Below are positions 1-64,000 of a stretch of DNA of 64,000 bases, one piece after another. Each line of letters opens with the position of its first letter. Positions within the stretch are counted from its first letter, which is position 1. The notes beneath the pieces were generated by a model. It saw only the letters and a list, made by a program, of their open reading frames with translations. It had not been told where the DNA came from and ran no database searches. A program made the position numbers and the translations under genes. The DNA lies in the NCBI RefSeq assembly GCF_002980555.1, contig NZ_PVBT01000009.1, forward strand, positions 62,001 through 126,000, read 5' to 3'. Source of the DNA: Phyllobacterium myrsinacearum (GTDB lineage Bacteria; Pseudomonadota; Alphaproteobacteria; Rhizobiales; Rhizobiaceae).

Positions 1-491
1 CCGTGCTGATTGGCGCCGTGCCGCCAATCATGCTGGCAACGCCGCGTTATCGCGGCGGCCTGCCGATGCAGGTGTTGGATGGATTTCGCGAGGCGCTTCT
101 GCGCAACCGTGCGCAGTTCTTCCTCGACGTCCCGACCGGCCCCTTTTACGGCTTCAACCGCGAAGGTGCCAAAGTCAGCGACGGACTGATCCGCAACTGG
201 TGGCGGCAGGGCATGATGGGTGGCGCAAAGGCCCATTACGACTGCATCTCCGCCTTCTCGGAGACGGACTTCACCGAGGACCTGAAGGCCGTGTCGCAGC
301 CGGTTCTGCTGATGCACGGCGAAGACGATCAGGTGGTCCCTATCGATGCTTCGGCCCGCAAGGCGATCGACCTCCTGCCGAACGGCACGCTGAAGACCTA
401 TCTAGGCCTGTCGCACGGCCTGTTCGCCACGCATCCCGAAGTGATCAACGCCGATCTGCTGGCGTTCATCGAAGGTCGCGACAAGGCTTGA
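1..491 (+). CDS. Alpha/beta hydrolase, perhydrolase (non-heme chloroperoxidase) type, C-terminal part
   Basis: The frame is open from the left edge of the window, so the start and the catalytic serine lie outside; about 162 residues are visible. The text resembles cofactor-free haloperoxidases/arylesterases of the alpha/beta hydrolase fold: a cap region with GPFYGFNREGAKVS, then the acid strand GEDDQVVPIDAS (catalytic Asp) and the histidine loop LGLSHGLFATHPE (catalytic His). Family members hydrolyse small esters and can perhydrolyse carboxylic acids to peracids; the natural substrate here is unknown. The gene ends with TGA about 120 bp before the antiporter gene on the same strand. The family call is firm, the substrate is not. 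Confidence 0.85.
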   Translation, partial: VLIGAVPPIMLATPRYRGGLPMQVLDGFREALLRNRAQFFLDVPTGPFYGFNREGAKVSDGLIRNWWRQGMMGGAKAHYDCISAFSETDFTEDLKAVSQPVLLMHGEDDQVVPIDASARKAIDLLPNGTLKTYLGLSHGLFATHPEVINADLLAFIEGRDKA

Positions 492-612
492 GCGAGGTGG
501 CGGACACCATGCCGGGCCTCGCTTCCAACTGTCAATCACGGGGTGACGGCTTATCGTCGGCCGCCCCGTCGCCCTTCGATCATGAACAACGCAAAGCAGG
601 AAAGGCACGTAG

Positions 613-2355
613 ATGGCTGAAGTAAGCTTGGGGCAAACCATTGGACCGGCAGTAGTCCTGATGGGAGCGGCTGTTGTCGCTGTACCGTTATTCCGCCGGC
701 TAGGGCTCGGATCGGTGCTCGGCTACTTCGCCGCTGGTGTTCTTGTCGGGCCATCGGTGCTGGGGCTGTTCACCGACACCCAATCCATCCTCCATTTTTC
801 CGAGCTTGGTGTGGTGATGTTCCTGTTTGTGATAGGACTGGAACTGCGCCCGAACAAGTTATGGGCGATGCGGGCCCAGATTTTCGGGCTGGGCCTTGTA
901 CAGGTCTTCATAGCCACAGCCGCTCTTACACTGACGGGCGCGGTGCTCCTTGGCCTTTCCGCGACCGTCGCTTTCATCGCTGGGGCGGGTTTTGTTTTAT
1001 CCTCAACCGCCGTCATCATGTCGGTGCTGCAGGACCGGGGAGAGATCTCGAGCTCAGAGGGACAGAAGTCGGTCGCTATTCTGTTGTTTGAGGATCTGAT
1101 GATCGTACCGCTGCTAGCGGTGGTTGCCTTTCTCTCACCTCTCTCGCATGGACAGGCAGGATGGACTGAAGCCTTCGTGGCCGTTGCAGCGCTGCTTGTG
1201 CTTATGGGCGTGTCGCGCTGGGGCCTGAATCCGTTCTTCGCCTTGCTGGCACGCGCCCGCACCCGCGAAGTGCTGACGGCAGGTGCGCTACTGGTCGTGT
1301 TCGGCGCAGCACTGCTGATGGACGTAGCCGGCTTGTCGATGGCGATGGGCGCGTTCCTCGCCGGAGTGATGCTCTCGGGCTCGAGCTACCGCCACCAGAT
1401 CGAAAGCGATATCGAGCCGTTTCGCGGCTTGCTTATGGGACTGTTCTTCCTTGCCGTGGGAATGTCTCTGGACTTTTCGATCGTCGCGGCCGAATGGCCG
1501 CTCCTGCTGGCCCTGCTGGGCGCATTCACGGTCACGAAGGGCGCTGTGGTCTATGCGGTCGCGCGTCTGTTCGGCGGCTCGAACCATCAGGCCCTGCATC
1601 GCATGTCGATGTTCCTTCAGGGCGGTGAATTCGCCTTCGTCCTCTATGCGGCAGCGACCTCGGGCGGTGTGATCGACACTCGGGAGAACGCACTGTTTGC
1701 TACTGTCGTGATCCTCTCTATGGTACTGACCCCGCTACTCACGATAGCGACCGACCTTCTGCTTCGAACGGAAGCGTCGATGGATGGCGTCGATCCCGCC
1801 CACGATCTCAAGGGGCGGGTCCTTGTCATCGGGTTTGGACGCTTCGGTCAGATCGCGTCACAGATACCTCTATCACAGGGCGTGGAGCTTTCTGTCATCG
1901 ACAAGGACCCTGACCGCATCCGCGATGCCGGGCGATACGGGTTCAAGGTCTTCTTCGGCGACGGAACCCGGCTCGACACGCTGCGCCACTCCGGTGCGGG
2001 GGAAGCCGATGCGATCATGGTCTGTGTCGACGACCCGAAGGCCGCGATGAAGATCGTGGAACTGGCGCAACACGAGTTCACCCAGGCGAAGCTTCTTGTC
2101 CGCAGCTACGATCGTGGAAACGCGATAGATCTGATCCGCGCCGGCGTCGATTATCAGATTCGTGAAACGGTCGAATCCGCTTACCTGATGGGAGCCGAAG
2201 GTTTGCGGGCGTTGGGCTACGGGGAAGCCGATATTGAAGATGCCACCATCGAGATTCGTCGGCGCGATGCCGAGCGCCTGTCTGAGCAGGTTCACGGGGA
2301 CACCATGTCGGGCAGCAACCAGCTGCTCCTTCAACCCATGCGAAAGCCGCTCTGA
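613..2355 (+). CDS. Kef-type monovalent cation:proton antiporter (CPA2) with RCK/TrkA-N domain
   Basis: 580 residues. The first ~380 residues form a dozen hydrophobic segments typical of CPA2 exchangers, including FVIGLELRPNK and the FAFVLYAAA stretch. A cytosolic TrkA-N/RCK nucleotide-binding domain follows from about residue 395, with the Rossmann signature GRVLVIGFGRFGQ and the acidic VIDKDPDR loop. Such proteins export K+ in exchange for H+ and acidify the cytoplasm, often as protection against electrophiles (KefB/KefC model). The start has an AGGAAAGG ribosome-binding site 7-8 bp upstream. The stop shares its last base with the ATG of a decayed esterase that was probably its operon partner. 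No kefF/kefG-type ancillary flavoprotein is visible, so glutathione gating is unproven. Confidence 0.88.
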   Translation: MAEVSLGQTIGPAVVLMGAAVVAVPLFRRLGLGSVLGYFAAGVLVGPSVLGLFTDTQSILHFSELGVVMFLFVIGLELRPNKLWAMRAQIFGLGLVQVFIATAALTLTGAVLLGLSATVAFIAGAGFVLSSTAVIMSVLQDRGEISSSEGQKSVAILLFEDLMIVPLLAVVAFLSPLSHGQAGWTEAFVAVAALLVLMGVSRWGLNPFFALLARARTREVLTAGALLVVFGAALLMDVAGLSMAMGAFLAGVMLSGSSYRHQIESDIEPFRGLLMGLFFLAVGMSLDFSIVAAEWPLLLALLGAFTVTKGAVVYAVARLFGGSNHQALHRMSMFLQGGEFAFVLYAAATSGGVIDTRENALFATVVILSMVLTPLLTIATDLLLRTEASMDGVDPAHDLKGRVLVIGFGRFGQIASQIPLSQGVELSVIDKDPDRIRDAGRYGFKVFFGDGTRLDTLRHSGAGEADAIMVCVDDPKAAMKIVELAQHEFTQAKLLVRSYDRGNAIDLIRAGVDYQIRETVESAYLMGAEGLRALGYGEADIEDATIEIRRRDAERLSEQVHGDTMSGSNQLLLQPMRKPL

Positions 2356-2596
2356 TGATCCGGCTTTCTGCAAACGCACATATCGCGGTGACCGTCTCTG
2401 CTGTGGATCTTTCCGGAACGAGCGTGCTGATGCTCAATGAACAAATGATCCATCTGCGCATAAAGCGTGAGCAGTGACTGACGCCTTGAAGGTAAATGGT
2501 GCGCCCGTGGAAGTGCGTGAGCTTCCAGTCGGCCACGGACTGGCGGACGAAGACATCAGCGAGACGGATGGATGGATTGGGAGAAAATTCCAATGA
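2355..2596 (+). pseudogene. Remnant of a phospholipase/carboxylesterase-type alpha/beta hydrolase (C-terminal end)
   Basis: An ATG overlaps the antiporter stop. The frame encodes ...SAVDLSGTSVLMLNEQMIHL and stops at 2475-2477. The reading then continues in another frame from about 2474 as DALKVNGAPVEVRELPVGHG, followed by LADEDISETDGWI. Joined, these match the C-terminal third of the phospholipase/carboxylesterase family: the acid-strand region, the catalytic His in PVGHGL, and the final helix. The N-terminal two thirds with the nucleophile are missing, so the gene is both truncated and frameshifted. Its TGA overlaps the ATG of the next decayed esterase, an ATGA junction that suggests the two were once translationally coupled. 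Confidence 0.6.
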
Positions 2597-3071
2597 AAGA
2601 CGGTCAAAACCCAATTGTTCACAAAGAGTCCGCGTAGACGAACGCATAATCCCCGTCCCCGCCTCAATGGGCGCCGAAGCGCAGGCGATGTTGCATGCCG
2701 CCGTGCGCGAGGGAACGCCGCTCAACGCGCTATTTCCAACACCGTCACCGCAAGATCGTGAGGGATGCCGGCAGATGCAGATCGCTGCCGACAGGTATTA
2801 TGCCGAAACTCTGCTGGACGCTGTGAAGAAAACGAAAGGAAATCTCGAAACACTACATCTCGGCACAACCACCGTTCACGTAGCGACCCCGGAGAATATT
2901 CGACTTGGGGATTGTGTTCTTATCGATCTGTATGGCGGCGCGCTTGTTTTTGGCGGCGGCGATTGCTGTCGGGGAAGTGCGCGGGTAGACGCAGAGCGGC
3001 ACGGCATGATCTGCTACGGTATCGACCACCGCATGCCGCCAGATCACCCCTACTTATTTACGAATGCATAG
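2593..3071 (+). pseudogene. Decayed alpha/beta hydrolase fold-3 esterase (N-terminal part)
   Basis: The ATG at 2593 starts MKDGQNPIVHKESA and hits TAG after 14 codons. A single-base frame change near 2633 restores VDERIIPVPASMGAEAQAML and continues to LIDLYGGALVFGGGDCCRGS and YGIDHRMPPDHPY. That last part is the oxyanion-hole region (HGG-like, here YGG) of hormone-sensitive-lipase-type esterases, with the characteristic DYRxxP-like strand (DHRMPP). The frame then ends abruptly (LFTNA, stop) before the GxSxG nucleophile, so at least half of the enzyme is absent. The partial second frame to about 3142 shows nothing recognisable. I judge it non-functional. Confidence 0.7.
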
Positions 3072-3428
3072 TGCAGCGTTCCGCTTTCAGCGACACAGCT
3101 CTTCATGAAAAAGGGCTACCTAAGCTCGTGCCGCAACAATAGAAATCATGCCACCCGCAAGTAAAGGATTGAACGATGACTGCCTGTAACAGCTCTGGTC
3201 TGTGTGTCGCTCTGAAGTCTTCGTGCTCGTCGACATCGATCAGTCTTATCTGTCCGCAGATATCGACTAAACGAATGCCGGAATACCTCCAGCGGACCAA
3301 TAGCAAGACCTGGAGCGTCCACGACGGTGATTATTAGACCGAACGCTTTGCCTTCGGCAGCAAGTTTCGTCCGCGCCTCGGATTCTCCATCCGGGAATAC
3401 ACAAAAACAGATATAGTAGGAACTGATC
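3072..3428. other. Intergenic stretch with no supported gene
   Basis: The sequence lies between the truncated esterase and the next hydrolase. Short frames on both strands have no recognisable domain or ribosome-binding site. The final ~60 bp (AT-rich, ending in TAGGAA 8-9 bp before the ATG) probably holds the promoter and ribosome-binding site of the downstream gene. Confidence 0.5.
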
Positions 3429-4196
3429 ATGCTCAAGCTTGCTGCAACGGTTGCTATCGCGACCGCCATTCTGTCCGGTGCCGCTATCGCTCAACCGGTC
3501 AAGCCCACTATCATCCTCGTTCATGGTGCATTTGCTGACTCATCAAGCTGGAATGGAGTCATCACTCACCTCCAGAAGGAGGGGTACAAAGCGGTCGCAG
3601 TCGCCAATCCGCTGCGCAGCGTCGCGAATGACGCCCGCCTCGTTTCCGACGTCGTCGGCAACATCAAGGGTCCGGTGGTCCTGGTTGGTCATTCCTATGG
3701 CGGTCAGGTCATCACGAACGCTGCCAAGGGGCACGACAACGTCAAGTCGCTGGTCTATGTCGCGGCGTTTGCACCGGACGCCGGCGAGGCCGCTGCCGAG
3801 CTCGCAGGCAAGTTCCCCGGCGGGACGCTTGGGGATGCGCTTGCAGCCCCTGTCAAGCTCACTGACGGCGGCGTCGATCTCTACATCGACCAGACTAAGT
3901 TCCGCGCCCAGTTCGCGCACGACGTTCCGTCAGAGGTCTCGGCACTAATGGCTGTCGGCCAACGGCCAATTACTGAAGCGGCCCTGACGGACAAGTCCGG
4001 TGAACCGGCCTGGAAAACGCTGCCGTCCTACTTCGTCTATGGCGACAGCGACAAAAACATCCCGGCCAAGGCACTCGGCTTCATGGCGGAGCGTGCAGGC
4101 TCCAAGCGGACGGTCGTGGTCGAGGGGGCATCGCATGTCGTGATGGTCTCGCATCCGAAGGTTGTAACATATCTGATCGAAGAGGCTGCGAAATAA
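3429..4196 (+). CDS. Exported alpha/beta hydrolase
   Basis: 255 residues with an N-terminal signal peptide (MLKLAATVAIATAILSGAAIAQP, cleavage predicted after AIA). The fold is clear: the oxyanion-hole motif LVHGAF, nucleophile elbow GHSYGG, acid strand YGDSDKNIP and the histidine in EGASHVVM. The family (esterase/EstC-like small serine hydrolases) acts on esters; a periplasmic location is inferred from the signal peptide. It stands alone, about 100 bp before the quinone-oxidoreductase-like gene on the same strand, and may be co-transcribed with it. The substrate is unknown. Confidence 0.85.
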   Translation: MLKLAATVAIATAILSGAAIAQPVKPTIILVHGAFADSSSWNGVITHLQKEGYKAVAVANPLRSVANDARLVSDVVGNIKGPVVLVGHSYGGQVITNAAKGHDNVKSLVYVAAFAPDAGEAAAELAGKFPGGTLGDALAAPVKLTDGGVDLYIDQTKFRAQFAHDVPSEVSALMAVGQRPITEAALTDKSGEPAWKTLPSYFVYGDSDKNIPAKALGFMAERAGSKRTVVVEGASHVVMVSHPKVVTYLIEEAAK

Positions 4197-4302
4197 TCCT
4201 GCTTTCGGTCGATATCCGACCACCGTTGCGCGTGTTTCCACCCGCAACGCGATACGCAAGCAGATCCAAATCTGATCGAATACTGAATCGAGGAGTGTCA
4301 CA

Positions 4303-5268
4303 TTGAAAGCTGTTACAGTTTCGAAGACGGGTGCAGAAACTCACCTTGTCCTTGCCGACCATACAGAACCTGATGCCGCGCCGGACGAGGCAATCGTCGC
4401 GGTTCGCGCGTTCTCGCTGAACAACGGTGAAGTTCGCGGTGCGCTCCATGAGGGTACCGATGGTAATCGACCCGGATGGGATTTGTCCGGCGTGGTACAG
4501 ACGGCCCCAGAAGAATCCGGCTTCCGACCGGGTGATCGCGTGGTGGGCCTGGTATGGAGCGGTGGCTGGGCAGAACGTGTCGCCGTGCCGACGAGCCGGC
4601 TTGCCAAAATTCCGGGCGACGTAAGCTTTGAAGTGGCCTCGACCCTCCCTGTCGCAGGTTTGACCGCGGCCGTAGCGCTGCAGAAGAAGGCGATCGGTCC
4701 AGGAAGCCGTGTTCTCGTCACGGCGGCCACGGGTGGTGTCGGTATTTATGCAATCCAGCTCGCAGCGGCTGCAGGCGCCCATGTGACGGCCTTCGCGCGG
4801 GATGGGTCGAATGCGGAGTTCCTGCGCAGCCTTGGCGCGAACGATATCGCGGTCGGCGTCGAGGCCGGCGAGAAGGGTGGGCCCTACGACCTTATTCTTG
4901 AGGGCGTCGGAGGCTCGCTTCTGGGCGATGCGCTGATGTGGCTGGCATCGCGCGGCGTCTGTGTTCTTTTCGGTGATGCTTCGGAGGATACGCTCACGAC
5001 CTTTGACGCCCGTCGCTTCCGCCTTCAGTCCGGCGGAGCATACGGCGGTACGGTTCTCTACGGTTTCTTTCTCCTCGAGGAATTGACCCGGCCGGATGGC
5101 GCGGCCGACGGGTCGGCCATTCTTGCCGACCTTGCGCGGCGGCTCTCCGATGGAAGTCTGCGTCCGGTTATCGGAAAAACCGCCCCATGGGCTACCATCG
5201 ATGCAACAGCCCGCGAACTCCTGAAAAGAGAGTTCGCGGGAAAGGCCGTCCTTACAGTGGGCGGATGA
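4303..5268 (+). CDS. Zinc-type alcohol dehydrogenase-like/quinone oxidoreductase (MDR family)
   Basis: 321 residues beginning at a TTG codon; AGGAG sits 7 bp upstream and decides the start. The N-terminal GroES-like half (GWDLSGVV, GFRPGDRVVGLV) is followed by an NADP(H)-binding Rossmann half with AATGGVGIYAIQLA. The zinc-ligand cysteines of true alcohol dehydrogenases are absent, placing it with zeta-crystallin/quinone-reductase-like members that use NADPH to reduce quinones or enals. The exact substrate cannot be read. The neighbouring antiporter, Rid protein and pirin fit a general electrophile/quinone detoxification setting (inference). Confidence 0.85.
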   Translation: MKAVTVSKTGAETHLVLADHTEPDAAPDEAIVAVRAFSLNNGEVRGALHEGTDGNRPGWDLSGVVQTAPEESGFRPGDRVVGLVWSGGWAERVAVPTSRLAKIPGDVSFEVASTLPVAGLTAAVALQKKAIGPGSRVLVTAATGGVGIYAIQLAAAAGAHVTAFARDGSNAEFLRSLGANDIAVGVEAGEKGGPYDLILEGVGGSLLGDALMWLASRGVCVLFGDASEDTLTTFDARRFRLQSGGAYGGTVLYGFFLLEELTRPDGAADGSAILADLARRLSDGSLRPVIGKTAPWATIDATARELLKREFAGKAVLTVGG

Positions 5269-5284
5269 AGGAAGACCCCAGGAT

Positions 5285-5683
5285 CTATCTGCTCTCCGGT
5301 ATGCGCGCGATGACCTTGATCTCGAAATCGAACCCGGCCAACCAGTTCACTCCAACGGCAGTCCAGTTGGGATAAGGCGGCTTGGTGAAAAACCTGTGCC
5401 TCACTGCCATGATCGTTGCGAACTGGTTCTCCGGGTCTGTGTGGAACGTGGTGACGTCCACGAGATCATCGAACGTGCAGCCTGCTGCATCGAGTGTAGC
5501 CTTGAGGTTGTCGAACGCCAGTTGAACCTGACGTTCGAAATCGGGTTCGGGTGTTCCATCGCCACGGCTGCCAACTTGCCCCGAAACAAAAAGAAGATCG
5601 CCGGATTGGATCGCTGCCGAGTAGTGATGTTCTTCGTAAAGAGCATGCCTGTTTACGGGAAAGATGGCCTGGGGTTTCGTCAT
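5285..5683 (-). CDS. Rid (YjgF/YER057c/UK114) family protein
   Basis: 132 residues, the usual Rid length. The family core is visible: AAIQSGDLLFVSGQVG, QVQLAFDNLKATLDAAG and the C-terminal strand FEIKVIARI. In RidA the catalytic Arg lies in a PxRS-like stretch before the final strand; here that place reads PNWTAVGVNWL, with Trp instead of Arg. The protein therefore probably belongs to a Rid subgroup without 2-aminoacrylate deaminase activity. It is transcribed on the minus strand just downstream of the pirin gene (about 60 bp apart) and convergent with the oxidoreductase gene. Confidence 0.85.
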   Translation of the reverse strand: MTKPQAIFPVNRHALYEEHHYSAAIQSGDLLFVSGQVGSRGDGTPEPDFERQVQLAFDNLKATLDAAGCTFDDLVDVTTFHTDPENQFATIMAVRHRFFTKPPYPNWTAVGVNWLAGFDFEIKVIARIPESR

Positions 5684-5743
5684 TTCTCGTTCTCTCTTAA
5701 TAGCTGTCGATGGGTATGTTAACCAATCTGGTTCGACATTCGA

Positions 5744-6688
5744 TTACTTCAGCTGTTCGGGCAGCGGAATGAACTCAGCCTCGTCGCCGGGCGGTAGACG
5801 GAAGCGACCATGCTCCCAGTCGCCCTTGCGCCAGGCCTCTTTCGCACCGTCAATTTTCTCCTGCGAAGAGGCGACGAAGTTCCACGAAATATAGCGCGGT
5901 CCATTCATTGTCTCGCCGCCGAGCACCATAAGGCGTGCGCCTGCCTCGCCCGCGGTCAGGCTGATCCGGTCGCCGGGACGGAACACCATCATCTGACCCG
6001 CGGCAAACGGAGTTCCGGCGATCAGGATGCTGCCCTCGACGACATAGACTCCGCGATCCTCATGATCGTCCGGCAAGGGCAGCTTTGCTTCGGCCGATAG
6101 AATGACATCGGCATAGAAGGTCTCAGTGAAGGTCTTGGCCGGGGCCCGTGCCCCCCAGGCCGAGCCGATGATCAGCCGGACCTGCTTGCCTTGATCCTCG
6201 ATGAACGGCAGCGCCTCGCAGCCGTGATGCTCGAAACTGGCCGCAGTGTCTTCCGCGTGATCCGGCAGCGCAACCCAGGTCTGGATTCCGAAAGCGGTGC
6301 GGGGACGGCGGCGCATCTCCTCGCGGGTGCGTTCGGAATGGGTGACGCCATTACCGGCGATCATCCAGTTCACCTCACCGGGGTAGACAATCTGGTCGGC
6401 GCCGGTGCTGTCGCGATGGTGAAAAGCGCCCTCATAAAGATAGGTCACGGTCGCCAGCCCGATATGCGGATGCGGACGTACGTCGATGCCAGCGCCAGTC
6501 AGGAATTCCGCCGGTCCCACCTGATCGAAGAAGATGAAGGGGCCAACCATCTGTCGTTTCGGGGCGGGTAATGCACGGCGCACTTCGAACCCGCCAAGAT
6601 CGCGGGTGCGCGGGATGATGAGAGTCTCGATTGCGTCGAGGCTGCCAGTTTCTGGGCATTCGGGGGTCTGTGTGGGATTCCAGCTCAT
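5744..6688 (-). CDS. Pirin family protein (bicupin)
   Basis: 314 residues. The N-terminal cupin carries the pirin signature DVRPHPHIGLATVTYLYEGAF, then HHRDSTG and IAGNGVTHSE, supplying the His/His/His/Glu metal ligands. The C-terminal cupin follows from about residue 190 (VYVVEGSILIAGTPFAAGQM). Bacterial pirins bind Fe and some have quercetin 2,3-dioxygenase activity or redox-linked regulatory roles; which applies here cannot be told. It lies upstream of the Rid gene on the same strand and probably forms a two-gene unit. Confidence 0.9.
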   Translation of the reverse strand: MSWNPTQTPECPETGSLDAIETLIIPRTRDLGGFEVRRALPAPKRQMVGPFIFFDQVGPAEFLTGAGIDVRPHPHIGLATVTYLYEGAFHHRDSTGADQIVYPGEVNWMIAGNGVTHSERTREEMRRRPRTAFGIQTWVALPDHAEDTAASFEHHGCEALPFIEDQGKQVRLIIGSAWGARAPAKTFTETFYADVILSAEAKLPLPDDHEDRGVYVVEGSILIAGTPFAAGQMMVFRPGDRISLTAGEAGARLMVLGGETMNGPRYISWNFVASSQEKIDGAKEAWRKGDWEHGRFRLPPGDEAEFIPLPEQLK

Positions 6689-7519
6689 GTCACGTTCCTT
6701 CGCTCAAACTGGTTATAGAGGCCACAGCAGGTGGCGGACGATTGGCGGTTGGTCGCCGCATCTTTTGGCAGGCGTCAACCCAAGCTGGTGGGGCTGGTGA
6801 TCGATCCGAACGGCTACCGAGTGGTTGGGCGAAGAAGCGAGCAAATCCATTATAAAAGGTCATGAAAACGTCTTTTGTTGCCGATGAGACTAGTGTGATT
6901 GGCAGGCCAAACCGCCTCCGACAGTGCTTCAAACGACACTGACATTTATATTTATGGTGCGGTAGCGCCCATTCATGCGAAGCTGTGTCACACCAAGGGG
7001 AACGGGCAAGTCCGCACCGACTTGGTGCCCGACCAGGCGGACGATGCGTTCGCCGTCGGCGGCCGTCATCGTCTCACCATCTCGACCACAGCCGGGTTTT
7101 CCAGAAACCTGGCGATTGCCGCTCCGAACGCGGTGCGCAGCATGCGCACGCCGCGTTGGATCACTTCCCGTCTGTGGTGGGTGGATGCTACCTCGTCCCC
7201 GTTTCTCGTTGGGACGCAACAGATGGTCCCGGGATCAGGGATGATTAAAAGAGCCCGGAATCAGGCCGGTTCAACAAGTTTCCGTCGTAGTCGTAGCGTG
7301 GCGTGCAAATATAGGAGAATTTTGGCGAGGGCCGCATCTTGACGGATTAGTCGCTGCGATTGGTCGCCGACTGCGTGTAAAAATGCCGGCCGGCGATTCG
7401 GCGGCCCTTACAAAGGCAGCAATTGGGTGGAAACCAGTAAGGCTTCGTTTGGAAAGGGGAGCACCGAAAGCTTCCATTTCTGGTATCGGTCCTATCGAGC
7501 ATTTTCGCGGTAATTGCGG
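6689..7519. other. Long intergenic stretch, possible decayed DNA
   Basis: About 830 bp without a convincing gene. Open frames on both strands are short, lack ribosome-binding sites and show no family. A minus-strand frame near 7070-7260 reads like protein (FGAAIARFLENPAVVEMVRR, then stop) but has no start and no identifiable domain; it may be the tail of a lost gene. The first ~100 bp hold the promoter of the pirin gene. Confidence 0.4.
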
Positions 7520-8155
7520 CTATTTTGCCTTCGCCGCACCATACCGCAGGCCATCCAGCAGCAGCATGAGCATTCGTTCGGTGTGCGCCGGCCCATCCTC
7601 CCCCGAAGCCACGGCGAGATTTCCGATCGCGCGCAGCAGATCGTAGGGCGCAACGTCAGCTCGGACTTCTCCCGCACCGGCTGCGGCGTTGAGCAGCGTC
7701 GACAGAGCCGGTTCAAATCGGCTGCGGAAATAGTCAGGCAAGGCGGCGAATGCCGGATCACCGGAATGGAGCGCGGCGGCCAACCCCTGCTTGGTGGCCA
7801 AGAAACGCGTGTAGCGCTTCAGCCAAGCTGCCAACGCATCGGCTGGCCCGCGCTCAGCGGCAAGCGGCGCTGCCGCATCGGCGCACGCATCAACCTCGCG
7901 GCGGAATACCGCGGCCACCAAGTCGGCACGCGTCGGGAAACGGCGGTAGAGCGTACCCAGCCCAACGCCCGCTTGCGTCGCGATCTCCCGGATGGGCGCG
8001 TCCACCCCCGAACGGGCGAACACGATCTTGGCGGCTTCCAAAACTGCTTCCTCGTTCCTGCGCGCATCGGCACGCATTCGTGGTGTGGGCGCTTGGGCAT
8101 CGCCAGGAACCGGTGACGCGGCCTCGACTGCATTCCGAAATTTGGTCGACAACAT
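7520..8155 (-). CDS. TetR/AcrR family transcriptional regulator
   Basis: 211 residues. The N-terminal helix-turn-helix spans roughly residues 28-80 (RNEEAVLEAAKIVFARSGVDAP, then IREIATQAGVGLGTLYRRFP), the standard TetR DNA-binding text. The ligand-binding helices follow. The start has an AAGGA sequence 10 bp upstream. The gene diverges from a hydrolase gene, and the 94 bp between them contain a 50-bp palindromic array, the likely operator for both promoters. A repressor of the hydrolase/SDR pair and of itself is inferred. The inducer is unknown. Confidence 0.9.
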   Translation of the reverse strand: MLSTKFRNAVEAASPVPGDAQAPTPRMRADARRNEEAVLEAAKIVFARSGVDAPIREIATQAGVGLGTLYRRFPTRADLVAAVFRREVDACADAAAPLAAERGPADALAAWLKRYTRFLATKQGLAAALHSGDPAFAALPDYFRSRFEPALSTLLNAAAGAGEVRADVAPYDLLRAIGNLAVASGEDGPAHTERMLMLLLDGLRYGAAKAK

Positions 8156-8175
8156 TTTTCGCGATCCTTCTTGCT

Positions 8176-8225
8176 AAACGGATCAATGATCCGTATTAAC
8201 AGTATAACGGATCATTGATCCGTTT
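8176..8225. promoter_or_regulatory. Paired palindromic operator, probable TetR binding array
   Basis: Two 15-bp sites, CGGATCAATGATCCG (8179-8193) and CGGATCATTGATCCG (8208-8222), are each palindromic except at the central base and are exact reverse complements of each other. The outer bases extend the symmetry to a 50-bp interval. The array lies between the divergent TetR gene and the hydrolase gene, where it would cover both promoters. Two TetR dimers binding with 29-bp centre spacing is the natural reading. Confidence 0.8.
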
Positions 8226-8249
8226 GCCAGTTCGGAGGTTCGCAGTCCT

Positions 8250-9170
8250 ATGTCCAGCTCGTTCGCTGAAACCCGCGCGCACGCCGCCAGCTTACCCGCT
8301 ATTGTCTCCATCTCTCCCATTATCTTGCCGTCCCCGGGACGAGGCATTGATCTGCACCTTCGGGTTTCCTTACCGATCGCAGGCGCCGCGCTGCCCTTCG
8401 TCGTCTTCTCGCACGGCAATGGCCAGTCATTTCACGCCTATGGCCCCCTCGCTGATTATTGGGCAGCACATGGCTTCGCCGTGATCCAGCCAACACACCT
8501 GGATTCGCGGATGCTCGACCTTACCCCGGACGATCCTCGTCGCGCCCAATTCTGGCGCTTCCGTGAGGAAGACCTCGCCGCCGTTCTCGACGGGCTCGAT
8601 CGCATCGAGAACGAAGTATTGATGATCCGGGGGCGGCTCGATCACTCGCGCATCACGGTTGCTGGCCATTCGCGGGGCGCGCAGACCGCCAGTACCCTGC
8701 TAGGCGCCACCCATCCCGATCCCGACGGCGGATCGGTAGTCAATGGGAAGGACAATCGCGTGAAGACGGGCGTGCTGCTGGCGACGCCAGGCCGAGGCAA
8801 TGACCTGACCGAATATGCAGCTCGTACCTACCCATTCATGTATCCAGATTTCTCGACCATGACGGCACCGACCCTGATCATCGTCGGCGATCGTGGTGTG
8901 GGCAGGCTTTCGACACGTGGCGCTGAATGGTGGCGTGATGCCTACGATTTGAGCCCCTCACCCAAGGCATTGTTTACGGCCTTTGGCGGAGAGCATGCTC
9001 TTGGCGGCATCCCTGGTTACGAGGCGCTCGAGACGACAGACGAACGGCCCCAGCGGGTCGCCGCGATCCAGCCCCTTTCAACCACCTTCCTCCGCAGCGC
9101 GCTATCCCGGCGATCGCGCATTTTCGGATACGGTCTCGGCGCTGGCAGCCGATGCTACGCCGGAAGGTAG
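8250..9170 (+). CDS. Alpha/beta hydrolase (chlorophyllase/dienelactone-hydrolase-like), C-terminus frameshifted
   Basis: 306 residues as read. The hydrolase core is seen in FVVFSHGNGQSFHAYGPLADYWA, nucleophile elbow AGHSRGAQTAS, acid strand LIIVGDRG and histidine FGGEHALGGI. All catalytic elements lie before residue ~260. The last ~20 residues (SRRSRIFGYGLGAGSRCYAGR) do not look native. From about 9104 the +1 frame reads YPGDRAFSDTVSALAADAT and then ends in VETK, with a stop at 9186; this is the expected family tail. One base therefore seems lost near 9104 (mutation or sequencing error), and the enzyme may still work. It is divergent from the TetR gene and upstream of an SDR gene. Confidence 0.8.
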   Translation: MSSSFAETRAHAASLPAIVSISPIILPSPGRGIDLHLRVSLPIAGAALPFVVFSHGNGQSFHAYGPLADYWAAHGFAVIQPTHLDSRMLDLTPDDPRRAQFWRFREEDLAAVLDGLDRIENEVLMIRGRLDHSRITVAGHSRGAQTASTLLGATHPDPDGGSVVNGKDNRVKTGVLLATPGRGNDLTEYAARTYPFMYPDFSTMTAPTLIIVGDRGVGRLSTRGAEWWRDAYDLSPSPKALFTAFGGEHALGGIPGYEALETTDERPQRVAAIQPLSTTFLRSALSRRSRIFGYGLGAGSRCYAGR

Positions 9171-9276
9171 CGTCGAGACGAAGTAGGCCGCCGGCGCGCC
9201 TTTTCCGGCTCCCTCGTAACGCGCGTCCAGCCCTTCCGCGGTCACGCTATATCATCACCACAAACAGGAGTTTCAC

Positions 9277-10026
9277 ATGAACACAATCCTTATCACCGGC
9301 AGCTCGTCCGGCTTCGGGCTTGAGACTGCCCGCTATTTCCTCGATCGCGACTGGACCGTCATTGCCACGATGCGCAAGCCTCGTAAGGACGTACTTCCTG
9401 CATCCGAACGTCTGCGCATCGTTGCGCTCGATGTGACCGAGGCTGCCAGTATCAGCCGCGCCTTGAACGAGGCTGGACCAATCGACGCCCTCGTCAACAA
9501 TGCCGGAGCCGGTCTCATGGGCGCGCTGGAAGGCGTGTCGATGGAAGCAATGCGCCAGCTTTTCGAGCTGAACACCTTCGGCACCATGGCGATGACGCAA
9601 GCCGCACTGCCCGGCTTCCGCAAGCAGGGATCGGGCGTGATTGTCAATGTGTCGTCCGCCGTGACTCTCAAACCATTGCCGCTGCTATCAGCCTACACGG
9701 CCAGCAAGGCGGCGGTGGAGACATTCAGCGAAAACCTCGCCTTGGAGGTGGAGCTGTTCGGGGTACGCGTGCGGCTCGTCATTCCCGGTCGGGCGCCGAA
9801 AACTTCCTTTAGCGCGACCGCCCGCGATCGCTCGCAGAACGGCATACCCGAAGCCTATGCCAGCTGGGCGAAACAGGTGTTCTCCGCAACACCGCCGCAG
9901 CCGGCCGAAATCACCACTGCGGACGACGTGGCAAAAGCGGTCTGGCAGGCAGTAACCGATGCCTCTTCGCCGTTTCGCATCCTCGCCGGCGCGGATGCCG
10001 TAAAGCTTGCCGCACAGGTCGCATAA
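9277..10026 (+). CDS. SDR family NAD(P)-dependent oxidoreductase
   Basis: 249 residues with the classical short-chain dehydrogenase plan: cofactor motif ITGSSSGFGLE (TGxxxGxG), NNAG at about residue 72, catalytic serine in VNVSSAVTL and YTASK (YxxxK) at about residue 144. CAGGAG lies 6-7 bp upstream of the ATG. It probably reduces or oxidises a small carbonyl/alcohol, and the substrate is unknown. It follows the hydrolase on the same strand by about 100 bp and is plausibly under the same TetR control. Confidence 0.9.
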   Translation: MNTILITGSSSGFGLETARYFLDRDWTVIATMRKPRKDVLPASERLRIVALDVTEAASISRALNEAGPIDALVNNAGAGLMGALEGVSMEAMRQLFELNTFGTMAMTQAALPGFRKQGSGVIVNVSSAVTLKPLPLLSAYTASKAAVETFSENLALEVELFGVRVRLVIPGRAPKTSFSATARDRSQNGIPEAYASWAKQVFSATPPQPAEITTADDVAKAVWQAVTDASSPFRILAGADAVKLAAQVA

Positions 10027-10093
10027 CGGCTCACTTCTGCCCCTTCACCGGCCGGAAGAGTCGAATGAGCCGATGCGCTCCGTCACCCCAATT

Positions 10094-10225
10094 TCACTCG
10101 CCCCTATGAGACACTGAGCGATGACGAGTGGCCGGGTTCCGCGATAGGCCCGTCCGACGGCATATCTCCCGGATCGATAGATCATCCCGAAAATGCCAGC
10201 GTCGGATTACGCTCAGGAACGCCAT
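10094..10225 (-). pseudogene. IS21-type transposase (istA) N-terminal remnant
   Basis: About 29 residues, MAFLSVIRRWHFRDDLSIRE then ICRRTGLSRN, reproduce the helix-turn-helix start of IS21-family IstA transposases. After this the frame degenerates (PATRHRSVSHRGE, stop), and no DDE domain or istB follows. It marks a past IS21 insertion that was largely deleted. Confidence 0.65.
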
Positions 10226-10288
10226 GTCGATCACTCCAGTGCCCCCGCTGAAACCACAGGGGACGATTGAAACAAGGGGCAATTCACA

Positions 10289-11131
10289 GTGATATTTTCC
10301 CGCAATCCAGGATCAGCTCTCAGTGCAAATCAACAGCCGTCGTTTAGTCACCAGCTGCCCCCAACTTTATACGGCCCCGGTTTGCTCCGTTCGCTCCCAA
10401 TATCGCAACGTCTCATTGTTTTCGACCATCAGATTAATGCGGTGCAAAACAGGAACGTCTCCATGTCCAGCCGACAGGTAGATGGATGAGTGACGATTCA
10501 TGAGGACGCAGCACCGCTCAATGCTGCGGTATTTCGCCCAAGCGGCCGTAGGGCAATGGAGAGTGCTGTCAGCTTCATGATAGAAATAAAGGCGACCAAC
10601 AGAGACCTCGAACGCGGATTTCTTGCGTATAAGAGCAAACGCGCGCTTCGGACAGCACGTGTAGAATTTCAATCACGTGAGATTGGACAATATATATCAT
10701 CCGGCAGGTGTTCATGTACAGCTGCAAAAAGTATTCATGCATGCGAAAACGCCTGCGGACTGGTATGATGCTTAGCTTGGCTCTATGGCCCTGCAAGCCA
10801 AGAAATGCTGCGCGGGTGGGCTCTCTCAAACGTTTGATGCACATTCGTCATTGGCGATGAACCGTTAGCCGCTTGGAAATCGGAAAAGAGATAGGTTACA
10901 ATCAAACTCGGAGTTATCGTGATTGCGAGTTTACAGATATTGTGCGCAAGGGGGAGGACTGGTGGTTTGACCCGATGAATGTGACCGGGCTTGGCAAAGT
11001 ATGCTCAGTATTTCTTGCCCGGCTTTCACGCGGTTAAGCTCGCCGACTGCGCGTTTATTCAATACGCTGAAAGATTGCCTCGAAGACGACGCGGGCGTTG
11101 GTAAAGTCAAATTGCAGTCCCACGACCAAAG
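10289..11131. other. Intergenic stretch without a supported gene
   Basis: About 840 bp between the IS21 remnant and the LysR gene. It is more AT-rich than its surroundings in places. Frames up to ~100 codons exist on both strands, but none shows a family, a ribosome-binding site or consistent codon use. A frame at 10861-11036 reads GEDWWFDPMNVTGLGKV but lacks a good start and is not recognisable. Probably debris of mobile DNA. Confidence 0.4.
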
Positions 11132-12031
11132 TTATAAAATTCGCCGTTTCAGGACTTCATCGAGCCAGTCCGCGAAGACCTGTAGACGCCGTGAAAGATG
11201 TTGGCGGTGCGGATAGAGTAGGGTCATCGCCATCGGCGCAGCGCGATGACCGGGCATCACCTCAATAAGTTCACCTGCGTCGAGATGATGTTTTACATCA
11301 TAGGCCGGGATCTGAATGAGGCCAAGGCCCGCAAGACAACAAGCGATGTAAGCTTCGGCGCTGTTGGCGGTGACCCTCCCCTTGATCGGCATGGTTCGGA
11401 TTTCGCCCTTCTCAACCCACTCCCAATCTTCAACGCGTCCGTTTGCCGGCGAGGCGTAGTTCACGGCATGGTGGCCGGCGAGATCAGCAGGTCGATCCGG
11501 TGTGCCATGATTGGCGAGATAGCCAGGGCTCGCAACGTTGATCAGCGGCAAGTCGCCGATCTTGCGGGCAACCAGACCGGAATCGCTCAACGGACCGACA
11601 CGCAGAACGCAGTCGACGCTTTCCTCGACAAGGTTCACTGCCCGGTCCGTGACCCGCAACTCAAGATCAAGCTCAGGGTAAAGGGCCAGGAACTCCGGCA
11701 GCGCCGGGGCGATGATTAGACGCCCTATCCGGCCCGGGACATCAACCCTGAGATACCCGGCCGGCCCAACCGATGTGTGCCGGAACAGCCCCTCGGTCTC
11801 TTCCACATCAGCAATCAAGCGCAGGCAACGCTCGTAGAAGGCAATTCCATCCTGCGTCGGCGTTACCTTACGCGTCGTGCGATGAAGGAGCCGTGCACCT
11901 ACCCGGCTCTCAAGTTCAATAATGGCTGCCGAAACCGACGAACGCGGCAGAGCCATCGTGTTGGCAGCGCGTGTGAAACTGGCGCACTCAATGACGCGGG
12001 TGAAGACACGAAAAAGATCGATGCGGTCCAA
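11132..12031 (-). CDS. LysR family transcriptional regulator
   Basis: 299 residues, standard length. The winged helix-turn-helix covers residues 1-60 (MDRIDLFRVFTRVIECASFT and LPRSSVSAAIIELESRVGAR). It is followed by a periplasmic-binding-protein-like effector domain (GYLRVDVPGRIGRLIIAPAL at ~93-112; LTLLYPHRQHLSRRLQVFAD at ~268-287). It diverges from an SDR gene with a 145-bp intergenic region, the usual arrangement for LysR activation of the neighbour with autorepression (inference). The coinducer is unknown. Confidence 0.9.
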   Translation of the reverse strand: MDRIDLFRVFTRVIECASFTRAANTMALPRSSVSAAIIELESRVGARLLHRTTRKVTPTQDGIAFYERCLRLIADVEETEGLFRHTSVGPAGYLRVDVPGRIGRLIIAPALPEFLALYPELDLELRVTDRAVNLVEESVDCVLRVGPLSDSGLVARKIGDLPLINVASPGYLANHGTPDRPADLAGHHAVNYASPANGRVEDWEWVEKGEIRTMPIKGRVTANSAEAYIACCLAGLGLIQIPAYDVKHHLDAGELIEVMPGHRAAPMAMTLLYPHRQHLSRRLQVFADWLDEVLKRRIL

Positions 12032-12176
12032 TGATCCACCTTACGATTGTCCGTTATTTCTGACAGGTGATGTTAGAAACGATGGCTTTATAGGGATTTT
12101 TTAAACGATAACCTGGGGCTTGGAAAGCGGCCGCATGGCTGGGTGTGTGTATCTGAAGATGAGGAGACTTAAATCC

Positions 12177-12950
12177 ATGACGGATCATAGCATTAGGGGT
12201 AAAACAGTTCTCATCGCGGGCGGAGCGAAGAATCTTGGAGGGCTGCTTGCCCGGGATCTGGCCGCCCAGGGTGCCAAGGCTGTGGTGGTGCACTACAATA
12301 CCGGTGCAACCAAGCTGGCCGCCGATGAGACCGTTGCGGCGATCAAGGCTGCCGGGGCGCAAGGGTTTGCCTTCCAGGCCGACCTGACCACGGCTGGGGC
12401 AATGGAGAAGCTGTTTGCCGATACAATTGCTGCGGTGGGCCGTCCCGATATCGCAATCAATACGGTTGGCAAGGTGGTGAAGAAACCGTTTGTCGAGATC
12501 ACCGAGGCTGAATACGACGAGGCGACCGCCGTCAACTCGAAATCGGCCTTCTTCTTTCTCAAGGAAGCCGGCAAGCATGTGAGCGACAACGGCAAGATCT
12601 GTACTTTAGTGACGTCGCTGCTCGGTGCCTACACGCCGTTCTATGCGGCTTATGCTGGCACCAAGGCGCCGGTCGAGCATTTCACGCGAGCAGCCTCCAA
12701 GGAATTCGGCGAGCGCGGCATCTCGGTAACCGCCATTGGTCCCGGCCCGATGGACACGCCCTTCTTCTATCCCGCCGAGGGCAAGGATGCGCAGGAATAT
12801 CATAAAACCGCTGCGGCGCTGTCGCCGTTCTCCAAGACCGGATTGACCGATATCGAGGATATTGTCCCCTTTATCCGCTTCCTCGTCTCGGACGGCTGGT
12901 GGATGACCGGCCAGACCATCCTTGTCAATGGTGGTTATACGACGAAGTAA
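12177..12950 (+). CDS. SDR family oxidoreductase
   Basis: 257 residues from the ATG at 12177, preferred over an upstream in-frame codon because GAGGAG lies 10 bp before it and the protein then starts MTDHSIRGKTVLIAGGAKNL. Cofactor region AGGAKNLGG, catalytic YAGTK (YxxxK) at about residue 158, and the C-terminal GQTILVNGGY seen in reductases of the FabG-like group. The usual NNAG is NTVG. Divergent from the LysR gene, its likely regulator. Substrate unknown. Confidence 0.88.
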   Translation: MTDHSIRGKTVLIAGGAKNLGGLLARDLAAQGAKAVVVHYNTGATKLAADETVAAIKAAGAQGFAFQADLTTAGAMEKLFADTIAAVGRPDIAINTVGKVVKKPFVEITEAEYDEATAVNSKSAFFFLKEAGKHVSDNGKICTLVTSLLGAYTPFYAAYAGTKAPVEHFTRAASKEFGERGISVTAIGPGPMDTPFFYPAEGKDAQEYHKTAAALSPFSKTGLTDIEDIVPFIRFLVSDGWWMTGQTILVNGGYTTK

Positions 12951-12959
12951 TCTTGGAAT

Positions 12960-12984
12960 GGGGCCGGGCGATTAGCCCGGCCCC
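12960..12984 (+). terminator. GC-rich hairpin after the SDR gene
   Basis: A perfect inverted repeat GGGGCCGGGC / GCCCGGCCCC with a 5-base loop starts 9 bp after the SDR stop. No T-tract follows, so it could be a Rho-assisted or mRNA-stabilising hairpin instead of a classical intrinsic terminator. Confidence 0.6.
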
Positions 12985-12999
12985 ATCCGCTCCTCAACG

Positions 13000-13403
13000 G
13001 GCTCTGTTGGAAAAAATTCGGTGATGCGAAAGAGTGCGGAAGATTTTCAGCGAGACTTTTGATGAGCGATTTCAAGTGGCGCCATTTTGAAGGTAAGATC
13101 ATTCTTTGGGCAGTGCGGTGGTATTGCCGCTATGGCATTAGCTACCGTGAACTTGAACAGATGATGGGTGAACGGGGTGTGCCTGTGGATCATTCCACGA
13201 TTTATCGATGGGTGCAGAAATACGCCCCGGAGATTGAAAAGCGGCTGCGTTGGCACTGGCGCAGGCCACAATCAACAAGCTGGCGCGTTGACGAAACTTG
13301 TGTAAAGGTTCGTGGCCAATGGACTTACCTGTACCGGGCCATCGACAGCAACGGCGATACGGTTGAGTTCCTGTTCAGCAAAAACCGCGACCTGAAAGCA
13401 GCT
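13000..13403 (+). mobile_element. Truncated IS6-family element (left end with partial transposase)
   Basis: The left end GGCTCTGTTGGAAA at 13000 resembles IS6/IS6100-type terminal repeats. The transposase starts with ATG at 13062 and is homologous for about 114 residues: FKWRHFEGKIILWAVRWYCR, the helix-turn-helix region, WRVDETCVKVRGQW with the first catalytic Asp, and RAIDSNGDTVEF with the second Asp. After RDLKAA the family match stops; the frame runs to 13472 with unrelated sequence. The catalytic Glu and the right terminal repeat are missing, so it cannot transpose alone. It sits directly beside the AT-rich Rhs toxin/immunity end, a typical exchange boundary. Confidence 0.85.
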
Positions 13404-13540
13404 CCGGATTTGCGCGTCACTCTCTTAACAGTCCACAGCTACCGAAACATTTGCGGCAAAATCCTTTTTTGAAAGACCGTTCCCGCCTCTTTTGTAGAAC
13501 CAGAGATTTCGACGTTCAAATCTAGCAGATGCTAAATATT

Positions 13541-13942
13541 CTACAGAAGTTCGCGAGATACGGATTGCTGAATGCGGTTTTCTTCTGGTATCTCGGCGCT
13601 GTATTGAACAATATCCCCAACAAATAGATAATTATTGAAGAAGTTTATTATCTCCTTCGATATGGAAGTTTGGCAAACAATTTCAACAATTTCGTAGTTA
13701 TCCAAAAGCTTTTCTTGGAATGTTAAAACAATTCTTCTGGAAAAAAACTCGATCTTTGAGCACCCGCCATATTGTCTCTCGCTATTATACATGAACTCAG
13801 TCTCATTGAGGTCTTCATCATCTTCCAGATAAGTTCCCGTCGCGACCGAAAACGCAGAATCGTCGGTTATGAAATTGATCGCATTGGTATCAAATTTATC
13901 GTATACAAACTCTATGATTTTGGCATCTAGACGCAAATTCAT
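13541..13942 (-). CDS. Probable immunity protein for the Rhs deaminase toxin (Imm10-like)
   Basis: 133 residues, acidic, encoded by DNA clearly more AT-rich than the flanks. It begins 25 bp after the rhs stop on the same strand, the canonical place for a cognate immunity gene. The middle reads TDDSAFSVATGTYLEDDEDL, then SERQYGGCSKIEFFSRRIVLTF. The YGGxxKIEhxxxxIxLxF pattern resembles the Imm10 family of polymorphic-toxin immunity proteins. A role neutralising the adjacent deaminase is inferred from position and pattern; the family assignment is tentative. Confidence 0.7.
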   Translation of the reverse strand: MNLRLDAKIIEFVYDKFDTNAINFITDDSAFSVATGTYLEDDEDLNETEFMYNSERQYGGCSKIEFFSRRIVLTFQEKLLDNYEIVEIVCQTSISKEIINFFNNYLFVGDIVQYSAEIPEENRIQQSVSRELL

Positions 13943-13967
13943 CAGTTTTTCTCCCTATCGATATACT

Positions 13968-16900
13968 TTAACAACATTGCTTCTGATTGCGTCGTTCGCG
14001 CTTTGCCAACGCCTTTGCTGCTTTTTGAGGGTCGGTTTTCCATTGATGAGCCACGCCGTTTTTATCCACCCAATTATATTCGATGCTAATATTCTTGTTG
14101 ACAGCGGCATCGTTCATGTTCCCTCTACAACCAAAGCATGGCGGCAACCTAGCTTCCGTATATATTACCCGGTCTCCAGGCTGAATCCTTTCATTAAATA
14201 TACTAGCTGATTCCGTATGCGTCATAATTTGCTCGGGCCATGACAACGTACGTCCCGGATTGGTGCCTCCGCTCTTGAGCGCTTCCGTATATCTCAAGTC
14301 GCCCTTGGAATCATAGACGGATATCCTGGCTTCATGTGGATCCAGGCCAAAGGGATCAACAAAAATGGTTGGCCGTTCAACATAACCATGTCGTCTGGTA
14401 CCTCCAGCCAATCCAATTGGATCTGGCGAGATATATTGTCCGGCCAATGGGTCGTAATAGCGAAAATGGTTAAAGTAGAGTCCGGTCTCGGCATCTTCAT
14501 ACTGTCCCTGAAAACGAAAAGGACAAGCCAGAACAGCGACGTCACCCTCCAAGCCGGACTCCATTGCATCCATCGACACCGCCGCATTGCCGGATGTGAG
14601 CGGCGTTTTCAGCGACTTGACTTTACCCCACACATTGTAACTTGCGGCCCATTGCAGTTTGCCGGCTTCGTCGAACATTTCCCGCGGCGTGCCAAGATGG
14701 TCGGTAACGATATAAAGAAGACTGCCGTCTGGATTTTCTTTGGCCAGCGGGCGGAAACTGTCAGGCTCAAAGTGCCAGCCTATGGCGCCATCCCAGTCAA
14801 CAGTGCCATCAAGCCGGAATGGGGCTTGTTCAGCCAACACATTGCCATCCCAGAAATAATGCACCCCGATTATCGGCGGCCGCGCTTCTTGAACGCGCAA
14901 GCCTCTCAGTTTTGCTTCTTCCAGGTAATAGGATTCACGATCTGCATCGGAAGCAGTTCGGATGACATCGGGGAAAAGCCTGGCATAATGCTGCTTCTCT
15001 GCCTCAGTGAATGTTCGCACTTTCCACAACCGCCGTCCAAACGGATCGTAGGCATAGACCCAGGTTTCACCCTCGGGCGTCACGCATGAAATCATGCGAT
15101 CCTTGGCGTCCCAGCCATAGGCCCAGGCTTTTGGGCGAAAGCCAGCGCGCTCAACACGCCGTTTGACAACGCGCCCGCGCTCATCATGAGTCAGAAATAT
15201 CTTTTCGTTTTGCGGTCCGCGCGATACTTTGATCCGTCCGCCCGGGGTGGAAAGCACGGTTGAAAAGCCATCTTCCGGACGCCGGGTCGAACGCCCGAAA
15301 CGCGAACCGAAACCCGACGCGACACCGACAATGTTAAGCGCCGCGTCATACTGAAATCGCTCTGTGGTTAGTGTGCGGCTTCCGTCTTGATCCGAACTCG
15401 ATAGCTCATCAGTGCGGGCTGCCGTGACCTGACCGTTGCCGTCGTAATCATAGACGGTCGCGCCAAACAATTGATCATGGATGGCCAGTGGCGCGAATAC
15501 TTTGTTCCATTGATATGAACGCTCCGTCACCGGAGCGACATGCCTTGGATCAACAGCCCCAGTGGCCCGCGTACCAGCGATCCCGCCCCCCCCGTTGATG
15601 GCACGTCCTGCGGATTGCAGCAATAATTGCCCGGCCAGATCATAGCTCTGCACCAAACGAAAACCCGCAGCGCTCTCGCGCCGCGTTTCCTGACCCAGGC
15701 GGTCACGGGAAAAGGCAAGAGGTGCATGGTCAGCAATAACAAGACTCTTGATAGCACCCAGCGGGTCGTAGATCGACTTTACAAGCCTTTCGCCAATGGC
15801 GCGTTCAACCCGGTTGCCGCAACAATCATAAACATTCCCGGCCCGGCGTCCGTTCGCAGTTTCTGCGACAATTGCCCCAAGCTTATCACGTTCAAATTCG
15901 ATGAGAGCCGACGCATTTTCTGCCCTGACAACCAAGCCGCGGCCATCATACCAATAGCGGGTGATATCTTGCGGTGCCGTTGAATCCGGTGCAAAGGCCT
16001 CTTCGCGCGTCAAAGCACCCGTTTTGTCGTAAGAAAATTTTAAGTGCGCACCATCGGCGTATCGTGTCTCAACAAAGCGATCTGCCGCGTCGTAGACATG
16101 GCTGATCGTCAGTCCGTCAAAATCTGTTTCGCTGACAACGCGACCGGCAGCATCACGTTGGAATGTCCAGTGCAATCCGTTCTGGTTCTCAACATTGATG
16201 AGTTTGCCGAAGTGATCATATTTGAAGCGCAGCAATCCACCCTTGGGATCCTCCAGTTCCTGCAGCAAATCAAATTCACCGAAACGATAGGTTGTGGTAC
16301 GCCCCTCACCGTCGGTCGCTCGGACCACGGCTTGATCCGCATCGAAAGAGCGGGACGTAACCACGCCATCAGGTCTGGCGGTGGTAACGGCTTCCCAGAA
16401 ATCGCCACCCCTCTGATCGGCGTAGGCAAAAAGGGTAGCACCGCCGGCGGGATCGACGATGGACGTGACGCGCCCAAATGCGTCGCGCTCGAAGACTGTT
16501 TTCTCGCCGGAAAAGCTGCGAACACCGATCAAGCGGTGATATTCGTCGTAATCCCGCTGCTCGATCAGACCGTCGTGCCGCATAATGCCGGTCGGTTGAC
16601 CGGCGGCGTCGTTGACAATATCGGTCCGGAATCCCAGAGGATTCTGCGTCGAAACCAGATTGCCCTTGTCATCATGCTCATAAAGCCAGCGATTGCTTTC
16701 GGCGTCGAACATGATCTGAAGATCACCGTCACTGCTCCAATAATAGAGCGTCTCTCGTCCCTCGGCGTCGGTAATTGCCGCGACATTGCCGTTGTCATCG
16801 TAGCGGTAAGAGGTCCGGTTGCCTTCAGCATCAATTTCGGCTGTTTTTTCCCCGTTTGGACCATATTCGAAATAACGTGTATGTCCAAGCCCATCCGTTT

Positions 16901-18656
16901 CGGCGGTGGTTCTCCGGTCATCATTGTAATGAACGGTTGTGGTGGCGTCCGGGCGGTTTACCGGGATATAGGTCGTTCTGTTCTTCTCCGCTTCATAGGC
17001 CATCCGATACCGGAATGTACTGTCGCGCGTGTTGACTGCGATGACCCGGTCGTTCTCATCATAGACATATGTGCTGTCGAGTTTGGCACCATCCGAACAA
17101 CCGGTCATCCGGCCTTTGGCATCATAGGTATAGATGTGCGACGGTCCATACTGGTTGGCGGCCGACACCATATTGCCATCAGCGTCGTAGGCATAGGAAA
17201 GCAGAGCTTTGCGCGATCCATCACAAGCAACAACATCGATTGCCTGCCGGCGGCCGGATGCGTCATTGAAAAAATGCAGCGACAGACCATCAGGATGCAC
17301 GAGCCGCTCCAGATGGCCTGCAGCATCGCGTTCGAAGGCAACGGTATTGCCGTTGCGGTCCTTTATATACTCCAACCGCCAAAGGCCGTCTGGAAACTTG
17401 CGAAATGTCTTGCGCAAGCCCCGATCCTTGAGGATCAGCCGGCGCCGTGCGTCCGCCGCCAGTCCGAGATGCGAGTATTTTACATTCCGGCTGAAATAGC
17501 CTGGAATCGGTGTCGGCGTCGCGAAAATGGCCTCAAGACTGGATGCCATGCGGTAGAGCAGAGTTCCATCCGCAAGGCGCTCGATTGTTTCATCCAGCGG
17601 ACCGGTGCGGTTGCGCCCCAGTGGACCGTCCACACCGAGATCCGAGGAGTAATTGCGGTAGAGGGCGAGAGCAATGGTCCAGCCCATGTGGAATTCCGGT
17701 GTGTGCAGAACTTTCGCCCCCGTGGCAAAAGCCACGGGCTGCGACGTGCAGGTAATGCAGTTCTTTGCCGGATTTTCCTCCGGGTCTTTCTTTGGCTTGA
17801 CGTTTTCCTCTTCCGTCAATGTCTTTTTTGCAGCTTCTGTTTCACGCGCAGCTTTGGCGGCGGCCTCCTCTGCCGCAGCCCGTTTTGCCAGCGCCTCTGC
17901 CGTCGCCTGTTCGGCGCTCTTCACCAAGGGACCAGCTTCCTCCCCAACCTTTGCGATGCCCGTTCCGGCTCTTCCCAGTTTTGGGACCGGCGCGAACAGC
18001 AGGGCCGTATCACCGACACCGGTGCCCCAATCTCCGACGCTTGCCTGCTTTGCCATGCCGACAACCATGGTCACGGGAGAGGACACAATGGCTTTTCCGA
18101 CTTCCAAATTACCGGCTATGCCGGACTTTGCCATTTCGGCACCTTCGTCGCGCACCTTGTCGTCACCGGTCACAACGCCCTTGATGTAGGTTATCCCGCC
18201 ATAGGTTTGCTTGGCATTGTTGACGACGAGTTCCTTTCCGAGTCCAAAGAGTCCCTCGACCATCCGCACGGGAGCCATGGCCACATTCTTGATATTGTCG
18301 CCAAGCGTATAAACTGGCCTGCCAGCCTCGAGTGCGGCCTTTTCCCGCTCATACATGGCGATGGTTTCTTGGCGGTTAGGCCCTTCCATTGGCGGCGGGC
18401 CATCGCCAGCCCAGGTTGGCTCAAAGGCAGAGTCAGGCGCATTTTTTGCGCCCTCAATCATCTCGTTAAGCCTGCCGATCTGCTCCTGCCGGAGCTTGGC
18501 GTGGTCGGCATCTTCCTGTCCGGCAACCGCATCCACCCGCACACGCGCCTTGGCATTCCCCACCTCTTCGCCGGTGGATTCGCCATCGCGCGTCGTGACA
18601 TAGACCTGTTTGCCCATTCGCCAGGCAATTTGCGTCTCACCGCCATCGGGCATCAT
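13968..18656 (-). CDS. Rhs polymorphic toxin with C-terminal deaminase domain
   Basis: 1562 residues. Residues 1-300 form an effector-specific N-terminal region without a PAAR domain; it includes an Ala/Glu/Lys-rich, probably coiled stretch (~245-295). A DUF6531-type start (PVAFATGAKVLHTPEFHMG, ~306-325) leads into many RHS/YD repeats (for example YRYDDNGNVAAITDAEGRET) that build the cocoon. The core ends in ETGLYFNHFRYYDPLAGQYI and the pair DPIGL...DPFGL 17 residues apart, the Rhs autocleavage signature. The last 124 residues are the toxin tip: H1480 and E1482 in THTES, C1507 and C1510 in LPPCFGC, the zinc site of cytidine-deaminase-fold toxins, most like the Pput_2613 type. A PAAR-like protein, a DUF2169 adaptor and VgrG lie upstream in the same direction, so delivery by this T6SS is the natural model. 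Confidence 0.9.
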   Translation of the reverse strand: MMPDGGETQIAWRMGKQVYVTTRDGESTGEEVGNAKARVRVDAVAGQEDADHAKLRQEQIGRLNEMIEGAKNAPDSAFEPTWAGDGPPPMEGPNRQETIAMYEREKAALEAGRPVYTLGDNIKNVAMAPVRMVEGLFGLGKELVVNNAKQTYGGITYIKGVVTGDDKVRDEGAEMAKSGIAGNLEVGKAIVSSPVTMVVGMAKQASVGDWGTGVGDTALLFAPVPKLGRAGTGIAKVGEEAGPLVKSAEQATAEALAKRAAAEEAAAKAARETEAAKKTLTEEENVKPKKDPEENPAKNCITCTSQPVAFATGAKVLHTPEFHMGWTIALALYRNYSSDLGVDGPLGRNRTGPLDETIERLADGTLLYRMASSLEAIFATPTPIPGYFSRNVKYSHLGLAADARRRLILKDRGLRKTFRKFPDGLWRLEYIKDRNGNTVAFERDAAGHLERLVHPDGLSLHFFNDASGRRQAIDVVACDGSRKALLSYAYDADGNMVSAANQYGPSHIYTYDAKGRMTGCSDGAKLDSTYVYDENDRVIAVNTRDSTFRYRMAYEAEKNRTTYIPVNRPDATTTVHYNDDRRTTAETDGLGHTRYFEYGPNGEKTAEIDAEGNRTSYRYDDNGNVAAITDAEGRETLYYWSSDGDLQIMFDAESNRWLYEHDDKGNLVSTQNPLGFRTDIVNDAAGQPTGIMRHDGLIEQRDYDEYHRLIGVRSFSGEKTVFERDAFGRVTSIVDPAGGATLFAYADQRGGDFWEAVTTARPDGVVTSRSFDADQAVVRATDGEGRTTTYRFGEFDLLQELEDPKGGLLRFKYDHFGKLINVENQNGLHWTFQRDAAGRVVSETDFDGLTISHVYDAADRFVETRYADGAHLKFSYDKTGALTREEAFAPDSTAPQDITRYWYDGRGLVVRAENASALIEFERDKLGAIVAETANGRRAGNVYDCCGNRVERAIGERLVKSIYDPLGAIKSLVIADHAPLAFSRDRLGQETRRESAAGFRLVQSYDLAGQLLLQSAGRAINGGGGIAGTRATGAVDPRHVAPVTERSYQWNKVFAPLAIHDQLFGATVYDYDGNGQVTAARTDELSSSDQDGSRTLTTERFQYDAALNIVGVASGFGSRFGRSTRRPEDGFSTVLSTPGGRIKVSRGPQNEKIFLTHDERGRVVKRRVERAGFRPKAWAYGWDAKDRMISCVTPEGETWVYAYDPFGRRLWKVRTFTEAEKQHYARLFPDVIRTASDADRESYYLEEAKLRGLRVQEARPPIIGVHYFWDGNVLAEQAPFRLDGTVDWDGAIGWHFEPDSFRPLAKENPDGSLLYIVTDHLGTPREMFDEAGKLQWAASYNVWGKVKSLKTPLTSGNAAVSMDAMESGLEGDVAVLACPFRFQGQYEDAETGLYFNHFRYYDPLAGQYISPDPIGLAGGTRRHGYVERPTIFVDPFGLDPHEARISVYDSKGDLRYTEALKSGGTNPGRTLSWPEQIMTHTESASIFNERIQPGDRVIYTEARLPPCFGCRGNMNDAAVNKNISIEYNWVDKNGVAHQWKTDPQKAAKALAKRERRNQKQCC

Positions 18657-18692
18657 TCACTCCATACAAAATCAACGGTCGCAATGGGCTCA

Positions 18693-19103
18693 TCATACGT
18701 GGTCAATGCCAACACTTGATTTTGACCTGGGCGTCTCGACACGCCCTGGACCAGGGCGGTTGATCTCGGCAGGGTCACCGTCACGTACGGCCGCCCACCC
18801 CTCCGTGAAAACGGCGCTTGCACCCTGCTTGATCACAGCATGGCTTTTATATCCGGCAATCTTGACGCCCTTGCCGGTACCCGGCTCGTGTCCAATGCAA
18901 ACACTGGGTCTGGTGTTGACCACAAAATCTTCGTTGCTGTTGTTGCGAACGGTCGTTGCTGTCCGCACGACTGTGTCGAAAAAGGCGATCGTATTATAGC
19001 CCACCGGAACCATGCCTGACCCTACGGGTGTCAGGCAGACGTCCGGACTGATCGAATAGACAAAGTTGGCGCCATCCTTCCGGGCGGAGACTGGAACAGT
19101 CAT
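18693..19103 (-). CDS. DUF4150 PAAR-like tip protein
   Basis: 136 residues, beginning MTVPVSARKDGANFVYSISP, with DVCLTPVGSGMVPVGYNTIA and a later VCIGHEPGTGKGVKIAGY. This is the DUF4150 (PAAR-like) layout, which caps the VgrG spike and recruits an effector. Its ATG overlaps the stop of the DUF2169 gene (4 bp), so the two are translationally coupled. The rhs gene starts 36 bp downstream. The Rhs protein lacks its own PAAR domain, so this protein is the likely physical link to the VgrG spike. Confidence 0.85.
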   Translation of the reverse strand: MTVPVSARKDGANFVYSISPDVCLTPVGSGMVPVGYNTIAFFDTVVRTATTVRNNSNEDFVVNTRPSVCIGHEPGTGKGVKIAGYKSHAVIKQGASAVFTEGWAAVRDGDPAEINRPGPGRVETPRSKSSVGIDHV

Positions 19104-20323
19104 ACACTTACTTCCTCTTCAGCCATGAGATCACACGGAACTGCACATTCATCCGGTTTTGGCGCTGAACGCAATACATCTGGATGGCGCGCGAACCATT
19201 CCTTCTCAAGTGAATCGGAGGCTGACAGGATGAGGCCCGCCGTTGTCGGCTCGTGAAATACCAATCGCCACGTTATCATCAACCGGCAGTCTAAGAGATC
19301 GTCCGCAAGAACATCGAGAAAAACCGTATCGAGCGCCGGCTTGTAATATTCTGTGGTACCATCCACGTGTTCAAGTGCAATACACGGACAGTGGTCCGGG
19401 ATGCTCAGCTGAAACAAACGCGTTTCCGGACGAAGACCCGCCAGTTCGATGGTGCACGGCGTCTGTATGTGCTCTCCGGGGACAACAAGCCCAGCCGCGG
19501 CCGAGTTATTGTAAGAAAAATCGTAGTCTTCGGGCCATCGAGGCCAGATGTTGTCAAGCCAAGCCTGGTCGTAGGTTCCCCCAAACGTCCGGCGCGGCAG
19601 CCACGCAGGCGGTATTGCGCCCAAGCCTTCGACTGCATAACTCCTGTAGGGATCGCTAACCGGTTCCTGTGGATTCTCCAACTGCGGAGCAGATTGGGGT
19701 AGCGTGAAATCAGTCAGATTTTTGTCGATCCAACCCCGGCCAAGCGGATTGTGGTGCCACGCATCCAGAACCGGTTTTCCATCTTCGTCATTGCCGGTGA
19801 ATATCGTACCGCCATAGGCATACTCGTAGCGAATGGGCAGCGCCACGATGGGTTCCGGCTCGCTTAATTGCCAGCCCTTGAACAAGGTGTCATGTTTGCG
19901 CCAGTCCGCTTTCTCGTCATCATTTAAATGCTGCTTCCATTCGGGGACCCAAACCCGCGGCCCGGTGACCCGGATGATCTTTTCCGCCCGCACACCGCCG
20001 TTGTCAGCGACACGCACGCCCACAAGCCAAGATGGCGCTGCCTTGCCTTCCGGCGCATGGGCGATTGCATTGACGATGATGTCCGTCGCCGGTTTGTACG
20101 AAACAAAGTCCGAAGGATGATACAACGAAGATATATTGACGTCTTCGTAGCACAGATCGGTGAAGTTGAATGGGTCCTGTTCCTGCGAAAGAACGCATTG
20201 CCCCGTTTCACCGATGTCAAACGTCGCTTTGACCATGAAAACACCGAATTCATGACCTCGACTATCCGTATTGGAAAATCGCATATTGGCAAACGGCGTA
20301 AAGTTCCTAATTGCAACAGACAT
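19100..20323 (-). CDS. DUF2169 T6SS effector adaptor
   Basis: 407 residues from the preferred ATG at 20323 (MSVAIRNFTPFANMRFSN); a start four codons upstream is also open. DUF2169 features include FGVFMVKATFDIGETGQC, RVTGPRVWVPEW, RYEYAYGGTI with HHNPLGRGWI, and GGTYDQAWLDNIWPRWPEDYD. Proteins of this family are encoded between vgrG and PAAR/effector genes and are needed to load particular effectors on the spike; they act in the cytoplasm and are not secreted. Here the gene is coupled to the DUF4150 gene by an ATGA overlap and lies about 60 bp after vgrG. Confidence 0.85.
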   Translation of the reverse strand: MSVAIRNFTPFANMRFSNTDSRGHEFGVFMVKATFDIGETGQCVLSQEQDPFNFTDLCYEDVNISSLYHPSDFVSYKPATDIIVNAIAHAPEGKAAPSWLVGVRVADNGGVRAEKIIRVTGPRVWVPEWKQHLNDDEKADWRKHDTLFKGWQLSEPEPIVALPIRYEYAYGGTIFTGNDEDGKPVLDAWHHNPLGRGWIDKNLTDFTLPQSAPQLENPQEPVSDPYRSYAVEGLGAIPPAWLPRRTFGGTYDQAWLDNIWPRWPEDYDFSYNNSAAAGLVVPGEHIQTPCTIELAGLRPETRLFQLSIPDHCPCIALEHVDGTTEYYKPALDTVFLDVLADDLLDCRLMITWRLVFHEPTTAGLILSASDSLEKEWFARHPDVLRSAPKPDECAVPCDLMAEEEVSV

Positions 20324-20385
20324 CAGGTGCCCCAATTGGCAGCATGTGTTTTTCCGGCATTGAGTGGCATTGGCCGGCGCTCAAT

Positions 20386-22743
20386 TCAGTTGCTATCAAT
20401 GACCCCTCCGATCATCTGATATGGGCCATCTGCCTCGAAATGAAACTTCACTCCCTTGATAATGATGGTGCCGTCCTTTTTCATCACGATGAGGCTTTTG
20501 CCGACCTCAATCGTATATTCCTCTCCCACGGTCAGCTTCTTGGTATGTCCCACCTTTTCCATTGCAACCTGGCCGACAGTCGTAATCTTCACCGCCCCAA
20601 CCTGCTCGGTCGACACGGCACCGATGTTGATATTATCCATCTGGCCAATAGTCGTGTTCCGTACACCACTGCCAATGAGCCCGGCAAGCGACTCGGCGAT
20701 TTTGCTCCCCGCGCCGGCCATTGACTTGCCGCCTTCTGCTCGCAGACCGGGCGCCTTGGCACCGTTGACACCGCCTCGCGCATCATCAAAGCCAGTGGGA
20801 ATGGCCGCAAGGGTGCTTGCACCCAAGCTGGCACCATAACTGCCGGCTTGTTCCGCTACACCGCCCATTCGTTGAGCTTCTTCGGAACCCTGTGACGCAT
20901 TTTGAACCCCTGCAGCGCCCATTACCGCCTGGGCTGCGCCTGCCGCCTTTGATGCTGCGGACCCGCCCGCACTTTGGACTGCCTGCATTGCGATGCCCAT
21001 GGCTTGAGAGAGCAATCCTGAACTCTGCGCCATTAGTCCCGAAAGTCCCCCGCCAAGCAGTGAGGCCGCCGCACCGCCGACCGCGCCGACCACGAGATTC
21101 ATGCCGCCGCCGACCTGCTGGTTCATATTGGCGCCAACTTCAAGCTGGTGATTGGCACCAGTTGAGTGCATGGCATTGGCGTCTACACGGTGTATTTGAT
21201 TGTTGAGTACTTTGCTCGTCATATCCTTCTGCGCGTGCAGAAAAAAGTTTTCCTGCCCATTGTCATCCTCAAATGACATTTCATTAAAGCCATTGCCTTT
21301 GTGGGTATTGGTCCTGAAACTGGATTTTGTCTTGTGAGCCGGCAGATTGTAAGGAACTTTGTTGTCGGCATTGGCTACCAGGCCAATGACATAAGGCCGG
21401 TCAGGGTCACCATTTTCATGGCTGCAAATAGCCTGCATCCCGATACGTGGATTGACGCGCGCTCCCCATGTCCCGCCTCCCCAACTTTGAACAACCTCGA
21501 CCCATTTCGTGTCGGAGCCATCTTTTTGCGCGCGACGGTCCCAAGGAAACCACAGCTTCACACGGCCATATTGATCGACATGGATTTCCTCTCCAGGCGG
21601 TCCCGCTATAAGGCCGATATGTGTGCCATCAATGCGCGGCCGTGGTGTGGAGCGATGCGGCGTTGCCGGCACGCGGCTGGGCAAGGCATGAAAACTATTG
21701 GAATAGTCGGCAGCTCCGTCATTTGTTTCATAGGTTGGATCGATTGCCGTATGCACAATCCTTGTAACCACAAACTCTTCATGAGCCTGATCGGGATGGG
21801 CAACATCATAGGGTTTGAACCGGCGGCCGGCCGCCAGGGTCCGCACGGTGGAATGGCCTTCAACCCGTTCATGATCGGCTTCGACCGCCTGCATGCGCCG
21901 TTGAGATGCCGCTTCATTGTCGGCAACGTTCAACGCGCGCGCTGGATACTCATAAAGTTCGTACTCGCCACTTTTCGGCAGCGAGACCAGGGATGGGCTC
22001 GTTGCCTTCGGCACAATTTTGGGCGTTTCAAAATTCCAGTCTGCTCCCGTGCGCTTTCCAGGGGTGAAAACATAACGCTTTTCCAGCCCGCCAATGTGGT
22101 TGCGGTCGGTTGAACCCGCTGCATAGCGAACATTGGTTTCGGGACCTTCAGTATAGCCGAATGTGTGGGTGGCCACATGCAATGTGTGTGCGCCCGCGAC
22201 GTGCTCAAACCAGTAGAAAATGCCATCCTCTTCGAGACGGCGGGTGAGAAAGGCCAAATCCGTTTCGTTCCATTGAACCGAATAATGTTGCGGCTTTGGC
22301 GGATTGATCACGCCGCCAGTCACCGCAGCCTTGATTCCATGCTCGGACAAAAGCATCTGCAAAACGTCGATTGAGGTTTTGTCGAGCCAGATGCGGCAAT
22401 CGGAACGCTGCGACAGCAACCAGAGCTGCGGGCGCAGTACCATGCGATACGCGCGAAGGCCGCGGGTTACGGGAGGCCCTTCCATGAGCTCGGTGACCAG
22501 GCCATTCCACGGACGATACTGCCCCTCGCCGGTTTCAAGCTCAATGTCCAGCGTCTTCCCGACAATGTCATTTGCCTTAAGATCCGTCTTCTTCGATTTG
22601 ACCGTAAGGGCGATCTCGAAAAGCCCCGAAATTTCTTCATTTGCTTCAAACCGCTCAGGAAGCAAGACATCTGGTCCAAGAGGGCTTTGAATGCGCAAAA
22701 TGCGGGTGGCCTGAATATAGCCGGCATCCGAAATAATATTCAT
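20386..22743 (-). CDS. vgrG: T6SS spike protein VgrG (TssI)
   Basis: 785 residues from the ATG at 22743, supported by GAGGG about 9 bp upstream; an upstream start would add 27 residues without family similarity. The gp27/gp44-like part includes WLLSQRSDCRIWLDKTSIDV and FWYFEH-like text (IFYWFEHVAGAH). The OB/gp5 domain carries GEEIHVDQYGRVKLWFPWDR and ARVNPRIGMQAICSHENGDP, followed by the DUF2345-like tail with EMSFEDDNGQENFFLHAQKD. An Ala/Gly/Ser-rich segment (about residues 546-696) interrupts the beta-helix. A final valine/isoleucine-rich repeat stretch (NIGAVSTEQVGAVKITTVGQ) ends the spike. The DUF2169, PAAR-like and Rhs genes follow in order. Confidence 0.93.
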   Translation of the reverse strand: MNIISDAGYIQATRILRIQSPLGPDVLLPERFEANEEISGLFEIALTVKSKKTDLKANDIVGKTLDIELETGEGQYRPWNGLVTELMEGPPVTRGLRAYRMVLRPQLWLLSQRSDCRIWLDKTSIDVLQMLLSEHGIKAAVTGGVINPPKPQHYSVQWNETDLAFLTRRLEEDGIFYWFEHVAGAHTLHVATHTFGYTEGPETNVRYAAGSTDRNHIGGLEKRYVFTPGKRTGADWNFETPKIVPKATSPSLVSLPKSGEYELYEYPARALNVADNEAASQRRMQAVEADHERVEGHSTVRTLAAGRRFKPYDVAHPDQAHEEFVVTRIVHTAIDPTYETNDGAADYSNSFHALPSRVPATPHRSTPRPRIDGTHIGLIAGPPGEEIHVDQYGRVKLWFPWDRRAQKDGSDTKWVEVVQSWGGGTWGARVNPRIGMQAICSHENGDPDRPYVIGLVANADNKVPYNLPAHKTKSSFRTNTHKGNGFNEMSFEDDNGQENFFLHAQKDMTSKVLNNQIHRVDANAMHSTGANHQLEVGANMNQQVGGGMNLVVGAVGGAAASLLGGGLSGLMAQSSGLLSQAMGIAMQAVQSAGGSAASKAAGAAQAVMGAAGVQNASQGSEEAQRMGGVAEQAGSYGASLGASTLAAIPTGFDDARGGVNGAKAPGLRAEGGKSMAGAGSKIAESLAGLIGSGVRNTTIGQMDNINIGAVSTEQVGAVKITTVGQVAMEKVGHTKKLTVGEEYTIEVGKSLIVMKKDGTIIIKGVKFHFEADGPYQMIGGVIDSN

Positions 22744-22937
22744 AATCAAAGTCCCTCTTCTTTCACAGCAGCAGCCTTGAACTTCAGAACTTGAGAGACT
22801 GCGGCAAAAGCTATTCGGAGCCACAATAAAAATTGGGCGGGCGCCAGCCTATCCCTGCCGCCGCCGTCAGATTCGACAATGTTCCGCCATATGCGCCGGC
22901 ACAATCGTTCGCCTTGCGTGTCACATCCGCAGAAATA

Positions 22938-23468
22938 CTAACCTTGCGGCAGCACCAACCGGGTTTCAACGCGGCGATTTTCCGGCGAGAAGGGATCGCT
23001 TACACTTGGATGGCGCTTGCCGAAGCCTTCTGCCTTCAGACGCTCCGGAGATACGCCAAGTTCGCTGAGATAGGCCGAGACGGACCGTGCGCGGCGCATG
23101 GACAATGTATCATTATATGCGTCCGTGCCCGTGGCATCCGTATGGCCTTCGACCTGGAACGTCGCAATCTGCAGACGCTGGTCATTCAGAGCCTTGGCGA
23201 ATTCGCCGAGCGTCTGCCTGGCTTCTTCGGTCAAGCGATCCGAGTTCAACTCGAATGTCACCTTCATGTTGAGCGGCGAGGCAGCAGGATTTACAACCTT
23301 CTTCGCACATTCCTGATCTGTCCCGACGCAGATGGCACGTGCTTTGCCAAGATCTGCCGTATTGACGAAATGCTTGACAATATCTTCCGACTTATACGCT
23401 GGCCCAGCCATTGCCGGCGAAGCCGCGCCAATCAAAATGGCCGCAGGAACAGTAAAAAGCTGGCGCAT
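22938..23468 (-). CDS. OmpA-family periplasmic protein in the T6SS cluster
   Basis: 176 residues: a signal peptide (MRQLFTVPAAILIGAASPAMA, cleavage after AMA), a ~45-residue linker with two cysteines (CVGTDQEC, possible disulfide) and an OmpA-like peptidoglycan-binding domain (residues ~65-176). Domain text: LTEEARQTLGEFAKAL, VEGHTDATGTDAYNDTLSMR with the diaminopimelate-binding Asp/Arg region, and GFGKRHP. It would tether to peptidoglycan in the periplasm. It lies between hcp and vgrG on the same strand. TssL here already has its own OmpA domain, so the job of this extra one is unclear. Confidence 0.88.
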   Translation of the reverse strand: MRQLFTVPAAILIGAASPAMAGPAYKSEDIVKHFVNTADLGKARAICVGTDQECAKKVVNPAASPLNMKVTFELNSDRLTEEARQTLGEFAKALNDQRLQIATFQVEGHTDATGTDAYNDTLSMRRARSVSAYLSELGVSPERLKAEGFGKRHPSVSDPFSPENRRVETRLVLPQG

Positions 23469-23648
23469 GATGTAACCCCTTTGGGAATAGCAAGTTGAGT
23501 TCAGACTAAATTAACCAATGGTCGATTTCAAGCGCTGACCATTACGCAACTCCATCACACACGCTTATATTCGGTACAGAGTCATCGGGGCCGACCGACG
23601 TAGAGCGAAGCGGGCACAAAGGCCCACTCCGCTTTCTCATGCCTGCCC

Positions 23649-24125
23649 TTACGCCGCGCGCGTTGTGGCGAGATCGTAGGATGCAATCATGGGCGACTGC
23701 GGGCTCTGATTGGCATCGTAAGGCGTGTACTTCACTTCCATCTTGGTGAAGTTCAGGCGCAGCGTCTCGATCGGACGGTCGCCGTTGGAATCAACCGAAT
23801 AATTGGCAATCAACGTGTTGGTCAGCTTGTATTCGATATAGGTCTGGCCGGGATTGCCGGTGGTGACCAGATGAATGGTTGCAAGCTTGCCGGAGCTGCC
23901 CGACACGGCTTCCTGAAACAATTTCGTTGAGGAGGAATCGCTCACCTTCGTCAGGACAACTTCACTGATCGTGGGTTCGGAGGCTTCGCGGTTGGCGGCT
24001 GAACCGGCGGACGTGCTCATCTTACGCCCCACATTCCAATGAATGGCTTCAATGTCCATCCAGCGCTTGTGCGTCTCCTGCGTCGCATCGCCCTGAATTC
24101 CATCAATCTGCAAGTAAATCGGCAT
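23649..24125 (-). CDS. hcp: T6SS inner tube protein Hcp (TssD)
   Basis: 158 residues, normal Hcp length. Family text: MPIYLQIDGIQGDATQETHK, DIEAIHWNVGRKMS, TISEVVLTKVSDSSSTKLFQ and the C-terminal LNFTKMEVKYTPYD. The hexameric rings form the tube propelled by the sheath and may chaperone small effectors. AAGGAG lies 7-8 bp upstream of the ATG, a strong site fitting its need for high expression. It follows clpV by about 80 bp. A GC-rich imperfect hairpin (about 23600-23640) lies after the stop and could limit read-through. Confidence 0.95.
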   Translation of the reverse strand: MPIYLQIDGIQGDATQETHKRWMDIEAIHWNVGRKMSTSAGSAANREASEPTISEVVLTKVSDSSSTKLFQEAVSGSSGKLATIHLVTTGNPGQTYIEYKLTNTLIANYSVDSNGDRPIETLRLNFTKMEVKYTPYDANQSPQSPMIASYDLATTRAA

Positions 24126-24204
24126 TGTCTAGCTCCTTGGTCAGTAGGACTGGCGGGATATACCCTCTCTTTGAAATTGCCCAAGTAAAATATGGACAAC
24201 ATAT

Positions 24205-26838
24205 TCACCCCTTAGCATCGTTTTGTGACGGATGTTCAGGTGGATCCTGCAATAGCTTTACCGGTTCGACAGAAACAAGAAGCCCCCCGGCATCATCTGT
24301 ATCTACACGTACAACTTCCGGATGTAAATTCTCCAGTGTCAATTGCAATATATTGCGTGAAAGTTTTGGCAGCAACTCGCGCGATATGGTCGATTCGATC
24401 GCTCTTGCGCCGGTTTCCACAGCTTTGGAGCGGGCAATCAGCGCCTGGGCAACCCTTGCCGAAACGGCAAGATCGGCTTTGTACACATCACGCAGGCGCC
24501 TGCCGACCTTGTCGAGCTGCAGCTTGACGATGAGACCCAAGACCTTGTCGTCAAGTGGCTTATAAGGAACAATCGTCACGCGGCCCAGAAATGCCGGCTT
24601 GAACTGCCCGAGCAACTCCGGCTGCAGCATATCGACCAGAGCCTGTCCTTCAGGCATGGTGTCGGGATCAGCAGCAAGCGCGGTGAGCGTATTTGTGCCG
24701 GTATTGGCGGTCATCAGGATAGTTGTGTTCTTGAAATCGATGTCCCGGCCCTCGCCGTCCTTCAGCATCCCCTTGTCGAAGACCTGATAGAAAATATCCT
24801 GAACACCCGGATGCGCCTTGTCGATTTCATCAAGCAGCAACACGCCATAGGGCCGCTTGCGCACCGCTTCGGTCAGTATTCCACCCTCGCCATATCCGAC
24901 ATATCCCGGGGGAGAGCCGAGAAGCAGCGAAACCTTATGCTCTTCTTTGAACTCCGACATGTTGATGATCGTCAGATTCTGGTCTCCGCCATACAGCGTC
25001 GAGGCCAATGCCAAAGCGGTTTCGGTTTTGCCGACGCCAGAGGTTCCCACCATGAGGAAGACGCCGGGCGGGCGCCGGTCATCACCGAGATTGGCGCGTG
25101 CCGTGATCATGGCGTCCGAAATAAGCGCAATTGCCTGATCCTGTCCGACAACCCGTTCCTGAAGACGCGCTTCCAGTGTCTGTACAGCTTCAACGAGACT
25201 GCGCACCAGACGGCCGACGGGAATGCCGGTCCAGCGGGCAGCAACAGCAGCAACGGTTTCGCGGTCGACCACGCGGTGAATCAGCGGAGACTCGCCCTGC
25301 AGCAGGCGCAGTTCCTTCTCCAGCAATCCGAGTTTCGGCCTGCTTCCCGGCTCGTCAATCGTATTTTCAATCGCGTCGGCCGCCTTGACGAGAGACTTCT
25401 CCTGTTCCAACCGCGCGGTGAATGTCCTGGCCGTGGCCTGTAATGTGCTCAGTTGGGCCCCGATCTCGACCAAACGCTCCCGGCCGGCCGTTGTTTCAGG
25501 CTCCAATTCCAATCGCTGCCGTTCAAGATTGAGCAGATCAATGGCACGATTGGCATCTTCGATTTGCGCCGGAACGGTGGCACGGGAGATAGACACCGCT
25601 GCCGATGCCGTATCAATCAGACTGACCGCCTTGTCCGGCAGCTGCCGCCCCTGGATATAGCGCATCGACAATGAAACGGCGGCCCTTACAGCCTCGTCGC
25701 GAATCTTGACCTGATGGTGTTTTTCAAGGGCTGGCACAAGGCTGCGGACCATGCGCACGGCTGTTTCTTCATCCGGTTCGTCCACCTTGACAACCTGAAA
25801 CCGGCGGGTCAGTGCCGCATCGCGTTCGAAATATTTCTTGTATTCCGCCCAGGTGGTTGCCGCGACCGTACGAAGCTCGCCGCGTGCCAGCGCCGGCTTG
25901 AGCAAATTGGCGGCATCCCCCTGCCCCGCCTGGCCGCCGGCGCCGACCAGACTATGCGCCTCATCGATAAAGAGTATCACCGGAACGGGGGACGACTTCA
26001 CATCATCGATAACGCCTTTCAGCCGCCGTTCGAACTCGCCTTTGACGCCGGCCCCTGCCTGCAGGAGGCCAAGGTCAAGCGTCAGCAAGCGGATGTCACG
26101 CAGCATTTCCGGCACATTGCCGGCAATGATCTCAAGGGCAAATGCCTCGACGATTGCGGTCTTTCCCACGCCTGCTTCGCCGACAAGGATGGGATTGTTC
26201 TGTCTGCGGCGAACGAGAATATCGATCAACTGGCGCAGCTCAGCCTCGCGGCCGACCACCGCATCGATTTCGCCGTTGCGCGCCTGTTCGGTCAGATCAA
26301 TGGTAAACGCGGACAGAAACTCTTCGCTGCCGTTGCGCAGCGGTGCGGCCTGTGCCGTTGGCGTCACTGGCACCTCCGCTCCGCGTTCTTCCATCTGGCG
26401 TTCCAGTTCGCCCAGCCGGATATCCCGCGCCGATGGCAACGAACTGATCGTCGTGGCACGCAATGTGCTGTCGGACAGCAATGTGTGAAGAAGATCAAGG
26501 ATTCCGATACTGGTTCGGCCGCTTTGCAATGACACCGCAATCCATGCTTCGCGAATGACATCAATGATTCCCGTCGAAATCGCGGGGGCTGCCGTATTGT
26601 CGCGCGGATAGCGCTCCAATGCCCGGTAAGCCTCCGATTCCAACGCCGCCGGATCACCGCCGCTGCGCTGAACAATCGGACCAAAGCGCTCGCTCTTATC
26701 ATTCAAGCCAAGAAGCCAATGCTCGATCTCGACATGGGAATGATTATTCCTGACGGCAATGGCAACCGCCTCTTCCAGTCCAACGACCACATCGCCGTCA
26801 AGCTTTTGAACCAGCCGCCTCAGATCCAGTTTTGGCAT
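24205..26838 (-). CDS. clpV: T6SS AAA+ ATPase ClpV (TssH)
   Basis: 877 residues. N-terminal Clp-N repeats (residues 1-160), first AAA+ module with Walker A GEAGVGKTA and Walker B LFIDEAH, middle coiled domain around 420-530, and second AAA+ module with GTSGVGKTE and LLLDEIDKAHPG, then the C-terminal small domain. ClpV hexamers pull apart contracted TssB/TssC sheaths for reuse in the cytoplasm. The GARLxxxV-type text and the genomic setting separate it from ClpB. It diverges from tssA; the 277 bp between them must hold promoters for both arms of the cluster. Confidence 0.95.
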   Translation of the reverse strand: MPKLDLRRLVQKLDGDVVVGLEEAVAIAVRNNHSHVEIEHWLLGLNDKSERFGPIVQRSGGDPAALESEAYRALERYPRDNTAAPAISTGIIDVIREAWIAVSLQSGRTSIGILDLLHTLLSDSTLRATTISSLPSARDIRLGELERQMEERGAEVPVTPTAQAAPLRNGSEEFLSAFTIDLTEQARNGEIDAVVGREAELRQLIDILVRRRQNNPILVGEAGVGKTAIVEAFALEIIAGNVPEMLRDIRLLTLDLGLLQAGAGVKGEFERRLKGVIDDVKSSPVPVILFIDEAHSLVGAGGQAGQGDAANLLKPALARGELRTVAATTWAEYKKYFERDAALTRRFQVVKVDEPDEETAVRMVRSLVPALEKHHQVKIRDEAVRAAVSLSMRYIQGRQLPDKAVSLIDTASAAVSISRATVPAQIEDANRAIDLLNLERQRLELEPETTAGRERLVEIGAQLSTLQATARTFTARLEQEKSLVKAADAIENTIDEPGSRPKLGLLEKELRLLQGESPLIHRVVDRETVAAVAARWTGIPVGRLVRSLVEAVQTLEARLQERVVGQDQAIALISDAMITARANLGDDRRPPGVFLMVGTSGVGKTETALALASTLYGGDQNLTIINMSEFKEEHKVSLLLGSPPGYVGYGEGGILTEAVRKRPYGVLLLDEIDKAHPGVQDIFYQVFDKGMLKDGEGRDIDFKNTTILMTANTGTNTLTALAADPDTMPEGQALVDMLQPELLGQFKPAFLGRVTIVPYKPLDDKVLGLIVKLQLDKVGRRLRDVYKADLAVSARVAQALIARSKAVETGARAIESTISRELLPKLSRNILQLTLENLHPEVVRVDTDDAGGLLVSVEPVKLLQDPPEHPSQNDAKG

Positions 26839-27115
26839 GAATTACAACCCTGCTCCCGCTTTCATCACAGCACAATAGAAATATCCATGGCAGGAAATCA
26901 ATCGCCAAAGCACCAGCATTGAAAAGGCCGACAATGAAACAACAGTGCCCCATAAAATATGACAGTACGATATCACGCGAACATGATCTTCATGGACGGC
27001 ATGATGAATCTTGCCAAACCGCCGTGACAGCGGTCATTTGCCAATGTTCCGTTTGACATATTCTTCTTTTAAGGTCCAAAACGGCGATACGGAGTTTGTG
27101 TATTTGGGTTTGCGC
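26839..27115. promoter_or_regulatory. Divergent intergenic region between clpV and tssA
   Basis: 277 bp, AT-richer than the flanking genes, separating the minus-strand clpV-hcp-vgrG-rhs arm from the plus-strand tssA-tssG arm. Both promoters are expected here. I could not find a convincing sigma-54 pair with correct spacing or a clear palindromic operator. Confidence 0.5.
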
Positions 27116-28231
27116 ATGAATAACTATGAAATTCTCGGTATAGCGTTTGCGGGTGACAAACCTTGCGGGGTGAACCTGAGAACGGACGGCACACTGGTTT
27201 TCGCCTATCAAGCCATCCGGGATGCGCGCTCAACGGCACGTTCCGAAGACCGGACAAGCGAGAATCCGGCCATTGTCAGTCAGGACGATGAACGCAACGT
27301 GCGCAATGCGGCACCCTTTGTGCACAAACCCTCGAGTCAATGGCGTAACGTCCATGATCTCTGCTTCGAGGCACTCTCCCTTCATACCAAGGACATAGAA
27401 CTGTTCTCATGGCTTCTGGAGGCGGCCGTCCGCGTGGAAGGGATCAGCGCGGTGGCGGAAGTACTCGGCGCCTTCGACAAGATCATCAAGGACCATTTCG
27501 GTCAGATCCATTCAATCGACGATGAAGACATATCGGATAAACTCGCGCCCCTGACCGGTCTCAACGGCAGCCAGGATGACGGCACGCTGGTGCGGCCCCT
27601 GCGGCTTGTTTCTCTCCTTCCCAACGAGAGTTATGGCCGCTTCAGCCTTTGGGCATATGATCAGGCGTTCCGTGATCTTTCCGGTCCGCAATGGGGAGAG
27701 TTTCGCGATGCACTCGAACATGTCGATGTCCACGGCTTCAGCCGCGCCAAGAACGATGCACTGCGCTCGCAGGCAGCGCTGGCTTCCATAGATGCGTTTC
27801 TGACGCAGGAGAGCGGCAGCAGTATCGGCGCTTTTTCCGTTTCCAGGATACAGTCGGTTCTCGACTCCATCAGCGGGGCTTACAACGAAATGGAAAAGCT
27901 CATCACGCAGACACTGCCAAGCGTGGTTCCGGTCGCAGCGAGCGCCCATGGCGAACAGCCCGTCAATCCCGGCGTTCCGTTGCAGGCGCCGATGGCTGCC
28001 GGCGCCATCCAAAACCGCGAACAGGCATTTGATCAGCTCTTGCAGATTGCCGCTTTTTTTCGCATGAGCGAACCGAATTCAGCCATTCCGCTCGCTCTGG
28101 AAACACTTGTTCGCCGGGGCCGGATGGACTTTTTGCGCCTTCTGGAAGAACTTATCCCCCAGGATGATCTGCGTCGCGATGTACTCTTGCGCGCAGGAAT
28201 AGACGCCAATCAACGGCGGGAAGGAAACTGA
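27116..28231 (+). CDS. tssA: T6SS protein TssA (ImpA)
   Basis: 371 residues from the ATG at 27116 (MNNYEILGIAFAGDKPCGVN), which fits the ImpA_N family start; an upstream in-frame extension of 35 codons has no family text. The conserved ImpA_N region includes WRNVHDLCFEALSLHTKDIE, SWLLEAAVRVEGISAVAEVL and DHFGQIHSIDDED. The C-terminal part (FDQLLQIAAFFRMSEPNSAI and FLRLLEELIPQDDLRRDVL) matches the helical end of short TssA proteins. TssA contacts baseplate and sheath and helps polymerisation. It opens the tssA-B-C-impD-tagJ-E-F-G operon. Confidence 0.9.
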   Translation: MNNYEILGIAFAGDKPCGVNLRTDGTLVFAYQAIRDARSTARSEDRTSENPAIVSQDDERNVRNAAPFVHKPSSQWRNVHDLCFEALSLHTKDIELFSWLLEAAVRVEGISAVAEVLGAFDKIIKDHFGQIHSIDDEDISDKLAPLTGLNGSQDDGTLVRPLRLVSLLPNESYGRFSLWAYDQAFRDLSGPQWGEFRDALEHVDVHGFSRAKNDALRSQAALASIDAFLTQESGSSIGAFSVSRIQSVLDSISGAYNEMEKLITQTLPSVVPVAASAHGEQPVNPGVPLQAPMAAGAIQNREQAFDQLLQIAAFFRMSEPNSAIPLALETLVRRGRMDFLRLLEELIPQDDLRRDVLLRAGIDANQRREGN

Positions 28232-28350
28232 TCGGGTGAGCCGTGACAGTATAGACTACATCCATTGGTTGAGAAATTAGTTGCTAACTCGAAATGGTTT
28301 GCAATAATCCCCCCACTTCTCAAGAAGCACACATAGGCAGGAGGCATCAA

Positions 28351-28872
28351 TTGGCCAGCGTTCACGACAAACTCGAAAGAGTCCGCAAGCCGAGGGTACA
28401 CATCAAATACGAAGTTGAAACCGAAGGTGCCGTTGTCGAAAAGGAACTGCCATTCGTTGTTGGTGTTCTCGGCGATTTTTCCGGTAATCCATCGGAGCCG
28501 CTCAAGCCATTCGGCGAGCGCAAGTTCGTTCAGATCGACCGCGACAACTTCGACGACGTCATGCGCCGCATGACACCGGGGCTGAATATCCGCGTGGAAA
28601 ACACCATTGAAGGCAAAGGCCGCGAGATGCCGGTTTCGCTCAAATTTGAAAAACTTGAAGATTTCGAGCCCGGTTCCATCGTCGAGCAGGTGCCTGCTCT
28701 CAAGTCCCTGCTGGATGCCCGCAACCAGTTGCGCGATCTTCTGACCAAGGCCGACCGTTCGGAAAATCTGGAAGTACTGCTTGAACGCATTCTGCAGAAC
28801 CAGGCGGACCTGAAGAAACTTGCTGCAGAGCTTGACGAGCGTAAACCTGACAGCGAAAAAGGGACGAAATAA
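28351..28872 (+). CDS. tssB: T6SS contractile sheath small subunit TssB (ImpB)
   Basis: 173 residues starting at TTG (28351), fixed by a perfect AGGAGG 6 bp upstream; the upstream open frame (from 28294) lacks homology. Text: [56 protein letters not shown]. TssB pairs with TssC to build the sheath. The TAA abuts the tssC ATG with no gap, so the two are produced together. Confidence 0.95.
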
Positions 28873-30351
28873 ATGGCGACCTCCAAGAGTGCATCGCAAG
28901 GGACCACGACCGTTGTAACGGAGAGCCTCCTTGACGAAGCGATCTCCGCAACCAAGCAGACGTCCGCAGACCGCACGGAGCAGTTGCTGCGCACCCTGAC
29001 GAGCGAAGCTTTGAAGGGGACGGTTTCCTACAACCGCAATCTTTCGGTCACGATCAACAATGCGATCAAAAAGATCGACGAACTGCTGTCGACGCAGGTC
29101 GCCGAGATCATGCACAATGAGGACTTTCGCAAGCTCGAGGGCAGTTGGCGGGGTTTGCGCTATCTCGTCTACAACAGCGAAACCAGTGCAAATCTCAAGA
29201 TTCGCGTCCTGAACGCCAGCAAGCGCGACCTGTCGCGCGACCTGTCAAAGGCGGTCGAGTTCGATCAGAGCAAGATATTCAAGACCATCTATGAAAGCGA
29301 ATTCGGCATTGCCGGCGGCGAGCCGTTCGGTGCGCTCATCGGCGACTATGAGTTCGGCAATTCGTTTGAAGACATTGAAACCCTGCAGAACATGAGTTCG
29401 GTTGCTGCGGCGGCCTTTGCTCCGTTCATCGCGGCGGCCGGACCCACACTTTTCGGCTTCGATGACTTCACCGAATTGTCCAAGCCGCGGGATCTGGAGA
29501 AGATTTTCCAGACCAAGGAATACATCAAGTGGCGGTCGTTCCGCGAAAGCAGCGATTCTCGCTTCGTTACCCTGACGATGCCGCGCGTTCTCACACGCAT
29601 GCCCTACGGTCCGGCAACATTGACCATTGATGAATTCGATTTCAACGAAGCCATCAAGTTCGGCGACAACGCAATGGATCACGGCAGTTACTGCTGGTCG
29701 AACGCCTCCTATATCCTCGGCTCGCGCCTGACGGATGCATTTGCCAAGAATGGCTGGTGCACCGCCATTCGCGGCGCGGAAAATGGCGGCAAGGTCGAAT
29801 CCCTGCCCGTTCATGTGTTCCAGAGCGATGACGGTGATACGGATACCAAATGCCCGACAGAAATCGGCATTACCGACCGCCGCGATGCCGAGCTTGGAAA
29901 ACTGGGCTTCCTGCCCCTGTGCCATTACAAGAACACCGACTATGCCGTGTTCTTCGGCGCGCAGACAACACACAGGCCGGAGAAATACGACCGCCCGGAA
30001 GCAACGGAGAATGCCGCGATTTCAGCACGCCTGCCTTACATGATGGCAACGTCCCGGTTTGCGCATTATCTGAAAGTGATCGGCCGCGACAAGATCGGTT
30101 CCTTCATGGAGGCGGAAGATTGCCAGGCCTGGCTCAACCGCTGGATCAACAACTATGTGAATGCCAATGACGATGCCGGACCGGAAAATCGTGCGGCCTA
30201 TCCGCTGCGTGACGCCCGTGTCGAAGTCAAGGCTGTTGCGGGCAGTCCTGGTTCCTACGAAGCAATTGCATGGCTGCGCCCATGGTTGCAGATGGAAGAA
30301 CTGACAACGTCATTGCGCATGGTTGCACGCATCCCCAAGGCAAGAAATTGA
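28873..30351 (+). CDS. tssC: T6SS contractile sheath large subunit TssC (ImpC/EvpB)
   Basis: 492 residues. Conserved sheath features: YNRNLSVTINNAIKKIDELL, DFRKLEGSWRGLRYLVYNSE, DQSKIFKTIYESEFGIAGGE, GALIGDYEFGNSFEDIETLQ and the C-terminal LRDARVEVKAVAGSPGSYEA with WLRPWLQMEELTTSLRMVAR. Directly follows tssB. A diverged second EvpB-family gene (impD) lies 86 bp downstream. Confidence 0.96.
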   Translation: MATSKSASQGTTTVVTESLLDEAISATKQTSADRTEQLLRTLTSEALKGTVSYNRNLSVTINNAIKKIDELLSTQVAEIMHNEDFRKLEGSWRGLRYLVYNSETSANLKIRVLNASKRDLSRDLSKAVEFDQSKIFKTIYESEFGIAGGEPFGALIGDYEFGNSFEDIETLQNMSSVAAAAFAPFIAAAGPTLFGFDDFTELSKPRDLEKIFQTKEYIKWRSFRESSDSRFVTLTMPRVLTRMPYGPATLTIDEFDFNEAIKFGDNAMDHGSYCWSNASYILGSRLTDAFAKNGWCTAIRGAENGGKVESLPVHVFQSDDGDTDTKCPTEIGITDRRDAELGKLGFLPLCHYKNTDYAVFFGAQTTHRPEKYDRPEATENAAISARLPYMMATSRFAHYLKVIGRDKIGSFMEAEDCQAWLNRWINNYVNANDDAGPENRAAYPLRDARVEVKAVAGSPGSYEAIAWLRPWLQMEELTTSLRMVARIPKARN

Positions 30352-30437
30352 ACGATATCCCGGCGCCCGTATGCGCGCCGGGAAACAGTAGTGTTGATTG
30401 AATCGGCCGCCTTGCGCAGACGGAAACAGGAGCACTC

Positions 30438-31961
30438 GTGTTCCCCTCCGTTGGCGCACAGGCGGTCTTTCTGCCCGCATGTTCACCGGAAGAATGCAGG
30501 AGTGATGATTTCGTGATATCCGAGCGTCTGACACCGGATTTAGAACGATATGCGATCCGTCAATCATCTTCCGATGCCGCTGCGCCGGATATGGCGGCAA
30601 CATCTGTCATTCGCTTGCAGATTGACCGGCTGATTGATGCCATTGACCAAACTCTGACGCTGCAGGTCAACCGCATCATACACCATGCGGATTTTCAACG
30701 GCTGGAAGCGCTGTGGCGCAATCTGCTTCAGCTGATCCAACTGCCAACGGGCACAAGCCCCGTGCAAATTCGCGTTTTCTCCGCCAAGTGGAAAGAGATC
30801 GCCCGCGATATCGAACGGGCTGCGGATTTTGACCAGAGCCGGCTGTTCGAACTGATCTATTCGCAGGAGTTCGATATGCCCGGCGGTCAGCCCTATGGCC
30901 TCCTGATCGGAGATTATACGATTACCGCAGGTATCAATCCCGCAACGGGCACGGACGACATAGCCATTGTCGAGGGCATATCGAGCGTTGCGGCGGCGGC
31001 CTTTTCTCCGTTCATTTGCGCTGCGGGCCCATCGCTCCTTGATCTTGAAACCTTTGCCGATCTCGATCGCCTGCCGGATCTTTCATTTCTGCTCAAGCCG
31101 CAGCGGGCAGCCCGTTGGAACAGGTTGCGCCAGGCGTCCGACACGCGGTTTCTCGGATTGACGCTGCCGCGGATTCTGGTTCGTCCGCCTTACCGGAACA
31201 ATGATATCGCGCGGCGGGACGGCTTTGTCTTTCGCGAGGAAACCGACCCCGATGGCAGCTCCCTTCTTTGGGGCAATTCGGCCTTCGCCTTCGCCTTGCT
31301 CGTTCTGAGGGAATATGCCTCGTCCGGATGGTTCGCGGATCTGCGGGGGGTGCGGGAAGACGAGCACAATGGCGGGCTCGTGGATTCACTGTCCTATGTA
31401 TCGTTTCATACGGACAAACATGCTTTTGCCTCCCAGCCGCCCGTTGAACAGCGGCTCAATGCGGAGCAGGAACAAACGCTGAGTGAAGCAGGCTTTGTCC
31501 CGCTTTCCACCGTGCCCTATACACCGCACCTGGTGTTCAATTCCAATCAATCCGTGCACAAGGCGGCACGGTATGATTCGGAAATCGCCAATCGCAACGC
31601 ACGCATTGCCTCCATGCTGCAATATGTGCTTTGCGCCTGCCGCTTTGCCCATTATCTCAAAATGATCATGCGTGAAAATGTCGGCCAGATTGCAACCTCC
31701 GATAGCTTGCGTGACACGCTGGAAAGCTGGCTGTTTACGTATTGCATCGGCAATGATGATGCAGACAGCAGCGTGAAGGCCCGTCATCCGCTACGGTCAG
31801 CATCGGTCGACGTTCGGGAAATACCGGGCCGTCCCGGAGTGTATGGCTGCGTCATGCGGCTCCAGCCTCATTTTCAGCTCGATGACGTCACGGCAAGTTT
31901 CCAGCTTCTTGCCGATATGAACAGCAAATCAGACCAGTCCAGCAGGGGTAAAGCGCTATGA
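30438..31961 (+). CDS. impD: Second TssC-family protein (ImpD, EvpB paralogue)
   Basis: 507 residues starting at GTG (30438) with AGGAG 5-6 bp upstream. The EvpB core is plain: HHADFQRLEALWRNLLQLIQ, DQSRLFELIYSQEFDMPGGQ, YGLLIGDYTITAGINPATGT, and the C-terminal VREIPGRPGVYGCVMRLQPH with FQLDDVTASFQLLADM. It is clearly paralogous to the adjacent TssC but differs throughout, with a different ~65-residue N-terminus. Rhizobial imp clusters carry the same impC-impD pair; whether ImpD enters the sheath, caps it or acts in the baseplate is not known to me. Its stop overlaps the tagJ ATG by 4 bp. Confidence 0.9.
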   Translation: MFPSVGAQAVFLPACSPEECRSDDFVISERLTPDLERYAIRQSSSDAAAPDMAATSVIRLQIDRLIDAIDQTLTLQVNRIIHHADFQRLEALWRNLLQLIQLPTGTSPVQIRVFSAKWKEIARDIERAADFDQSRLFELIYSQEFDMPGGQPYGLLIGDYTITAGINPATGTDDIAIVEGISSVAAAAFSPFICAAGPSLLDLETFADLDRLPDLSFLLKPQRAARWNRLRQASDTRFLGLTLPRILVRPPYRNNDIARRDGFVFREETDPDGSSLLWGNSAFAFALLVLREYASSGWFADLRGVREDEHNGGLVDSLSYVSFHTDKHAFASQPPVEQRLNAEQEQTLSEAGFVPLSTVPYTPHLVFNSNQSVHKAARYDSEIANRNARIASMLQYVLCACRFAHYLKMIMRENVGQIATSDSLRDTLESWLFTYCIGNDDADSSVKARHPLRSASVDVREIPGRPGVYGCVMRLQPHFQLDDVTASFQLLADMNSKSDQSSRGKAL

Positions 31962-32770
31962 CAAACGCAACCGGAAGCGTTTCCGCTCTCATCGACGCCG
32001 GCGATCTGCAAGGCGCAGTCAGTGCAGCCTTGTCGGTCGTTAAGCAGCGGCCAACAGATGGTGCCGCCCGCCGCCGCCTGATCGATCTTCTCATTGTGAG
32101 CGGCGACTTTGAACGGGCTGACAAACAGGCCGACATTCTTTCAAAAACCATTCCTGACATGATGGTGGGATTGGCGCTCCTGCGCGGCCGACTGCGTGCT
32201 GCCGACGCGCGGGCCGCCTGGTTTGAAACCGGTGCAGTGCCGGCTTTTCCCGACGGGCCGAGCGCGAACGATCAGCTGGCAATGAAGAATGCCCTGGCGA
32301 TCGGGGGGGGCCATGCAGGCATCAAAGGAGTGGCCGCGACGGCCTTTCCCGAGAATGTCATCGGCGGTTCGGTCAAAGTCGACGGTCGCTCTGCAGCTTC
32401 ATTTCGGGACCTTGATGACCGCATTCCGCACGCCGTTGAAATTCTCCACACGAATGGCACCTATATGTGGATCGATTTCAACCGGATCAACCGGATCGAG
32501 TTTCAGCCTGTCCGCAGCCTGCGCGATCTCACCTGGCGTCATGCGCTGTTAACACTTCGCGACGACTCCCAGTCGGAAATCATCATGCCTGCCACCTATT
32601 TCACGCGCGATGGCAGTGATGCCATGAAGCTTGGACGCACGACTGACTGGACGGAAGCGGGCGGCGGCCTGTTTGCCGGCAAGGGTCAGAAATGCCTGCT
32701 GGTTGATGACGATGTTGTCGGACTGCTCGACGTGACGTCGATTGAATTCCTTCACGGTCCGGCGAACTAG
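31958..32770 (+). CDS. tagJ: T6SS accessory protein TagJ (ImpE)
   Basis: 270 residues. ImpE features: the N-terminal helical repeat part (LIDAGDLQGAVSAALSVVKQ, RRRLIDLLIVSGDFERADKQ) and the C-terminal part (YMWIDFNRINRIEFQPVRSL, RDLTWRHALLTLRDDSQSEI). In other systems TagJ binds the TssB N-terminus and modulates sheath handling by ClpV. Overlaps impD by 4 bp and ends 3 bp before tssE, so it is embedded in the operon. Confidence 0.92.
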   Translation: MTNATGSVSALIDAGDLQGAVSAALSVVKQRPTDGAARRRLIDLLIVSGDFERADKQADILSKTIPDMMVGLALLRGRLRAADARAAWFETGAVPAFPDGPSANDQLAMKNALAIGGGHAGIKGVAATAFPENVIGGSVKVDGRSAASFRDLDDRIPHAVEILHTNGTYMWIDFNRINRIEFQPVRSLRDLTWRHALLTLRDDSQSEIIMPATYFTRDGSDAMKLGRTTDWTEAGGGLFAGKGQKCLLVDDDVVGLLDVTSIEFLHGPAN

Positions 32771-32773
32771 ATC

Positions 32774-33265
32774 ATGGCGGTGAGCGGCAGGATATCCTTT
32801 GAATCCGTTCTTGACCGGTTGATGGATTACGACCCGGATATGACGGCTGACCAGCCATTGACCCCGCGCGAACAGATCAACCGCGTGCGAGAAAACGTTC
32901 GCCGGGATATTGAAGCCCTGCTCAATGCCCAGCAATGGCCCCATAGCATCGAAAAGGAATTCGATGAGCTTCAGACCAGCCTGCTGCGCTTTGGCACTCC
33001 GGGATTTCATGGGCTTATGCTGGCAACGACCCAGCAGCGCCTGCATCTGGCCGAAGCAATTCGAAAGGTCATCACGGCGTTTGATCCGCGATTGGCGCGC
33101 GTGCGGGTTGGTCTGGGCAAAAGCCGTGGTAACCAGGACCGCGTTCTCGATTTGCGCATAGAAGCGGAGATGCTGCTTCCAGACGGCGTGGAAGCGATTG
33201 TCTTCGATACCTCGCTCGATCCGGCCACCCGGCATTTCATGATTGGCGGCGCCCATCATGGCTAA
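32774..33265 (+). CDS. tssE: T6SS baseplate protein TssE (ImpF, gp25-like)
   Basis: 163 residues. gp25-like domain across residues 35-160: REQINRVRENVRRDIEALLN (the conserved VREN/I-RDLE segment), TSLLRFGTPGFHGLML and AIRKVITAFDPRLARVRVGL. TssE joins TssF/TssG/TssK in the baseplate wedge. The 3' end overlaps the tssF start (ATG at 33258) by 8 bp. Confidence 0.93.
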   Translation: MAVSGRISFESVLDRLMDYDPDMTADQPLTPREQINRVRENVRRDIEALLNAQQWPHSIEKEFDELQTSLLRFGTPGFHGLMLATTQQRLHLAEAIRKVITAFDPRLARVRVGLGKSRGNQDRVLDLRIEAEMLLPDGVEAIVFDTSLDPATRHFMIGGAHHG

Positions 33266-35060
33266 CCGCTTTCTTAACTGGTACAACAGCGAACTCGGCT
33301 CCTTGCGCAAACGCGCTGCCCGTTTTGCCCAGCAGCACCCGAAGATCGCTGGCCGGCTTCGCCTCACGCCGGAAGCGGTCGATGATCCGCACGTGGAGCG
33401 GCTTGTTCAAGGGTTTGCCTATACGGCCGCACGCATCCGGCAAAAAATCGACGACGATTTTCCCGAGTTAACGGAAACAATGCTGGAGGCGCTCTACCCG
33501 CACTATCTGGCACAGATCCCATCCATGTCGATCCTCAAGTTCGACCCATCCCCTCAACAGGACGAGTCGATCGGTCTTTCCCGCGGGATGATTGTCGATT
33601 CCGAACCGGTCAGGGGCGACACCTGCCGCTTTTCCACAACGCAGGACCTCAGACTCAGTCCGATCGCCGTTACCGATTGCAAGCTCGCGCAGCCGCCCTA
33701 CGTGGCCCCGCCGGCGCCGGATTTGTCTCCCATGGCATGCCTGTCGATCAGTGTCGCGACGACCGGGCCGGTTGATGCGCTCGCAAATCTCGATCTTGAT
33801 CGGCTGACCTTCTTCATCAGGGCCCCCTTTGCAACGGGAGCGGCGCTTTATGAACTTTTGTTCAACCACACCATCGGCATTGCCGCCGGGCGGCATCGCG
33901 AGGACAAGGCAGCGTTGCGTCTTTCGCCAGGTGCGCTGAAACCGGTCAGCTTCGACCACGACCGGCGGATGCTGCCCTATTCCAAGCGCAGCTTTCCGGG
34001 ATTCCGGTTACTGGCTGAATTCTTTGCACTGCCCGAGAAGTTTCTGTTTTTTGAGCTGAGCGGGTTGAAATCATTTCTTGGCAGCATACCGGGTAAAGAG
34101 TTCCACCTCTTTTTCTATCTCGACACGCCAGCCAGCACGCTTGCCAATGCAGTGGGCGCAACAAGCTTCGATCTGAACTGCACACCGGTCATCAATCTGT
34201 TCGAGCAGCGGGCTGAACCGATTTCTGTCGACCATATGCGCGATGAATACGATGTACTGCCAGATGCCCGCTACAATTCGACCCGCGAGATTTATGCCAT
34301 TGAACGGGTTGATATTTCGGATCAGAAAGGCCAGCGCAAGGAGGTCCCTCCCTTCTTCGGCCGCAAGAAGCAAAGCAATGAAAGCCGTGCCGGCATATAC
34401 TGGCAGTACACGCGCGACATTGATGAGGACAACAAATCTTTCAAGGCAAAGCTGCGATTTGTCGATATGAATCTCAATCCGGCAGCGCCGGAAGATCATC
34501 TGGTGGCTTCTGTCGATACGCTGTGCATCAATCGCGGCTTGCCTGAACTCCTGCCCTTCGGCGGTGGGCAACCTTATTTCAAGGCCCAGGCCGCAGTCGC
34601 CGAGATCGGCCATATCCATTGCCTTTTGCCTCCCACCCATACCCACCGATTTGAGTCGCAAGGCGAGTCCTATTGGAAGCTGATATCGCATCTTTCTCTC
34701 AACCATCTTCCGCTGACCAGCGGAGATCCGGAGATACTGAAAAGCATGCTGCGGCTGTACGATTTCAGACAAGCGCCGGAAATGCGCTCGCTGATTGAAG
34801 CAATATCCTCAGTGACAAGCCAGAAGGCGACAGCCCGATTGAGCGATGGGAGCATTGCAAGCGGCGTCGACGTGACGATCGAGTTCAATGATGCCTTGAT
34901 AGATCGCGGCGTTGCCTATCTTTTCGGCTCGGTCCTGTCGCATTTTTTTGGGCTCTACGCCTCCATCAATACATTTGCCCGCCTTACAGTGCGGCTCACC
35001 GGCCTCGCATTGCCTGTGGTGCGCTTTCCACCGCGCACGGCCGATGAGGTGCTGTTGTGA
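33258..35060 (+). CDS. tssF: T6SS baseplate protein TssF (ImpG)
   Basis: 600 residues from the ATG at 33258 (MANRFLNWYNSELGSLRKRA), overlapping the tssE stop; an upstream ATG five codons earlier is possible. Family text: FAQQHPKIAGRLRLTPEAVD, DPHVERLVQGFAYTAARIRQ, ALYPHYLAQIPSMSILKF, FFALPEKFLFFELSGLKSF and INLFEQRAEPISVDH. TssF is the main wedge scaffold. Its stop overlaps the GTG start of tssG by 4 bp. Confidence 0.95.
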   Translation: MANRFLNWYNSELGSLRKRAARFAQQHPKIAGRLRLTPEAVDDPHVERLVQGFAYTAARIRQKIDDDFPELTETMLEALYPHYLAQIPSMSILKFDPSPQQDESIGLSRGMIVDSEPVRGDTCRFSTTQDLRLSPIAVTDCKLAQPPYVAPPAPDLSPMACLSISVATTGPVDALANLDLDRLTFFIRAPFATGAALYELLFNHTIGIAAGRHREDKAALRLSPGALKPVSFDHDRRMLPYSKRSFPGFRLLAEFFALPEKFLFFELSGLKSFLGSIPGKEFHLFFYLDTPASTLANAVGATSFDLNCTPVINLFEQRAEPISVDHMRDEYDVLPDARYNSTREIYAIERVDISDQKGQRKEVPPFFGRKKQSNESRAGIYWQYTRDIDEDNKSFKAKLRFVDMNLNPAAPEDHLVASVDTLCINRGLPELLPFGGGQPYFKAQAAVAEIGHIHCLLPPTHTHRFESQGESYWKLISHLSLNHLPLTSGDPEILKSMLRLYDFRQAPEMRSLIEAISSVTSQKATARLSDGSIASGVDVTIEFNDALIDRGVAYLFGSVLSHFFGLYASINTFARLTVRLTGLALPVVRFPPRTADEVLL

Positions 35061-36052
35061 CCGATGTTCGGCCGGTATCCCTTCTTGACCGGTTGAAAGC
35101 CGAGCCACATCTGTTTGATCCCCATGCGGCACATCTGCTGCTCGAATTGGGTGGAGAGCAAGCTGCATCCGCCGTTACGCTGACATCCCATGCCACCCAC
35201 AGTCACGCGGCTACAGCGCTCTCGGGCACCGAGAATCGCGGCGGGAATGTCCATATTCACGCAAATTATATCGGGCTGATCGGACCGGTAGCGGCATTGC
35301 CATCTGTCTATACCGACCGGGCGCTCGACGAGAAACGCAGACGCAGTTCCAGCTATTTTGACTTTCTGGAAATATTTGCGGGGGAACTGCGCCAACTGTT
35401 CTTTGCCAGCACGCGAAAATACCGGCTGTCCAGCTTGATCCAGCTCTTTGGTATCGGTCCGAATAACAAGATTACCCGGAGCATTTATGCGCTGCTCGGG
35501 CTTGCGGCGCCAAAGTTGGTCGAGGGGCTGAGGATTGAACCTGAAGTACCGCTGTATTTTTCTGGTTTTTTCGCCAACCAGCGACGCACCGCTATCAATC
35601 TGAAACTCATGCTGTCCGAATTTCTCGGCTATGAGGTCGCCGTCCATCAATTTCAGAAGCGCTGGCTGCCAGTCGATCCGGCGGAACAGACGCGCCTGGG
35701 ACGCGACAGGCAGGAAAACGCCTTGCTGGGAATCACGGCCATCGCCGGGTCATCCTATGCCGATCGCCGAAGTGCCATCCGGATTGCAATCGGCCCGCTG
35801 CGATATGGCCAATATCTGTCACTCATGCCGGCGGGCAAGAAATTTGCAGAGCTGCGCGAATTGGTGCGCCTTTACTGCGGTCCCTCGCTCTCCTTTGAGA
35901 TACAGCTCATTCTGGCCAAGGAGGATATTCCGGAGGCCCGTCTGCAGGGCGGATCACCCGTTGGCCGCCTCGGGTGGGATTTATGGGTCAGGCAGGCTCC
36001 GGCCGTCAAAGACAGCGACGACGCGGTATTCGACCCCGATAAAATCGTCTGA
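35057..36052 (+). CDS. tssG: T6SS baseplate protein TssG (ImpH)
   Basis: 331 residues, GTG start inside a GTGA overlap with tssF. TssG text: SLLDRLKAEPHLFDPHAAHL, VHIHANYIGLIGPVAALPSV, YFDFLEIFAGELRQLFFAS, IRIAIGPLRYGQYLSLMPAG and LVRLYCGPSLSFEIQLIL. It binds TssF in a 2:1 F:G wedge. Last gene of the plus-strand baseplate operon; it converges with ppkA, leaving only 7 bp between stop codons, so overlapping transcript ends are likely. Confidence 0.93.
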   Translation: MTDVRPVSLLDRLKAEPHLFDPHAAHLLLELGGEQAASAVTLTSHATHSHAATALSGTENRGGNVHIHANYIGLIGPVAALPSVYTDRALDEKRRRSSSYFDFLEIFAGELRQLFFASTRKYRLSSLIQLFGIGPNNKITRSIYALLGLAAPKLVEGLRIEPEVPLYFSGFFANQRRTAINLKLMLSEFLGYEVAVHQFQKRWLPVDPAEQTRLGRDRQENALLGITAIAGSSYADRRSAIRIAIGPLRYGQYLSLMPAGKKFAELRELVRLYCGPSLSFEIQLILAKEDIPEARLQGGSPVGRLGWDLWVRQAPAVKDSDDAVFDPDKIV

Positions 36053-36059
36053 TGCAGCC

Positions 36060-38003
36060 CTACCCCTGCTGGCGGAAATATTTGACGGTCACAAGCGGCC
36101 TTCCAGGATCGCTTTGCAGTTTCTCCGCCAGGCCTTTGAACGCCTCCTTACCTGCGGTCACATCGAGTTTGTCATCGGACTGGATAGCGATGAAAATATA
36201 GGGGACTGACAGGTTCTTTGGCGGCGGGGCAAGCTTGAGATTGAAGGTTGTTTTGTCGCCCTGTCGTTCCGACGGATTGATTGTCTCAACAGTGCCATCG
36301 GGCCGGACAAGAAGCACCCGGACGTTGCTGCGTTCTATGCCGTCGAGGGTGGCAAGCAGCGGGTCTGCCGAACCCAACACCTCGTGCTTGAGCGTGAAAG
36401 CCGCCTTGCCTGCGTTCACTGGGACAGCGGCCATAAAGGCCACGGCATCACACTGTGCTTCCGCTATCTGGCGGACATTGATTGTCGGCTCGTAGCCGAA
36501 TTTGCTGATGAAAGCACGTTCCATCTCGATGAATGGGCCCACGCCCCGCGCGAAACCCTCAATATTGATCGTCTGCTGCACCGCAGTTGCACCGTGGGCA
36601 AAAAAGCAGGGGCCGCCCGCAAACTGCCTTATCCATTCAGCTTCCGTCACCGGGGCTTGCGGCAGACCATTGCCGCCCGGCACAGGCGCCTCTTGCTTCT
36701 GCTCCCCGGATGCCAGGACATCCGGCTTTGGCCCGGCATCGGCAAGCGGCATGCCCGGCTTTTCCTCACCTGTCATCTTTGTCTCTGGCGGCGGTTCCAC
36801 GGCGGGGGGCCGCGCCGGCTTTACCGTCTCGGCTCCGGTCCCGGCATCCGGCTGCAGCGGGGGAATGATCTGTTCTGCCTTTGGCTTTGTTCCATTTTCA
36901 CCGGCTTCCAGCTTGAATTCCGATTTGCCTGCTGCCGGCACTGGTCTGGACGTGTTTTGCGCGGTCAGGTAGGCCCTGATTTGCTCTTGATGGTTGTATC
37001 CATACCAACCTGCCCCACCCAGGGCGAGCAACAGGCAGGCAAGAGCCAGCCATTTTCCGGAAGTACCCTTTGCACTGGACGGGCGCAGTGCACTCTGCCC
37101 GCGCCCGTCTCGCGCAACTGCCGGCATAGGTGCGCGGCGCGCGGGCGAATCTTTTGTAACAGGGATCATCGGGCGCAGGGCATCGATGATCTCCTCCTTT
37201 TTGGGTCTGAGCGCCGGATTCGGTTGCAACATGCGCTGGATGATGGATCGTGCGGCTGGATGGATCGTCGCAAGATCCGGAACCGATTGACGTTTTCTGA
37301 CCACATCGGCATGCGTACCGCTCATATCGATCGGTATCCCGCGCAGCGCGGCAGCAAAGACCAGCCCCAAACTGTAGATGTCACTTGGCTCATGAACGTC
37401 ACCGCCGAACAATCCGAGCTGCTCTGGCGAGACATAGTTGTACTTTCCGGCAAAGCTTCCGGCAAGGAGCGTGCGGTCGCCGCCGATGCCGAGCCGCGCA
37501 ATGCCAAAGTCAATGAGTTTGGCGCCCTCAACATTGCCCCCCGACAAAATGATGTTGTCGCAGGAAATATCGCGATGAATGACACCCCGTTCGTGGGCCA
37601 CTTTGAGACCTGAGGTCATCCGGCTGATGAGTTTGGCCGCTTCGGCCAGACTGAGCGGACGGTCCTTTATACGCTCGTAGAGGGATGGTCCTTCCACGAG
37701 TTCCATCGTCAGATAGGCGGTATTGGACAAGCGGTCGACCGAGAAGACGTGATAGCGGACAATCGCATCATGTCCCAAAGAGTTGAGAATGGAGGCTTCC
37801 TGCTTGAAAAGCGCAATGACCTGTTCATCACTGGCAAGATGCGGCAGGATGACTTTGATCGCCACCTCGTCGAGTGTTTGAATATTGTGCCCTTTATAGA
37901 CCTCGGACATGCCGCCCACGGCGAGAAGTGCAGTTACTTCATAGATGTCGTTCAGGCGTGTTCCAGGCTTGATGCTTCCGGATTGGAGTTGTTCGCGCAT
38001 CAT
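36060..38003 (-). CDS. ppkA: T6SS membrane Ser/Thr protein kinase PpkA (ImpN)
   Basis: 647 residues. Kinase domain residues ~20-280: glycine loop LLAVGGMSEVYKG, Lys50 in EVAIKVI, catalytic loop HRDISCDN (D145, N150), DFG at 165-167 and the APE-like region LAGSFAGKYNYVSPEQLGLF. A transmembrane segment at ~318-335 (KWLALACLLLALGGAGWYGY) separates it from a Pro-rich linker and a periplasmic domain (~460-647; CFFAHGATAVQQTINIEGFA). PpkA phosphorylates T6SS targets such as FHA or TssL to activate assembly. Its ATG overlaps the pppA stop, coupling kinase and phosphatase production. Confidence 0.93.
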   Translation of the reverse strand: MMREQLQSGSIKPGTRLNDIYEVTALLAVGGMSEVYKGHNIQTLDEVAIKVILPHLASDEQVIALFKQEASILNSLGHDAIVRYHVFSVDRLSNTAYLTMELVEGPSLYERIKDRPLSLAEAAKLISRMTSGLKVAHERGVIHRDISCDNIILSGGNVEGAKLIDFGIARLGIGGDRTLLAGSFAGKYNYVSPEQLGLFGGDVHEPSDIYSLGLVFAAALRGIPIDMSGTHADVVRKRQSVPDLATIHPAARSIIQRMLQPNPALRPKKEEIIDALRPMIPVTKDSPARRAPMPAVARDGRGQSALRPSSAKGTSGKWLALACLLLALGGAGWYGYNHQEQIRAYLTAQNTSRPVPAAGKSEFKLEAGENGTKPKAEQIIPPLQPDAGTGAETVKPARPPAVEPPPETKMTGEEKPGMPLADAGPKPDVLASGEQKQEAPVPGGNGLPQAPVTEAEWIRQFAGGPCFFAHGATAVQQTINIEGFARGVGPFIEMERAFISKFGYEPTINVRQIAEAQCDAVAFMAAVPVNAGKAAFTLKHEVLGSADPLLATLDGIERSNVRVLLVRPDGTVETINPSERQGDKTTFNLKLAPPPKNLSVPYIFIAIQSDDKLDVTAGKEAFKGLAEKLQSDPGRPLVTVKYFRQQG

Positions 38004-38782
38004 GACCGCCCATCAAGGACTGTGGTTATACGATAGTTGACGACGACGACCGTAACGTTGTCGCTCCCTCCCCGTTCGAGCGCGCCATCAATCAGTGAAC
38101 GGCATGCCGCTTCAGGTGCCTGCGACAGCACAATGTCCTGAATCTCCAACGCCGAAAGGTGGGCCGTAAGGCCATCGCTGCACAGGATGAATGTATCTCC
38201 GTCTCTCAGCTCGCTGCTGATGAGGTCCAGATGGGGTGTCTCCCGAACCCCGATGGCATGCAGGATAATGTTCTTGCCTTTGAAACTGGCAGCACCCTCC
38301 GGATCAAGTGTACCGTTGTCAAGCATCTGCTGAACTTGCGTATGATCGCGTGAGAGCTGTGTCATGCGGTTGCCGCGATTAAGGTAAAGCCGGCTGTCGC
38401 CTGACCATACAACGGAAAATTGCTGACCAGTGACCAGCAGGGCCACCAGTGTCGACCCCATGACGCCCAATCCATGTTCCTGCGTCAGATTGCGGATATC
38501 CTGATTGACGGTAAAAATTTGTTCGCGGAAATCCTGAAGCTTTGCCTCATGCACTGCGTGATGGCCGACCCGTCCGGCCGCCTGCGCAATCATCGATGCG
38601 GCAACGTCGCCGTGGGAATGGCCGCCCATGCCATCCGCAACAAGCCATACCCCGTTCTGCGGCTTGGCGAGGAAACGGTCCTCATTGACCGGCCGCACAC
38701 GTCCGGTATGGGTCATCGCATGGGAAACAAACCATCCTGCTGGCTCCGCTGCGTGGATTTTGCTGTGCGTTGGAACGGTCAT
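38000..38782 (-). CDS. pppA: T6SS PP2C-type protein phosphatase PppA
   Basis: 260 residues. All PP2C metal and catalytic motifs are present: SHAMTHTGRVRPVNEDRFLA (Arg and NED), WLVADGMGGHSHGDVAA, VWSGDSRLYL, FILCSDGLTAHL and GGSDNVTVVVVNY. It reverses PpkA phosphorylation and so resets T6SS firing. The stop overlaps the ppkA start (ATGA). Compare with the PP2C-like half of TagF, where these motifs are broken. Confidence 0.93.
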   Translation of the reverse strand: MTVPTHSKIHAAEPAGWFVSHAMTHTGRVRPVNEDRFLAKPQNGVWLVADGMGGHSHGDVAASMIAQAAGRVGHHAVHEAKLQDFREQIFTVNQDIRNLTQEHGLGVMGSTLVALLVTGQQFSVVWSGDSRLYLNRGNRMTQLSRDHTQVQQMLDNGTLDPEGAASFKGKNIILHAIGVRETPHLDLISSELRDGDTFILCSDGLTAHLSALEIQDIVLSQAPEAACRSLIDGALERGGSDNVTVVVVNYRITTVLDGRS

Positions 38783-38849
38783 GTCTTTCGCTTGTTAGCA
38801 GCTCTTGGGTTGAAGGGCATTCGACCAATTTTGTCTGTTGTTCGGTTAG

Positions 38850-39341
38850 TCAGTGCCGGTCGGTCAGAAACAGCGTCCAGTTGTCCGATGACTGGGTATC
38901 CACTTCCTTGAATACGCCTCGCAAATGATTGCGCTGCCAGCAAGCATCTTTACCGGTAATCTGGAATTTTTTCGTATCGACACATAATGTAACCGCACCG
39001 TCCAGAATCGGCCGCCCCCGAACATCAATGGCGTGAACATAGATATAGCGGTTTGAGAGCTTTGACTTTATGACATCCGCGCAGCGATTGGCAGCAACGG
39101 CCCACCACCCCTCCGTCCGCATTTCGCCCCCAACCTGCTCGCCGATCGCAACATTGGCAACGTCGGCAGTCTGATTGCACACGGTGAAGGCCGCGTGCGC
39201 CGCGTCGGGCGCCGCGCATAACAAGGGCGCCGCGAGAACCGCGGCAAACCAGAATGTCTCCTTCGCATTAAAGATCTGTGTTTTCCTGCCTGTGCCACAG
39301 CAACTGTGCCGAATCTGGTCCATCATTGAAAAGTTCCGCAT
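38850..39341 (-). CDS. DUF1036 exported protein upstream of pppA-ppkA
   Basis: About 163 residues from the Met at 39341 (other starts at 39371, 39326 and 39323 are possible). A signal-like hydrophobic stretch TFWFAAVLAAPLLCAAPDAA precedes the mature start near HAAFTVCNQ. The mature part has the DUF1036 pattern: FTVCNQTADVANVAIGEQVG, MRTEGWWAVAANRCADVI, YIYVHAIDVRG and an even number of cysteines suggesting disulfides. The function of DUF1036 is unknown. The position about 70 bp ahead of pppA on the same strand hints at a periplasmic input to the PpkA sensor domain (inference). Confidence 0.8.
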   Translation of the reverse strand: MRNFSMMDQIRHSCCGTGRKTQIFNAKETFWFAAVLAAPLLCAAPDAAHAAFTVCNQTADVANVAIGEQVGGEMRTEGWWAVAANRCADVIKSKLSNRYIYVHAIDVRGRPILDGAVTLCVDTKKFQITGKDACWQRNHLRGVFKEVDTQSSDNWTLFLTDRH

Positions 39342-39417
39342 CCAAATCGCTATACTCTTGGTATCCAACACTTTATTTGAATAGTCTATGGCCAGACAAG
39401 AAATGCCGGAGAAGCCA

Positions 39418-40518
39418 ATGCGACTTGTTCTGAGATTGGAGAACCGATCCCTGCACGGGGATGATGTGGTGCCGGAATTTGCTGCGGATCAGCGCGCCTT
39501 CATCATCGGCCGCTCCGAGGAAGCGGATTGGTCTTTGCCGGACAGAAGCCGCTTTGTTTCGACCAAGCACTGCCGTATTTTCCATGAACAGGATGGGTAT
39601 TGGGTGGAGGATCTGTCGGCGAACGGGCTTCTGATCAATGGAGAGGAGTTGCAAAGGGGCACGCGCCGTGCCCTCTCGGCTGGCGATCTCATCGAGATCG
39701 GAGCCTATCAGCTTCGTGTGTTTCTGGAGCATCAGCGGCCGCCCGAGCCGTTGCTTACAGCGGAAGAAACAGTCTTCCTTTCCCGTGGCGGCGACGCGCC
39801 GCTGCGCGTGATGGAAGACCGCACTATACTGCTTGGGGCAGAACAGAGCCCGCCGGTACAGCCACGCCATCCCCGCACGTCCGATGTTCTCCCAGCGGTG
39901 AAGCCGGTCAAGCCCCGGCCATCTCTGGCCCCTTCCCATTCGCGAGAGCGGTTTATCGAACATTTCGCTCGTGGGGCCGGCATCGACCCGGATACGCTCG
40001 CTGGGCGGCACGATGACGAGTTTGCCGAAGAGCTGGGTGCAATCTTCCGCACGATCGTCCCTGGATTGACGCAGCTTCTCACCGCACGGTCGCAATTGCG
40101 GGCCTTGATCCGGAGCACCAGGCAGACGATTCTGAAACCCAACGGCAACAACCCCCTGAAATTCATCCCTGAAACCTCGGCCGCACTCGGTGCCCTGTTT
40201 GCAGTGAACAAACATGAATATCTCGATGCAGCAACGAGTTTCAGCGAAGCGCTTGACGAGCTTAGGCAGCACGAACAAGCGGTTTTCCAGTCGGTGCAAA
40301 CCGCCCTCTTCCGCCTGCTCAACGAATTATCACCCGATGCGATCGAAGCATCGGGCAGGAGCGCATTCCTGTCGGGAAAAGGTGCGCGGTGGACCCGCTA
40401 CGTCAACGCCTGGAACGAACGCAATGAGCCCTATGAGAACGGTATTCTCGATGTATTCCTGCACTATTTCGGCGAAGCCTATGATGAGAAGATCGGAAAA
40501 GGGCGGATGGAAGACTGA
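39418..40518 (+). CDS. T6SS FHA-domain protein (TagH/ImpI, Fha type), first copy
   Basis: 366 residues from the ATG at 39418, chosen because GGAGA lies 5 bp upstream and the sequence then begins MRLVLRLENRSLHG like other FHA starters; an ATG 30 bp earlier lacks a ribosome-binding site. FHA domain residues ~1-100: FIIGRSEEADWSLPD, VSTKHCRIFHEQDGYWVEDL, SANGLLINGEEL. The TagH C-terminal domain (~180-366) carries RSTRQTILKPNGNNPLKFIP and HEYLDAATSFSEALDELRQH. Such proteins recognise PpkA-phosphorylated threonines. Lies alone between minus-strand genes. Confidence 0.92.
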   Translation: MRLVLRLENRSLHGDDVVPEFAADQRAFIIGRSEEADWSLPDRSRFVSTKHCRIFHEQDGYWVEDLSANGLLINGEELQRGTRRALSAGDLIEIGAYQLRVFLEHQRPPEPLLTAEETVFLSRGGDAPLRVMEDRTILLGAEQSPPVQPRHPRTSDVLPAVKPVKPRPSLAPSHSRERFIEHFARGAGIDPDTLAGRHDDEFAEELGAIFRTIVPGLTQLLTARSQLRALIRSTRQTILKPNGNNPLKFIPETSAALGALFAVNKHEYLDAATSFSEALDELRQHEQAVFQSVQTALFRLLNELSPDAIEASGRSAFLSGKGARWTRYVNAWNERNEPYENGILDVFLHYFGEAYDEKIGKGRMED

Positions 40519-40533
40519 ATACCGGCAGGCCAT

Positions 40534-42816
40534 TCATCCCGGCAATCTGGCAAGAATGGCGTCAACAGCAGCGCTATAGGCACGAAATCGCGCTGCCTTG
40601 ATCCGTGCCTCGCGATAAACTGGTGAAACCTGTGTACCGCCTTGCCCCGACATCTTGCGGCTGGACCAATCTGTGATCCATCCTGCGGTCTTGCCATAAA
40701 GAAATGGATTGGCATCAAACACCGAAACATCCAGCAGGGAACTCAGCTGCGTATCCGGGGATGCGGAAAGAACGGAAACGGCGCCGCCGCCGCCAAGAAA
40801 ATGAGCGAGATAGAGATTACCGGCGGTACCGGCAATGCCCGACGCCTTGAGCGTTGCTTCATTCTCGTTGGCGAGATTCATGACCATCTCGGTCGCCAGC
40901 GTCGGATCCGATTTCAGGGCCAGCAACTCACTGACGCTCATTTTTGAAACAAGGTCCGCCCGATAGGCACTCATCATGCGCAGCCACGTGCTGTTAATGA
41001 ATTGTCCCAGGCCGCTGGCCGAGGACAATGGGTTTGCCGCGTTGGGATTGCCGCCGCTTTCCACATGGATAATCCGCTGGACGAGCTTCTCGGCTTCTCC
41101 ATCCAGGCCGATTTCGCTGTACCCATAGCCCAGAGGATCCACAAGCCCGCCATTTGCCATCAGTTCGAAATGCAAATGCGGGCCTGTACTCAGACCCGTG
41201 GAGCCGACGAATCCGATGACTTGGCCTGCCTTTACGGCCTTGCCTGCGACAATGCCGTTCGCAAAACCCTGCAGGTGGGCATAATGCGTCTCTCTGGCAC
41301 CCGCGTGGCTGATCTTGATGAAATTGCCGAAACTCCCGTTGGTGCCAGCGAAACTGATTGTGCCGTCAAACGAGGCATAAACCGGCGTTCCCGCCGGCGC
41401 GGACCAGTCGACGCCTTCGTGAAATTTGACCGACCCGAGAATGGGATGAACACGCGGACCGAAGCCCGAGCGGAAAACGCCCTTGACCGGCAGCACAAAA
41501 CCTTCAGCGCCGCCCAAGCCCGAAGTGGTATCGTCTTCCGTCATGCAGGCATAGTCGCCGCCACGTTCGGGACGCAGCAAATAACATTTCAAGGTTTCAT
41601 CACCCCGCCGAACTGAAACATAGAGTACGCGCCCGCTCTCATTGGTCCCGTCACGCGGTGTTTCGGAATACAGAAGGGATATTTTGTCTTCCGGTGAAAT
41701 GAATTTCCCCAAATCATAGAGCCGCGACATTCGCATGATCGTCTCGGTAATCACATTGACGGGAACCTCATTGCGGATGCCGGCGCTGTAGATTCCATCC
41801 ATGATGCGAAAATTCTGATCAAGTTTCGCGCCTTCGCCGCCATGGGTAAGGTCGTTCCAGCTTTCATCCTTCCAGGGATCGTCGATTTTGAGATAACTGC
41901 CGTCATCTGCCCGGGCCACACTACCGATCAACCCTTCACTGCCATAGAGCGATATTTGTACCGGAGCGGTTGTTCCGCTCTGCGCATCAACGACCGCCGT
42001 GCGCCAGACTGCAAGATAACCAGGCCTAAGCATCTGAATGTTCAAATGTTTGGCCACGCTCTCGGCGGCCTTGGCCGTTTCGGCGGGTGTCGTATCACCG
42101 TCCTGAAGAACATCTTTTACGCTGCGCTCGGCAAGCAGCCTGACGACAAATTGCTGGTTTTGCGGCAAACGCCTCTTTTCATCGATGATTTCGATATTGC
42201 TTGAACTGCCGGGTGAAGACGCTTCAATCTGGGCCGTTTCACCGGGCGATATCTTGCCTTCCCAGCCCGCATCGGACGGGGATGCGTCGGCTGGCAAGAT
42301 GGGCTGCGCCGGGTTTTGCTGGGCAACTTGCGGTGATGGCGACGTTGCCGCGGCTGTTTGCATGAGCGCAAAATCCTGCGGTGTCGCAGGCAACGCCGTC
42401 ATGAGCCTTACGGAGCCCGACAACATTGTATCTGCAACAAAATAGATCGGGCCGTTAATCTCCGAACCGCTGGTGTTTCTCTGGAAACGGATCTCGCTCT
42501 TTTGCGGCCTCGGCTTTTCATTGTTGACGGACTGGAGCAGCAGTGCGTCTCGCCGGTCATCTGTCGCAGACAGTTCAAACTCGCCTTCCTTGCCAGCGGA
42601 TTGAACTTCACCCTCGGGTATGACCAGGGTCTGGTTTGTCAAATCGTTCGGCGTGCCGGAAAATTTTGACAGATAAACGAATGCTCCTGCAGCCATTGCG
42701 GCACATGCAGCAAGAGCAACCCCCTGCCGCAGGCGACGCCGGTTGCGGCGTTGCCGCGCCACTGTTTTGGCCTGTTTAAAATCGGCCCTTATCGTATGGA
42801 GTTCATCTCCACGCAT
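40534..42816 (-). CDS. Bifunctional peptidoglycan hydrolase: M23 endopeptidase plus lytic-transglycosylase-like domain
   Basis: 760 residues. A cytoplasmic basic N-terminus is followed by a membrane anchor (GVALAACAAMAAGAFVYL, ~51-68) and a long periplasmic region. The LytM/M23 domain at ~445-570 has both zinc motifs: HEGVD (H466, D470) and HLHFE (H547, H549). A soluble-lytic-transglycosylase-like domain follows at ~580-700 with IIHVESGGNPNAANP (catalytic Glu) and SSASGLGQFINSTWLRMM. Cutting both peptide and glycan strands would open the wall for T6SS assembly, as TagX/MltE do elsewhere; that role is inferred from position. It shares the minus-strand island with the caspase-like gene upstream. 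Confidence 0.88.
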   Translation of the reverse strand: MRGDELHTIRADFKQAKTVARQRRNRRRLRQGVALAACAAMAAGAFVYLSKFSGTPNDLTNQTLVIPEGEVQSAGKEGEFELSATDDRRDALLLQSVNNEKPRPQKSEIRFQRNTSGSEINGPIYFVADTMLSGSVRLMTALPATPQDFALMQTAAATSPSPQVAQQNPAQPILPADASPSDAGWEGKISPGETAQIEASSPGSSSNIEIIDEKRRLPQNQQFVVRLLAERSVKDVLQDGDTTPAETAKAAESVAKHLNIQMLRPGYLAVWRTAVVDAQSGTTAPVQISLYGSEGLIGSVARADDGSYLKIDDPWKDESWNDLTHGGEGAKLDQNFRIMDGIYSAGIRNEVPVNVITETIMRMSRLYDLGKFISPEDKISLLYSETPRDGTNESGRVLYVSVRRGDETLKCYLLRPERGGDYACMTEDDTTSGLGGAEGFVLPVKGVFRSGFGPRVHPILGSVKFHEGVDWSAPAGTPVYASFDGTISFAGTNGSFGNFIKISHAGARETHYAHLQGFANGIVAGKAVKAGQVIGFVGSTGLSTGPHLHFELMANGGLVDPLGYGYSEIGLDGEAEKLVQRIIHVESGGNPNAANPLSSASGLGQFINSTWLRMMSAYRADLVSKMSVSELLALKSDPTLATEMVMNLANENEATLKASGIAGTAGNLYLAHFLGGGGAVSVLSASPDTQLSSLLDVSVFDANPFLYGKTAGWITDWSSRKMSGQGGTQVSPVYREARIKAARFRAYSAAVDAILARLPG

Positions 42817-42890
42817 GGATCAGCAACGGATAGCAAGGGAAACCCGATACGCGGGTTGAAATCGTCGGGTGCGGATCTCAAGCTCTGACA

Positions 42891-44321
42891 TCAGCGATAC
42901 ACGCCGCCAATAAGACTTCCGCGCAGGCTTTTCTTTGGCGGGGCTGCTGGCGCGGCAGGTTTGAAGACACGCGGCGAATCGGGTTCGGAGACGGCGATGC
43001 GAGAGGTTCGTGGTTTTGCGGACATGCGCGGGCCAGGCCGGACCGGCGCAACAACCTGACGAGGGGGCTCATAGAGGCAAACAACGGAAGGTTCTCGCTG
43101 CAGATTGTCGTAAAGAAACTGGCTGGGATCCGTATCGGTTGCCTTCAGCTTTTTGGTGGCAAAATAGCGGGTCATTGCTTCGCGCGAGCTTGCGCCCCAC
43201 ACGCCGTCCACATCGGAGGTATAGCAGCCCAGCCGTTGCAACTCTGTCTGGATGGCCCAGACAAGGTCTTCCTGACCGAAGATTTCCGCGGGTGCTTCCG
43301 GCATGTATATGACCGGGTTGATGCCCATCTGCATATTGAGCGCCGGAGGATAGGCAGGGTCATTGGGTGAAGTGGCGGTTAGCCCCCCAGCAGGTCCTTG
43401 CGCTCCATCCTCTACATTGGTCCGGCGTGTCAGCCCCTGATCGGCGCGGGGCTCAGATCCACCCAGCGCGGCCACGCGATTTTCCGCATCGCCTTTGACC
43501 GCAGCGGACGGCTCCGAGAAATAAAACTGCTGTTTCAAGGACGACTGATCCCAAGGTGTTTGCTGATAAAGCGTTGCCTTCTCGACATCGTTACGGACCT
43601 GGATCATCAGATCGGAAATACTCAGGCCCGGCGTTTTGATGTGATCAACAAGCGCCTTGGTAAACGGGCTGAACGAGCTTGTCCCATCATAGCTGATATT
43701 TCCGGGCTGCGTGGCAAAAGCCACAAACACCCCGGCACCAGCCGTAACCTGTGCCAAACCGGCATTGACGGATCCACCGCCGGGGAGTGGATTGTTGCGG
43801 CACGCGTCAAGGAAGACCAGGGTCTGCCGGTTGCGCCGCTGAACTTCACCAATCACCGTGTCGAGACTGATCGTTTCATCTGCAATCTTGGATTTGTCGT
43901 TGAGGCGCGCGTCGACCGGCACCAGATAATTGACACCATTGAGCTGAAATCCATGCCCGGAGAAATAGACGAGTGCCACATCCGCGGTTTCCGCCTGAGT
44001 CTTGAATTCTTCAAATATTCGGTCGAATTCCGCATGTGTCGTATCATTGGCCGGAAAAATATCAAAACCTTCATCGCGCAGCGCGGCTGAAATTCCGGCG
44101 GCGTCATTGGCCGGATTGACCAGTTTTTCGACATACTGATAATTGGCGTTTCCCACGACAAGTGCGATACGCTTGTGGCTGCCGGCGGTGATGATCTCAG
44201 CCTGGGCGACGTGCCCGGCGAAAAGAAGCGCAAGACACGTCAAAACCACCCGTCCAACATGTGCAAGAAACCATTCTGGGGTTAGCGCGTAAGGCGTCAC
44301 TCGACTGTCTCTACAGCTCAT
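42891..44321 (-). CDS. Caspase-like (C14) protein with peptidoglycan-binding-type domain
   Basis: 476 residues from the Met at 44321; the longer frame to 44486 adds implausible sequence. A signal/anchor segment (HVGRVVLTCLALLFAGHVAQA) is followed by a caspase-fold domain (~48-280): RIALVVGNANYQYVEKLVNP, YFSGHGF with His123 and LDACRNNPLPG with Cys174, the complete catalytic dyad. A linker precedes a PG_binding_1-like helical domain (~375-425; VWAIQTELQRLGCYTSDVDG, WGASSREAMTRYF) and a basic Pro-rich tail. Export to the periplasm is inferred. Caspase-like proteases usually cut after Arg/Lys; a substrate among neighbouring T6SS or wall proteins is possible but unproven. Divergent from the second FHA gene. 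Confidence 0.85.
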   Translation of the reverse strand: MSCRDSRVTPYALTPEWFLAHVGRVVLTCLALLFAGHVAQAEIITAGSHKRIALVVGNANYQYVEKLVNPANDAAGISAALRDEGFDIFPANDTTHAEFDRIFEEFKTQAETADVALVYFSGHGFQLNGVNYLVPVDARLNDKSKIADETISLDTVIGEVQRRNRQTLVFLDACRNNPLPGGGSVNAGLAQVTAGAGVFVAFATQPGNISYDGTSSFSPFTKALVDHIKTPGLSISDLMIQVRNDVEKATLYQQTPWDQSSLKQQFYFSEPSAAVKGDAENRVAALGGSEPRADQGLTRRTNVEDGAQGPAGGLTATSPNDPAYPPALNMQMGINPVIYMPEAPAEIFGQEDLVWAIQTELQRLGCYTSDVDGVWGASSREAMTRYFATKKLKATDTDPSQFLYDNLQREPSVVCLYEPPRQVVAPVRPGPRMSAKPRTSRIAVSEPDSPRVFKPAAPAAPPKKSLRGSLIGGVYR

Positions 44322-44465
44322 GGGGCTTGACCAGACGGGTTTTGTCCAGCTTACTCCGGTTGCGGATCTGATTGTCGCCAGATCACACTGGATAAGGAAA
44401 AATAGCCTATTTCCTGCTCTACTTGCAACCATGTTGTATGGGGAACTAAAATCGCAAGGCTTCAA

Positions 44466-44489
44466 TATTTGCCTCCCGCAAGGCAAATA
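44466..44489. promoter_or_regulatory. Perfect inverted repeat upstream of the second FHA gene
   Basis: TATTTGCCT (44466-44474) and AGGCAAATA (44481-44489) are perfect 9-bp arms separated by 6 bases. It lies 37 bp before the FHA start and about 145 bp from the divergent caspase-like gene, so it could be an operator for the tssJ-K-L-M-tagF operon or a hairpin in its 5' leader. Confidence 0.6.
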
Positions 44490-44525
44490 GAGAAACTACT
44501 GTGATGGTCATCGGCAGGAACAACC

Positions 44526-45872
44526 ATGCGAATCGAACTTCAGGCTCAAAACAATCCCAATGACACGTCATTCACGGGTTCAATGGTTGTGCATGAGGCG
44601 CAATTTACCATTGGCCGGGGTGAAAACTGCAGTTGGGTGATCAGGGATAGCCGGCGTGTCGTGTCCAAGCATCACTGCACGCTTGAGCAGCGCGAAGACG
44701 GTGTCTATCTGGTCGACAAGAGCACCAATGGTGTCAGTGTCAGCGGTGTTGCCGCCGACCGTCGCTACGGGCATCGGCTGTCGGATGGCGATACAATCGA
44801 GATTGCGGACTATCGTTTCCGCATTGCCATCCGGATAGAGAATGTCATGCCAATTCACAGCCCGGATACCTTGCCAGGTCCAAGCCTGACATCGATCCTG
44901 TCTGACATTGCGCCGGGCGGGATCGGCGCAACGAGCAAACTTCCCGGCGAAAGTCGCGATGAACTCTTCGACAGTCCAGCAAAGCCAGTAACGCGCGAAG
45001 CGCTTGGCGCGGTTGATGTCGGATGGGACGGGCCGCCGATCACGGAAGTCGATATCGTCAAGCCGTATCATGCGATCCGGCCCTCGGCCCTTGCGGATCG
45101 GATTGAGCAGACACCGAGCGCCAATTCGCTGTTCGATCTTCCCGTTGTCCGTCCCATTCTGCCGGAAAACTGGGACAGTGATGACGAGGAGCCTGTTGCG
45201 CCTGCGCTATCGGCATCACCCCATATGCCGCAACTTGCACCTCAATCTCATGCCGCACCTGCGCCAGCCGCGCGGCCAGCTTACGCCGTCCAACCCCGAC
45301 CGGAGCCGGCCGAGCATGCTGATGCCAGGCTTTTGGCCGCATTCCTCCAGGGTGCCGGGATCGACGCAGCATTGTCATCGGATGTCGATGCAGAGCAGCT
45401 CATGCGAAAGGCCGGCGCGGCGCTCAAGATTGCTTTTGTCGAGCTTTACGAAATGCATGTCGGAAAAAATGCCTCCGCCGCCCGCCTAGAACTTGACGGC
45501 ATTGCCGGTGAAACGCCCTGGATCTTTTCGCTGGCAGGGCAAAGGAACGATCGGTTAATGGACAGTATCATCGAGTTCATCGGGGATGCAGATCCCACAG
45601 ACATGAAACTGATCGAGCGGGATTTTCACGCAATCACTAATCACCAGACGGCTCTGTCTGCTGCCGTTCTCGACTTTATCGGCGAAGTCCAGCGGGCCAT
45701 CGATCCTGCCACCCTTTCCACCAGGGCGAAAGCAAAGGCCATACCCGCCCTGCGCAAGGCTGCGCTCTGGGATGAGTTCCTTGCGTCTTCCAGTCTTTTT
45801 GACGGTCAGACGGCGGGCAAACCAAAGCCAGCGCTGATGAAACTTCTGCGCAAGTTCTTTCCCCAGCCATAA
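44526..45872 (+). CDS. T6SS FHA-domain protein, second copy, with divergent C-terminus
   Basis: 448 residues. FHA domain at residues ~1-105: FTIGRGENCSWVIRDS, VVSKHHCTLEQREDGVYLVD, STNGVSVSG, so phosphothreonine-binding residues (Arg, Ser, Asn) are kept. A ~140-residue Pro/Ala-rich linker leads to a C-terminal domain (LLAAFLQGAGIDAALSSDVD, then LKIAFVELYEMHVGKNASAA). The start of that domain matches TagH proteins, but the RTTI..NNPLKF core seen in canonical members and in the other copy is replaced (ARLELDGIAGETPWIFSLAG). It leads the tssJ-tssK-tssL-tssM-tagF run and may serve a different partner from the first FHA protein. Confidence 0.88.
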   Translation: MRIELQAQNNPNDTSFTGSMVVHEAQFTIGRGENCSWVIRDSRRVVSKHHCTLEQREDGVYLVDKSTNGVSVSGVAADRRYGHRLSDGDTIEIADYRFRIAIRIENVMPIHSPDTLPGPSLTSILSDIAPGGIGATSKLPGESRDELFDSPAKPVTREALGAVDVGWDGPPITEVDIVKPYHAIRPSALADRIEQTPSANSLFDLPVVRPILPENWDSDDEEPVAPALSASPHMPQLAPQSHAAPAPAARPAYAVQPRPEPAEHADARLLAAFLQGAGIDAALSSDVDAEQLMRKAGAALKIAFVELYEMHVGKNASAARLELDGIAGETPWIFSLAGQRNDRLMDSIIEFIGDADPTDMKLIERDFHAITNHQTALSAAVLDFIGEVQRAIDPATLSTRAKAKAIPALRKAALWDEFLASSSLFDGQTAGKPKPALMKLLRKFFPQP

Positions 45873-45983
45873 TTGGGCGCGCTCAAGATTACGTTGACGT
45901 GATGCTGTCTTATCTGCAAGTTACAGCAGGTTCACAACCTTAGATTGGGCATATGTCCCACTATAGCGCACGGGGAGAATAGT

Positions 45984-46502
45984 ATGCGTTTTGAAGCGCT
46001 TGAGGCACACACACATTCCTGTCGTCGCTCGATGTTTCAACGCCGTGTTTTTCAGGCAACCATCATGGGCATGGGCGTGTTTCTGACAGCCTGTACATCC
46101 ACACCCGAAACAAGCGGCCCCAAATACCAGGATCCCATCCCAACAACTGTAGCGGCCAGTGCAACCGCAAACCCTTCTCCATCCGGTTCACCCACACCAA
46201 CATCCGTTGAGATTTTCGTGTTGAAATCACCGGGGCGCTTCCAGTCGCTCGATTACTTCCAGTTGAAGGGTGGCAGCGCCCTTGGCGATGATCTTGTGGA
46301 ACGCAAGACCGTGTCCGTGCGACCGGGCCAAACGACTGAACTGACTATAAATCCGGGCACGGAGGGTGCTTACGCCGGGGTCATTGCCGGTTTCCGCGAT
46401 ATCGAGAATGCGCGCTGGCGTGCACTGACACCGATTACAGGTTCCAGCCGGTTGAGCATTTCGGTCGGAAAACTTTCCGTCAGCGCAGCCGCAGGCCATT
46501 AA
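45984..46502 (+). CDS. tssJ: T6SS outer-membrane lipoprotein TssJ
   Basis: 172 residues from the ATG at 45984 (GGGGAG upstream); a later Met (46032) is an alternative. A hydrophobic segment ends in a lipobox, GVFLTAC, so Cys becomes the lipidated N-terminus. After a Ser/Thr/Pro-rich linker comes the TssJ beta-sandwich: SVEIFVLKSPGRFQSLDYFQ, VSVRPGQTTELTINPGTEGA, YAGVIAGFRDIENARWRALT. TssJ anchors TssM to the outer membrane. It lies about 110 bp after the FHA gene and 18 bp before tssK. Confidence 0.9.
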   Translation: MRFEALEAHTHSCRRSMFQRRVFQATIMGMGVFLTACTSTPETSGPKYQDPIPTTVAASATANPSPSGSPTPTSVEIFVLKSPGRFQSLDYFQLKGGSALGDDLVERKTVSVRPGQTTELTINPGTEGAYAGVIAGFRDIENARWRALTPITGSSRLSISVGKLSVSAAAGH

Positions 46503-46520
46503 CCAGGACGGTGTTTACGA

Positions 46521-47858
46521 ATGGAACATGACAATCGCGTCGTCTGGTCGGAAGGCATGTTCCTTCGGGTACAGCACTTTCAGCAGCAGGACCGCTGGAC
46601 GGAAAAGCTTGTCAAATCCGTCGTGCGTGAACTGGTCAAGTTCCCTTGGGGCGTTTCGCGTATTGCAATCAATGAACAACTGCTGGGCAACGGCATGTTC
46701 GCGCTGTCGAGCGTGCGCGGCGTTATGCCGGATGGCAGCATTTTTGAAGCGCCTGGACCGGTTGACCTGCCGCCTGCCCTGAGACTGGAGGAAGGCACCA
46801 AGAATGTCTTCGTCTATCTCTGTCTGCCCATGCAGCAGCCTGGGCTTGCTGAGATCGGCGGCGAAACAACCCCTGGCCGCAGCGTGCGGTATGCGCGTCG
46901 AAAATACGAAGTGCAGGACACCAATGAGGGCAGTTCGATTTCTGCCCTTCTGGATGTCGGACGTTTGCGATTGAGTTTTCTCTTGTCCGACGAGGAGTTG
47001 GCCGGTTACGACCGCATCGCCGTTGCACGCATCGTGGAAGTGCGCCAGGACCAATCCGTCGTTCTGGATGACAGTTTCATTGCACCGTCGATCAATTGCA
47101 CGGCGCAGCTGCAACTGGAAAATATCGTAACCGAGCTTCTGGGCATCATGTCACACAGGGCAGAGGCGATTGCCGATCGCATGGGTGATCCATCCATCCG
47201 CGGCACGGCTGAAGTATCGGATTTTCAGTTTCTCCAGGCGCTTAACCGAAATGAAGCTGTCTTTCGCCATCACCGCGAGAATCTGAGCGCGCTGCACCCG
47301 GAGACGCTTTATGTGCTGTGCACGCAGCTCGCCGGCGAGCTTTCCACATTCACCAAGGAGCGGCGGCGCGGCTCGGTTTTTCCCGGCTACCGGCATCTCG
47401 ACTTGCGCGGTTCGTTTGATCCGGTTCTCTTGGATCTGCGTGAATCGCTTTCGTCTGTCCTGGAACGATCGGCAATCGAAATCCCGCTTGACGAGCGCAA
47501 GCACGGTGTGCGGGTTGGCACCATCACGGATCGCAGTCTTCTCGTGGGCAGCGGCTTTGTGCTGGCTGTGCGCTGTGACATGCCGTCCGAAGCACTGCGC
47601 AGCACCCTGCCCCGGCAAATCAAGGTCGGTCCGGTCGAACGGATTGCAGAACTTGTCAATGTCGCCCTGCCCGGCATTGCGGTTCGCCCGCTGCCGGTCG
47701 CACCGCGACAGTTGCCCTATCGTCCGGGCACCAGCTATTTCGAACTTGATCGCGATGGTGCACTATGGAAACAGCTGAGCACCTCAGGTGCCATTGCCAT
47801 GCACCTTGCCGGGGATTTTCCAGCCATCGAGTTTGAACTCTGGGCAATAAAGTCGTGA
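46521..47858 (+). CDS. tssK: T6SS baseplate-membrane connector TssK (ImpJ)
   Basis: 445 residues, usual TssK length. Signature start: VVWSEGMFLRVQHFQQQDRW. Also VFVYLCLPMQQPGLAEIGGE, LLGIMSHRAEAIADRM, HPETLYVLCTQLAGELSTFT and the C-terminal YRPGTSYFELDRDGALWKQL with IEFELWAIK. TssK trimers join the baseplate wedges to TssL/TssM. Ends 4 bp before tssL. Confidence 0.95.
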   Translation: MEHDNRVVWSEGMFLRVQHFQQQDRWTEKLVKSVVRELVKFPWGVSRIAINEQLLGNGMFALSSVRGVMPDGSIFEAPGPVDLPPALRLEEGTKNVFVYLCLPMQQPGLAEIGGETTPGRSVRYARRKYEVQDTNEGSSISALLDVGRLRLSFLLSDEELAGYDRIAVARIVEVRQDQSVVLDDSFIAPSINCTAQLQLENIVTELLGIMSHRAEAIADRMGDPSIRGTAEVSDFQFLQALNRNEAVFRHHRENLSALHPETLYVLCTQLAGELSTFTKERRRGSVFPGYRHLDLRGSFDPVLLDLRESLSSVLERSAIEIPLDERKHGVRVGTITDRSLLVGSGFVLAVRCDMPSEALRSTLPRQIKVGPVERIAELVNVALPGIAVRPLPVAPRQLPYRPGTSYFELDRDGALWKQLSTSGAIAMHLAGDFPAIEFELWAIKS

Positions 47859-47862
47859 TGCC

Positions 47863-49242
47863 ATGAGCGACGATAAATTCTGGCGCAGTGAGCCGACGAT
47901 CATCAAGCCCAAACCGGGGGGCGAACGTGGACGCGCGGCGCAAGGCGGACCAAATGACGCGGATGGCAACGAAACCACGACGCTTCAGTCGGCACTGCGC
48001 GACGGTGGGATAGACACAATCGATACCGGTCCGAAAGGCCTGCCATTTCTCGTCGCTGCCGCCCGCCCGCAGCTCAATTTGCTCTACCATCTTCGCGGAC
48101 TTCATGCCGATCCTGATACCGAACAGCTCAGGACAGCCGTGATCGATGAAATGCGCGCCTATGAGCGTAAAGTCGCAAATGCCAATGTGGATACACAGCA
48201 CGCCCGTGTCGCGCACTATGCGCTCTGTGCCACTATTGACGACGTTGTTCTCGCCACGCGCTGGGGTGGTGCCAGCAATTGGGCAAGCAACAGTATTGTT
48301 TCGACCTTTCACCGCGACGTGCAGGGCGGCGAGCGCTTCTTCGAACTGCTCGAACATTTTCACAAGGATCCGGGCCGCAACCGCGATATCCTTCTCCTGC
48401 TTTATCTTTGCCTGTCTCTCGGTTTCAAGGGCAGGCTGCGTGTCAGTGCCCGCGGCGCTCTCGAACTCTCCCAGATAAGGGACAGTCTCTACCGCACGCT
48501 CCAGTCATCCATGGGTGATATCGAGCGGGAGGTGTCTCCCCATTGGCGCGGCATCAATGCGCGTTTCTCCAAGGCGCGGTTCAAGAACCTCTACCCGGCA
48601 CTGCTCGGCATGCTCGTTCTTCTGTGCGCCGTTGGCTATGTGGGTATCCTGCGTCTTCTCAATACGCAATCGGACGGGATCATGATTGCCATGGCGGCCG
48701 CCCCGCCGCAAGGCAACCCGTCGATCAAGGTCGAGCAGCCTGCACCGCCGCCGTTGGAACAGGTGGACAGGCTGCGCGACTTCCTTGCGTTCCTTCAGCC
48801 GGAAGTCGACCGCGGCGTTGTCACAACGACCCGGGATGGCAACCGCGTGCTCGTGCGGTTCCGCAATACCGGTTTCTTCGAAACGGCAAGGGCGGAGGTC
48901 AATCCGCAATTCCAGGGCTTGATCGATCGAATTGGCCGTGCAATCGCCGATGAGAAATTTTCCGTCCACATTGTCGGCCACACTGACAACCGGCCGATGC
49001 GGGGCGTGCGTTTTCCCTCGAACTATGATCTGTCCCGCGCACGTGCGCAATCGGTCGCCAGCATTATTGGCACCCACGTCCCGCAGAACCGGATCAGTTT
49101 TGAAGGCAGGGGCGAATCCGAACCGATCGACACCAATGATACCGATCCAGGGCGTGAAGCGAACCGGCGTACTGAAATCATCGTCACCGCTAATCCGCGG
49201 CCTGAAAAAGACAAGACAACCGGCGCAGGCAACCAACAGTGA
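47863..49242 (+). CDS. tssL: T6SS inner-membrane protein TssL with C-terminal OmpA domain (ImpK)
   Basis: 459 residues. DotU-like cytoplasmic domain (~60-240; NLLYHLRGLHADPDTEQLRT, HARVAHYALCATIDDVVLAT, FHRDVQGGERFFELLEHFHK), one transmembrane helix at ~244-266 (LYPALLGMLVLLCAVGYVGI) and a periplasmic OmpA-like peptidoglycan-binding domain (~340-445; HIVGHTDNRPMRGVRFPSNY, YDLSRARAQSVASII, FEGRGESEP). In Agrobacterium this kind of TssL is the PpkA phosphorylation target read by FHA; that is a reasonable model here. The stop overlaps the GTG of tssM by 4 bp. Confidence 0.95.
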   Translation: MSDDKFWRSEPTIIKPKPGGERGRAAQGGPNDADGNETTTLQSALRDGGIDTIDTGPKGLPFLVAAARPQLNLLYHLRGLHADPDTEQLRTAVIDEMRAYERKVANANVDTQHARVAHYALCATIDDVVLATRWGGASNWASNSIVSTFHRDVQGGERFFELLEHFHKDPGRNRDILLLLYLCLSLGFKGRLRVSARGALELSQIRDSLYRTLQSSMGDIEREVSPHWRGINARFSKARFKNLYPALLGMLVLLCAVGYVGILRLLNTQSDGIMIAMAAAPPQGNPSIKVEQPAPPPLEQVDRLRDFLAFLQPEVDRGVVTTTRDGNRVLVRFRNTGFFETARAEVNPQFQGLIDRIGRAIADEKFSVHIVGHTDNRPMRGVRFPSNYDLSRARAQSVASIIGTHVPQNRISFEGRGESEPIDTNDTDPGREANRRTEIIVTANPRPEKDKTTGAGNQQ

Positions 49243-52200
49243 ATATCCTCAACTGGATCTATACGATCCGCTCCTACATTGAAGGCTATTTGGGCTTCCT
49301 GAAGGGCGGTCGCTTCTGGTCGTTGATCTGGGTCGTGGCCATCGCCGTGATGATCTGGTTCTATGGCGAAAGTGTCGCCTTTGGCCAATGGAGGCCGCTC
49401 GAATCCCAGTATAACCGCATCATTGCGATTGGCGCGGTTGTTCTGGTCTGGCTGATCTATGTCATTGTATCGGCTGTTCGCCGGCGCCGTGCCGAAGCTG
49501 CGATGATCGACGCGGTGGCAGAGGACGGAACCGATTCGGAAACCGAAGCCAAGGAAGAAGTCGCTCTTCTGAGGGAGCGCCTGAAACACGCCCTTCTTCG
49601 CCTGAAATCAATCAGTAAGAAGCGCTTCGGGTATGTCTACGATTTTCCGTGGTATTTGATCATCGGAGCGCCAGGTTCCGGCAAGACAACCGCTCTCGTC
49701 AATTCAGGTCTGTCCTTTCCCTTTGCTGAAGAAATGGACGAACACAGCATTCAGGGCGTGGGCGGCACACGCAGTTGCGACTGGTGGTTTACCGACGAGG
49801 CTGTACTCATCGACACGGCAGGCCGCTATACCACCCAGGACAGCGATGTCACAGTGGACAGCACCGCCTGGCAGAGTTTCCTGGGCCTGCTCAAACGCCA
49901 TCGTCCGCTGAAGCCGATCAATGGCGTGCTTGTGACCATCAGCATGGAAGACATCCTGACCCAGAGCGCTCAGGCCCGCTTCAAGGAAGTCAGGGTCATC
50001 AAGCAGCGTCTGCGCGATCTGGAGGACAATCTCAAGGTCCGGTTGCCGGTCTATCTGATCTTTACAAAAGTGGACATGCTGGCCGGGTTCGGCGAGTTTT
50101 TCGACAACTTCAACAAGTTCGATCGCGAACAGGTGCTCGGCGTGACTTTTCCCCTTGGTGTCAGCCAGTCAAAGGGCAGGATTGCCGAGGCTTTTTCCGG
50201 TGAGATCGATCTTCTGCTCGAGCGCATGCACCGCTTGCTGCTGGAGCGCATGCAGCAGGAACCGGACGATATCAGGCGCAGCAGCGTTTTCCGTTTTCCG
50301 GCCCAATTCGCCTCGATCAAGAGTGTTCTGGTTGAACAGATCGGCGAATTGACAGCAAGTTCCAAGCTGGTTGGCGCGCCGCTCCTGCGGGGTGTCTATT
50401 TCGTCTCGGCGACACAAACCGGTGCGGTTTACGATAAGGTAGGACGCTCGACATCAGCACGTTTCTCATTTCTGCAGGAACCCAACACCGCCGGAACCGT
50501 CTCGCAGAAAGCATTCTTCCTGTCGCGGCTGTTCAACGATGTTGTTTTCGGCGAAGCCAATCTCGTCACCACCGATATCAAGGTACAGCGCCGCAAGCGC
50601 ATCCTCTCTGCCATCTTCTATCTCGTGCCGCTGATCATTGCCGGCGGGCTTTTTGCCGGCTGGACCCATGCCTATTTCGCCAACCAGAGCACGATGAGCG
50701 CGGTCAATGAACGGATTGCCTCCTACAATCGCGAGGCGACGTCGATTGCCATCGAGGATATTGCGACTGATGACCTGAACCGGATACTCTCGCCGCTCGA
50801 CACATTGCGCGATGCCATCGCGGATGACATTGCCGGCAAGAGCCGCTGGTATCATTTCGGCACGGATCAGGAAGCCAAGCTCAGCGACAGCATGCAGGCA
50901 ACATATGCTCGCGCGCTCAACGGCTTTCTTCTTCCGCGTTTGCTTGTGCATCTGCAGAACCGGATGAATGATCCTCAGATCACAACCGGACAGCTCTACG
51001 ATGCATTGAAGCTGTATGCGATGCTCGGTGGTCTCGGTCCAATGGACGAGCAGTTCGCAATACAGACCCTAAAGGCAAATTTTGCAGCATCCTTACCCGG
51101 CGCCGGCCGGGCCCAAGCCCGAGACAGTTTGCTCGCACATAGCCGCGCACTCCTGTCCCGCCCATTGATGACAGTTACGCTCGATGACAATCTCATCAAG
51201 AAAGCACGCGACAAGATAAATGCCATTCCGCGCTCGCAACAGCTTTTTGAACTGTTGCTGACGTCAGCCGATGCCATGGCGTTGCCCGAGTGGCGTCCTA
51301 TAGACAAGGCGGGATCGGGCGCGGAATTGCTGTTTGCCCGCGGCAGCCATACGGATCTTCGTCAGGGCATAGCCGGAATTTTCACCCGTGACGGCTATTT
51401 CAACTATTTCCTGCCCCGTCTGGCAGAGATGTCTGAGCAGTTTGCCCAGGAGGGCTGGGTGATCGGTGAACAAAAAGCGCAAGCCGAATCCGGCGACAAT
51501 CTGAAGACCGATGTGCTGCGCATATATTTCAACGCCAATCGGCAACAGTGGGCGGCACTGTTGAATGACATGGCGATTCGTCCGGCACCCGACCTGATCC
51601 AGGCAGCCGATATCGTCCGTATCTTGGCGTCGGCTGACAATCCGCTGCGGACATTTGCAGCGGCTGTAGCCGAGGCAACCAATCTCGATCCGCAGCAGTT
51701 CGCCGCATCCCCGGCCAAACCTGCCGGGAAGGAAGCGGCTGTTGACGAAGCGCAGCGGCGGGCCGCGGAGGAGGCAGCCAAGGTGAATGCAGCACGTGTT
51801 GAGGAGTTGCAGGCCCTGACCGACGGCTTCGAAACCACCATGCTCGACCCCTACGCGGCGCTGCGCAAATCCCTGCAGCCGCCGGAAGGACAAAAATCGC
51901 AGTTCACGGATCTTTCGCCAGTTCTTGAGGAACTGTCGCTGCAACTGAGCCGCGCGGCCACCAATGCAGGTGAGGTCAACACGATTTTTGGTGTCGAGAG
52001 CAAACTGGCGTCGGCCAATCAGATGCTGGTCGCACAGGCACAGCGTTTGCCTGAACCGGTCAGCCGTTGGGTTGGGCGCCTCGCCACGGATATCGCCCGG
52101 CTGTCTGCAAGCGGGGCCCGGCGATCCATTTCGGATCTGTGGCAAAGCACCGGTGGACGGTTCTGCAAGATCGCCATTGCCGGGCGCTATCCCTTTGATC

Positions 52201-52811
52201 CGAATGCCAACAACGACGTTGCCATCAATGATTTCATCCGAATGTTCGGTCCTTCGGGCGAGTTTGCAACATTCTTCCAGCTGCAGCTGAAACCATTCGT
52301 CGATGTTTCGCAGACACCGTGGCGCCTGGTCGGCATGAATGGTGCGGAGGCCATTGCCAGTGATGCCCTCGTACAGTTTGAAAATGCCCAGACCATCCAA
52401 ACCGCATTTTTCTCGAAAGGTGGCAATGATCTCAGCCTCGACCTGGATATCACACCCAATGATCTCGATAACAGTTCAACGGGTGTAACGCTCGATATCA
52501 ATGGCGAAACGATCAACTATGATCACGGACCAGTTCAGACCAAATCATTCAAGTGGCCCGGCCAAGGCAACCGTTCCGCCCGCATCGCCTTCAATCCTCC
52601 GGGACCCAACGCAAGCGTGAGCAAGACTGGCCCCTGGGCAATGTTCCGGCTGTTCGACCTTGCCCAGAGAAAGGCAGCAAGCGAAGATCAGTTTACAGCC
52701 TCGTTCCGGATGGGCAGCCGCGCCGCAAGCTTTGATGTGCGCGTTGGTTCCGTGCTCAATCCGTTCACGCTGAAGGCACTGCGCACATTTCGCTGCCCTG
52801 ACGCACTTTGA
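49239..52811 (+). CDS. tssM: T6SS inner-membrane protein TssM (IcmF/ImpL)
   Basis: 1190 residues, GTG start in a 4-bp overlap with tssL. Two N-terminal transmembrane helices (FWSLIWVVAIAVMIWFYG; IIAIGAVVLVWLIYVIVSAV), a cytoplasmic NTPase-like domain with Walker A GAPGSGKTT (~147-155), DTAGRYTTQDS and the G-domain-like LIFTKVDMLAGF, and a third helix (~455; IFYLVPLIIAGGLFAGW). A large periplasmic region follows, ending in the DUF1215/IcmF_C part (KWPGQGNRSARIAFNPPG, WAMFRLFDLAQ). Walker A is intact, so ATP binding is likely. TssM spans the periplasm to TssJ. Confidence 0.96.
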   Translation: MNILNWIYTIRSYIEGYLGFLKGGRFWSLIWVVAIAVMIWFYGESVAFGQWRPLESQYNRIIAIGAVVLVWLIYVIVSAVRRRRAEAAMIDAVAEDGTDSETEAKEEVALLRERLKHALLRLKSISKKRFGYVYDFPWYLIIGAPGSGKTTALVNSGLSFPFAEEMDEHSIQGVGGTRSCDWWFTDEAVLIDTAGRYTTQDSDVTVDSTAWQSFLGLLKRHRPLKPINGVLVTISMEDILTQSAQARFKEVRVIKQRLRDLEDNLKVRLPVYLIFTKVDMLAGFGEFFDNFNKFDREQVLGVTFPLGVSQSKGRIAEAFSGEIDLLLERMHRLLLERMQQEPDDIRRSSVFRFPAQFASIKSVLVEQIGELTASSKLVGAPLLRGVYFVSATQTGAVYDKVGRSTSARFSFLQEPNTAGTVSQKAFFLSRLFNDVVFGEANLVTTDIKVQRRKRILSAIFYLVPLIIAGGLFAGWTHAYFANQSTMSAVNERIASYNREATSIAIEDIATDDLNRILSPLDTLRDAIADDIAGKSRWYHFGTDQEAKLSDSMQATYARALNGFLLPRLLVHLQNRMNDPQITTGQLYDALKLYAMLGGLGPMDEQFAIQTLKANFAASLPGAGRAQARDSLLAHSRALLSRPLMTVTLDDNLIKKARDKINAIPRSQQLFELLLTSADAMALPEWRPIDKAGSGAELLFARGSHTDLRQGIAGIFTRDGYFNYFLPRLAEMSEQFAQEGWVIGEQKAQAESGDNLKTDVLRIYFNANRQQWAALLNDMAIRPAPDLIQAADIVRILASADNPLRTFAAAVAEATNLDPQQFAASPAKPAGKEAAVDEAQRRAAEEAAKVNAARVEELQALTDGFETTMLDPYAALRKSLQPPEGQKSQFTDLSPVLEELSLQLSRAATNAGEVNTIFGVESKLASANQMLVAQAQRLPEPVSRWVGRLATDIARLSASGARRSISDLWQSTGGRFCKIAIAGRYPFDPNANNDVAINDFIRMFGPSGEFATFFQLQLKPFVDVSQTPWRLVGMNGAEAIASDALVQFENAQTIQTAFFSKGGNDLSLDLDITPNDLDNSSTGVTLDINGETINYDHGPVQTKSFKWPGQGNRSARIAFNPPGPNASVSKTGPWAMFRLFDLAQRKAASEDQFTASFRMGSRAASFDVRVGSVLNPFTLKALRTFRCPDAL

Positions 52812-52869
52812 GGCATGAATTTCAGCAATCCATGACGGCATTGCCATCGTGGATACAGGACCGGAAGAG

Positions 52870-54297
52870 ATGAACCCGATGCTACCAAGAGATACGGTTC
52901 TGGCCGGCTATTTCGGCAAGGTGCCGTCCAAGGGCGATTTCATCAGCCGTCGGCTGGATAGGGATGTCCGCATGCAGCTCGATCAATGGCTGCAACCCGC
53001 GCTCCAGTCGAGTCGCGAGATGCTGGGCGATGAGTGGATGGACCTCTATCTCAATGCGCCGATCTGGCGCTTCTATCTTGAGGGCGGCATTTGCGGGCCC
53101 TACCCGGTTGTTGGCATGATGATCCCGAGCGTTGACAAGGCCGGGCGTTATTTTCCTTTTCTCGTCGCCGCACAGATACCGGACTTTTCCCTTTCCGTTG
53201 CGTCGATTGCCCGTGCCGATGGTTGGCTGCACTCCCTTGAAGACATTTTGCTGAGTGTTCTGGAGGATGAATTTGACATCGACTATTTCGACCATCAATT
53301 GGCAAAGAAGGCATTTGATCTTGATAACGCGCCAGCGGGCCTGAACCCGCTTGATGAACCGCCATCACAAACAGGCGCCTTTGCACCCCTGGCCGCCGCT
53401 CTTGCCGGGAAGTCGCTGCCGCAATCGGTCTGGTGGACATCCGGATCCGACCGCCGCAAACCCGGTATGTCATTGTATACCGGTTGGCCAGCCGCCACGG
53501 CCTTCGCATCATTCTTCAAGGACGATACGGCTTCGTCCGCATTTGAGGATGAATTTGCCAGGGCGAGGCAAAGCGGCCAATCCCTGCACAATAACGGCAT
53601 GTTTTCCGAAGCGCGGACCGTTGGCAACATTGCCGTCGCCGGCCGGTCTCATCGCGGTACACTTGCCGAGCAGAATACGGAAAGCTTCGTGTTTCAGCTG
53701 GAAAGAGGTTTCGTCTCTATCGCGGACGGTACATTCGGCCTAACCCGGAACGCGGCCATCTCGCGTTTTCTGCTTGCCGCCATAGACAGTATTCAATTGC
53801 CGGAGAACATCGAGGATGCACTTCAGTTGCTCGCCGATCGCCTGGAAGATGCCAAGCGGGCTCTCACAGCGCGTCTTGATATAGCCGTTGCCGGACTTGC
53901 ATTGCAGGCGGGTTCACTCAGCTTAGTCCTTCGGCCGGAACGGTTTGGTCTCATCGTACAAGGAAATGTCCATTGTCTCCTGTTACGGGACGGCACACTG
54001 ACCGAACTGACGGACACATCGCTCGGCAAGCGCTCCAGTTCAACATTGAAACTGCAGCTGAATCCGACCTCCGTTACAGTGACGGGAGACCTTGTCGCCG
54101 GCGACCGCTTTTTTCTGATGACAGAAAACATAGCGCAAACGGTTCGAGAAGACAGCATGTCAGCCTTGTCCACCACAAGCCGCGTGGAATCAATTGTCGA
54201 CCGGCTTGTCGATGACAGCCTGATCAATGGCGCTGAAGGCAATCTGACGCTGATTGCCATTGCTGTAGACCCGGCACCCGGCAATCACCGGCAATGA
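52870..54297 (+). CDS. tagF: TagF (ImpM) fused to a PP2C-like domain that has lost catalytic residues
   Basis: 475 residues from the ATG at 52870 (AGGA 9 bp upstream). TagF domain ~1-230: AGYFGKVPSKGDFISRRLDR, APIWRFYLEGGICGPYPVVG, MMIPSVDKAGRYFPFLVA. The PP2C-like domain begins near residue 250: the RxxNEDxF motif reads AEQNTESFVF (no Asp), ADG is kept at D286, but the SDGL motif reads LMTENIAQ (~E419) and the DNVT motif reads AEGNLTL (~N458). Three metal-ligand positions are altered, suggesting a pseudophosphatase. In Agrobacterium TagF-PppA is a fused post-translational T6SS repressor; here repression by binding is likely. Last gene of the tssJ-M operon, convergent with the autotransporter gene. 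Confidence 0.9.
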   Translation: MNPMLPRDTVLAGYFGKVPSKGDFISRRLDRDVRMQLDQWLQPALQSSREMLGDEWMDLYLNAPIWRFYLEGGICGPYPVVGMMIPSVDKAGRYFPFLVAAQIPDFSLSVASIARADGWLHSLEDILLSVLEDEFDIDYFDHQLAKKAFDLDNAPAGLNPLDEPPSQTGAFAPLAAALAGKSLPQSVWWTSGSDRRKPGMSLYTGWPAATAFASFFKDDTASSAFEDEFARARQSGQSLHNNGMFSEARTVGNIAVAGRSHRGTLAEQNTESFVFQLERGFVSIADGTFGLTRNAAISRFLLAAIDSIQLPENIEDALQLLADRLEDAKRALTARLDIAVAGLALQAGSLSLVLRPERFGLIVQGNVHCLLLRDGTLTELTDTSLGKRSSSTLKLQLNPTSVTVTGDLVAGDRFFLMTENIAQTVREDSMSALSTTSRVESIVDRLVDDSLINGAEGNLTLIAIAVDPAPGNHRQ

Positions 54298-54321
54298 TCG
54301 TAGGTGCAGAGCGAAGACAGA

Positions 54322-57300
54322 TCAGAACTGCATTCGGAACTGTGCCGTTACGGAGCCGCCAGTAATCGTCTCCCCGAACTGCACATCGCCGCGCACGCTG
54401 CCGATCACGAGACGTTCGACACCGTTGATCTTGCCTGTTAACGCCAGCAAATTCATACCCAAGCTTGCTTCGCCATAGGTATCGAGACGTTCTGTCTTTA
54501 CCGGCAAGACAACCGGATTTGCGCTGTTGGGGTCCAATGTCAGTTTGGCATTAATGTCACCGGCGAAATCGTGATAGGCGGTCATTGTCAGGAATGGCGA
54601 TAGACGAATTCGGTCATCGGAGAAGAAAAAGTTCCGCGAGACCGTTATGCCGCCAAACCCGATCATGCTCTTGACATCGTCAAACTGAACACGGCCCTCA
54701 TTCTGATTGAGCAAGATGTTTCGCGGAATAATCAGATCGTCCGTGCTGCTGTTGGAGTATGTGAACCCCGTCGCCGGAATGAACGACCAATCATTGTAGG
54801 CGAGTGTATAGGATGCTGATCCGCCAACGGAGGTGCGCTTGCCTTTGACACCGGCCCCATTGATCTTGAATATTGGGTCATCAACAGTAATGGTATAATC
54901 CATTAATTCCTGTCGAACCTGCATATCAAAAAAGAGCGGTCCTTTGGTATAGGCTGCATAGCCGCCATAGAACACGGAACTGAAATCCGTGGTATTCGCA
55001 TAGTTTTTCTGGTTCGATTTGCCGAATATCTGGCCCCCCGTCAGGCCGAAATTGACGTTGCCCCCCGTGCCTTGAATATTGAAGACACCTGCATCCATGC
55101 CCACCTGATATCCGTAGTAGCTCGTTTCGATGGTTGCCGGTGTGTTGACCTCTGAACCATCGGGCTGGTGAATGGTGCCTTGAGTATCAATTTTGGACAT
55201 GCCGCCGTTGGTTCTGATCCAGGGAGCAAGACCAAACTGGTTCTTCTCGGGGTCGATGGGCGCTGAAATCAGACCGCTCGAAGGCTTGAAGAACGATGAT
55301 GCAATGACGTTCTGTGACGCGATGAAGCCGGATACGACACCACTGGCTGCCGTGCCATTGATACCCGACTGAACGACATATTGCGCGTGATTGGTGCCGC
55401 CTTCCGATACCGTTTGACGGACCAGATTGTATTGCACGATGCCACCCGTGGGCAGTCCAGTTGCCGTCACCTGGCCGTTGCCGCTGCTGTCGGCAGCGTC
55501 AACCAGCAGGATGGTCTTACCAAATGCGGTAGGCTCCTGTCCGGAGGACAATGCATTGAGTTTCAGATTGGTGGTGCCCATCAAGACGCCGCCCAGGGTA
55601 ACGACGTCTGATGTTCCTTTGTTGAAATCAACATCCAGTGAAATATTCGATCCCGGCTGGCCGATATAACTACCGGAAATCGAAACGCGATCACCGACTT
55701 GGTTGTTGGCGAGGTTCAGGTTGCCGCCGGCCTGGTTCCGGAACTGCTCCAGACCGTTGAATCGCGTATTGCCAGTCGCGTTGATCAGTCCGCTGTTCTG
55801 AATAACGTCATTGCTGCCCGACAGAGCGAACTGACCGGAATTGCCGATATTCCACACGCCGCCAGCCATGTTGTTGACAAGTGTCTGCGCTCCCGGACCG
55901 GAAGACAGAACACCTTCAAGCAATGCGCCGGCATGGTTGTTCAGAGTTGCCTGGCCGCTGATATTGTCCAGCAATGTCAGGTTTTCCGGATTGGATGACG
56001 CGGAACGAATGGACGAAAAATTATCAAAAGTGACCGCACCTTTCGTGTCGGTGCGCAGCGCAGTCTGCCCGGCAGTGATGGCCTGATTGATGACCGCTTG
56101 CGCGGCAGTTGTCTCGCCTTTCAGGGAGATTGCCGTATCGCTCGCCCGGATAATACCATCAAGATTGAGCTGCATGGCTCCGTTGCCGGTGGTCTCGAGC
56201 GCTATGCCCGTATTGCCGGTGACAGCATTCGCCGTGGCAACAGAGATATCGCCGAGCTGAGATTTGACAAAAATTCCGTGACTTGTGCCAGTCAAGGCGG
56301 CCGTGTTCGCAATTGTGACCCGCCCGCCCGTCGACCCGGCCGATATAGCCGCACCGGATGTGCCTTGAACATTGCCACGTGCCGCGACATTCACGTCACC
56401 GGCACCGGTCGCAACAGCGCTGATACCCGTTCCACCGGAAACAACATCCGCAGTCTGGATATCAATTGCTCCATTCTGCGTTGTGGCAGATATGCCCTGG
56501 CTTGCGCCGTTTACCGCATTTGCCGCGGCAATTGTGACCCGCCCGCTCGTGGATCCAGCTGATATGGCCGCGCCGGATGTGCCTTGAACATTGCCACGTG
56601 CCGCGACATTCACGTCACCGGTACCGGTCGCGAAAGCGCTGATACCCGTTCCACCGGAAACAACATCCGCAGTCTGGATATCAATTGCTCCATTCTGCGT
56701 TGTGGCAGATATGCCCTGGCTTGCGCCGTTTACCGCATTTGCCGCGGCAATTGTGACCCGCCCGCTCGTGGATCCAGCTGATATGGCCGCGCCGGCCGCG
56801 CTTGTCACCACGCCGTTGCTGCTGACAGTCACATTCCCGCTACCGCTGGCAGCCGCATCAATACCAACTGCACCGGACACATTCCCGTTCGTTTGGATGT
56901 TGATATTGCCGGTTGTCTCGCGTGCAGTTATCGCAGTGCCAGATCCATTGTTCACAAAGGCATTTGTGCTGGTCAGAATATCGATACCGCCGCCGGTATT
57001 CGACACATTGATTCCGCTGGTCGACAGTGCCGAGATGGTCCCGCCGATTGCCTGGGCTTTGATGTCGGCCACAACCGTCCCTTGAACGGTCCCGCCTGTC
57101 TGGCCGAATGCATTGGTCGACACTTTGTTGGTGTTTGCCAGTGTGCCGCCGCTCAGCAGATAACTGTTCGTCTTCACAGACCCCTGCATGGTGCCACCGG
57201 ACTGGGCAAAGATGTTCGTGGTCACCATCCCGCCCATCGTGCCGCCGGTCTGTGTCACACTGGTCGTCGCGTTCAACACGCCCATCGATCCAACCGTACC

Positions 57301-60015
57301 AGAACCTGAAATCGTTGCCGTTTGCGTGTTCACCGTACCCGTCAGATTGCCTGTACCTGAGAGTTCATAGCTGCTTGTCGCGGCCGTGCCCGACAAGATA
57401 CCGCCGGATTGCGTAACGACGTCACTTGTACCAAGGCCATTCTTGATCGTCCCGGACATTGTCCCGCCAGTCAGATCATAGGACTTGGTGTTGGCCGTCC
57501 CGCCCATCGTCCCGCCTGTCTGGCTGATGGCGTTGGTAGCCGTAATGACGCCATTGCTCGCCACCGACCCCGACCCGCTGATCGTGGCCTTGTCTGTTGC
57601 CGTGACGGAACCGGAGAGAACACCGCCTGACAATTCATAGGTGCCGGTCGCGGCCGTGCCCGACAATGTACCGCCGGTTTGCGTCACATCGGTCGCATTG
57701 ATGATTTTCCCGGACATTTCGCCGCCGGACAAGTCGTAAAGCGGCGTATCCACCGTTCCACCCATCGTCCCGCCGGTCTGATTGATCTTGTTACCCGCCT
57801 TGATCGTGCCAGTGCCCGTTACCGACCCCGTCCCGCTGATCGTGGCTGTATTGGTCGCCGTGACAGTTCCGGAGAGCGTTCCACCGGAGAGCGTGTAGTC
57901 CTTCGCCCCAGCACTACCCGTTAGATTGCCGCCGGACTGAGTCAGGCCATTGGAAGCAGTGATCATTCCTGAAGCCGTTCCCCCGGACAGGCTATAATCG
58001 ACAGTCTTTGCCGTCCCGCCCATCGTCCCGCCTGTCTGGCTGATGGTGTTGGTAGCCGTAACGACACCAGTGCTGGTAACCGATCCCGACCCGCTGATCG
58101 TGGCCTTGTCTGTTGCCGTGACAGCTCCGGAGAGCGTTCCGCCGGAAAGCGTGTAATTCTTCGCTCCAGCACTACCCGTTAGATTGCCGCCGGACTGAGT
58201 CAGGCCATTGGAAGCAGTGATCGTTCCTGAAGCCGTCCCTCCGGACAAGCTATAATCGACAGTCGTTGCCGTCCCGCCCATCGTGCCGCCCGTCTGCTTC
58301 ACATTGGTGGCATTGATGATCTTGCCGGACATCTCACCGCCGGACAGGTTATAAAGCGGCGTGTCTGCCGTCCCGCCCATCGTCCCGCCGGTCTGGCTGA
58401 TGGTGTTGGTAGCCGTAACGACACCAGTGCTGGTAACCGATCCCGACCCGCTGATCGTGGCCTTGTCTGTTGCCGTGACGGAACCAGAGAGAACACCGCC
58501 TGAGAGTTCATAGCTGCTTGTCGCGGCCGTGCCCGACAAGATACCGCCGGATTGCGTAACGACGTCACTTGTACCAAGGCCATTCTTGATCGTCCCGGAC
58601 ATTGTCCCGCCAGTCAGATCATAGGACTTGGTGTTGGCCGTCCCGCCCATCGTCCCGCCTGTCTGGCTGATGGCGTTGGTAGCCGTAATGACGCCATTGC
58701 TCGCCACCGACCCCGACCCGCTGATCGTGGCCTTGTCTGTTGCCGTGACGGAACCGGAGAGAACACCGCCTGACAATTCATAGGTGCCGGTCGCGGCCGT
58801 GCCCGACAATGTACCGCCGGTTTGCGTCACATCGGTCGCATTGATGATTTTCCCGGACATTTCGCCGCCGGACAAGTCGTAAAGCGGCGTATCCGCCGTT
58901 CCACCCATCGTCCCGCCGGTCTGATTGATCTTGTTACCCGCCTTGATCGTGCCAGTGCCCGCTACCGACCCCGTCCCGCTGATCGTGGCTGTATTGGTCG
59001 CCGTGACAGTTCCGGAGAGCGTTCCACCGGAGAGCGTGTAGTCCTTCGCCCCAGCACTACCCGTTAGATTGCCGCCGGACTGAGTCAGGCCATTGGAAGC
59101 AGTGATCGTTCCTGAAGCCGTTCCCCCGGACAGGCTATAATCGACAGTCTTTGCCGTCCCGCCCATCGTCCCGCCGGTTTGTGTAACGCTGGTGGCAGCA
59201 TCTATCGTTGAGTTCGATGCAACCGTCCCCGTACCGCTGATGGTTGCGGTGTCAACCTTTATCGTTCCATTGATGACAGATCCCGCCGTCACATTCAGGG
59301 CTTGCTGCTGCTGTGTTGTTGTTCCCAGATCAAGTGTTCCACCGGAAACGCTGGTTGTTCCCGTTGTGGAACCCAATTTACCGTCCAACGATGGAAATAA
59401 CCCCTTTTGAAGCTGCAATACGCCGCCTCTGACATCGGTACCCCCAGCATAGCTGTTGTCCCCGCCAAGCACGACGGTTCCAGCTCCGTCTTTAACAAAC
59501 TGGGAACCCGCGTTCCCGGTTATCTTCGTATTTATCACAGCCGTTACACCAGGGTCGGCGGTAACAATGTTGGTGGGATTGGACAGATTAAGCGAAGCAT
59601 TTCCAAGCACCTGATCTGAGAGCTTGTAGCCATCCGTCTTGAACGTCAGCCCGCCAATGTTCTGCTGCCCGGCAATCGAAACCGTACCGGCCGTGCCTTG
59701 AAATACCGCCGTGCCGGCACTTGTCCAGGTTGAATTGGTACCACCGTTCGCCGTTGTCCAATTTGTGCCCGTGGCATTCCATGTGCCGGAGCCGCCATCA
59801 ACTGTACCGTTGGCCGTGGTATTGCTGCCATCCCAGTACTGGTCCGCAGCGTGCGCCATGCCTGCCAAAACGATATTGAGACCAACAGACAACAGGCCCG
59901 ATGCAAGGACGCATCGCGAAAGGTTAGTTGTAGACCGCAAACGATAAACGTAGTTTTCCTTCCGAAAAACGCGCTGCCTGGAATGGACGGGAGAGGTTGC
60001 GCTCGTCTTGTTCAA
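54322..60015 (-). CDS. Giant repeat-rich autotransporter adhesin
   Basis: 1897 residues. A long (~57-residue) signal region (LSRCVLASGLLSVGLNIVLA, cleavage near AHA) precedes a passenger of Gly/Thr/Ser repeats. Residues ~60-210 include a passenger-associated repeat (AGTVVLGGDNSYAGGTDVRG). Residues ~260-940 are dozens of short SGG / QTGGTMGGTA / SGTGSV modules, and ~1010-1230 carry 73-residue repeats. A beta-barrel of ~300 residues (from FGLAPWIRTNGGM, ~1592) ends in the terminal Phe of type Va barrels (TAQFRMQF). The passenger probably folds as a beta-helix exposed on the cell surface and used in adhesion or aggregation. No protease motif is seen. Converges on tagF; its start has no gene within 230 bp upstream. 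Confidence 0.92.
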   Translation of the reverse strand: MNKTSATSPVHSRQRVFRKENYVYRLRSTTNLSRCVLASGLLSVGLNIVLAGMAHAADQYWDGSNTTANGTVDGGSGTWNATGTNWTTANGGTNSTWTSAGTAVFQGTAGTVSIAGQQNIGGLTFKTDGYKLSDQVLGNASLNLSNPTNIVTADPGVTAVINTKITGNAGSQFVKDGAGTVVLGGDNSYAGGTDVRGGVLQLQKGLFPSLDGKLGSTTGTTSVSGGTLDLGTTTQQQQALNVTAGSVINGTIKVDTATISGTGTVASNSTIDAATSVTQTGGTMGGTAKTVDYSLSGGTASGTITASNGLTQSGGNLTGSAGAKDYTLSGGTLSGTVTATNTATISGTGSVAGTGTIKAGNKINQTGGTMGGTADTPLYDLSGGEMSGKIINATDVTQTGGTLSGTAATGTYELSGGVLSGSVTATDKATISGSGSVASNGVITATNAISQTGGTMGGTANTKSYDLTGGTMSGTIKNGLGTSDVVTQSGGILSGTAATSSYELSGGVLSGSVTATDKATISGSGSVTSTGVVTATNTISQTGGTMGGTADTPLYNLSGGEMSGKIINATNVKQTGGTMGGTATTVDYSLSGGTASGTITASNGLTQSGGNLTGSAGAKNYTLSGGTLSGAVTATDKATISGSGSVTSTGVVTATNTISQTGGTMGGTAKTVDYSLSGGTASGMITASNGLTQSGGNLTGSAGAKDYTLSGGTLSGTVTATNTATISGTGSVTGTGTIKAGNKINQTGGTMGGTVDTPLYDLSGGEMSGKIINATDVTQTGGTLSGTAATGTYELSGGVLSGSVTATDKATISGSGSVASNGVITATNAISQTGGTMGGTANTKSYDLTGGTMSGTIKNGLGTSDVVTQSGGILSGTAATSSYELSGTGNLTGTVNTQTATISGSGTVGSMGVLNATTSVTQTGGTMGGMVTTNIFAQSGGTMQGSVKTNSYLLSGGTLANTNKVSTNAFGQTGGTVQGTVVADIKAQAIGGTISALSTSGINVSNTGGGIDILTSTNAFVNNGSGTAITARETTGNINIQTNGNVSGAVGIDAAASGSGNVTVSSNGVVTSAAGAAISAGSTSGRVTIAAANAVNGASQGISATTQNGAIDIQTADVVSGGTGISAFATGTGDVNVAARGNVQGTSGAAISAGSTSGRVTIAAANAVNGASQGISATTQNGAIDIQTADVVSGGTGISAVATGAGDVNVAARGNVQGTSGAAISAGSTGGRVTIANTAALTGTSHGIFVKSQLGDISVATANAVTGNTGIALETTGNGAMQLNLDGIIRASDTAISLKGETTAAQAVINQAITAGQTALRTDTKGAVTFDNFSSIRSASSNPENLTLLDNISGQATLNNHAGALLEGVLSSGPGAQTLVNNMAGGVWNIGNSGQFALSGSNDVIQNSGLINATGNTRFNGLEQFRNQAGGNLNLANNQVGDRVSISGSYIGQPGSNISLDVDFNKGTSDVVTLGGVLMGTTNLKLNALSSGQEPTAFGKTILLVDAADSSGNGQVTATGLPTGGIVQYNLVRQTVSEGGTNHAQYVVQSGINGTAASGVVSGFIASQNVIASSFFKPSSGLISAPIDPEKNQFGLAPWIRTNGGMSKIDTQGTIHQPDGSEVNTPATIETSYYGYQVGMDAGVFNIQGTGGNVNFGLTGGQIFGKSNQKNYANTTDFSSVFYGGYAAYTKGPLFFDMQVRQELMDYTITVDDPIFKINGAGVKGKRTSVGGSASYTLAYNDWSFIPATGFTYSNSSTDDLIIPRNILLNQNEGRVQFDDVKSMIGFGGITVSRNFFFSDDRIRLSPFLTMTAYHDFAGDINAKLTLDPNSANPVVLPVKTERLDTYGEASLGMNLLALTGKINGVERLVIGSVRGDVQFGETITGGSVTAQFRMQF
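56343..56780 (-). repeat. 219-bp tandem duplication in the autotransporter passenger
   Basis: Two adjacent near-identical copies (56343-56561 and 56562-56780), each coding 73 residues (GDVNVAARGNVQGTSGAAIS ... DIQTADVVSGGTGISA). A third, diverged copy of part of the unit lies at higher coordinates. The unit is a multiple of three, so copy change keeps the frame. Confidence 0.85.
57190..59240 (-). repeat. Nested repeat array in the autotransporter passenger with a ~675-bp long duplication
   Basis: Short modules coding QTGGTMGGTA, LSGGxxSGxI and ATISGSGSV are reiterated throughout. On top of this, about 57357-58030 and 58500-59173 are almost identical (offset exactly 1143 bp, 381 codons), differing at only a few bases. 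Such recent in-frame duplication points to recombination-driven length change of the surface protein. Confidence 0.85.
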
Positions 60016-60245
60016 TGAATTGATTTCCGGTGAATGGACGTTGATGAAGCAAATCAGGAACTACGTTCTATGCGCAAACTATACAACGAGGCCAAAGCGC
60101 TCAACCCCAAGATGCATTTACATCAGTAGAGTTGCAATTATGTGTCGGTGTATCCACGGGAACTTTGGTTCACGAGAACAAGCAAAAGTTTCAACAGCTT
60201 GACCGGGACGGCGGCGCTGATCCGTACCGCTTCGGACAGGACTTG
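60016..60245. other. Upstream region of the autotransporter gene
   Basis: 230 bp with no supported gene. It should contain the autotransporter promoter. It is AT-richer than the coding DNA. I see no clear palindrome. Confidence 0.4.
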
Positions 60246-60434
60246 TTAGCGGCTGTTTGAATAATAAATCCCGAAATTCAACGCAAGCAGGGCTGCAAGC
60301 GTTACAAGAAAACTGCCAATGAATATAATAGCCTTGCCGCCCGCAGTTTTCTGGCGGTTTTTCTTATTGAACGTGACAGCGATTGCAGCGCCAATTGAGA
60401 TGCCCGCAACAGCGGGCACAGACATCAGATTCAT
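60246..60434 (-). CDS. Small two-helix membrane protein
   Basis: About 62 residues from the ATG at 60434 (a TTG start at 60461 would give 71). Two hydrophobic segments, VPAVAGISIGAAIAVTF and AIIFIGSFLVTLAALLALNF, flank a basic loop (NKKNRQKTAGGK). No family is recognised. It lies 125 bp downstream of the lipase gene on the same strand. An immunity or holin-like partner of that operon is conceivable, but nothing in the sequence proves it. Confidence 0.45.
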   Translation of the reverse strand: MNLMSVPAVAGISIGAAIAVTFNKKNRQKTAGGKAIIFIGSFLVTLAALLALNFGIYYSNSR

Positions 60435-60559
60435 ATTGGCAGCCTTTTTATTTGGTAACAACGAGAAGCTTGGCTACCCATTTTGAATCGTGCAAACAAC
60501 CTCATAAATGTATAATTGCACAACAAATATATCACTGCGGGTTGAAGATTCCCGTTGCA

Positions 60560-61498
60560 TCAGGAAGCGGGCACACCGGCGGCAGAATCCCTGCGTAACT
60601 CCTTCAGCGCAGCAAACATCCACTGCCCGACTTCTGCCGACCCGGTTTTATCCTGTCGCACCGTCACATTCGTGCGGCCCGCAGAGCGATAGATCTGATT
60701 GCCCTTGCGTGCGAGTTCGTCCGACAGGATCAATCCGCCCACAGCGGGAGTGGACAACGCGAGCCCTCGGATCAGAGGGTTTTGGACGACCGGCCTGCCT
60801 AGGTCGATGTCTTCGGCTTCGTTGATGAAACCATCCGGATCGGCCTTGAGCCATGGTACGCCACCCATGCCGCCATGGGTGCAGTAAAAGAATTTCTCCC
60901 TGTAGATCGTGTTTTCTCGATGTGCCTTGGTGCCGTAATTTCCAAAGCTGTTACGGGAATTGCATCGCGGATCACGGCGAGCGTGGAAACAAAATCGAAC
61001 ATTGCGTGGAATAAAACTCGGCGTAATGAGCATGGCTCTGTCGACAGCATCAAACAAGAAGAGTCCGTGTACGGGAATATTCTTGTCCTGCAGCAGGTCG
61101 CAAACCTTGGCCACCGCCGCTCCGCCGCGACTATAGCCGGCCAGAAAAATCCGCTTGGGCTTTCCGGTTTTCTGGCTGTAAAGCTTATGCACATGCTCAA
61201 AGGCAGCAAAGGCCAGATTGGCTGTCCCGATGCCGTCGATGCTGGGGCCCCGCCGGTAGAATTTGGCTGGCGTATCCCATTCCCGACTCATTCGATTGAC
61301 AAAGCTATTCTGGAACTCCAGTTGGTACTGACGGTCATTGAACACGCCTGTACCATCCACGCCGGCAAAAATGTCGGTCGCAGCATAGCTCGCCGCAATC
61401 TCAGCCTGCCGTTGCCGCTCACCCTCAAGTCTGGCAATTTGACCACTGACATAATTACCCATGCTGGCGGGAAACGGACTTTGCATATTGAACCTCAT
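60560..61498 (-). CDS. DUF2235/Tle1-like lipase, candidate T6SS effector
   Basis: 312 residues. It carries the DUF2235 style start of the fold (FAGVDGTGVFND), the nucleophile elbow AGYSRGGAAVAKVCD (Ser123) and FLFDAVDRA with the acid Asp; a candidate His lies in CTHGGMGGVPW (His208). DUF2235/Tle1 proteins are phospholipases or esterases, several delivered by T6SS. No signal peptide is seen, consistent with a delivered protein. Its ATG overlaps the stop of the upstream gene (ATGA), tying it to the LysM unit. Shorter than canonical Tle1 because the large C-terminal extension is missing. Confidence 0.78.
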   Translation of the reverse strand: MRFNMQSPFPASMGNYVSGQIARLEGERQRQAEIAASYAATDIFAGVDGTGVFNDRQYQLEFQNSFVNRMSREWDTPAKFYRRGPSIDGIGTANLAFAAFEHVHKLYSQKTGKPKRIFLAGYSRGGAAVAKVCDLLQDKNIPVHGLFLFDAVDRAMLITPSFIPRNVRFCFHARRDPRCNSRNSFGNYGTKAHRENTIYREKFFYCTHGGMGGVPWLKADPDGFINEAEDIDLGRPVVQNPLIRGLALSTPAVGGLILSDELARKGNQIYRSAGRTNVTVRQDKTGSAEVGQWMFAALKELRRDSAAGVPAS

Positions 61499-62313
61499 CG
61501 GTTGGTGGACGTCGACAATCCCATCTTTGAAAAACTGTCCGCGAGCCTTGCATCGACTTGCGTATAGGCATTGAGCACAAGATTGAGTTTCTTCGCGATC
61601 AGTGGGACCCGGGCCGCCAGATCACGCATGCGAGACGGATTGGAAAAGATGATTTCCGCATAGGTGTTGAAATCGTTCTCGGATGTGGTTGCGCCATAGG
61701 CCGACAGAAAACCGGTCTCTACGGGTGGGTCCGCAGCGTGACCGCTTGCAACCTGGTTCATCGCACTGGTCTGAAACGTCCAGTCAGCGGGTTCCTGTGC
61801 AATGAAAGCAGCCTGAAGCGCGGAATTGCGCCACCAGATAAACGAGCTCGTTTCGTGGTGAACGCCAAGTTCTGCCGCCAACTCACGCGTCTCGGCTGAG
61901 GTATTGCGCGGCGCAGCGACGAATATCCAATCCTGGCCATAGGTACCCCCAACCTCGGCGCCGTCGATTGTGATCTTTCCGGCAATGAAGATCGCCTTGA
62001 TAATCCTGCCAAGGCATCCTTCCGGATAGGCATTGAAGGCCCTGGCGATTCCTTTTAGCGATGCCGCCACCATATCGCGATCGACCGGATCGAACACAAC
62101 ACCCTCTACCGCAGCATCGGCCTCAATATAGGGCGGCGCGAAGAAGCTTTTGGGATTGCCAAAGCCAATGATGAGCCCTTGCCGCCGGCCAAGTGCATCC
62201 GCCACACCCTCAAGATCACCGGCATCGTCTCCGGCCGGGCGCGTGATCAGATAGGCGCCGGCGCCAGCCAGCGCTACCGCCATGCCAAGGAGAACACGGC
62301 GGGAAATCCTCAA
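61495..62313 (-). CDS. Exported protein with HHExSS motif, possible zinc hydrolase
   Basis: 272 residues starting at TTG (62313) inside a 4-bp overlap with the LysM gene; an ATG ten codons later is an alternative. The N-terminus ISRRVLLGMAVALAGAGAYL looks like a Tat-type signal or anchor (twin Arg). Internal features: GGTYGQDWIFVAAPRNTSAE, ELGVHHETSSFIWWRN (H152-H153-E154) and SENDFNTYAEIIFSNPSRMR. The HHExSS plus downstream acidic motif resembles small predicted metallohydrolases lacking the full HExxH; the assignment is tentative. Its operon place between a LysM protein and a lipase suggests an envelope-related role. Confidence 0.6.
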   Translation of the reverse strand: MRISRRVLLGMAVALAGAGAYLITRPAGDDAGDLEGVADALGRRQGLIIGFGNPKSFFAPPYIEADAAVEGVVFDPVDRDMVAASLKGIARAFNAYPEGCLGRIIKAIFIAGKITIDGAEVGGTYGQDWIFVAAPRNTSAETRELAAELGVHHETSSFIWWRNSALQAAFIAQEPADWTFQTSAMNQVASGHAADPPVETGFLSAYGATTSENDFNTYAEIIFSNPSRMRDLAARVPLIAKKLNLVLNAYTQVDARLADSFSKMGLSTSTNR

Positions 62314-63440
62314 TGCGCCAGCTCGAATGAATTGCGCATGACGAAACTAGCGGGCACAGCGGCGCGCGGAAGCACGGTTGCAGCGCGTGAAAACGCCGCC
62401 AGGCCGCGGGAGAACAGTGCGGCGGCAGCGGCAAAAGAAGCTGGATCATCAGCCACACCAGCACCGGCAGTGAAGAAATCCTCCACTACCGTGGCAACGA
62501 CAATCACGCCGGCGGTCGCTATCAAACCAACACCAATGGCTTTTCCCCAATCCCTGCCGGAGCCTGGTTGAGCCTGGGGCACTGTCGAAGGGACTGGCAA
62601 CATGCGCGGAGAAGGCCCGCTTGTGGGGGGCTGCCGCTTCGGCGTAACCAGGACGACAAATTTTATGTCGACGGCGGTATAAAGGAAATTGTTGATGCGG
62701 CCATTTAGTTTGGGCAGCCTCAGTTCGAAACGGAGTTTCGGTATGGGGCTGAGACTGCTCATTTCAACGCCAACGGCAGTCGCTGTTGTCGGCATGCCGG
62801 GAGACGTGCTCTGGCTCACCAGCATCGACCTTATCGTACACTCATTCTTTTTTGGGTCGAAGATGAAACGGTTATCACTGACAAGCTCTCCGAACGCATG
62901 ATGCATCGCCGATGTGGCTTTGACCTCGGTTTTCTGATCGCTCATGCTGTGAGTGAGGGTCGCACTGCTGCTTGCCATCAGCAAAACGTCACCGGTAAGC
63001 TGCACTTCAATCGTTGCAGCCGGCGTCTCAACGGTTTGCTGTTCCTTCAGCGTGTATTTGAGTGCCGCCGGTAATTTGACGCTTTTCAGTGCGCCCTTCA
63101 AGTCTCCTTGCTGCCCCGATGCGTGCGTGGTTTGTGTTCTAGGCTGCGAGCTGCGCCTCGACGGAACCGGCAATGAGGCGGTTTCCTGACGCGGATGAGC
63201 CGCTCCGCTCTTCGCGCTGCCCCTTGGAGCAATTTTCTGGCTTGGCAGAACCGGAATAAGGATCGTACGGCCGGCATGGATCAAATCCGGATCAGGAATA
63301 TCATGACCCGTGCTGCGTACCACTTCGCGGCGATTGTTGTAGCGCCAGATTCGCGGCCATTGCCCGCCACTCCCCAGTTGGTCCTGAGCAATAGACCAGA
63401 GCGTATCGCCCGACTTGATCACATACCGAGCACCAAGCAT
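62310..63440 (-). CDS. LysM-domain protein with C-terminal hydrophobic helices
   Basis: 376 residues; GGAGG lies 5 bp before the start. An N-terminal LysM domain (residues ~4-65: RYVIKSGDTLWSIAQDQLG, GGQWPRIWRYNN, LIHAGRTILIPV) binds peptidoglycan or chitin-type glycans. A Ser/Arg/Pro-rich linker leads to a ~150-residue central domain of unknown family (LKYTLKEQQTVETPAATIEV ... LRFELRLPKLNGRINNFLYT). The C-terminus has hydrophobic segments (AIGVGLIATAGVIVVATVV; SFAAAAALFSRGLAAF). No signal peptide is visible, unusual for a wall-binding protein unless it is delivered. It heads the coupled unit with the HHExSS protein and lipase. Confidence 0.75.
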   Translation of the reverse strand: MLGARYVIKSGDTLWSIAQDQLGSGGQWPRIWRYNNRREVVRSTGHDIPDPDLIHAGRTILIPVLPSQKIAPRGSAKSGAAHPRQETASLPVPSRRSSQPRTQTTHASGQQGDLKGALKSVKLPAALKYTLKEQQTVETPAATIEVQLTGDVLLMASSSATLTHSMSDQKTEVKATSAMHHAFGELVSDNRFIFDPKKNECTIRSMLVSQSTSPGMPTTATAVGVEMSSLSPIPKLRFELRLPKLNGRINNFLYTAVDIKFVVLVTPKRQPPTSGPSPRMLPVPSTVPQAQPGSGRDWGKAIGVGLIATAGVIVVATVVEDFFTAGAGVADDPASFAAAAALFSRGLAAFSRAATVLPRAAVPASFVMRNSFELAH

Positions 63441-63481
63441 GGTACCTCCTCTGCCCCTGGAATGTTAAAATCCCCGCCACC

Positions 63482-63512
63482 CAAAACATGTGAATGAAAT
63501 CACCATGTTTTG
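63482..63512. promoter_or_regulatory. Inverted repeat upstream of the LysM-lipase unit
   Basis: CAAAACATG (63482-63490) and CATGTTTTG (63504-63512) are perfect 9-bp arms separated by 13 bp (arm centres 22 bp apart), about 42 bp before the LysM start. The spacing suits a dimeric regulator occupying two major-groove faces; a terminator for the upstream gene is the alternative. Confidence 0.55.
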
Positions 63513-63700
63513 ACTACAATCCTGTGACACGGCCGCAACAAGGGGCCGCATCGCCATCATTTGACGCCAAAGGACTGGCCGTAACCTGGAAATGGCAAAC
63601 TCCATTGGCAAAACCTGAGATATTGCTGCCGGTGACAAACGGTGAAAGACAGGCGGATCATTGTGACAATCCCAGCCAAGATGACCCGATTGAATTTCTG

Positions 63701-64000
63701 TCAAGATACGTCAAGCATTTCCGGCCGACGATAGCGTGTCCCAAGATTGCGTAGTGACTGTATGGCATCACGTATGTTCTGCTCGGTGAGCGTCGAGAGA
63801 AACCAGCCATCCGCCACTAGGTCTTTGCCGAAAAACTTGCGGTGCAGCTCATTCAGCCGTTTATCCACCTCGCCGCCAAGCGGCTCTATCTCGACTTTGG
63901 CGTAGGCATAGACTTTCCGTGGGCCTGAATTGGGCGCAAGATCTTTCCGGTAGCCGCGCGGATATTCCGGAGAACCAGGCTCCGCATTGATCGCGGTCCT
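63701..64000 (-). CDS. C-terminal part of an unidentified protein (runs off the window)
   Basis: Open from the right edge to a TGA at 63701-63703; 99 residues are visible. Text includes EYPRGYRKDLAPNSGPRKVY, YAKVEIEPLGGEVDKRLNEL, HRKFFGKDLVADGWFLSTLT and AIQSLRNLGTRYRRPEMLDV. The LHRKF...DGWF portion weakly recalls the tail of GIY-YIG-type nucleases, but without the N-terminus I do not assign a function. Lies 260 bp upstream of the LysM gene on the same strand. Confidence 0.7.
   Translation of the reverse strand, partial: RTAINAEPGSPEYPRGYRKDLAPNSGPRKVYAYAKVEIEPLGGEVDKRLNELHRKFFGKDLVADGWFLSTLTEQNIRDAIQSLRNLGTRYRRPEMLDVS

Follow-up and report, generated by a model that had tools for sequence, protein, structure and literature searches.

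What does the C-terminal tip of the large Rhs protein encoded here by Phyllobacterium myrsinacearum do, and how would its producer withstand it? Within the window, by which we mean the whole 64,000-nucleotide stretch analyzed, the Rhs gene (13968..18656, minus strand) encodes a 1562-residue effector whose RHS repeats, DUF6531 domain, RHS core, and C-terminal deaminase tip were delineated from the open reading frame and from profile matches in Pfam and NCBIfam. The core ends at DPFGL (residues 1434–1438; 14343..14357, minus strand), where the TIGR03696 match stops at residue 1438; DPFGL is the usual self-cleavage boundary of Rhs proteins. The 124 residues that follow (1439–1562; 13968..14342, minus strand) make up the tip and contain an HTE motif (residues 1480–1482; 14211..14219, minus strand) with His1480 and the presumed catalytic Glu1482, as well as a PCFGC motif (residues 1506–1510; 14127..14141, minus strand) with the presumed zinc ligands Cys1507 and Cys1510. 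A probable immunity gene (13541..13942, minus strand), recognized by its position and by a profile score described below, encodes a 133-residue protein and is separated from the toxin stop codon by 25 bp; an AGGGAG sequence resembling a ribosome-binding site (13951..13956, minus strand) was read 8 bases before its ATG. The GC content was 47.5% in the tip and 37.8% in the 133-residue gene, compared with 56.2% in the Rhs chassis and 56.7% in the window, and the toxin and antidote cassette is thus AT-rich relative to its chassis. The 133-residue protein is acidic (pI 4.19, net charge about –14.5), whereas the tip is basic (pI 8.97) and has a lysine/arginine-rich tail. The first-pass annotation of this DNA had described a 124-residue tip after DPFGL, the residues H1480, E1482, C1507, and C1510, and an acidic 133-residue gene 25 bp downstream in AT-rich DNA; all of this was borne out, with exact residue numbering and with Pro1506 also in place.

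The explanation that we consider quite probable is that this locus is a polymorphic-toxin cassette on a type VI secretion system (T6SS) Rhs carrier, in which a deaminase tip of the Pput_2613/BaDTF3/DddB family, most likely acting on DNA to convert cytosine to uracil, is paired with an Imm10-like antidote. Sequence comparisons support the family assignment, the conserved active-site residues, the gene order, the T6SS neighborhood, and a weak relationship between this antidote and those of the relatives.

Several searches led us to class the tip as a divergent member of this known family. First, the PF14427 profile (Pput_2613-like deaminase) matched residues 1439–1562 with an E-value of 3.1e-15 and 56.4 bits against a curated cut-off of 25, and no deaminase family beside PF14427 matched the Rhs protein at E ≤ 1. 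Membership in the DddA-type (SCP1.201) or DYW-type families was rejected, as neither gave a profile match at that threshold. The earlier proposals of a deaminase-toxin fold and of a resemblance to the Pput_2613 type, not to DddA, therefore both held up. Second, hhalign comparison of the tip with a profile of eight relatives made without it gave a probability of 99.2% and an E-value of 8.7e-20, and the deaminase likeness of the tip lies far beyond chance. Third, a PDB search with the tip as a single sequence returned 9k3e_B, 9pw0_A, 9pw2_A, and 9pw1_A as best matches (E 4e-7 to 3e-5), all named YD repeat protein or BaDTF3; these records give no organism, and we take Taylorella equigenitalis from the use of the name DddB/BaDTF3 in the literature. 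The 9pw0 and 9pw2 chains have alanine and 9k3e has glutamate opposite Glu1482, which would fit a catalytic residue altered for crystallography. Finally, a PDB search with profile A3, whose eight rows are the window tip itself and seven relatives, again matched BaDTF3/DddB chains best (E 3e-36), and it reached cytidine deaminases and APOBEC3G only at E 0.1–1.4, intermixed with galectin-1. The histidine, glutamate, and two cysteines of HTE and PCxxC were kept in the tip and in all seven of these relatives. Two other members of A3 matched XOO_2897-deam (best E 1.2e-4) and two matched a general dCMP/cytidine deaminase model (best E 0.022). Matches of Tudor_FRX1 (E 0.1) and Omp10 (E 0.11) profiles were taken as chance, as were matches to protein A in the PDB search of the tip, which fell on the lysine-rich tail.

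Within its family, the window tip is an outlier. Its identity to any relative compared was at most 35%, and in leave-one-out comparisons with their own family seven relatives scored 132–195 bits, whereas the window tip scored 64–72. In a tree, the tip sat on a very long branch whose placement was without support. When the tip was aligned with eight relatives (L003, L006, L007, and L009–L013; L008 was left out as a partial near-copy of L007), it kept 18 of the 25 columns invariant among those relatives, including the zinc and catalytic positions, and differed at the other seven, which are the Met, Thr, and Glu of SG[ND]MTxxE, the Gly of LG[FY]P, the Arg of HTExR, and two glycines. These three motifs are what all eight compared relatives have in common and do not come from a curated or published family definition, and their alteration in the tip therefore does not exclude it from membership. 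The tip shares with BaDTF3/DddB a YD-repeat/Rhs-type parent protein, an alignment over residues 2–105, the HTE and PCxxC motifs, and a small gene behind, but it is distant from that protein (E 4e-7 by single sequence), has replacements for the SGNMT, the LGFP, and the Arg of HTExR of DddB, and carries the lysine/arginine-rich tail and one extra residue before PPC. The most interesting part of the locus, as judged from these alignments, is the retention of the active-site residues while flanking positions have changed.

What would such a tip attack? The first-pass annotation had called the target unknown, a statement that requires revision, as the family has a published target class. The Taylorella protein BaDTF3 is described as toxic when expressed in E. 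coli and as causing C-G-to-T-A changes, with T as the most efficient preceding base, A and C less efficient, and no changes behind G, a 5'-HC context (De Moraes et al., 2021; PMC7901873). The same protein is called DddB and termed a dsDNA deaminase in PMC13304343, is mentioned in PMC12698189 both for its use in the FOODie method and for preferring TC over GC, and has been the subject of a study of the structural basis of dsDNA deamination (Yin et al., 2026, as cited in PMC13299692). Solved structures of BaDTF3/DddB comprise PDB entries 9k3e, 9pw0, 9pw1, and 9pw2, two of which include an immunity chain. Because the window tip is an outlier, carrying the target and sequence preference of the family over to it amounts to extrapolation, and its own substrate and sequence preference may differ from those of its relatives.

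The altered residues bear on two other accounts of the tip. It could be active with the same fold but on a shifted substrate (RNA, ssDNA, or free nucleotides) or in a sequence context unlike that of DddB, with an antidote that diverged alongside it. Of the seven lost positions, five fall either in the loop that leads up to HTE or directly behind it, in the three motifs named above, with zinc and catalytic residues kept, and the leave-one-out scores fell below those of all seven relatives tested for the tip and all eight for the antidote; moreover, the same fold in the BaDTF2/DYW branch serves ssDNA and RNA (PMC7901873). Such a shift nevertheless seems to us distinctly improbable for a tip that aligns over the length of the domain and has retained 18 of the 25 invariant columns. 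A tentative and somewhat less improbable proposal is that the tip forms a separate BaDTF3 branch with a rebuilt active-site loop, a substrate or context unlike that of DddB (RNA, ssDNA, or GC contexts, for example), and an antidote now too divergent for Imm10 models to recognize. The loss of positions invariant in the compared relatives, together with a truncated transposase just downstream, could also be read as the mark of a decayed or inactive cassette kept by the chassis, but the frame is open, none of the four zinc and catalytic residues is lost, and the adjacent gene is intact behind its ribosome-binding-like site, and we give this possibility hardly any weight.

The case for the 133-residue protein as an antidote begins with comparable genes in the relatives. 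In nine of nine relatives (L003 and L006–L013), a small open reading frame on the plus strand begins anywhere from 25 bases upstream of the toxin stop codon to 15 bases downstream of it. After exclusion of L008, whose downstream frame is rearranged, all eight cognate products scanned matched Imm10 (PF15588), the immunity family that PMC3482391 names alongside Pput_2613 deaminases, at E ≤ 0.019, with three over the Pfam cut-off and five below it. The 133-residue protein itself matched no family in Pfam or NCBIfam, Imm10 included, and a PDB search with this protein alone gave nothing credible. Scanning its genome with the Imm10 model gave no match, which carries no weight, as the controls gave none either. 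Against a profile of the eight cognates built without it, the protein scored 18.2 bits; none of the 4951 shuffled versions that were scored (of 5000 made) reached this value, the best having 14.1 bits, and the best score outside the family and its copies among 824 open reading frames of the window and the loci was 4.5 bits. Local hhalign comparisons with the cognates gave probabilities of 63% and 67% over 58 and 41 columns, and global comparison with the cognate profile gave 15.5% only. In leave-one-out tests, all eight cognates scored 30–79 bits, whereas the 133-residue protein scored 16–22 bits. Position, size, acidity, and local similarity that includes the YGGCSKI region thus liken it to the cognates of relatives, whereas the Pfam model does not match it, and at best it would be a remote relative of these Imm10-type proteins, Imm10-like but not a member of PF15588. 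Profile A2, which combines six cognates with the 133-residue protein, matched 9pw2_B (MEI) and 9k3e_C (DddB immunity protein) in the PDB at E 0.004–0.005. This match spans the first 45 positions of the profile and lies outside the middle stretch in which the 133-residue protein resembles the cognates; it therefore speaks for the cognates, to which the DddB antidote is linked, and for the 133-residue protein only through them.

Could the adjacent gene simply be an unrelated acquisition and not an immunity gene? Its product has no family match, and its weak similarity to Imm10-type proteins falls mostly within 41–58 columns. An unrelated gene would be a surprising neighbor, however, at 25 bp behind the toxin, with an acidic product facing a basic one and a cognate-profile score above all scored shuffles. 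In addition, among 394 genomes of the taxonomic family, a single genome had the tip family and a single genome the antidote, and the two were the same. We therefore regard an unrelated gene as very unlikely, and the earlier designation of the adjacent gene as the antidote gains support from adjacency and profile score as a probable assignment.

The genes around the cassette suggest how the toxin might be delivered. The Rhs gene is preceded by genes for VgrG (TssI), the spike (20386..22824), for a DUF2169 protein (19100..20335), presumably an effector-loading adaptor, and for a PAAR-like spike-tip protein (Tox-PAAR-like, PF13665; 18693..19103), all on the minus strand and all assigned by profile matches. 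Adjoining them is a T6SS core cluster (24205..54297, no single strand) that runs from TssH to TagF and includes TssA-like (ImpA_N), two TssC, ImpE/TagJ, TssF, TssG, a protein kinase, PP2C, an FHA protein, TssK, TssL, and TssM. The Rhs protein has the features of a T6SS Rhs effector, namely an Rhs core, an exchangeable tip, and linkage to VgrG/PAAR beside a T6SS, and the link between toxin pair and T6SS that was drawn at first pass is supported by this gene order. We infer that the Rhs protein, probably aided by the DUF2169 protein, would be loaded on the VgrG and PAAR-like spike for injection into a neighboring bacterium and that the 124-residue tip would be released at DPFGL; acting as a zinc deaminase, the tip would most likely convert cytosine to uracil in the DNA of the victim, with lethal damage or C-to-T mutation as the outcome, while the 133-residue acidic protein would bind the tip and protect the producer and its kin.

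Other features of the T6SS region can be noted. The two TssC sheath genes are in tandem (28873–31961, plus strand) and are annotated likewise in Phyllobacterium sp. T1293. The cluster also encodes a caspase-like protein (42891–44486, minus strand; PADLOC E 1.2e-11) and an M23 peptidase/SLT protein (40534–42816, minus strand), and products similar to both are annotated in plasmids of Phyllobacterium sp. T1293 and 628. A 1897-residue open frame with a TTG start (54322–60015, minus strand) lies at the end of the cluster; with the thresholds applied, searches of Pfam, NCBIfam, PDB sequences, and PADLOC found no match for it.

Comparisons within the genus are informative about exchange of the cassette. 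The first 8 kb of the T6SS core occur in the plasmids of strains T1293 and 628 at 83% and 80% DNA identity, respectively; searches of the 38-kb stretches read around the core in these plasmids with the VgrG, DUF2169, PAAR-like, and Rhs proteins, the tip, and the antidote of the window gave no match at E ≤ 1e-5, and the VgrG-Rhs module is therefore not beside the T6SS core there. Two other genomes of the genus (G012 and G016) contain VgrG (65% identical) and Rhs core (32% identical overall) together. The last 176–177 residues of the Rhs core are 49–51% identical in these two genomes, which with the genome of the window itself were the three of 21 genus genomes that matched. Their Rhs tips (two of the 20 other genus genomes) differ from the window tip and had no Pfam match at E ≤ 0.1. 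A similar core end with different tips would fit cassette exchange. Just downstream of the antidote gene, a truncated IS240/IS6-type transposase (13059–13472, plus strand) covers 46 of 139 positions of PF13610, and it may mark how the cassette arrived. A terminal repeat, GGGCTCTGTTGG at 12999–13010, which we take to be IS6-like, pairs at 92% with CCAACAGAGACC at 10596–10607, although this pairing may be due to chance. We found no second copy of the truncated transposase in the genome, and a repeat search and a promoter/terminator scan at the cassette yielded nothing useful.

Relatives of the tip were sparse and scattered. A scan of contigs from 84,980 species, which started from an alignment of three sequences, relies on exact peptide patterns, and may miss relatives, gave 131 pattern matches, of which seven (L006–L012) were confirmed at 31–35% identity in Pantoea ananatis, Bacteroidota, and other Pseudomonadota. 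Further relatives came from a genome of the same class (L003) and from a Streptomyces plasmid (L013). L004, at 19.7 bits, fell below the cut-off and was dropped as a chance CxxC match, and L005 was left out because its genome is that of L006. The PF14427 profile found 1 genome among 100 relatives, 3 among 385 of the class (two over the cut-off), 2 among 398 of the phylum, and 1 among 394 of the family; these sets overlap, and each count includes the genome of the window. No second copy of the toxin domain or antidote was found elsewhere in that genome, and a search with the antidote as a single sequence, which could miss remote relatives, found only itself among 21 genus and 394 family genomes. 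Viral contigs gave 3 and 15 pattern matches, none confirmed; searches of phages for relatives gave none, nor did plasmid searches with the antidote or tip of the window, and a plasmid search with the tip of a relative gave two records.

DddA (SCP1.201, BaDTF1) and SsdA (DYW-like, BaDTF2) resemble the predicted system in deaminase fold and interbacterial delivery (PMC7901873), but the tip matches neither family at E ≤ 1 and its best PDB matches are BaDTF3 chains. Cells that survive interbacterial deaminase toxins can be mutated by them (PMC7901873), and members of this group serve as DNA-editing and footprinting reagents (PMC12698189; PMC13299692). The kind of toxin is already known, with entries for toxin and for toxin with antidote solved, and the new part is the unusual divergence of the window copy. 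A BaDTF3 outlier with changed loops and an intact catalytic site would reveal which positions of the family are indispensable and which determine the context of the target. The locus also adds a T6SS Rhs carrier in Phyllobacterium, in the sole genome with this domain among 394 of its taxonomic family; no paper in the literature searched combined Phyllobacterium, type VI secretion, and Rhs.

Two loci among those collected have unusual arrangements. In Zobellia uliginosa (L008, 3878–4360), a near-copy of the Aquimarina toxin (L007) lies on a short 160-residue open reading frame and is followed by an antidote frame whose second half looks unrelated by eye; the two frames are perhaps the remnant of a displaced cassette. 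On a Burkholderia glumae plasmid (L014, 2935–3264), a separate small gene behind an Rhs gene corresponds to about half of the deaminase tip of a relative, a half-length match that was not used among the relatives; an Imm1 gene lies further on, and the half-tip gene is perhaps another displaced tip.
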